Shown here: in pieces, positions 1-22,361 of the stretch
Numbering within the stretch: the stretch's first letter is position 1
Layout of the letters: each line of letters starts with the position of its first letter
Source: Chrysophaeum taylorii
Taxonomy: Eukaryota; Sar; Pelagophyceae; Pelagomonadales; Pelagomonadaceae
Assembly (NCBI GenBank): GCA_029834535.1
Contig: JAQMWT010000220.1
Location: 1 to 22,361 of the forward strand
DNA: 22,361 bases
Direction: 5' to 3'
Position numbers and translations under genes: made by a program
The notes under the pieces: model-generated
Database searches by the model: none
What the model was told of the DNA's origin: nothing
The model's input: the letters and a program-made list of their open reading frames with translations, nothing else

Positions 1-527
1 GTCGGCATAGGCATCGTCACCGAAGAGAAGGTGAAGCAAGCGGTGCCAGGGACATCGGTGGGGATTTCTTGGAAAATCAAAAAGCTTCATTGATCGGTTC
101 CCCGTCTTCATCTTTCTCGATCAATTTGTCGATAGGGTTGCGCGACAGACAATCCGGAATACGCATGCCAGGGAGCTTCCAGGTTTGTATCCGAGCTCCC
201 GGTCGAACGCAGCAAGCCGCATAGCCCATCGTGCTAACTGTCCAGACGTATGATTCGAATCCCGCAGAAACGTTAAATTACGATGATCCGTCTCTAACTT
301 CGTCTGATGACCTTCGATATAAAATCGGAAATTTTCGAGAGCAGAGAGTACTGCGAGGAGTTCCAAGCGCCGAGGATCATACTTCCTCATCGACTTAGGC
401 ACGGTTCGACTCCAGTACTCGATAACTCTCTCTTCGATTCTTTCTCTTCCATCGTCGTCAACGACTGGTACTTTTGAAATAGGTAAGCACCCAACCCATG
501 CGCGGAAGCATCAGTTCGAATGTAAAA
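1..527 (-). pseudogene. RNase H domain of the retrotransposon, frameshifted, cut by window edge
   Basis: RNase H removes the RNA template during reverse transcription. The fragments follow directly on the RT. RTDASAHGLGAYLF, the usual first catalytic Asp motif, is in one frame at about 527-480. EYWSRTVPKSMRKYDPRRLE and then TDHRNLTFL, with its expected Asp, are in another at about 430-180. LPGMRIPDCLSRNPIDKL, the typical end with SRNP, is in a third at about 185-130. Two of the shifts sit at short runs, a T4 near 524-527 and an A4 near 475, and each is repaired by one extra base, so they look like single-base deletions. Sequence beyond base 120 is still element but no integrase motif is reached. 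Confidence 0.75.
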
Positions 528-2494
528 GGCAACGAGTAATCAGGATGGTAGACGCCCTTCGACACAATAGCCTCGATGATGGCATCCCAAGCTTCCTGAC
601 ACTCTTTCGTCCACTTGAATTTCACGTCCGGCAACGTCAGTTGTCTTAATGGCTCTGCAACTTTCGCAAAATTCCTTACATAACGCCGGCTCCCCATTCC
701 AAGGAAAGATCGCACTTGCTTCTTAGGGTCAGCATCCGACAAAGTGCCAGGAATTGGCATGTGTCTGATGGCTTCTAAAGACCTTGGTGATGGAAGAAGT
801 CCGTTCGGGGTAGATAAATGACCCAAAAACTCAATGACTTCTTGCATAAAATGAATCTTCTTGATCTTGGCGCTGTACCCCTTCAAGGCGAGATGGGGAA
901 TAACTTGCACAAGGCACTGCAAGTGATTCTTTGTATCTGCGTGACCGGCGAGAATATCGTCGATATATGCCACGAGATCACGATATAGCCATTGCGACAA
1001 GTCAGTGTTCAACTGCTTGCAAAACAAACTTCCGGCTGGTTTGACTCCCAAAGGTAGACGCATGTAGCTGTACGCTCCCAGAGGACTAGTGAAGGTGACC
1101 ACATCTTGTGCATCTAGCGACAATCGTAAATTGTGATAGCCCCAACGAATATCCAAACTGGAACGACAAAACTTGTCAATGAGAAACATCAACGCGTCAG
1201 CCATGCTCACACTCGGCCAGCTATCATCCTTGAGCAATGCATTGAGGCGCCGTAGGTCGACAGCTGCTCTGTAAGCATTGGAAGTGCCAGGCTCAGCACC
1301 TTTCTTAGGCAACATCAAAATAGGGAAACCCCATGGAGAATTCGCGGGACGAATAACTCCGTCTCGGGTCCATGCTTCAATCTGCATCCGCAAACATTCA
1401 ATCTTTTCTTTCGACAACCGATATGGCGAGAGTTTGACGGGAGTCGGGTTCTCTTCTTTGAACCGGAGCGTCACTTCAGGTGAATCAACAGGTCTCATCA
1501 CATCATCGAAAAATGCCCACGAATACGAGATTAAATGCTTCATCATCAGCTTCTCGTCATCATCTAAAGCAGGATGCTCTGTAATACCCAATTCAGTCAT
1601 CACCTCTTCGACCTGCGCGACGGTCGGAGGGATGACCTGCATGCTCTCCTGATCCGCTAAATGAGGAGGCATCACCGGTGAAGGTTGACCATGTTCGTCG
1701 TGAGGCGCGTCCGCCCACGGAACGTCGTACGTATTGAAATACGCTGGTCGCTCTTTCGCGGTGCCTTCTTCTTCAGCAGTTGCGGAGGGCTGGTTATCAA
1801 CTTGGTTGCTCTGCATAACAGCAGTGGCGACATGGCGGGGTGGTGGGGCAGCAGCTGATGGTGCAGGACTCGCAGGAGAATAGAGTTCATCGGGCGCAAT
1901 CCATGATACACTTCGAGTGGCAGGGTCGAGCGTTGGAATGCGCGACTCTACAGCAAAAGGTGAAAACCGTAGAATATGGTGATCAGGTTGGGCTAGCGTA
2001 GTCGTCGCAATATTCCGCAACTTACCCAAATTTCGAAGTGAAGGTTCAAACGAATTGTGCACTGCTAGCGCAATCCGCGTCATAGTCGCGGGTGGCACCA
2101 TACTGCCAAGCATCTTCATAGCTACAGTCTCGGAAACTGTCGCACCCCATTGCCACGTAGCAGAAACGGTCATAATTTCCTGGTGCATCTGCAACGTGAG
2201 TGGACGGGTGTTCGAGAAATGAGGTCCTAAGTGGAGCTTATTGCGCGTCACCGTGAAGGCAGGGCCGATAGCCGGGCGCGTAGATGAGAAACTGTTCACT
2301 ATAATGAGCGGGTGACCACCTGTAAATCCCAACGCTGGGCCAAAACGGTCCCGTAAATTCGGTGGTACACGCGATAATAACGGCAGGTTCCAAGCGAACA
2401 TTGCAAGCAAGTAGGCGCGTGCGCGAGCACAGCAGCTCTGGCGTGATACTATAGAAATCAACAATACGCGGCACATAAAATTGGTGATGCACAA
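458..2494 (-). CDS. DNMT C-terminus, linker and Ty3/gypsy reverse transcriptase
   Basis: This 678-codon frame copies the element's RNA into DNA. Residues about 35-145 are the C-terminal part of the DNMT. Residues 150-340 form a Pro- and Ala-rich linker with no recognisable domain. Residues 350-560 are the RT: an entry motif PYRLSKEKIECLRMQI, GVIRPANSPWGFPILMLPKK, the first catalytic Asp at 448 in SSLDIRWGYH, MRLPLGVKPAG, and YIDD at 510-513 (bases 956-967), so all three catalytic aspartates are present. Residues 555-655 are the connection region (FLGHL, RSFLGMGSRRYVRNFA), as in gypsy pol. The ATG at 2494 is only where the frame opens and is probably not a real start, because the DNMT is read from upstream. 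Its last 20 or so codons are out of frame with the RNase H. Confidence 0.85.
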   Translation of the reverse strand: MCITNFMCRVLLISIVSRQSCCARARAYLLAMFAWNLPLLSRVPPNLRDRFGPALGFTGGHPLIIVNSFSSTRPAIGPAFTVTRNKLHLGPHFSNTRPLTLQMHQEIMTVSATWQWGATVSETVAMKMLGSMVPPATMTRIALAVHNSFEPSLRNLGKLRNIATTTLAQPDHHILRFSPFAVESRIPTLDPATRSVSWIAPDELYSPASPAPSAAAPPPRHVATAVMQSNQVDNQPSATAEEEGTAKERPAYFNTYDVPWADAPHDEHGQPSPVMPPHLADQESMQVIPPTVAQVEEVMTELGITEHPALDDDEKLMMKHLISYSWAFFDDVMRPVDSPEVTLRFKEENPTPVKLSPYRLSKEKIECLRMQIEAWTRDGVIRPANSPWGFPILMLPKKGAEPGTSNAYRAAVDLRRLNALLKDDSWPSVSMADALMFLIDKFCRSSLDIRWGYHNLRLSLDAQDVVTFTSPLGAYSYMRLPLGVKPAGSLFCKQLNTDLSQWLYRDLVAYIDDILAGHADTKNHLQCLVQVIPHLALKGYSAKIKKIHFMQEVIEFLGHLSTPNGLLPSPRSLEAIRHMPIPGTLSDADPKKQVRSFLGMGSRRYVRNFAKVAEPLRQLTLPDVKFKWTKECQEAWDAIIEAIVSKGVYHPDYSLPFTFELMLPRMGWVLTYFKSTSR

Positions 2495-2900
2495 AAGGGA
2501 TCACTGATGGTTCCTGCTCGAGCGTCCATCGTCCAATCACATAAGGTGCGTTGCGGAAATGACGCAGGACCCAAGAAGTAATAGTAGCGCCCTTGCGTGC
2601 GTCCCTGTAGCGCAAATTGGCAGTCGATCCATAGATACACGGCGGACTGGCGTGAAAATAAGAGTGCTTCCAAAAATCTGAGTGTAAATACGACAACACC
2701 AAGTCGTTGTACGATGATGAGATTTCCCCACTCATGCAAAACATAGGGAATCTTCGGAAAATTGAGTTCAAAGGTGGCTCGGGCTTGAGGACAAGCATCC
2801 AAGGCCAGGACAATGCGAAATGAACTGCCATATAGCTCATTGCATCGCCGGATACCCAACGTTGTTCCTCCAGCGCCAGCAAAGTCGACGACGACAAAGG
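2060..2900 (-). pseudogene. C5 cytosine DNA methyltransferase domain inside the retrotransposon, split over three frames
   Basis: The domain would transfer methyl groups from SAM to cytosine C5 in DNA. All main motifs can be read in the right order. Motif I (FAGAGG) and the SAM-side motif II (ALDACPQ) lie at about 2895-2760 in the gag frame. Motif IV (HASPPC) has its catalytic Cys codon at 2637-2639. Motif VI reads TLEQEP, where LENVP is usual, and keeps the catalytic Glu at 2517-2519. Motif VIII (CSRTRLLAC) is near 2400-2432. These three are in a second frame. The target-recognition end with RPLTLQ and motif X (MLGSMVPP, about 2110-2060) is in a third frame, joined to the RT. Two shifts, near 2760-2717 and near 2410-2380, therefore break it. 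These could be true decay or assembly errors in a repeat. At about 280 residues it is a minimal bacterial- or Dnmt2-sized domain without visible regulatory modules. Confidence 0.85.
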
Positions 2901-5900
2901 TGTAGGTGATGGGTATCCAAACCAAGGAGGCGTGCTTAGATAGCAGCTCCTTAGCAATCGCCTCCATCTCCATTTCTGGTGATTTTTTCACTTCTTCATC
3001 TGGAGGTGGCTGAGGAGGAGGTCTGTCACTCAAGACATCCTCCTCGACTTCATCGTCGTCAACAGCAGCCGTAAGAGTGGCATGACACACGTCATCATTG
3101 GCTTCTAGCTGCATGTTGACACATCCTTCATGCGGCATGATCTCGCCTTCGACCACCGGGACTTCGGGGTCGATACCAATGGGTTCGTCACCAATGTGCT
3201 CCACAGCCACATGAACTTCGTTGGGCTCATCAGCACAATACGATGAATAGGAACCAGGTACAAGGCGGAGATCTTTGAGGAGTGACCGATAAGGTCGGAA
3301 TACGTGACTCTTTTCCAGCGGCACATCGCACTCCATCTCCAAGAAGTACGGTTGGCTTGGAAGAAGAAATCGAGTACTCGTCACGTACGTGAAATGAGGG
3401 ATGATATCTTCCTCGTCTGCAGGGCATTCAAGTTGGTCTTCAGCTTTTCCAGCAGTCTGATCACCGGGAGGAATGTGATGGTGATTCGCTCTGATACGAA
3501 TAGAACGCAATAGACTGTCATAACTCCACGGTTTACCAACTGGCGTCCAAGTTTGGATATTTCCGTATTGCACAGCAAGCTTAGCTGTCGGGAACATCTG
3601 CACTACCTGCGGAGTCGCATCGAATGCATCATTGTAAAGGACAATTCCATGCTGGTCTTGTGGCGAGGCGGAAGTCCGATTCTTGAGAACTCCAATGGTC
3701 ACTTCAGAACGCCGAAAGATAGCTCTCTCTGTCGCATAATCCAAAATCGTACCCAAGAGTCGTAATTCTCGTGCTCCTAATAGTAACTGCCCATTCGTTT
3801 GACCAACGAAGAACATGAGCAGCATGGATGTCGTCGGCACCAAGGAGATCCGGAGAATGACCCATTCTCGAATAGCAGCTCCCGAACCTCCTGACCCATT
3901 TAGAGTACGAATCGTAGGGAGTGGCTGACGATAGATGATTTTGCCGTCACGATCAAGTTTGCGATACAAGCGGTGATCGATGTAGGGGGAATCAGCCATG
4001 CCATCCAAACCGGCAGCGATGATGGAATATTTCGAACCATCTTGCGAAGAGATAGCCACAGGCACATACGTCAAAGAGGCGGATCTCGTGCCATCGTACC
4101 TTACGGCTTTATTTTCACGATGGTCGGGATCCTGAGTGATATTCAACGCAGTCTGAGGGCAGAAATTCTCGAAATCCGAAGAGATGGAAGGGTGAGCAAC
4201 ATAACGCTCGGCACAGTCGTTCCTCGGTGGCACTATATCCATGGCAACCAAGGTATCTTGTCCCACACGAACAATCGTATACCCCAATTCGTCACGATTA
4301 TCTTCGTCTTCCGAAAGAACTCTAGATGCAACTCCAGTCACTTCGGTACTTTGCTCCTGCTCCTCCACCCATGCATCTTCAGTGATGACCAAAAAGGAAG
4401 GAGGTTCCATGGGGTCACCAGGGGAATAGCCTTCTGCAGAGAAGCTATCATCATCGCCCCCAACCTCGTCATCGTCATACACGTTGCCCTCCATGAGCTC
4501 ATAATGCTGTACAGTGCAGTAATCCGCTCGCTTAGTGTCATCCTGATCTTCGCCAAGCACTTCAAGCCACTGAGCGGCGACACCATCATTGTGCTGGCTA
4601 GGGTTCACTCTCTGAAACTGTCGCCCTCTACCCGGCGGAGCCATCTGCTGTGCCTGACGAATCAAGTTCATCGTGTTGAGAGCCGTAGTCAGATCCTCCA
4701 GGCGCACCGGGGTCTGAGCGGTCCGCTGCACTGCGGGCTGCCTTCGGAACACCTGTTGTTGAGAGCCTGCAACCAAACGCTGCTGAGTGCCTGCAACCAG
4801 CTGCTGTTGACCTGCACCTGGCACCTGTGCTGCTGTGTAGACCACCTGCGGCTGTTGCACAACGCGCGGCGCCAGCTGAGTCACTGAAGCTTGTCCTGCT
4901 GCAGCTAAAAGCGTCCGTCGGTATTGCTCCTGTCCCTCTGGCGTTGCTGGAAAACCCGCAGCCGTCAACGTCTGAGCAGCACGCCTCTTCCTCGAGGGAT
5001 TGTCCGGCACAGGACATACACCGTTGTCGTGGTGAAAACTACCATGCCGGCCGCAACTGAGGGACGTCGTAATTGCTTGGCGCGTATGGTTATCTATCCC
5101 CTGTGGTAGCCAGGTTCCAACTCCCGAGTCAGTAACATAACCAACCCGTTGGACTGGCTGCAACTGCTGCCTCTGCTGCTGCTGCTCTCTCCTCATTCGT
5201 GGTGCGTGCTCCTTTCCTTTCTCCTTCTTAATCGCATCTTCGATGTTGGCAGTAGGGTTGGCTTCCAGAATCTTGGAAATTTGGATGGTCAATTGAATGA
5301 CATCGTTGAGGGTGAGAGTAGATGCTTTCATATGCGGTGAGGCCTGAGCAAGTTCGACGCTCGTCCGCAAGCGCTCGGAATTGAGACCAGCAATAAAGTG
5401 CGAACGGAACGCAGCCGGATCAGTATCGCGACCTGACATTTCTCTCCACTGGCCGAATTTCTGCACCCATCGCGCGATATACTTATTCAATGACAAATTC
5501 CCTTGCCGTAAATTGAACCATTCACGTTCAAGCTCCTCAACCGTAGCCCGAGGTGGACAAGGAAGCTTCGTCGCCTCTTGCATAGCATCCAGACAGTCTT
5601 CATCATGCTGGCGCAACTCTTTCATTGTGATGGTCCCATCCTTGTATTGTTTCCACATCTGCGGCCGTTCAACTTCCCATTTGCGATAAGTTTCCATAGG
5701 GGCGAGTTGATACTCGCCTCCAATCACATTCATCGCTATTGAAGGTTTATCAATCTTGCCTTCCATCATACGCCGCAATTGCATCCACCACGCGTCCGCC
5801 TCATCACGGTCCTTGGTAATTTGCCCCGTGAGATTCGAAAATGTGATACGTGTCGTACCAGCAGCTCCCTTCTTGACACGAAGTATCTCTTCTTCGTCAC

Positions 5901-6366
5901 GAGGACGCGCCGAGCCGGGGTCAGTATGATGGTGCGGGGTAGGCTCCGGTCGACTTCGCGGTGGCTGATCGTCGGTCAGTGCCGATACAGCGTCATCATC
6001 GTCGTCGTCGGGCGTAACACGCGTAGCATTCGGAGAGGTTGGCCGTGCCTCTCGAGCATGCGCCCGCATGGATTCCTCCATCATTCGCCGAAGTCGATCG
6101 TTGTCGATCCGCTGTCGCTCCACTTCTGAGCGTTGTTGTTGAGCGTCGCGGCGGGTGTTCTCAAGTTCACGTATCATTTGCTCCATCTGCGACTGGTACA
6201 TCTCGAATCGTTCGTTGATGGTCTGCAGAACCTCGGGGTCGACATCCCCGCGAAAATCTGTCGCTCTCGTATTCACAGATGGTGGCCTAGGAGGTGCACT
6301 CTCCTCTGGTCCACGCATCGCCGTAAACGGTCCGGCTTCCGCTCGAGATGACTCCGTAGTGTTCAT
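2458..6366 (-). CDS. Gag-protease polyprotein running into DNMT motif I
   Basis: This open frame of 1302 codons encodes the structural and protease part of the element. Residues 45-105 are a predicted coiled coil rich in Glu, Gln and Arg. Residues about 180-370 look like a retrotransposon gag capsid domain, including a YIARWVQKFGQWREM stretch. Residues 438-451 form C-x2-H-x4-H-x4-C, a knuckle-like zinc site. A Gln-rich linker and acidic stretches follow. Residues about 775-885 are a retropepsin-like domain, with LDGMADS at 787-793 where D-S/T-G-A is expected, and a later LLLGARELRLLGTILDYA stretch matching the usual ILG part. Residues 1158-1203 are DNMT motifs I and II (DFAGAGG, then ALDACPQARATFELNFP). 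From about residue 1210 the frame leaves the DNMT and reads nonsense to its stop, so the meaningful part is roughly 2720-6366. The ATG at 6366 is the first in frame after an upstream TGA. Confidence 0.85.
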   Translation of the reverse strand: MNTTESSRAEAGPFTAMRGPEESAPPRPPSVNTRATDFRGDVDPEVLQTINERFEMYQSQMEQMIRELENTRRDAQQQRSEVERQRIDNDRLRRMMEESMRAHAREARPTSPNATRVTPDDDDDDAVSALTDDQPPRSRPEPTPHHHTDPGSARPRDEEEILRVKKGAAGTTRITFSNLTGQITKDRDEADAWWMQLRRMMEGKIDKPSIAMNVIGGEYQLAPMETYRKWEVERPQMWKQYKDGTITMKELRQHDEDCLDAMQEATKLPCPPRATVEELEREWFNLRQGNLSLNKYIARWVQKFGQWREMSGRDTDPAAFRSHFIAGLNSERLRTSVELAQASPHMKASTLTLNDVIQLTIQISKILEANPTANIEDAIKKEKGKEHAPRMRREQQQQRQQLQPVQRVGYVTDSGVGTWLPQGIDNHTRQAITTSLSCGRHGSFHHDNGVCPVPDNPSRKRRAAQTLTAAGFPATPEGQEQYRRTLLAAAGQASVTQLAPRVVQQPQVVYTAAQVPGAGQQQLVAGTQQRLVAGSQQQVFRRQPAVQRTAQTPVRLEDLTTALNTMNLIRQAQQMAPPGRGRQFQRVNPSQHNDGVAAQWLEVLGEDQDDTKRADYCTVQHYELMEGNVYDDDEVGGDDDSFSAEGYSPGDPMEPPSFLVITEDAWVEEQEQSTEVTGVASRVLSEDEDNRDELGYTIVRVGQDTLVAMDIVPPRNDCAERYVAHPSISSDFENFCPQTALNITQDPDHRENKAVRYDGTRSASLTYVPVAISSQDGSKYSIIAAGLDGMADSPYIDHRLYRKLDRDGKIIYRQPLPTIRTLNGSGGSGAAIREWVILRISLVPTTSMLLMFFVGQTNGQLLLGARELRLLGTILDYATERAIFRRSEVTIGVLKNRTSASPQDQHGIVLYNDAFDATPQVVQMFPTAKLAVQYGNIQTWTPVGKPWSYDSLLRSIRIRANHHHIPPGDQTAGKAEDQLECPADEEDIIPHFTYVTSTRFLLPSQPYFLEMECDVPLEKSHVFRPYRSLLKDLRLVPGSYSSYCADEPNEVHVAVEHIGDEPIGIDPEVPVVEGEIMPHEGCVNMQLEANDDVCHATLTAAVDDDEVEEDVLSDRPPPQPPPDEEVKKSPEMEMEAIAKELLSKHASLVWIPITYTFVVVDFAGAGGTTLGIRRCNELYGSSFRIVLALDACPQARATFELNFPKIPYVLHEWGNLIIVQRLGVVVFTLRFLEALLFSRQSAVYLWIDCQFALQGRTQGRYYYFLGPASFPQRTLCDWTMDARAGTISDPFCASPILCAAYC

Positions 6367-6659
6367 CGCACGTAGGGTCGTGCGTACGGGAACGTCGGCT
6401 CACCTTGTCTTGAAGTTGCGTCTGACGCAACCGTAGCTCCACCTTCGCCGCCGCGTGGATCCGGAAGGATGACCACGCTTGGGGGGCTGTCGAGGCTATC
6501 ATATAATCTTGCCTCTCTTCCGATACCGCTTTCCTCGGCTTCCTGTCGTTGAAAGGGCGTACTGAACGGTGTTCTTCCAATAGACGCAAATGGAGTCCCT
6601 GCACTGAATCGTTGCAGACGCCCCTGTGCGTCCCGAAACCACTGCGATCGTTCTGTCAT
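6363..6659 (-). CDS. Small ORF upstream of gag, unknown function
   Basis: A 98-codon frame starts at the ATG at 6659 (an in-frame TTG extends it to 6689). It ends in a TGA that overlaps the gag ATG as ATGA at 6363-6366. The product is hydrophilic, with PFASIGRTPFSTPFQRQ near the start and a Gly, Pro and Arg-rich end. I do not recognise a family. The 4-base stop/start overlap is the arrangement used for termination-reinitiation in some retroelements and viruses, so it may be the true N-terminal ORF of the element. It could also be an older gag N-terminus separated by a frameshift, or chance. No ribosome-binding logic decides this in a eukaryote. Confidence 0.35.
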   Translation of the reverse strand: MTERSQWFRDAQGRLQRFSAGTPFASIGRTPFSTPFQRQEAEESGIGREARLYDSLDSPPSVVILPDPRGGEGGATVASDATSRQGEPTFPYARPYVR

Positions 6660-6740
6660 TGGCCTCTCTACGATGATCGCGATTTGCAAGGATAATCGGT
6701 TTGTTCCGGACGTTCTCTACTCACTTGTTGTATTCTTTTC

Positions 6741-6771
6741 GTCAGACGACAATTGCCGGCAGCCGTCTGAC
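6741..6771 (-). other. Hairpin with palindromic loop in the gag leader
   Basis: GTCAGACG at 6741-6748 pairs perfectly with CGTCTGAC at 6764-6771, an 8-bp stem. The 15-base loop contains two 6-base palindromes, GCCGGC and CAATTG. It lies about 80 bp upstream of the small ORF on the element's coding strand, where the genomic RNA leader should be. A stem with a self-complementary loop is the form of retroviral dimer-initiation sites, so that is a possible role. Confidence 0.4.
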
Positions 6772-6808
6772 TACTGCGCGCTGTACCGGTGCGCTGGTCT
6801 TATGGAAG

Positions 6809-6889
6809 TATTAGCCTTAGCTCCTGTCGGTCCGGCCTGGCTCCCATGCTCGGGAGAGGTCTGAAGTTAGTTAGTTAGTTATTAGCCTT
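6809..6889 (+). mobile_element. 61-bp 5'-truncated retroposon fragment with TTAG tail and 10-bp TSD
   Basis: TATTAGCCTT occurs at 6809-6818 and again at 6880-6889. Between them lie 61 bases ending in tandem TTAG units. The core from 6820 matches 16775-16824 with about one mismatch in 50. Exact flanking repeats plus a short tandem tail are the signature of target-primed reverse transcription, so this is a severely 5'-truncated copy of the same LINE or SINE family as the 351-bp copy at 16490-16840. It carries no coding capacity. Confidence 0.8.
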
Positions 6890-7153
6890 GCGCGTGAAGA
6901 CTATGGACGGTCTCCCGGTGTAGTCGCTCGCCGTCAGGGAGGTGGTCTGCCTCGCGCGAGCTAAGTTAGGTCTTATAACAATGCCCTGCGATATGCAAAA
7001 GTATGCAAAATGAGTCGTAGTGACTCCGCTCCCCGTTCGATCCGAATCACGTAAAATGAACCCAGCGGCGGTACCCGTGATCCTCTGGATCTTCACCCAC
7101 AAATGCGTCGGCTTCGTACTCACTCGACCGTTACGAACCGACTCGCCGCCGAA

Positions 7154-7226
7154 AAACAGGAGATCGATAGTCCGGGAGTTGGACTATCGATTCCCGTTTC
7201 TGAGACCACTGTAGTGGTTTTCTCAG
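7154..7226. repeat. Two abutting hairpins
   Basis: The first stem has a perfect 11-bp core, ATCGATAGTCC at 7163-7173 against 7181-7191, with a 7-base loop. It extends outward by 8 more pairs (7154-7161 with 7192-7199), with one bulged G and one mismatch. The second hairpin starts at the next base: CTGAGA and CCAC at 7200-7209 pair with GTGG and TCTCAG at 7214-7226, with an unpaired T stretch on one side. No gene lies here. It may be part of the retrotransposon's LTR or leader, or a terminator. The function is unknown. Confidence 0.55.
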
Positions 7227-7542
7227 ATACCCGCCCCTCCTGGCCGGACCAGAGGCCTCAACAACCCTTCCTCCCAACCCGAACCGCGGGTGAAACCACC
7301 ACACGCCCGATCTCAGCGTAATACCTCACGCCATCACGAAATCGGACAATCAAAAGAGGGTAATATCAAGAAGACAGCAAGAAAGCAATACAAATGCCCG
7401 GTACATTGGGTCCAGTGGAAGCGCAGGTGAAGGTGTCGAGATGACCCCCCCCATAAATGCAAGGTCAATACCAGGGCAACAATCAGGGTAAGTCAGGTGG
7501 CAGGCAGGCAAGTGGGGGAAATGGGCGTTACTGCCACACCCC

Positions 7543-7815
7543 CTCTTAACAGGGTCGGATAAGAAAGTTCGTACGAGCCGTTAACTATGTCTCAGTTTGT
7601 ACTAAGACATACTCAACGGATCGCTGAGCTATATTCATTTGTACTCAAGCAGTATGTGCCGCCACGTCGCGAGATCGTCGCGATGGAACTAGTCCCCATA
7701 GTGAAGTCGGCATCCTTTCGTCCCCTCACGCAAAAAAAGGGAAAAGCCCACGCGTTGTAGGACCCGTCGTTGCGGCGCGGGCTAGTCTCGTTTTCTTATC
7801 CGACCCTACTCTTAA
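7543..7815. mobile_element. 259-bp MITE, possibly hAT-like, with 7-bp TSD
   Basis: AGGGTCGGATAAGAAA at 7551-7566 is repeated in inverted form at 7792-7807 without mismatch. One more terminal base on each side (C and A) gives an element of 7550-7808. CTCTTAA directly flanks it at 7543-7549 and 7809-7815. The interior has no ORF but includes the small hairpin TATGTCT...AGACATA near 7588-7613. The termini of YAGGG type resemble hAT elements, whose duplications are normally 8 bp. With 7 bp matching exactly (8 with one mismatch) the superfamily is only a suggestion. Confidence 0.75.
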
Positions 7816-8212
7816 GTTGGCGTAAAAACAAACGTTGTCAGCCCATCCAGGTGGGCGTCACATTCCGTCGCACATACGCCCGGCGACAAGACGCGTACAC
7901 CCCGCGGGCGGGGCCCTTACTCTCTTCGCGTGCCCCGCAACTCGGCGATGACCCCGATTCGGCCCCGGGGTGGTACGTCCGCCCTCTAGGTACCATTATC
8001 TCCGTAGTGCTTGTACCTCCGTACGGGCCTAAAATCTAGTTTTCTTGGTTTCCCTTCCTGAACCACAATTTCGCCTCGGAAGAAGATAGTTTGTGCCTGT
8101 GTCTCTGACGCCTTTAGCCACGCACATTCCCAAACTACGAAACTACCCTGTCCGCGAGCTGTCTCACCGCCTCTTTATTCGAGCCGACGATGACTGTTAT
8201 AATAGGCCCATG
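7816..8212. other. Intergenic, no gene seen
   Basis: I see no protein family, RNA gene or clear repeat in these roughly 400 bases between the MITE and the stop codon of the EH-domain gene. Short open frames here have no recognisable content. The 3' untranslated region of the EH gene must lie in the right part. Confidence 0.5.
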
Positions 8213-9361
8213 TCAAACTTCCACACTCGGCGCGTCTCCTCCTGGTACCATGATGGCCGGCGAGGTCGATGCCGCGATCGTCCCTGGAGGGCCCTCGCCG
8301 GGGGTGTCGAGGTGCGGAGGGGGCGGTCTTGTGGGAAGAGAAGGCGACCCGGTCGGCTCGTCATCATCATCGGCGAGGTCCTTGGGTTTTGGAGGCGATG
8401 ATGTAGGGGCGGAGTCGAGCAACCCTTCTGGCGCCCGGTATTTTTTCTTGTTGCGCTTATTTTTGCGCGCAGCGGGGGGGACGAGGTTGGCGGGGAGATA
8501 GAGGGGGAGCGCCTTATTGTTGTTGTTTCCAGCTGCCATGCCCTGGCCGTTCTGAGAAGGAGCCGCGCGCGCCCAGGAAATGAGGTGGAGGAACAGGACA
8601 AATTCCTCGAAGTCGAGAGATCCGTCGCGGGTGACGTCGGCGAGGTGCCAGGCGTCCCTGAGGTGGACGCGCGCGACGCCGGCGACGGCGTCGCGGAGTT
8701 CGTCGCGCGTCGTCATCGCCTCGAGGACGGCCGCGCCGGAGACGAGGCCAGCGGGTGAGCTAATCGCCTCGAAAAGCGGTCGCCAGCGCGGCGCGTCGTG
8801 CGCGAGTGCCCACGACCTGTCGACGCGCTGGCGCCATCTGCGCAGCCTCGACGAGTAAACCGAGATCGAGATCGAAATGCTCCATCCCACGACGCCGAAG
8901 AGCGAAAAGCCAATCGACCCGACCGCGCCGAGCAAAGGGTCGTGGGACGATGCGATGCCCGCGAGGTTGTCCGGCACGTCGCCCGTCCAGGTCTTGGCGC
9001 GGTCCTCGAGGCGTCGTAGCATTTGCCGCATCAGTCCGCCCGCGCGCGACGCGTCCTTCTCGAGCAGGTCGTTCACGCAAATCGGCTCGTCGTCCTCGGT
9101 CTCGTCCCACGGCGCCGATTCGGTGTCGCCCCGGAGAAAATTCAGCGCGGCCTTCTCCTGGTACACCCCGAACATCCAACTCACTTCGATTGTCCCAGCG
9201 TAACCGCGCTCTTCAAACAGGCTCCCGGCAAGCTTCATCAGTTTTTGAACCTGCTGCTGCTGCGACTGGTCCTTCCGCGACTCGGAGTCCATGTCGCCGC
9301 CGGCAACCACCTCGGTCCACGACGATGAGCTCCGCGGAGACTCGCTCTGGTCAGAAGACAT
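8213..9361 (-). CDS. EH-domain protein with a membrane segment
   Basis: The protein has 382 residues. Residues 1-40 are Ser- and Gln-rich and polar. Residues 143-170 form a hydrophobic segment (LLGAVGSIGFSLFGVVGW), probably one membrane helix. Residues 190-265 match the Eps15-homology domain: LVSGAAVLEAM, then the Trp of DAWHLAD at 238, and an EF loop with D242, T244, D246, G247, D250 and E253, followed by FEEFVLFLHLI. EH domains bind NPF peptides of endocytic and trafficking proteins. The tail from 270 is basic (KNKRNKKK) and then Pro-rich with an acidic DDDDE patch. A single EH domain beside a membrane helix differs from Eps15 and EHD proteins, so a membrane trafficking role is inferred only. 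The ATG at 9361 is the first in the frame. The kinase gene lies 286 bp upstream on the same strand. Confidence 0.75.
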   Translation of the reverse strand: MSSDQSESPRSSSSWTEVVAGGDMDSESRKDQSQQQQVQKLMKLAGSLFEERGYAGTIEVSWMFGVYQEKAALNFLRGDTESAPWDETEDDEPICVNDLLEKDASRAGGLMRQMLRRLEDRAKTWTGDVPDNLAGIASSHDPLLGAVGSIGFSLFGVVGWSISISISVYSSRLRRWRQRVDRSWALAHDAPRWRPLFEAISSPAGLVSGAAVLEAMTTRDELRDAVAGVARVHLRDAWHLADVTRDGSLDFEEFVLFLHLISWARAAPSQNGQGMAAGNNNNKALPLYLPANLVPPAARKNKRNKKKYRAPEGLLDSAPTSSPPKPKDLADDDDEPTGSPSLPTRPPPPHLDTPGEGPPGTIAASTSPAIMVPGGDAPSVEV

Positions 9362-9647
9362 GGCGCTTTGGTATTATTATGCCGCCGTCGTTACCGCAAG
9401 CGCAAAATAATAAGCGGGGGGTATGATCTGATGATCTGAGGTCGGTGGCGAGAAGAACCAACCAACGCGCGGTGGCTCACGACGACGATGGAGGATGATG
9501 ATCCGGATAATAAATTGTTGCGGCGGTGGGAAGGGGCATTAGGCTTTTTCGAAAGTGGTGGGTCGTGAAGAAAGAAAGAGAGATAGGTGCTTGGGGAATA
9601 CGAATGAATGAACTTTGGGTGGGTGGGCACGAATGTTGTTGTCGTCG

Positions 9648-11636
9648 TCAAGGCGCAGCGGTGGCCGGTCGGTCGAGAACGACGGTGTCCCCCGCGTAGG
9701 CAAAACCCTTGAAGACGTTGCTGTTGCACGATGACGGTGTTCGACGTGTTCGTTGGAGATGAACGTCGGCGGCGGGGGTGTGCATATCTAGTCCTCGCTG
9801 TTGTTGTTGTTGTTGGTGTGGGCCGGCGCGCCTGTTGTCGGGGTGGTGAGCGGCGGCGGCGGCGTCGTCGTCTTGGTCCGACTCGCCGTCGTCGTCGAGC
9901 TTGGGAAGCTTTGAGTTTTCGGTGCAGACGAGCGCGCCGTCGTCGGCGAACGAGAAATACTTTGGCAAAACGGGCACGTGAGGAGGGTCGAGGTTTGGGG
10001 CGTCGTCGAAGTCCAGGCCCGCGAAAAATGGGTGTGATTTGACGGCGTCGGCCGAATCGAGGCGGTTGGCGACCTCCCTTTCGAGCAATCCTTGCAAAAA
10101 GCGCGCGGGCGTTTGTTGCCAGACTTGCGCGTCAAACTTAGGCTCGGCGCGGAGGATGTTGAGAAAGAGTTCGCGCGGAAGCTTGGAGTAAAAGGGCGTG
10201 GCACCGGTGACGAGCTCGTAGCACAAGACGCCGAGGGCCCAAAAGTCGACGGCGGTCGTGTATCCCGCGACGTCCTTGCGCAGGAGCTCGGGGGCCATGT
10301 ATTCGATGGTGCCGGCAAACGAGCGGCGCTTGCGCGGTTTGGCGACGTCGGAGACGGCAGCGATCCCAAAGTCGCAGAGGGCGACATGGCCGTAGCGGTT
10401 GACCAGGACGTTACTGGGCTTGATGTCGCGGTGCACGATGTTCTTGCCGTGCAAGTATCCCAGCGCGAGCGCGAGCTCGGCCGCGTAGAAGCGCATCGCG
10501 GCGACGTCGCAGCGGCCGTTTGTCTCGGGGATCGTCGCGCGCAGCATCGCCTTGAGCGAGCCGCCGGCGTAAAAGTCGGTCACGAGGTATAAGCGGGTTT
10601 CAGTTTGGAAGGCGTACCGGAGGCGCGCGATGAAGGTGTGGCGGACGACGCGGAGGACGTCGCGTTCGAGCTTGGCGCGCGCCTCGCCGCCCGACTCGAG
10701 GACGACGTCCTTGCGGAGGACCTTCATCGCAAAATAGCGTCCCTTGTGGGGCTCCAGCTTCATGCGGACGAGGTAGACCGTCCCAAAGCCGCCGCGGCCG
10801 ACGCGGCGCCGTCTTTCAAAGTCGGCCGGGCTAAACGGCTGCTCCGACATGCGCGAGTCGAGGCCGCCGCCGCCGCGTCTTCGCGCCGTCGACGGCGGCG
10901 GGGGCGGCCGCCGCTTGGGCTTGGCGGCCGGGGTTGTCGCCTCGCTCGTCGCCTCGAACATGCCTGTCGGCCCCCCCCCCCCCGTCGGCGACAACAACCC
11001 GCCGCTATCGTCCGAGGACGACTTTTTGCTCGAGAGTTGGCGGCGCGTGACGCCGCGGAAAACGCTGCCCAACGAAAAGCGCGGCGCCGTCGAGCGCGAC
11101 CGCGTATGCTGCGACGCCCACAGGTTCGCCGCGCTCCGCTTCCTGGGCGGCGTCAGCAGCAGCCCGCCCCCGATCCGCTTCGCCACCACCAGGTTTGCCT
11201 CGAGGACCGGCGCGTTCCCGCTCACGGGCGACGGCGGCGCGCTCCGGTGCGGCGACGCGAAGTGGACGTGGACGTCGTCGATCGTCTCGAACGCGGGCGT
11301 CGGCTCGCGGGCCTCCTTCGAGGTGGCCTCCCTCTCCCGCTCGACGGAAAACCGCGTGTCCGATAGAGCGTCCGAGAGTCCCCCGAGCCGAACCGACTGT
11401 CGCTCTTTCTCGTCGACCATCTCGATCGGCTCCTCGTGGCCCGGCAGAACCGTCGGCACGGCGTCTTCGAGAACCGCGCTCGCCCGGAACACGCCGAGCT
11501 TCCGGTCGTCCCGCTCCGACCTCATCACTTCGATTGGGAACCTCGCGTCGCCGGCGACGACCTCTTTGTACTCGGGCATCGTGATGACGCCCTCATCGAG
11601 CAGCCGCTCGGCTCGCTCGATGACCCTCTCGCTCAT
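9648..11636 (-). CDS. AGC-type Ser/Thr protein kinase
   Basis: The protein has 662 residues. Residues 1-265 are a long, mostly disordered N-terminal region with Ser- and Pro-rich stretches. The kinase domain is at about 273-540: glycine loop GRGGFG at 280-285, ATP Lys in AMK at 305, catalytic loop HRDIKPSN at 402-409, DFG at 422-424 and APE at 448-450. The activation segment RRSFAGTIEYMAPE and the tail HPFF...PPHVPVLPKYFSF are AGC-like, close in style to S6K, AKT and PKA. The catalytic set is complete, so it should be active. Near the C-terminus FKGFAY at 642-647 has the form of the AGC hydrophobic motif, but Ala stands where the phosphorylated Ser or Thr is expected. A Gln run is at 608-613. 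A run of 13 C (10971-10983 on the plus strand) encodes a Gly stretch. No PH, C2 or other named N-terminal domain is seen. Confidence 0.92.
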   Translation of the reverse strand: MSERVIERAERLLDEGVITMPEYKEVVAGDARFPIEVMRSERDDRKLGVFRASAVLEDAVPTVLPGHEEPIEMVDEKERQSVRLGGLSDALSDTRFSVEREREATSKEAREPTPAFETIDDVHVHFASPHRSAPPSPVSGNAPVLEANLVVAKRIGGGLLLTPPRKRSAANLWASQHTRSRSTAPRFSLGSVFRGVTRRQLSSKKSSSDDSGGLLSPTGGGGPTGMFEATSEATTPAAKPKRRPPPPPSTARRRGGGGLDSRMSEQPFSPADFERRRRVGRGGFGTVYLVRMKLEPHKGRYFAMKVLRKDVVLESGGEARAKLERDVLRVVRHTFIARLRYAFQTETRLYLVTDFYAGGSLKAMLRATIPETNGRCDVAAMRFYAAELALALGYLHGKNIVHRDIKPSNVLVNRYGHVALCDFGIAAVSDVAKPRKRRSFAGTIEYMAPELLRKDVAGYTTAVDFWALGVLCYELVTGATPFYSKLPRELFLNILRAEPKFDAQVWQQTPARFLQGLLEREVANRLDSADAVKSHPFFAGLDFDDAPNLDPPHVPVLPKYFSFADDGALVCTENSKLPKLDDDGESDQDDDAAAAAHHPDNRRAGPHQQQQQQRGLDMHTPAADVHLQRTRRTPSSCNSNVFKGFAYAGDTVVLDRPATAAP

Positions 11637-11798
11637 AGAACTACGGCGCCGGCCGAGGGCATCGTCCCTCGCGGCGTCGTTTGGCCGTTACAATTTTGAT
11701 TTGAGAAAGAAAACAAGGGTCGTCGGCCCCTATGCCCCACCAGGGTCGGGGTCGGTGTCGATCATCATCATACGTTATACACACACTACGTAACGTAA

Positions 11799-11905
11799 TT
11801 ACACAGCTATCGCGGCGTCCGGAGGCGGGGGGGCTTCGAACTGCAGATGCCAACAGTGGGCCGCGCTTCGGCGCTGTTGTCGAGGTTGGTGTTGTTGCTC
11901 GCGGA

Positions 11906-11940
<35 letters not shown>

Positions 11941-12920
11941 GAAAGGGACGGGTGATGATCGTCCGCATTAGAGAATGGGAGCGAGCAGGGCAGCGGCGGC
12001 AAAGCCGGGATTGTGGCGGTGGGGTGCCTGCGTCGCCAGTTCGCCTCCGCGCGACGGCGATGGATGGCAGCGGCTGCGTCGTAGACGTCGAGATCTATGG
12101 AGTTTCTTGCGGCGAGCTGGGCGAGAACAGCCCTCGCGTCGACAAACCACGAGTAGTTTCCGTAGATGGTGCGGCGATGCGCCTCGAGCGCGTGCTTTCG
12201 CGCGCGGCGGTACCTCGAAACGTCGGGGCGCTTCGACTTGGGGACGCGGCCGAGGTCGTGATGGAAGCACAGCGCGTCACCGAGCCACGCGACGGTGAGG
12301 GGTGCGTCGAGCCACTCGGCGACGATAACGAGGTCGAAGTCGGAGAGCGCCGCGAGCGCGCGGTCGAGGTCGGGGGCGCCGCGCGATAATATTTTGGCGT
12401 AAACGTTGTCGAGCTCGATCCAGAACTTGTGGACGCCGTCGTTGCCGCGGCGCGGAGGTTTCTTCGAATGGCGGGCGACCCACGAGGCCAAGGGTTCGAC
12501 CTCGTCGAGCGTCGCAAGATACTGCGCGATGATCCGGTCGATCGGGTGCCGCAGGACGGTCGTGGTGACCCACCCGGCGCGTCTCGCGGCGACAAATTCC
12601 GAGTTCGTTTTTGGGTGCGACAGCGCGTACGACTCGACCCACGTGATGTTTGGCTGAACGAACAGCGACGCGAGCAGATTTTTTCCCACGACGAACCCCG
12701 CACACATCTTAACGTAGAGGTGGAGCACGCCTGGAGGCCGCGCGCAGTCGCTTCGCACGGGCGCGCACGCCTCGCTCGGACTCTTTCCGTTGGGGACCCA
12801 TCCGTTCAGGGTCAGCCGCACCGTGCCCGCGCACGCGCGCGTCAAGTCCACCACCTCCTCGGCGGCGCCGCCGCTGGGCGCCCGCAACAACAACGACAAG
12901 AAGAAAGGAAAAGGGCCCAT
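11799..12920 (-). CDS. Secretory sulfotransferase-like protein
   Basis: The protein has 373 residues. Residues 1-19 (FPFFLSLLLRAP) look like a signal peptide or anchor, which points to the Golgi or secretion. TVLRHPIDRIIAQYL at 121-135 matches the 3'-phosphate PAPS-binding motif of carbohydrate sulfotransferases (usual form R-D-P-x-x-R-x-x-S-x-Y). The Arg is present but the Ser is Ala132. LYVKMCAGFVVGKNLL at 68-83 is in the place of the 5'-phosphosulfate loop and is a weak match. DFDLVIVAEWLDAPL at 194-208 fits the usual later strand. Residues 325-373 are low complexity with an Ala run (GCC repeat), Gln and Arg. Sulfation of a glycan is the likely reaction and the acceptor is unknown. The start ATG at 12920 is 146 bp from a divergent gene. 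Confidence 0.65.
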
Positions 12921-13066
12921 GGGGGCTCGGAAGGGGTTAAGGAATTTAAGCCGGGGTTAGGGGGGAGTAAGTTGTGCAATGGTTAGAGCCTCGGGTAGGG
13001 GGGTTTAGGGTGAAATTTAGCCGTTGTACCACCAGCACCAAGGGCTTGTTGGTGGTTGTTCTCGTC
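12921..13066. promoter_or_regulatory. Shared divergent promoter region
   Basis: Only 146 bp separate the start codons of the sulfotransferase-like gene (minus) and the coiled-coil gene (plus), so both promoters must overlap here. The stretch contains G-rich blocks and two similar short direct repeats, GAATTTAAGCCGGGGT near 12947 and GAAATTTAGCCGTTGT near 13013. No TATA box is evident. Confidence 0.45.
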
Positions 13067-15166
13067 ATGGAGAGCGAGGAGGCCGCGCGGCTCGCGCGGT
13101 CGAGCGTGGGCGAGCTGTTGCGGCTCGCGCGGGAGCGCGGGATCGATGTGGAGCGGTGGTTCATGCCAGTCCCGGAGGGCGGGGACGAGGCGGCGACGCG
13201 TTGGTGGCACGAGGGGCGACTGTGTCGGCGCGAGGCGTTCGAGCGGCGGCTGACGGGGCTCGGGCTGGGTCTCGCCGCGGGCGCGAGCGAGGATGTATCG
13301 CAGCAGATCGAGGCCGCGTTGAGCCGCGAGTCGATCGAGCGCATCGCGTCGACGGCCGCGGCGCGCGTCGACGACGACGACGACGCGGCGTGGGTCGCGA
13401 TGCGCGAGGTCCTCGCCCTCGCTGACGAGGACGATGAGGCGTCGTTCTCGTCCGAGCAGAAGAACCGCGTGTGGAGGCCGGAGGAGCTCGAGAAACAGCT
13501 GCGCGGTGGGTGGCTGGTCGTCGACGAGACGAGCGCGCCGCGGAACGAACCGACGAAAGGCGGGAACGCGGCGACGCGGTCGGCCGAGCAGGAGTTCCTG
13601 GCGCTCGTCGAGGCGCGGCGCGACGGACCCGAGTTGCTGGCGTCGTTGCTCGCGGCCGTGCGACGCGCTATCGCGCCAAACGCGAGATCGTCGAGGAAGG
13701 ACAGGGCGCTCGAAAAGCGGCTCGTGTCGCGCCGCGTTTTTGCGAGCGCGTTGGCGGCGCGGGGGCTCGAGGTCGCGCGCCCGGGGGCCCTCCTGGCGGC
13801 CATCCGCGACGCCGAGGCCGGCGGCGAGAGCGCGAGGCGACACGCGACAAATAGGACGCGCGCGACGTTTGGCGCCGTGCGCGCGTACTTCTGGCGCGCG
13901 CGCGCGCGGCTGCTGCGCGACGAGCGGCGGCTGTTTCGGCGGAGCGGAAAGCCCTGGGACGCGTGGGTCGAGGCGAAGAACGAGGCCGTCGAGGCGAAGG
14001 AGACGCAGTTTCGTCGCGCGCTCGCCGGCCTCGACTCGGACCTCGACGCGGCCGTCCTCGACGACATGCTCCGCAAGTATAAGCTCCTCGAAGGCGACGC
14101 CCTCGACGAGGCGCTCGCGATGCTGACGGAGCGCTACGTCAACGGCCCTGACGGCCGCTTCGACGCGCTCCGACTCGCCTCGCGCAAGCCGGGGACGACC
14201 AAGAGGGCCGCGCGCCGCGAGGTCGCGCTGCGCGAGCGCCGGCGGCTCGCCGACGCCGAGCGTCGCGAAGCCGGCGTGACGAGGCTACTGTGGGCCGAGT
14301 ACGCCAAAAGCCGCGCCAAACCCGACGCCGAATCAAAACCCTTTGCCGCCTGGCTGCGCGAGGCTTTTGAGGCGCACGACAAGGTGAAGACCAAGGTGGG
14401 CGACTGGGTCGCCCACAAGCGATGCTTGGCCAAGCGCGCCGCGAACGACGCCAAGCGCGCCGCGCCCGCGTCCGTCCTCGAGTCCGAGCTCCGGTCGCTC
14501 GTCAGCATGTGTGATGCCCGCGTCGGCGACCACCACGAGCCCTCGCGCAAGGGCCTCGACCTCGAGCGCCGCCTCCGCCACCTCCGCGAGCTTGGCGTCG
14601 TCACGCGCGCCGACTTCCAGCGCGCCTTTGGTTCGGACTTCGCTTTCTCTCTTTTGGCCGATCCAAAAACCGCCGCCAAGGCCCTCAAGCTCGCGGATAT
14701 CGAGACGCGCGACGCCCTCCACGACCGCCACCACGACGACAACAACGTCAAAGATGTTTTCGACTACGACACGGCGCAGGCCGCGCGCGACGCCGCTGCG
14801 AAACTCGACGCGGCCAAACAGTCGAAGAACGACGCCACCTTCCGCATCTGGAAAGCCCACAAGTCCAAGCTCGCCGTTGAGGGCAAAGCGAGGGCCCAGC
14901 AGGCCTTGACCGACCTCGAACGCGACCGCGACCTCGCCAAACACGCCGCCAAAAAGGCGCTCACCGCGTGGCGCAAGGCCCAGAATCTCGTCCGCGAAAG
15001 AAAACTCCGCCGCCGTCCCAACAAGGGCGGCTGCGACGCGATCGAAAAGGCTCTCGCGCTCCGCCATCAGAGATACCTCGCCGCGAAAGACGCGTGCCGC
15101 GTCTGGCGAGACCTCGACCGCAAGCTCGCGAGACGCCTCCAGCAGGACGCAATAATGAAGACGTGA
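13067..15166 (+). CDS. Long alpha-helical, Arg/Ala-rich coiled-coil protein, unknown
   Basis: The frame is open from an ATG at 12974, but I prefer the ATG at 13067 because the 31 codons before it have a different, promoter-like composition. That gives 699 residues. Nearly the whole protein is helix-forming, rich in Ala, Arg, Glu and Lys. An acidic DDDDD patch lies near residue 104. Spaced W-x-x-x-K type elements recur: WDAWVEAK, FAAWLREA, DWVAHKR, FRIWKAHKSK, LTAWRKAQ and CRVWRDLDRK. Such Trp/Lys repeats are known from coiled-coil proteins of cilia and the microtubule skeleton (CCDC34 and CCDC181 type), so a cytoskeletal role is possible but unproven. No enzyme motif, membrane helix or signal peptide is seen. 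No intron signals interrupt it. Confidence 0.75.
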   Translation: MESEEAARLARSSVGELLRLARERGIDVERWFMPVPEGGDEAATRWWHEGRLCRREAFERRLTGLGLGLAAGASEDVSQQIEAALSRESIERIASTAAARVDDDDDAAWVAMREVLALADEDDEASFSSEQKNRVWRPEELEKQLRGGWLVVDETSAPRNEPTKGGNAATRSAEQEFLALVEARRDGPELLASLLAAVRRAIAPNARSSRKDRALEKRLVSRRVFASALAARGLEVARPGALLAAIRDAEAGGESARRHATNRTRATFGAVRAYFWRARARLLRDERRLFRRSGKPWDAWVEAKNEAVEAKETQFRRALAGLDSDLDAAVLDDMLRKYKLLEGDALDEALAMLTERYVNGPDGRFDALRLASRKPGTTKRAARREVALRERRRLADAERREAGVTRLLWAEYAKSRAKPDAESKPFAAWLREAFEAHDKVKTKVGDWVAHKRCLAKRAANDAKRAAPASVLESELRSLVSMCDARVGDHHEPSRKGLDLERRLRHLRELGVVTRADFQRAFGSDFAFSLLADPKTAAKALKLADIETRDALHDRHHDDNNVKDVFDYDTAQAARDAAAKLDAAKQSKNDATFRIWKAHKSKLAVEGKARAQQALTDLERDRDLAKHAAKKALTAWRKAQNLVRERKLRRRPNKGGCDAIEKALALRHQRYLAAKDACRVWRDLDRKLARRLQQDAIMKT

Positions 15167-15695
15167 TTTGTTACGACGACGACGACGACAAATAGTAATC
15201 GTTTTTTCTTTATTCCCCAGGGCCGCCGACGTCGCCATGCTCCACTTTTTCGGCGCAAAATAATTCGCGGGTCGCCATCGACCTTTTTGCCCGCTCAACG
15301 ACGTTGATGAGAGTATTTATTTTCCGTGCTGCTGCTGTTGTTGTTGTTATCTATAAATTATTCCCGTCGCGTCCGCGCGCCTTCGCTGCCGCCGACGCGA
15401 CCACCTTTGGTCTGTTCGTCCTACGCGGCGTTCCCGAATCCTCCTCTGCCGGCTTTCTTGGTCGACCATCACCTTCTACGGGCTGCGCGCCCGAGAGTTT
15501 TGCAAGAAATTACCACTGGAAGTCGTCCGGCGCCGCCACAACGCGCGACAGTATTTTTGCCCGCCTCGGCGTGTGCGTGCGGGCACTTCTTAAAATAAAT
15601 CGTCTTGGCGGTCGTGGAGGCGGTCCATAGGCCGCGAACGAGACAAGGCTACGCATCATCATGGAACCACCGATTTGGACTGGTGTTTTCGCACT
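15167..15695. other. Intergenic, no supported gene
   Basis: This gap starts with a short GAC repeat at about 15173-15190 just after the stop codon. It holds a 108-codon plus-strand ORF at 15304-15630 with a hydrophobic start (RAAAVVVVIYKLF). Nothing in that ORF is recognisable, and an equally long overlapping frame exists, so I do not call it a gene. It contains AT-rich spots that could be polyadenylation signals of the upstream gene, such as AATAAT at 15261 and AAATAAAT at 15593. Confidence 0.5.
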
Positions 15696-16463
15696 CTAGT
15701 CACCACCGCGTTCACAGAGGCGGTAATAATATGGCGCCCCGCTGGCGGTCCAAGTTAAGCTAACCGCACGCAGCTCGCGCTCTGCGGCAAGTGCCTGAGC
15801 CTCTACGAGAGAGCGTTGCGCTTTTATACTCACAACGCGGCGAGCTTCCGACTCAACAAGGCGATGGGCGCAGAGAGTCTCCCGAAGCGCCAGTCGATCT
15901 CGCAGGAGTTTTCGAAGCTCTTCGGTCACTCCGAGGGCGGCAGCGATCGACAAGCCCTCGATCGTTCCGTACAATTTATCTGTCGCTGCGCGGGTCCGCT
16001 TCAGAATGAGAGCGATGCGATCGACTTGACGAATCCTGTGTTGCTAGGTCGCCGCCTGCTCCGCCGCATCCAAACGAGAGACGTTAGCGGCGCGTCGTCC
16101 GCCGTGAGCACCTTGAATGAAGGCGGCAAACTCGCCACGCGAAATTCGACCATTCCGAGACATCGTCCTGAAGCAACTCCGTAGGGCGTCGTCGTTGCAC
16201 GCGGCTGCGGTGATATTGAGCGTCTTTCGCAGAGCCGTATTTATCACTCTGTCAAAAGATCTCCTGATCCGTCTCAGTGTCTTCCGAAGCAAGTCCCCGA
16301 TCGTTCGGACCTCAGAGCCCACCGCGGCTACGATCACTTTATGACGACGCACCCGCTCTGCAATCAAGGCCTTCTTTCTCTGCGTTGTCGTCTTAACTGC
16401 CTCCGGCGACGCGTTGTGGACGGACGTACGTGAAAGAAGTTCAATTTTTGTTCCGTTCGCGCA
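15696..16463 (-). pseudogene. EF-hand-like and coiled-coil gene remnant with in-frame TAG
   Basis: One continuous minus-strand frame from 16463 to 15696 is interrupted only by a TAG at 16044-16046. Upstream of the TAG lie a basic helix (RKKALIAERVRRHKVIV) and an EF-hand-like element, FRTMSRNGRISRGEFAAFI, where Thr and Ser replace the first calcium ligands. Downstream the same frame continues with heptad-like helices (VTEELRKLLRDRLALRET, QRSLVEAQALAAERELRAV) and ends WTASGAPYYY..., a little like the start of a WW domain. No ATG precedes the EF element, and a stop closes the frame at 16464. The 351-bp retroposon sits about 14 bp upstream. It is probably a truncated, dead gene. A spliced gene using only parts of this frame is an alternative. 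Confidence 0.45.
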
Positions 16464-16476
16464 TTATGGTTGTGGC

Positions 16477-16853
16477 AAGTCTTTTGAGACCCTTACCCTG
16501 ATCGCCGACTGTGCCTCATGAATCCTGAGCCTTGCGAGGGCATCCGCCCTCCCGGCGTAGGTTGGCACCTATTCGCCTCCCGGGCGGGCCGGTTGGCAGC
16601 CGGAACGTTCGCAGTGGGACGGGGTATGGCCGGGGGGCGAAGACGGAAGGTTATCGACGAGTTGGTTGTCAGTCACATCGCGGTCTCCTCGTCGCATGGC
16701 GACAAGCTTGATGGTCACTCTCCGCCGACCGACCTTTCGGCGCTCCTCGGCTACAGGCCCGTGATTCCGGACTGGCTCCTGTCGGTCCGACCTGGCTCCC
16801 ATGCTCGGGAGAGGTCTGAAGTTAGTTTAGTTAGTTAGTGAAGTCTTTTGAGA
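16477..16853 (+). mobile_element. 351-bp non-LTR retroposon (SINE or truncated LINE) with 13-bp TSD
   Basis: AAGTCTTTTGAGA is present at 16477-16489 and again at 16841-16853. Between them 16490-16840 ends in irregular TTAG units. Its last 65 bases match the fragment at 6819-6879. The exact duplication and tail show insertion by target-primed reverse transcription in plus orientation. I see no clear tRNA-like A and B boxes at its left end, so it may be a LINE 3' end rather than a tRNA-derived SINE. An internal 106-codon frame shows no RT or endonuclease motif. It lies between the EF-hand remnant and the sulfotransferase-like gene. Confidence 0.85.
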
Positions 16854-16902
16854 ATTCGCTGGTGGTGCCTACTTAGTACTACTCCCTCGAAACCCCCTCC
16901 AG

Positions 16903-16919
16903 AAAAAAAAAAAAAAAAA
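16903..16919 (+). repeat. A17 tract just before a start codon
   Basis: Seventeen A residues end two bases before the ATG at 16922. It may be a poly(dA) promoter element that keeps nucleosomes away, or the tail of an older retroposed sequence. No matching target-site duplication is evident. Confidence 0.7.
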
Positions 16920-16921
16920 GC

Positions 16922-17926
16922 ATGAAGGATGGTTGTCGACCCGGCGATGCAGCGCCAGTTGCACGACGTCCTTGGTGGAGACGGAATCTCGGCGTTCCAA
17001 TCCTCATCGCTGCGGTGTGTGGCCGGGTCTACGGACGGCTGTCTTCGACGGCGAGCGATGTGCTTCGCGCGGGCGAGACACCTCGAAGCGATGACGTGTT
17101 GGTCGCCTCTGTTCCGGGGTCGGGAGAGGCGCTCGCGCGCGTGCTCGAAGCCGCCGGGAGTACCAAGGTGCCGAGCCTCGAACTCGGATCGACGCGGCGG
17201 GCGCTTGCGACCTCGACGTTCAAGCCAATCAGGTCGAGCGCGTGGCTCGACGCGGCGACGGCTCGGCAGCTAGACACGGCTCGGCGCGCGGCCAACGTCG
17301 AGGCCGCCGGCGTGGATATCCGTCTCTTCGTAACATGGCAGCCCTTTGGTCAGACCGAGGTCGGGCCGTCGAATGTGACGGCTGATTTCGCTTGCTCGGA
17401 AGAGATGCCGCCGTACGCGTGCTTGTGCCCCAACTGCCCAACGCGGTGGACGCGGATCGTGTATGTTGTCGAGCGTCCCACGATCGCAGGGTGCCGCATC
17501 TACGGCGTCGACTGGGCAACGCACGTTGCGTCGTACCTTCGGATGCCCGACGCGACGATCGAGCTCTACGATTCGCGCGACGACTACGTTCGTAGCGTCG
17601 CGGCCCCGCCGTCCCCACTCCGGCGCCTCCTCGTCGTCCGCGACGACGACGTCCGAAAATTTCCCGGACGCACGGCGGCCTCTGTTTTCTCGTGGATCCT
17701 CGACGCCGCATATCGAGCCAGACTCGAGACGTCGCGCGACGTCGCGCGCGTCGATACGCGCGACTTTCAAGTTGATGCCGACACCATCACGCACCGCGTT
17801 CGCACGACTTTTGGTGACGAGATTCGACCCTCCTCGATGGCAACTGACTGCGATCTCCGACCGTCGCTTGATGCGGACCTCGCGCACCTCCTCGGCTTCT
17901 TCGTCGACGCGACGCCGTCGCCGTGA
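16922..17926 (+). CDS. Membrane-anchored sulfotransferase-like protein
   Basis: The protein has 334 residues. After an Arg-rich cytosolic start, residues 23-39 (NLGVPILIAAVCGRVYG) form a signal-anchor helix, which gives a type II Golgi-like topology. DDVLVASVPGSGEALARVL near residue 58 is in the position and form of the 5'-phosphosulfate loop (usual P-K-S-G-T), but the Lys is replaced by Gly. RIVYVVERPT near 178 followed by WATHVASYL matches the 3'-phosphate motif region (V-V-R-D-P...S-Y). RRLLVVRDDDVRKFPGRTAASVFSWI fits the later E-D-L segment. A Cys-rich insert (YACLCPNCP) lies between. It is a divergent Sulfotransfer_1-type protein and may be inactive because of the missing Lys. It is convergent with the DHHC-like gene 249 bp away. 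The A17 tract borders its start. Confidence 0.55.
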   Translation: MKDGCRPGDAAPVARRPWWRRNLGVPILIAAVCGRVYGRLSSTASDVLRAGETPRSDDVLVASVPGSGEALARVLEAAGSTKVPSLELGSTRRALATSTFKPIRSSAWLDAATARQLDTARRAANVEAAGVDIRLFVTWQPFGQTEVGPSNVTADFACSEEMPPYACLCPNCPTRWTRIVYVVERPTIAGCRIYGVDWATHVASYLRMPDATIELYDSRDDYVRSVAAPPSPLRRLLVVRDDDVRKFPGRTAASVFSWILDAAYRARLETSRDVARVDTRDFQVDADTITHRVRTTFGDEIRPSSMATDCDLRPSLDADLAHLLGFFVDATPSP

Positions 17927-18148
17927 TTGAAATTTATTGGTATCCGTCCGTCCGTCCCTTCCATTTGTTGGTATTTTCCACTTTCGCCAACAACCAGAAC
18001 GTCCCCGATATGTATATATATTCGCACCTCCTATGTAATATATTAGAGTGCTAGCTTGCGCTGGGACACTTCGTCCGTGTCCCCCACGCTCTAGTCATTA
18101 AATGGCGATCTGATCTGCGCGAGACCATCGCCCACATCGAAGTCGTCG

Positions 18149-18178
18149 TCATCATCATCATCATCATCATCATCATCA
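18149..18178 (-). repeat. (TGA)10 microsatellite beginning at the stop codon
   Basis: On the minus strand the DHHC-like gene ends GGTTC followed by ten consecutive in-frame TGA triplets, then CGACGA. The first TGA is the stop codon. Slippage here changes the number of stops but never removes the stop. Confidence 0.9.
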
Positions 18179-18829
18179 GAACCCGATGTTTTCCAGACTC
18201 AGGGCGATGACGAGAAGATCGTAGAGAAAGGCAACGACGATGGCCACGATAAACACCTGCGCGCATGTCTGCAAGTCTCGCCGCGAGTGAATAAAAGCAA
18301 GGCTGACCTGGAAATAAGCCTCGTTCCCCTTGCCGATGACCGTGCCGGACCACGGGCAAAAGTGATTATAATCCTCGATGAGGACTTGGCTTTGTTGGCA
18401 GAATATGACGCCCGGTGGGCGGTACGATTGCGCGTACTCGCTGTAGGTCCAATTCTCCACGAGCGGTTTCGAATATCTCGGAAAAATGCCAGGATCGGTG
18501 AGGGCCGTACACAACAAGCCACTAACAGCCAACATGGTCACCGTTAAGCCGATGACTCGCTCGATTTCGTCCTCGGCGGGAACGACGAATGCGTAGATCA
18601 TGACGCTGACGGCCGCGATGACGACGAGTGTCACCAGGAGAAAATGCCAGTACGGACCCAACAACATTCGTCGCTTTTTCCCATCGCGGCGTCTCCACTC
18701 AGCAAGAATGTAGAAGTTACCAACTTTTCGCACTCTCACGAGGTTGCAGCAGACCCGCTCGTCTCGGACGGGCCAATTGCTGCCCTCGTAGTCCTTTCGC
18801 GAGATCGGTGGCCCGAGGCTCTCCGCCAT
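18176..18829 (-). CDS. Degenerate DHHC-type palmitoyltransferase-like protein
   Basis: The protein has 217 residues, short for the family (usually 300 or more). Hydrophobic helices are at about 59-82, 91-109 and 189-208. Between the second and third lies the family's TDPGIFPR (111-118), then SYRPPG, and EDYNHFCPWSGTVIGKGN at 152-169. DHHC proteins use the Cys of D-H-H-C to pass palmitate to membrane-linked proteins. Here the tetrad reads N-H-F-C: the Cys (158) and first His stay, Asp is Asn and the second His is Phe. Of the zinc-binding Cys/His set, only C144 is obvious. GT-x-IGKGN instead of GNCIGRRN is, as I recall, common in stramenopile members. It may be inactive, a structural paralogue or a decaying copy. 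The ATG at 18829 is the first in frame. Confidence 0.7.
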   Translation of the reverse strand: MAESLGPPISRKDYEGSNWPVRDERVCCNLVRVRKVGNFYILAEWRRRDGKKRRMLLGPYWHFLLVTLVVIAAVSVMIYAFVVPAEDEIERVIGLTVTMLAVSGLLCTALTDPGIFPRYSKPLVENWTYSEYAQSYRPPGVIFCQQSQVLIEDYNHFCPWSGTVIGKGNEAYFQVSLAFIHSRRDLQTCAQVFIVAIVVAFLYDLLVIALSLENIGF

Positions 18830-18920
18830 TAATTATTATCCGAGGTGCAGGCTTCACTAAGCGCCATCTGCAGCATAGTATTTTCCGTCACTACACAATC
18901 TCGCCAACAGCGATCTCCTG

Positions 18921-18936
18921 TACATTACGTAATGTA
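18921..18936. promoter_or_regulatory. 16-bp perfect palindrome with bZIP-like core
   Basis: TACATTACGTAATGTA is fully self-complementary and contains TTACGTAA, the consensus of several bZIP factors. It lies 92 bp upstream of the DHHC-like start codon, a plausible promoter position. A similar but imperfect ACGTAACGTAA stretch is at about 11789-11799. Confidence 0.45.
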
Positions 18937-19025
18937 TGACGCAGAAAATTTTTGGATTCTACGACCTGCAGCCAGCAGCACCTTGAGGATTATTAATTGG
19001 GAGGCATTGTCATAACCTCCAAAAA

Positions 19026-19434
19026 GGCCGCCGGGTCCCTGGCGGCACTCCGACGGTTAGGCTAGCGCCTAGCCGTCGTATGCCCACTCGTGATTACACC
19101 CACTCACCCCACTCTCCTTTGAGCTCGACGCTCCCAACCCCCGCCACTCTAAGCTGCTTTTGATCCGCGCGCGCTCGCTAACCATTGCGTTTACTCCTAA
19201 ACCTTCAAAAAGGTAAGCTTCTCGTCTGTTTTTTCTGTCTGTCTGTGTGTTTGTCCCCCCGAATCAGGGCTTAGGAGTAAACTCAAAGGTTAGCGAACAT
19301 GCGCTGATCAAAGCAGCTTAGAGTGGCGGGGGTGAGAGCGTCGAGCTGAAAGGAGAGTGGGGTGAGTGGGGGTTAGGGGGGCGGCAAGGCGCTAGCAGCC
19401 TAACCGTCCGGATGCCGCGAGGGACCCGGCGGCC
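19026..19434. mobile_element. 409-bp foldback or MITE-like element with about 170-bp inverted arms
   Basis: The left arm 19026-19203 and right arm 19268-19434 are inverted copies, by eye about 85 percent identical over some 165 positions, with one larger gap. Both ends start GGCCGCCGGGTCCCT, and both arms end near ACTCCTAA. A loop of 64 bases containing TCTG/TGTC runs separates them. No clear target-site duplication flanks it. A 17-base direct repeat, CGAATCAGGGYTTAGGA, lies at 19260-19276 and 19450-19466, around the right arm. There is no ORF. A non-autonomous foldback transposon is most likely. A transcript would form a long hairpin. Confidence 0.75.
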
Positions 19435-19488
19435 GAGAGACGTAGGGGTCGAATCAGGGTTTAGGATGAGGGAGGAGCGCTGCCAGAA

Positions 19489-19781
19489 ATGACCTCCAAG
19501 CCGTCGTCTACAGTACTGTATGGCGAGTTCCCCTTAATGCCCGCTTTCGCCAAAACGATCAACAAGAGCCAGGGCCAGACGCCCCGCAAGGTCGGCGTCC
19601 TCTTGCCCAAGCCCGTCTTCAGCCACGGCCAGGTCTACGTGGCTCTCTGCCGAGTCGACAAGCCCGAGGACATCTCGTGTACTGGGTCGACGACTCCACC
19701 CCCTATACCCCACGTTGCGCAATATCAACAACCCCCGCCGTCTACACGCGCAATGTCGTCTACTGCGAGGTTCTCGGGTAG
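19489..19781 (+). pseudogene. Helitron/PIF1-type helicase C-terminal relic
   Basis: FPLMPAFAKTINKSQGQT at 19528-19581 is the helicase motif region typical of PIF1 and Helitron helicases, followed by KVGVLLPKPVFSHGQVYVAL and RVDKPEDI. After one shift near 19676, the neighbouring frame continues VYWVDDSTPYTP and ends YTRNVVYCEVLG with a stop at 19779-19781, as these helicases do. Nothing of the ATPase Walker motifs or the Rep/HUH part is found to the left, where the foldback element lies. It is therefore only the last 90 or so codons. The SHGQ/YVAL/TRNVVY combination favours Helitron over cellular PIF1, but the two cannot be separated with certainty. Confidence 0.75.
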
Positions 19782-19837
19782 CGGTAGCCGCCCCCTCTCC
19801 TGCTGCAGAGGCGTTGAGCGCAGAGCGCAGCAGGCCG

Positions 19838-20164
19838 CAGCACCGACTCATGCGCGTTGAACAGTGAACGAAGAGGTGGTGCACGCTGAAAAGGACGAGT
19901 GTTTGCGAGGGACCGGGTCGAAGTGAGCGCAGCACGAGACTGTGTGGGGTTTGAGAATTGTGACCGAATGAACTTACTGCCCTGCACTGCCTATCCCCGC
20001 AGCACCGAGTCATTCATTTCGAACAGAGAACGATGACGTGGGGCACCCTTCGAAGGGCGACTGTTTGCGATGGGAAAACGCGCAGCACGAAAGGGGTTGA
20101 TAGGGGACCAGGTGAATGCGGAGTATGGGATTTGGGACCAGTGGTGAACTTGCTGGCCTGCACT
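19838..20164 (+). repeat. Two-copy diverged direct repeat, period about 161 bp
   Basis: Unit one (from 19838) and unit two (from 19999) both begin GCAGCACCGASTCAT, share a GAACAG-GAACGA stretch and CTGTTTGCGA or GTGTTTGCGA, and end near CCTGCACT (19981-19988 and 20156-20163). They differ at many positions. The pair follows the helicase relic and may belong to the 3' noncoding part of the same Helitron. Confidence 0.5.
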
Positions 20165-20572
20165 TTTTTTTGTTTATAGTGTGTCCCTAGGCCTACGGGT
20201 GGCTACCGGGCGTTTGCTCGACCTGGTAAACGAATGAATGTCATTCTTAACGCGAATGGAAAGGGCCCCAGGGTTGGCACATATATCCTGATTATTTCCA
20301 CAAGCTGGGGTACGCGTCGACCGAATCTGGCGCGTCGGAGAGAGGTGGGTGGGTTGAGTGACATGGGCGGCGCGCGAACGGCGCATGCTCGTGCTCCAAG
20401 CGGGAGCTAGACGACAGCGCCCTGCGAAGGAGGGCTGCTGTTCGCGGATACCGAGGAGGATGGGCGATCGGCCGAGGTCTTCGCTTCCTGCAAGGCGGCG
20501 GGGAGCGAGAGCGTGGATTATGATAGTGACGAGGTTGCGGTGGAAAAAGCAAACACAACTGACCAGTCGTGC
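20165..20572. other. Intergenic, no gene seen
   Basis: After a T-rich stretch at about 20164-20175 there is no recognisable family or repeat up to the stop codon of the next gene. The 3' untranslated region of that minus-strand gene lies at the right end. Confidence 0.45.
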
Positions 20573-21343
20573 TCAGACAAGGAATATGGTGGCGTCGACG
20601 AACATGATGAAGTTCGCCGCGTCGAGCTGCGAGAGAAGCGAAGTGACGACGTCGCGCTTGCAGCCAACCGCCTCGGCAAGGGCCGGCGGCGCGTCAGAAG
20701 CGGCGAGGACGGTGGCGACGACGTCCTCAAGGGCGAGCTCGTCGGGCGCGTCGGTCCGTGGCACCCGGTCGATCAAAATGTCCCGGAGCCAGCGAATCTC
20801 GTCCGACTCGGCCCTGGCGGGTTCGGGTGGGGTGTCATCTTGCGTCGTCGTCGGTTCGGCGTCGACGGCCGTCTTTTCGTCGACGACCGGCAGAACTTTC
20901 CGCCGCTTTTGGGCAGGTTTTTTCGCCGCCTTAGCCTCCCGGCGCTTGGCGAGTTCGGCGCGCGCCATTCGCTTGCGTTCGGCGCGCTCTGCCTCGAGTC
21001 GTCTCGCCTCGGCTTCTGCTCTCTCGCGCTCGATTTTCTTGCGCTGAGCCTCCTCCTGGCGCTGCTCCCCGAGCTCCTGCCGCGTCGCGAGGACCTTGGA
21101 TGTGATGTGCTGCGCGTCGACGCGGCGCTCGGAACCGCCTATGACGTACTTGACATCGTACGTATAGCCGGTCGTCCTCGACTCGGACCCATCCTTCATC
21201 GGTCCCCCGTCCTCGACGCGCTCGTCACGAACTTTGGAGATGCGCGCCGTGCCACCTTGAAAGTTGAACCCCGGGTGCGTCCGCGCGGCCACCTCTACGA
21301 GCTCCTTCACCTTGAACTGCGGCTGCTGCTCGTCCTCCGCCAT
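20573..21343 (-). CDS. Probable chromatin-type protein with SH3-like N-terminal module
   Basis: I take the ATG at 21343 (MAEDEQQPQ), since the open frame from 21364 adds only seven residues. That gives 256 residues. Residues about 8-80 hold VKELVEVAARTHPGFN, GGTARISKV and TYDVKYVIGGSERRVDAQHI. This resembles a small SH3/Tudor-like barrel that I know mostly from stramenopile proteins, often with nuclear domains. Residues 85-150 are a strong Arg, Glu and Ala-rich coiled coil (ERERAEAEARRLEAERAER) followed by a basic cluster (KKPAQKRRK) that could be a nuclear signal. After an acidic linker, residues 185-256 are helical and end DAANFIMFVDATIFLV, like the last strands of a winged helix. The named family is not recognised and the nuclear role is inferred. 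It lies 113 bp downstream of uL15 on the same strand. Confidence 0.6.
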   Translation of the reverse strand: MAEDEQQPQFKVKELVEVAARTHPGFNFQGGTARISKVRDERVEDGGPMKDGSESRTTGYTYDVKYVIGGSERRVDAQHITSKVLATRQELGEQRQEEAQRKKIERERAEAEARRLEAERAERKRMARAELAKRREAKAAKKPAQKRRKVLPVVDEKTAVDAEPTTTQDDTPPEPARAESDEIRWLRDILIDRVPRTDAPDELALEDVVATVLAASDAPPALAEAVGCKRDVVTSLLSQLDAANFIMFVDATIFLV

Positions 21344-21477
21344 CGTTCGTCCGCTTTGAATCATTCAAACCGTCGTTCATCAATACGAGGGTAAGGGATA
21401 AAATCGAAGGTTGAAGAGGGGGGGGGGATCAGAGACCGTTGAGCGCGGCGAGCGCCTCAATATATATATTATACGGG

Positions 21478-22233
21478 TTATGAGAAATTTTCGAGGTCCG
21501 CCGCGAGATCGAGCAGGAGGGCGTTTTCTTGGGCCGGCGTGTCCTTGTAGAGACGGAGGCTCGCGTTGCGGTCCTGGACCCCGGGCGAGTACTCCCCTCG
21601 CTCGTCCCAGTCGAGGTAACGGCCCATGAGCTTGGGGGGCGGGCGGGCGCGCTTGGGGAAGAGAAGGGGGTGAAACTTGTCAGGTTTTAAAAGGGCGCGG
21701 AGCGCGAGGCGGTTGTAATGCGCGCAGGTGACCGTTCCGCCCGCGCTCTCGACGGCTTCGATCGCCGTCTTCGACGCCCGAGATACCTCGATGTGAATGG
21801 GCGTGCGGACGAGGTCCCCCCGGCCGCCGAGCAGCTTGACGCCCTGCGCGATGCGTTTCGACGTCACGCCGGAGTCCCAGAGGTCCTTCATTGTAACCAT
21901 CCGGACGCCGCGCTCGTCGGGATCCGGAACTTTGAGGCGCCCCATGTCGATCCACAACTGCAGGCGTCCCACGTTCAGGGGCTCCAGCACAACCGCGTGG
22001 GGCTTGTTGGTGAACCCGAGCTTGGGAAGCCGCCGGTGGAGAGGCGTCTGGCCGCCCTCGAAGCCCAACGGCACCGATCCCCCTTGGCGCGCTTTGGTCC
22101 CCTTGTGTCCTCGCCCGGCCGTTTTCCCAAGGCCTGACCCCACACCGCGCCCAACGCGCTTTCGCTTCTTCGTCGCGCCGGGTGCGGGCCGCAGGTCGTG
22201 CAGCCGCAGGCACGACGACAGCCATCGCCGCAT
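21478..22233 (-). CDS. Mitochondrial large-subunit ribosomal protein uL15
   Basis: The protein has 251 residues. Residues 1-12 (MRRWLSSCLRLH) are a short basic, amphipathic leader fit for mitochondrial import. Residues 15-75 are the uL15 N-terminal extension that threads into the rRNA: RPAPGATKKRKRVGRG, GSGLGKTAGRGHKGTKAR, GFEGGQTPLHRRLPKLGF. VKLLGGRGDL at 132-141 and ASKTAIEAVESAGGTV at 153-168 form the conserved core. The extension PPPKLMGRYLDWDERGEYSP at 198-217 is characteristic of mitochondrial rather than plastid or bacterial uL15. The gene appears intact and intronless, starting at the ATG at 22233. This is the clearest housekeeping gene in the window. Confidence 0.95.
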   Translation of the reverse strand: MRRWLSSCLRLHDLRPAPGATKKRKRVGRGVGSGLGKTAGRGHKGTKARQGGSVPLGFEGGQTPLHRRLPKLGFTNKPHAVVLEPLNVGRLQLWIDMGRLKVPDPDERGVRMVTMKDLWDSGVTSKRIAQGVKLLGGRGDLVRTPIHIEVSRASKTAIEAVESAGGTVTCAHYNRLALRALLKPDKFHPLLFPKRARPPPKLMGRYLDWDERGEYSPGVQDRNASLRLYKDTPAQENALLLDLAADLENFS

Positions 22234-22361
22234 CTCTCGCTTCTTCGCGCGGCGGCGGCGGTTTTAGTAGTAACCCTTTGATGATGATGTGTTTTACTGC
22301 TCGCTGACTTACCCTGTCGCCTGACGACTTCAACTTGGTGATGATGAGCTGCAGCAGCAGC
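22234..22361. other. Upstream region of uL15 gene
   Basis: These bases upstream of the uL15 start contain GATGAT and GCA repeats, with GCAGCAGCAGC at the window edge. The uL15 promoter should be here. No other gene can be read. Confidence 0.4.

What the first reader, a model, noticed from the sequence alone, without database searches (positions are those of the whole stretch)
2060..2900. Ty3/gypsy retrotransposon carrying its own C5 DNA methyltransferase between protease and RT
DNMT motifs I, II, IV, VI, VIII and X are found in order between a retropepsin-like domain and an RT with YIDD, all on one strand. DNMT capture by retrotransposons has been reported in dinoflagellates and charophyte algae (de Mendoza and colleagues, 2018), where self-methylation of new copies was proposed. 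A copy in what looks like a stramenopile would be another lineage, and perhaps an independent capture. The position between protease and RT, fused into the polyprotein, is itself worth comparing.
Basis: partly seen in the sequence, partly recalled or inferred. Interest (0 to 1): 0.88.

Follow-up and report, generated by a model that had tools for sequence, protein, structure and literature searches.

The report
Algal retrotransposons carrying DNA methyltransferases
A jumping gene present in many copies in this algal genome makes, inside its own replication protein, an enzyme domain of the kind that methylates DNA, and a second kind of jumping gene in the same genome carries a clearly different enzyme of that kind in the corresponding slot.

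Summary
On the minus strand, C5 cytosine methyltransferase (DNMT) motifs I, II, IV, VI, VIII and X lie in order between protease-like motif and reverse transcriptase (RT) of a Ty3/gypsy element. The window copy is broken into three frames and its segments score below the Pfam cut-off. In 20 distinct copies with an unbroken DNMT frame, PF00145 is the only Pfam match (20 of 20) and the key residues are nearly invariant. Between subfamilies dN/dS is about 0.07 for DNMT and 0.035 for RT; DNMT and RT trees agree. Relatives occur in Aureococcus anophagefferens and two other sources. At least four copies share a DNMT deletion. DNMT2- and DNMT5-type genes are present. Methylation of the element's own cDNA is the likeliest role but untested; the CG mutation excess is weak. 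DNMT retrotransposons are known (de Mendoza 2018), so this is a new variant of a known kind.

The parts
7210..7538 (-). 5' long terminal repeat, 329 bp, TG...CA ends
   Evidence: the same stretch recurs at the 3' end of another copy (L039 9634-9961 against window 7538-7209, 94%)
7187..7208 (-). primer-binding-site-like sequence beginning TGG, one base inside the LTR
   Evidence: the tRNA partner was not looked up because the genome search did not complete
2458..6366 (-). open frame of 1302 codons: gag-like part (weak Pfam match), protease-like motif 3985-4005 (no Pfam match) and DNMT motifs I-II
   Evidence: tblastn of the L039 polyprotein follows this frame over 5919-2722 at 95%
2722..2964 (-). 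DNMT, first segment (motifs I and II)
   Evidence: 93% identity to L039
2259..2705 (-). DNMT, middle segment in another frame (motifs IV, VI, VIII)
2003..2479 (-). DNMT, last segment in the RT frame (motif X)
   Evidence: weak PF00145 match in this frame
818..1309 (-). reverse transcriptase core (RVT_1; YIDD at 956-967)
121..402 (-). RNase H; the contig begins inside the element, so integrase and 3' LTR are not in the window
   Evidence: RT_RNaseH 2.3e-15

Best explanation
It is a decayed copy of a Ty3/gypsy LTR retrotransposon family whose Pol polyprotein carries a C5 cytosine methyltransferase domain between protease and RT. SHOWN by sequence: domain order, motifs, many similar copies, purifying selection on the domain between subfamilies, the domain before RT in relatives elsewhere. 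INFERRED: the domain is packaged with RT in the particle, methylates the new cDNA (or its hybrid) before integration, and the host's DNMT5-type enzyme then keeps the mark, so that new copies arrive already methylated and are tolerated or go unrecognised. I put the identity at about 0.95 and the cDNA-methylation step at about 0.5.
For: PF00145 in 20 of 20 unbroken copies and invariant key residues. DNMT, RT, RNase H and integrase behind a protease-like motif in single open frames: L041 by Pfam, L058 by motif strings. RT nearest to Ty3 RT in the PDB (4ol8, 3.1e-45). dN/dS between subfamilies 1a and 1b 0.067-0.076 for DNMT and 0.032-0.039 for RT. DNMT and RT give the same five-member topology. 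Relatives with a homologous domain: P0001, P0003 and the Aureococcus proteins P0002 and P0004. A second LTR superfamily in the genome carries a DNMT in the corresponding slot. A DNMT5-type gene exists.
Against: No activity data. Transitions at CG sites among 30 copies are only 1.24 times those at other C/G sites, and CG observed/expected of seven sampled element stretches and the window element is 0.995-1.285, so no strong footprint of CG methylation. Motif VI reads EQ, not EN, and in P0001-P0003 motif IV reads PSC, not PPC. PF00145 is under the cut-off in P0001 and P0003 (13.2 and 13.3 bits) and absent in P0002 and P0004. The NCBIfam dcm model gives L040 only 22.2 bits against a cut-off of 100.65. 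Within subfamily 1b two copies gave dN/dS 0.67 on very few changes. Copies without the DNMT exist. AlphaFold confidence was too low to show the fold.
Confidence: 0.65

Rival explanations
1. The domain methylates RNA, such as the element's RNA or its tRNA primer, as DNMT2 does with tRNA.
For: The family profile's best PDB match is a DNMT2, and 4 of its 8 matches at E <= 10 are DNMT2/tRNA enzymes; no strong CG footprint in DNA; the element has a primer-site-like stretch.
Against: The PDB matches are weak (best E 0.0071) and cover mainly motifs I-II; the profile match to phage enzymes is at least as strong as that to DNMT2.
Confidence: 0.15
2. The domain is a non-catalytic passenger kept for structure or nucleic-acid binding.
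For: Motif VI is altered (EQ) and some relatives carry PSC at motif IV; a DNMT-less deletion is shared by at least 4 copies.
Against: The Cys of motif IV, Glu of VI, both Arg of VIII and the glycines of motif I are invariant in 20 of 20 copies; dN/dS between subfamilies is low.
Confidence: 0.15
3. The enzyme acts in trans on host or competitor DNA, as an offence or defence tool rather than on the element's own cDNA.
For: Accessory methylases of retrotransposons have been suggested as antiviral (PMC6338049, passages read).
Against: In the unbroken frames read (e.g. L012, L013, L016, L040, L041, L058) the domain is fused into Pol ahead of RT, which favours action in the particle; nothing here shows a target in trans.
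Confidence: 0.1
4. Chance or misassembly: a host DNMT next to an old element.
For: The window copy alone is frame-broken and its segments score under the Pfam cut-off.
Against: 44 of 69 gypsy-class RT hits have the DNMT upstream, mostly at near-constant spacing; unbroken polyproteins; relatives elsewhere.
Confidence: 0.01

Closest known systems
KnitGypsy-Dnmt3 of Klebsormidium nitens (de Mendoza et al. 2018, PMC5890265; main text parts 1-4 of 7 read)
   Same: DNMT inside the Pol polyprotein of an LTR Gypsy element, intronless, under purifying selection (paper: Ka/Ks < 0.2).
   Different: There a Dnmt3 and, by the figure legend, a DIRS-like repeat structure. Here no DNMT3 chain was among the PDB matches of the profile, the LTR looks ordinary, and the lineage is another. 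Whether the slot in Pol is the same I could not read, as figures are not held.
SymbioDIRS-Dnmt3 and SymbioLINE-Dnmt of Symbiodinium (same paper)
   Same: Many intronless DNMT copies in retrotransposons.
   Different: LINE and DIRS elements; the Copia elements of Symbiodinium are said to lack a DNMT.
DNMT3 members in 'LTR Copia and DIRS' elements, one sentence in PMC12344493 (2025; passages read)
   Same: A DNMT in a Copia element is mentioned in print.
   Different: DNMT3, credited to streptophytes and dinoflagellates; no element like the one here is described in the passages seen.
Aureococcus anophagefferens proteins AURANDRAFT_67346 and 67350 (P0002, P0004)
   Same: A domain homologous to that of P0001 (53% and 61% identity); P0002 is 32% identical to the 1c DNMT.
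   Different: Database entries named hypothetical protein; motif IV PSC; no PF00145 match of their own.

Membership tests
Ty3/gypsy LTR retrotransposon | Order protease, RT, RNase H, integrase | tested here: met
   L041 frame: protease-like motif, then RVT_1 1068-1231, RT_RNaseH 1327-1439, Integrase_H2C2 1611-1669, rve 1692-1781 (29.4 bits, cut-off 32.6). In the window itself the integrase lies beyond the contig end.
Ty3/gypsy LTR retrotransposon | RT nearest to Ty3-type RT | tested here: met
   Best PDB match of the L041 RT/RNase H stretch is Ty3 RT 4ol8, 3.1e-45, then the Ty3 Gag-Pol entry
Ty3/gypsy LTR retrotransposon | LTRs and a tRNA primer site | tested here: inconclusive
   LTR met. Primer-like site present; its tRNA was not looked up because the genome search gave no answer.
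C5 cytosine methyltransferase (PF00145) | Motifs I, IV (Cys), VI (Glu), VIII (RxR), X in order | tested here: met
   F, G, GG of I; D of II; first P and C of IV; E of VI; both R of VIII; S, V and first P of X in 20 of 20 copies; second P of IV 19, Q of VI 19, last P of X 19, first G of X 17 of 20
C5 cytosine methyltransferase (PF00145) | Pfam match over the curated cut-off | tested here: met
   L040 30.8 bits and L041 28.2 bits against 22; 20 of 20 copies match at E <= 0.01 (bits of the others not shown). Not met by the window's own segments.
C5 cytosine methyltransferase (PF00145) | Methyltransferase fold | tested here: inconclusive
   AlphaFold model of a relative's domain, pLDDT 38.3; PDB matches weak, dehydrogenases first, DNMTs from rank 26
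C5 cytosine methyltransferase (PF00145) | Catalytic activity on DNA | not testable with these tools
   Sequence only
Dnmt3-bearing retrotransposons (de Mendoza 2018) | DNMT of the Dnmt3 class | tested here: inconclusive
   No DNMT3 chain among the 8 PDB matches at E <= 10 for profile A4, all weak; no tree with DNMT1/DNMT3 references was made
Ty1/copia LTR retrotransposon (second family) | Integrase before RT, RVT_2 type RT | tested here: met
   L042 frame: PF00145 349-475, rve 1016-1110 (17.2 bits, under its cut-off of 32.6), RVT_2 1686-1933 at 133 bits; L043 reads alike by eye

The most novel reading that the evidence does not exclude
Two LTR superfamilies, Ty3 and Ty1, in one algal genome took up C5 methyltransferases separately, each just behind the protease, where the enzyme would ride in the particle with RT. 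In a host where the only two non-element DNMTs that I identified are of DNMT2 and DNMT5 type (DNMT5 as a maintenance enzyme is recalled), the retrotransposons supply the de novo activity: they write the methylation that the host then copies.
Probability: 0.3. Interest if true: 0.9.

Novelty: new variant of a known kind. Interest (0 to 1): 0.73.

Why it matters
Captured DNMTs were described in LINE, DIRS and Gypsy elements of two lineages. Here the capture is old within its element family, kept by selection, spread over a large family of similar copies, and apparently repeated in a second superfamily at the corresponding slot. That makes the question of what a retrotransposon gains from methylating its own copy testable by comparing subfamilies, the DNMT-less deletion copies and LINEs of the same genome. 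It also bears on where de novo methylation comes from in algae with DNMT5.

Tried and rejected
Structure: the AlphaFold model of the P0001 domain with four rows had pLDDT 38.3; its fold search is not used as support. Protein search with the copia DNMT region found nothing at E <= 0.01; viral contigs gave no relative of P0001; phmmer of the copia DNMT and of its RT against the PDB gave no match. tblastn of the 1c DNMT gave only weak hits: best E 0.2 in phages (7 records, 2 of them labelled DNA methyltransferase) and 0.01 in plasmids (19 records; 7 of the 10 listed carry a cytosine methyltransferase label). A chance or host-gene origin was rejected. A DNMT-free ancestor was considered for the copies without DNMT and rejected for L050: its flanks are 98-99% identical to a DNMT copy and the missing 1108 bp is no multiple of three. 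Host identity: psaB against the PDB did not settle the group; a test with the Aureococcus domain in the own genome did not complete.

Limits of the counts. The 69 RT hits were picked by me from the listed part of 152 RVT_1 matches as the low-score gypsy-type class; contig C696 and four short hits (C405, C677, C242, C81) were left out, and of the high-score class only one (C569, L051, a LINE by eye, no Pfam run) was looked at. Two DNMT places (C220, C530) were added. 44 have a DNMT upstream (31, 13); 4 carry a shared DNMT deletion; 2 show another short joint (40 of 96 candidates scored, so lower bounds; a further partial match at C299:20771 at 81% was not read); 19 are undetermined, the DNMT searches being capped (124 of 925 and 150 of 776 candidates scored). 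Of the 57 PF00145 matches (123 of 474 candidates scored), two are non-element genes; of the other 55 I looked at 10: nine show the copia-family DNMT text, of the tenth (L045) only the start of its frame; 45 were not read. The RT was seen in L042 (Pfam) and L043 (by eye) only. The unbroken-frame count is 21 of 39 loci, L012 and L039 being one copy, so 20 of 38; it rests on motif strings, so it is a lower bound, and the loci were the best-scoring ones, not a random sample; the window copy, L049, L050 and L055 were left out. Pairs with L055 gave dN/dS 0.73-0.80, probably because part of it is read out of frame. L045 was dropped from the copia dN/dS. dS between 1a and 1b is near saturation, and the linker's is lower (0.51-0.59). 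Within subfamilies the ratios are noisier: DNMT 0.06-0.29 and RT 0.38-0.56 within 1a, DNMT 0.67 and RT 0.31 within 1b.

Full report
What is in the window. The window is contig C220 of a 70.8 Mb, 697-contig genome. Its first 7.5 kb hold one element on the minus strand, cut off by the contig start: an LTR at 7538-7210 (329 bp, TG...CA), a primer-like site at 7208-7187, an open frame with a gag-like part and a protease-like motif (6366-2458), then DNMT motifs I to X between 2898 and 2090, then RT with YIDD at 967-956 and RNase H at 402-121. This copy is decayed: the DNMT is spread over three frames. Its segments reach only 14.5 and 11.6 bits against PF00145, under the 22-bit cut-off. The gag-like and protease-like labels rest on weak or no Pfam matches and on motif reading (recalled).

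Is the DNMT real? Yes. A DNA search with 811 bases of the region found the window and 39 other places at 96-98% identity, 40 of 164 candidates being scored. Of 38 distinct copies examined, at least 20 read the domain without a stop (corrected for one copy held twice). PF00145 is the only Pfam family that matches these at E <= 0.01, 20 of 20. F, G and GG of motif I, the acid of motif II, the cysteine of IV, the glutamate of VI, RxR of VIII and S, V, P of X are invariant in all 20. The window's subfamily (1a) is 82-86% identical in the DNMT to a second (1b: L040, L041), and a third (1c: L054, L057, L058) is 41-42% identical to L040. L041 reads a protease-like motif, DNMT, RT, RNase H and integrase in one open frame of 2115 codons; L058 does so by motif strings in one of at least 3059. 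The RT is nearest to Ty3 in the PDB (4ol8, 3.1e-45). Searches with 1b and 1c DNMT pieces gave 132 and 150 matches, both capped; the first set plus two more places makes 122 distinct places. In one search, 26 matches share one score (327.7 bits), as near-identical proteins would; seven fetched 1c copies are 96.9-98.2% identical in DNA over their longest aligned stretch, so that subfamily is fairly young.

Always in that place? Of 69 gypsy-class RT hits, 44 have the DNMT upstream, mostly at near-constant spacing within a subfamily. Four share one deletion of the DNMT, read in L050 as a 1108-bp gap against the otherwise 98-99% identical copy L040, and two show another short joint. Nineteen are undetermined.

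Selection and age. Between 1a and 1b dN/dS is 0.067-0.076 for DNMT, 0.032-0.039 for RT, 0.107-0.118 for the protease stretch and 0.28-0.31 for the linker behind the DNMT (synonymous sites near saturation in DNMT and RT). Two 1c copies differ in the DNMT at synonymous sites only (pS 0.032, pN 0). Within subfamilies the ratios are noisier and in part higher (DNMT 0.06-0.29 within 1a, 0.67 within 1b on very few changes). DNMT and RT trees of 1a, 1b, 1c, P0001 and P0003 agree, so the domain has probably travelled with the RT since before these lines split.

Relatives elsewhere. P0001 (sources Logan and ENA, 32% identical over 91% of the domain) led to P0002 and P0004, named Aureococcus anophagefferens, and P0003 from JGI. 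P0001 and P0003 hold the domain, RT, RNase H and integrase in that order, but PF00145 itself scores only 13.2 and 13.3 bits there, under the cut-off, and does not match P0002 or P0004; they are placed by similarity to P0001. P0004 reads gag-like, protease-like, DNMT-like and the start of an RT (by eye). The window's host is photosynthetic, with two PsaA_PsaB genes on C697; its group is not settled.

A second DNMT in copia elements. The PF00145 search of the genome returned 57 matches. One is a DNMT2-type gene (PDB 1g55, 3.9e-39) and one a DNMT5-type gene (PDB 7r76, 3e-143; that this entry is Dnmt5 is recalled, the entry is labelled Rad8). Nine of the ten others that I looked at carry one further DNMT type; of the tenth only the frame start was seen. 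L042 has, in one 1952-codon frame, a D-G-G-A protease-like motif at about residue 80, PF00145 at 349-475, integrase core (17.2 bits, under its cut-off) at 1016-1110 and RVT_2 at 1686-1933, 133 bits. PF00145 matched 6 of 6 copies of this domain; L042's aligns to a phage DNA methyltransferase (25% over 62%, E 1e-6); dN/dS among eight copies was 0.10-0.29.

One capture or two? Profile comparison between the gypsy and copia DNMTs gave a probability of 0.1%. Against known enzymes, the gypsy set with P0001-P0003 reached phage MoxS/Hades at 87% and DNMT2 at 79% over 46 and 74 columns (without those proteins 77% and 17%), the copia set phage vir335 at 97% over 202 columns. But the control is sobering: in the same call the genuine enzymes DNMT2 and DNMT5 scored 0.2% against each other, so a low value does not show separate origin. 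The two domains are clearly different and sit in different superfamilies; two captures are the simplest reading, not proven.

How it may work. Behind the protease and before RT, the enzyme would be cut out, or stay linked, inside the particle in which cDNA is made (inference from element biology). Methylating the cDNA before integration would let a maintenance enzyme carry the mark on. This follows the proposal of de Mendoza et al. (PMC5890265, main text parts 1-4 of 7 read), who showed CG methylation in yeast by SymbioDIRS DNMTs; their Gypsy DNMT gave none, which they call inconclusive. Results against: transitions at CG sites among 30 copies (the window's included) were 0.0364 against 0.0294 elsewhere, a ratio of 1.24 from pairwise counts that share ancestry, and CG observed/expected was 0.995-1.285 in the sampled element stretches (LINE stretch 1.212 among them), against 1.382 for the rest of the window, which is richer in GC. 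So if CG methylation occurs it has left little trace. An RNA target is the main rival.

Novelty. The kind is known. What I did not find described, in searches of the held open-access library and the passages read in PMC5890265, PMC9998398, PMC6338049, PMC12344493, PMC12477816 and PMC9861306, is a DNMT between protease and RT of a Ty3 element in this lineage, or two different DNMTs in Ty3 and Ty1 elements of one genome. One sentence in PMC12344493 mentions DNMT3 in 'LTR Copia' elements, so a DNMT in Copia is not claimed as new in itself, and PMC6338049 says that DAM- and DCM-encoding elements occur in stramenopiles without naming this one in the passages seen. Iyer et al. 2011, one of the two studies that PMC5890265 cites for early DNMT-RT links, was not read.

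Noticed in passing
G000 loci L042-L044, L003-L008: Ty1/copia-family sequences with a DNMT behind a protease-like motif (integrase and RT seen in L042 and L043), a family apart from the one in the finding.
   Followed up: partly
L001 (C634) and L002 (C621): DNMT2-type and DNMT5-type genes outside the elements. Of the other 55 PF00145 matches 45 were not read, and genes split by introns could be missed, so further DNMT genes are not excluded.
   Followed up: partly
L050 (C335), C209, C394, C248: Gypsy copies sharing the same clean loss of the DNMT domain, a possible natural control.
   Followed up: partly
window 16518-16838 and 16775-16827: A repeat shared with 6820-6872 (98%) and, by its reading, with the tail of L019.
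   Followed up: no
window 19026-19434 and 19489-19860: Nested inverted repeats beside an open frame that reads like the end of a Pif1/Helitron helicase (recalled; no Pfam match); L046 shares part of it.
   Followed up: no
G000:C696: Eight RT frames of 565-716 aa on one contig, perhaps group II introns of an organelle genome.
   Followed up: no
window 8213-22233: Host-like genes: 4 of 9 open frames scanned match Pfam (EF-hand/EH protein, protein kinase, DHHC palmitoyltransferase, ribosomal L15 type).
   Followed up: partly
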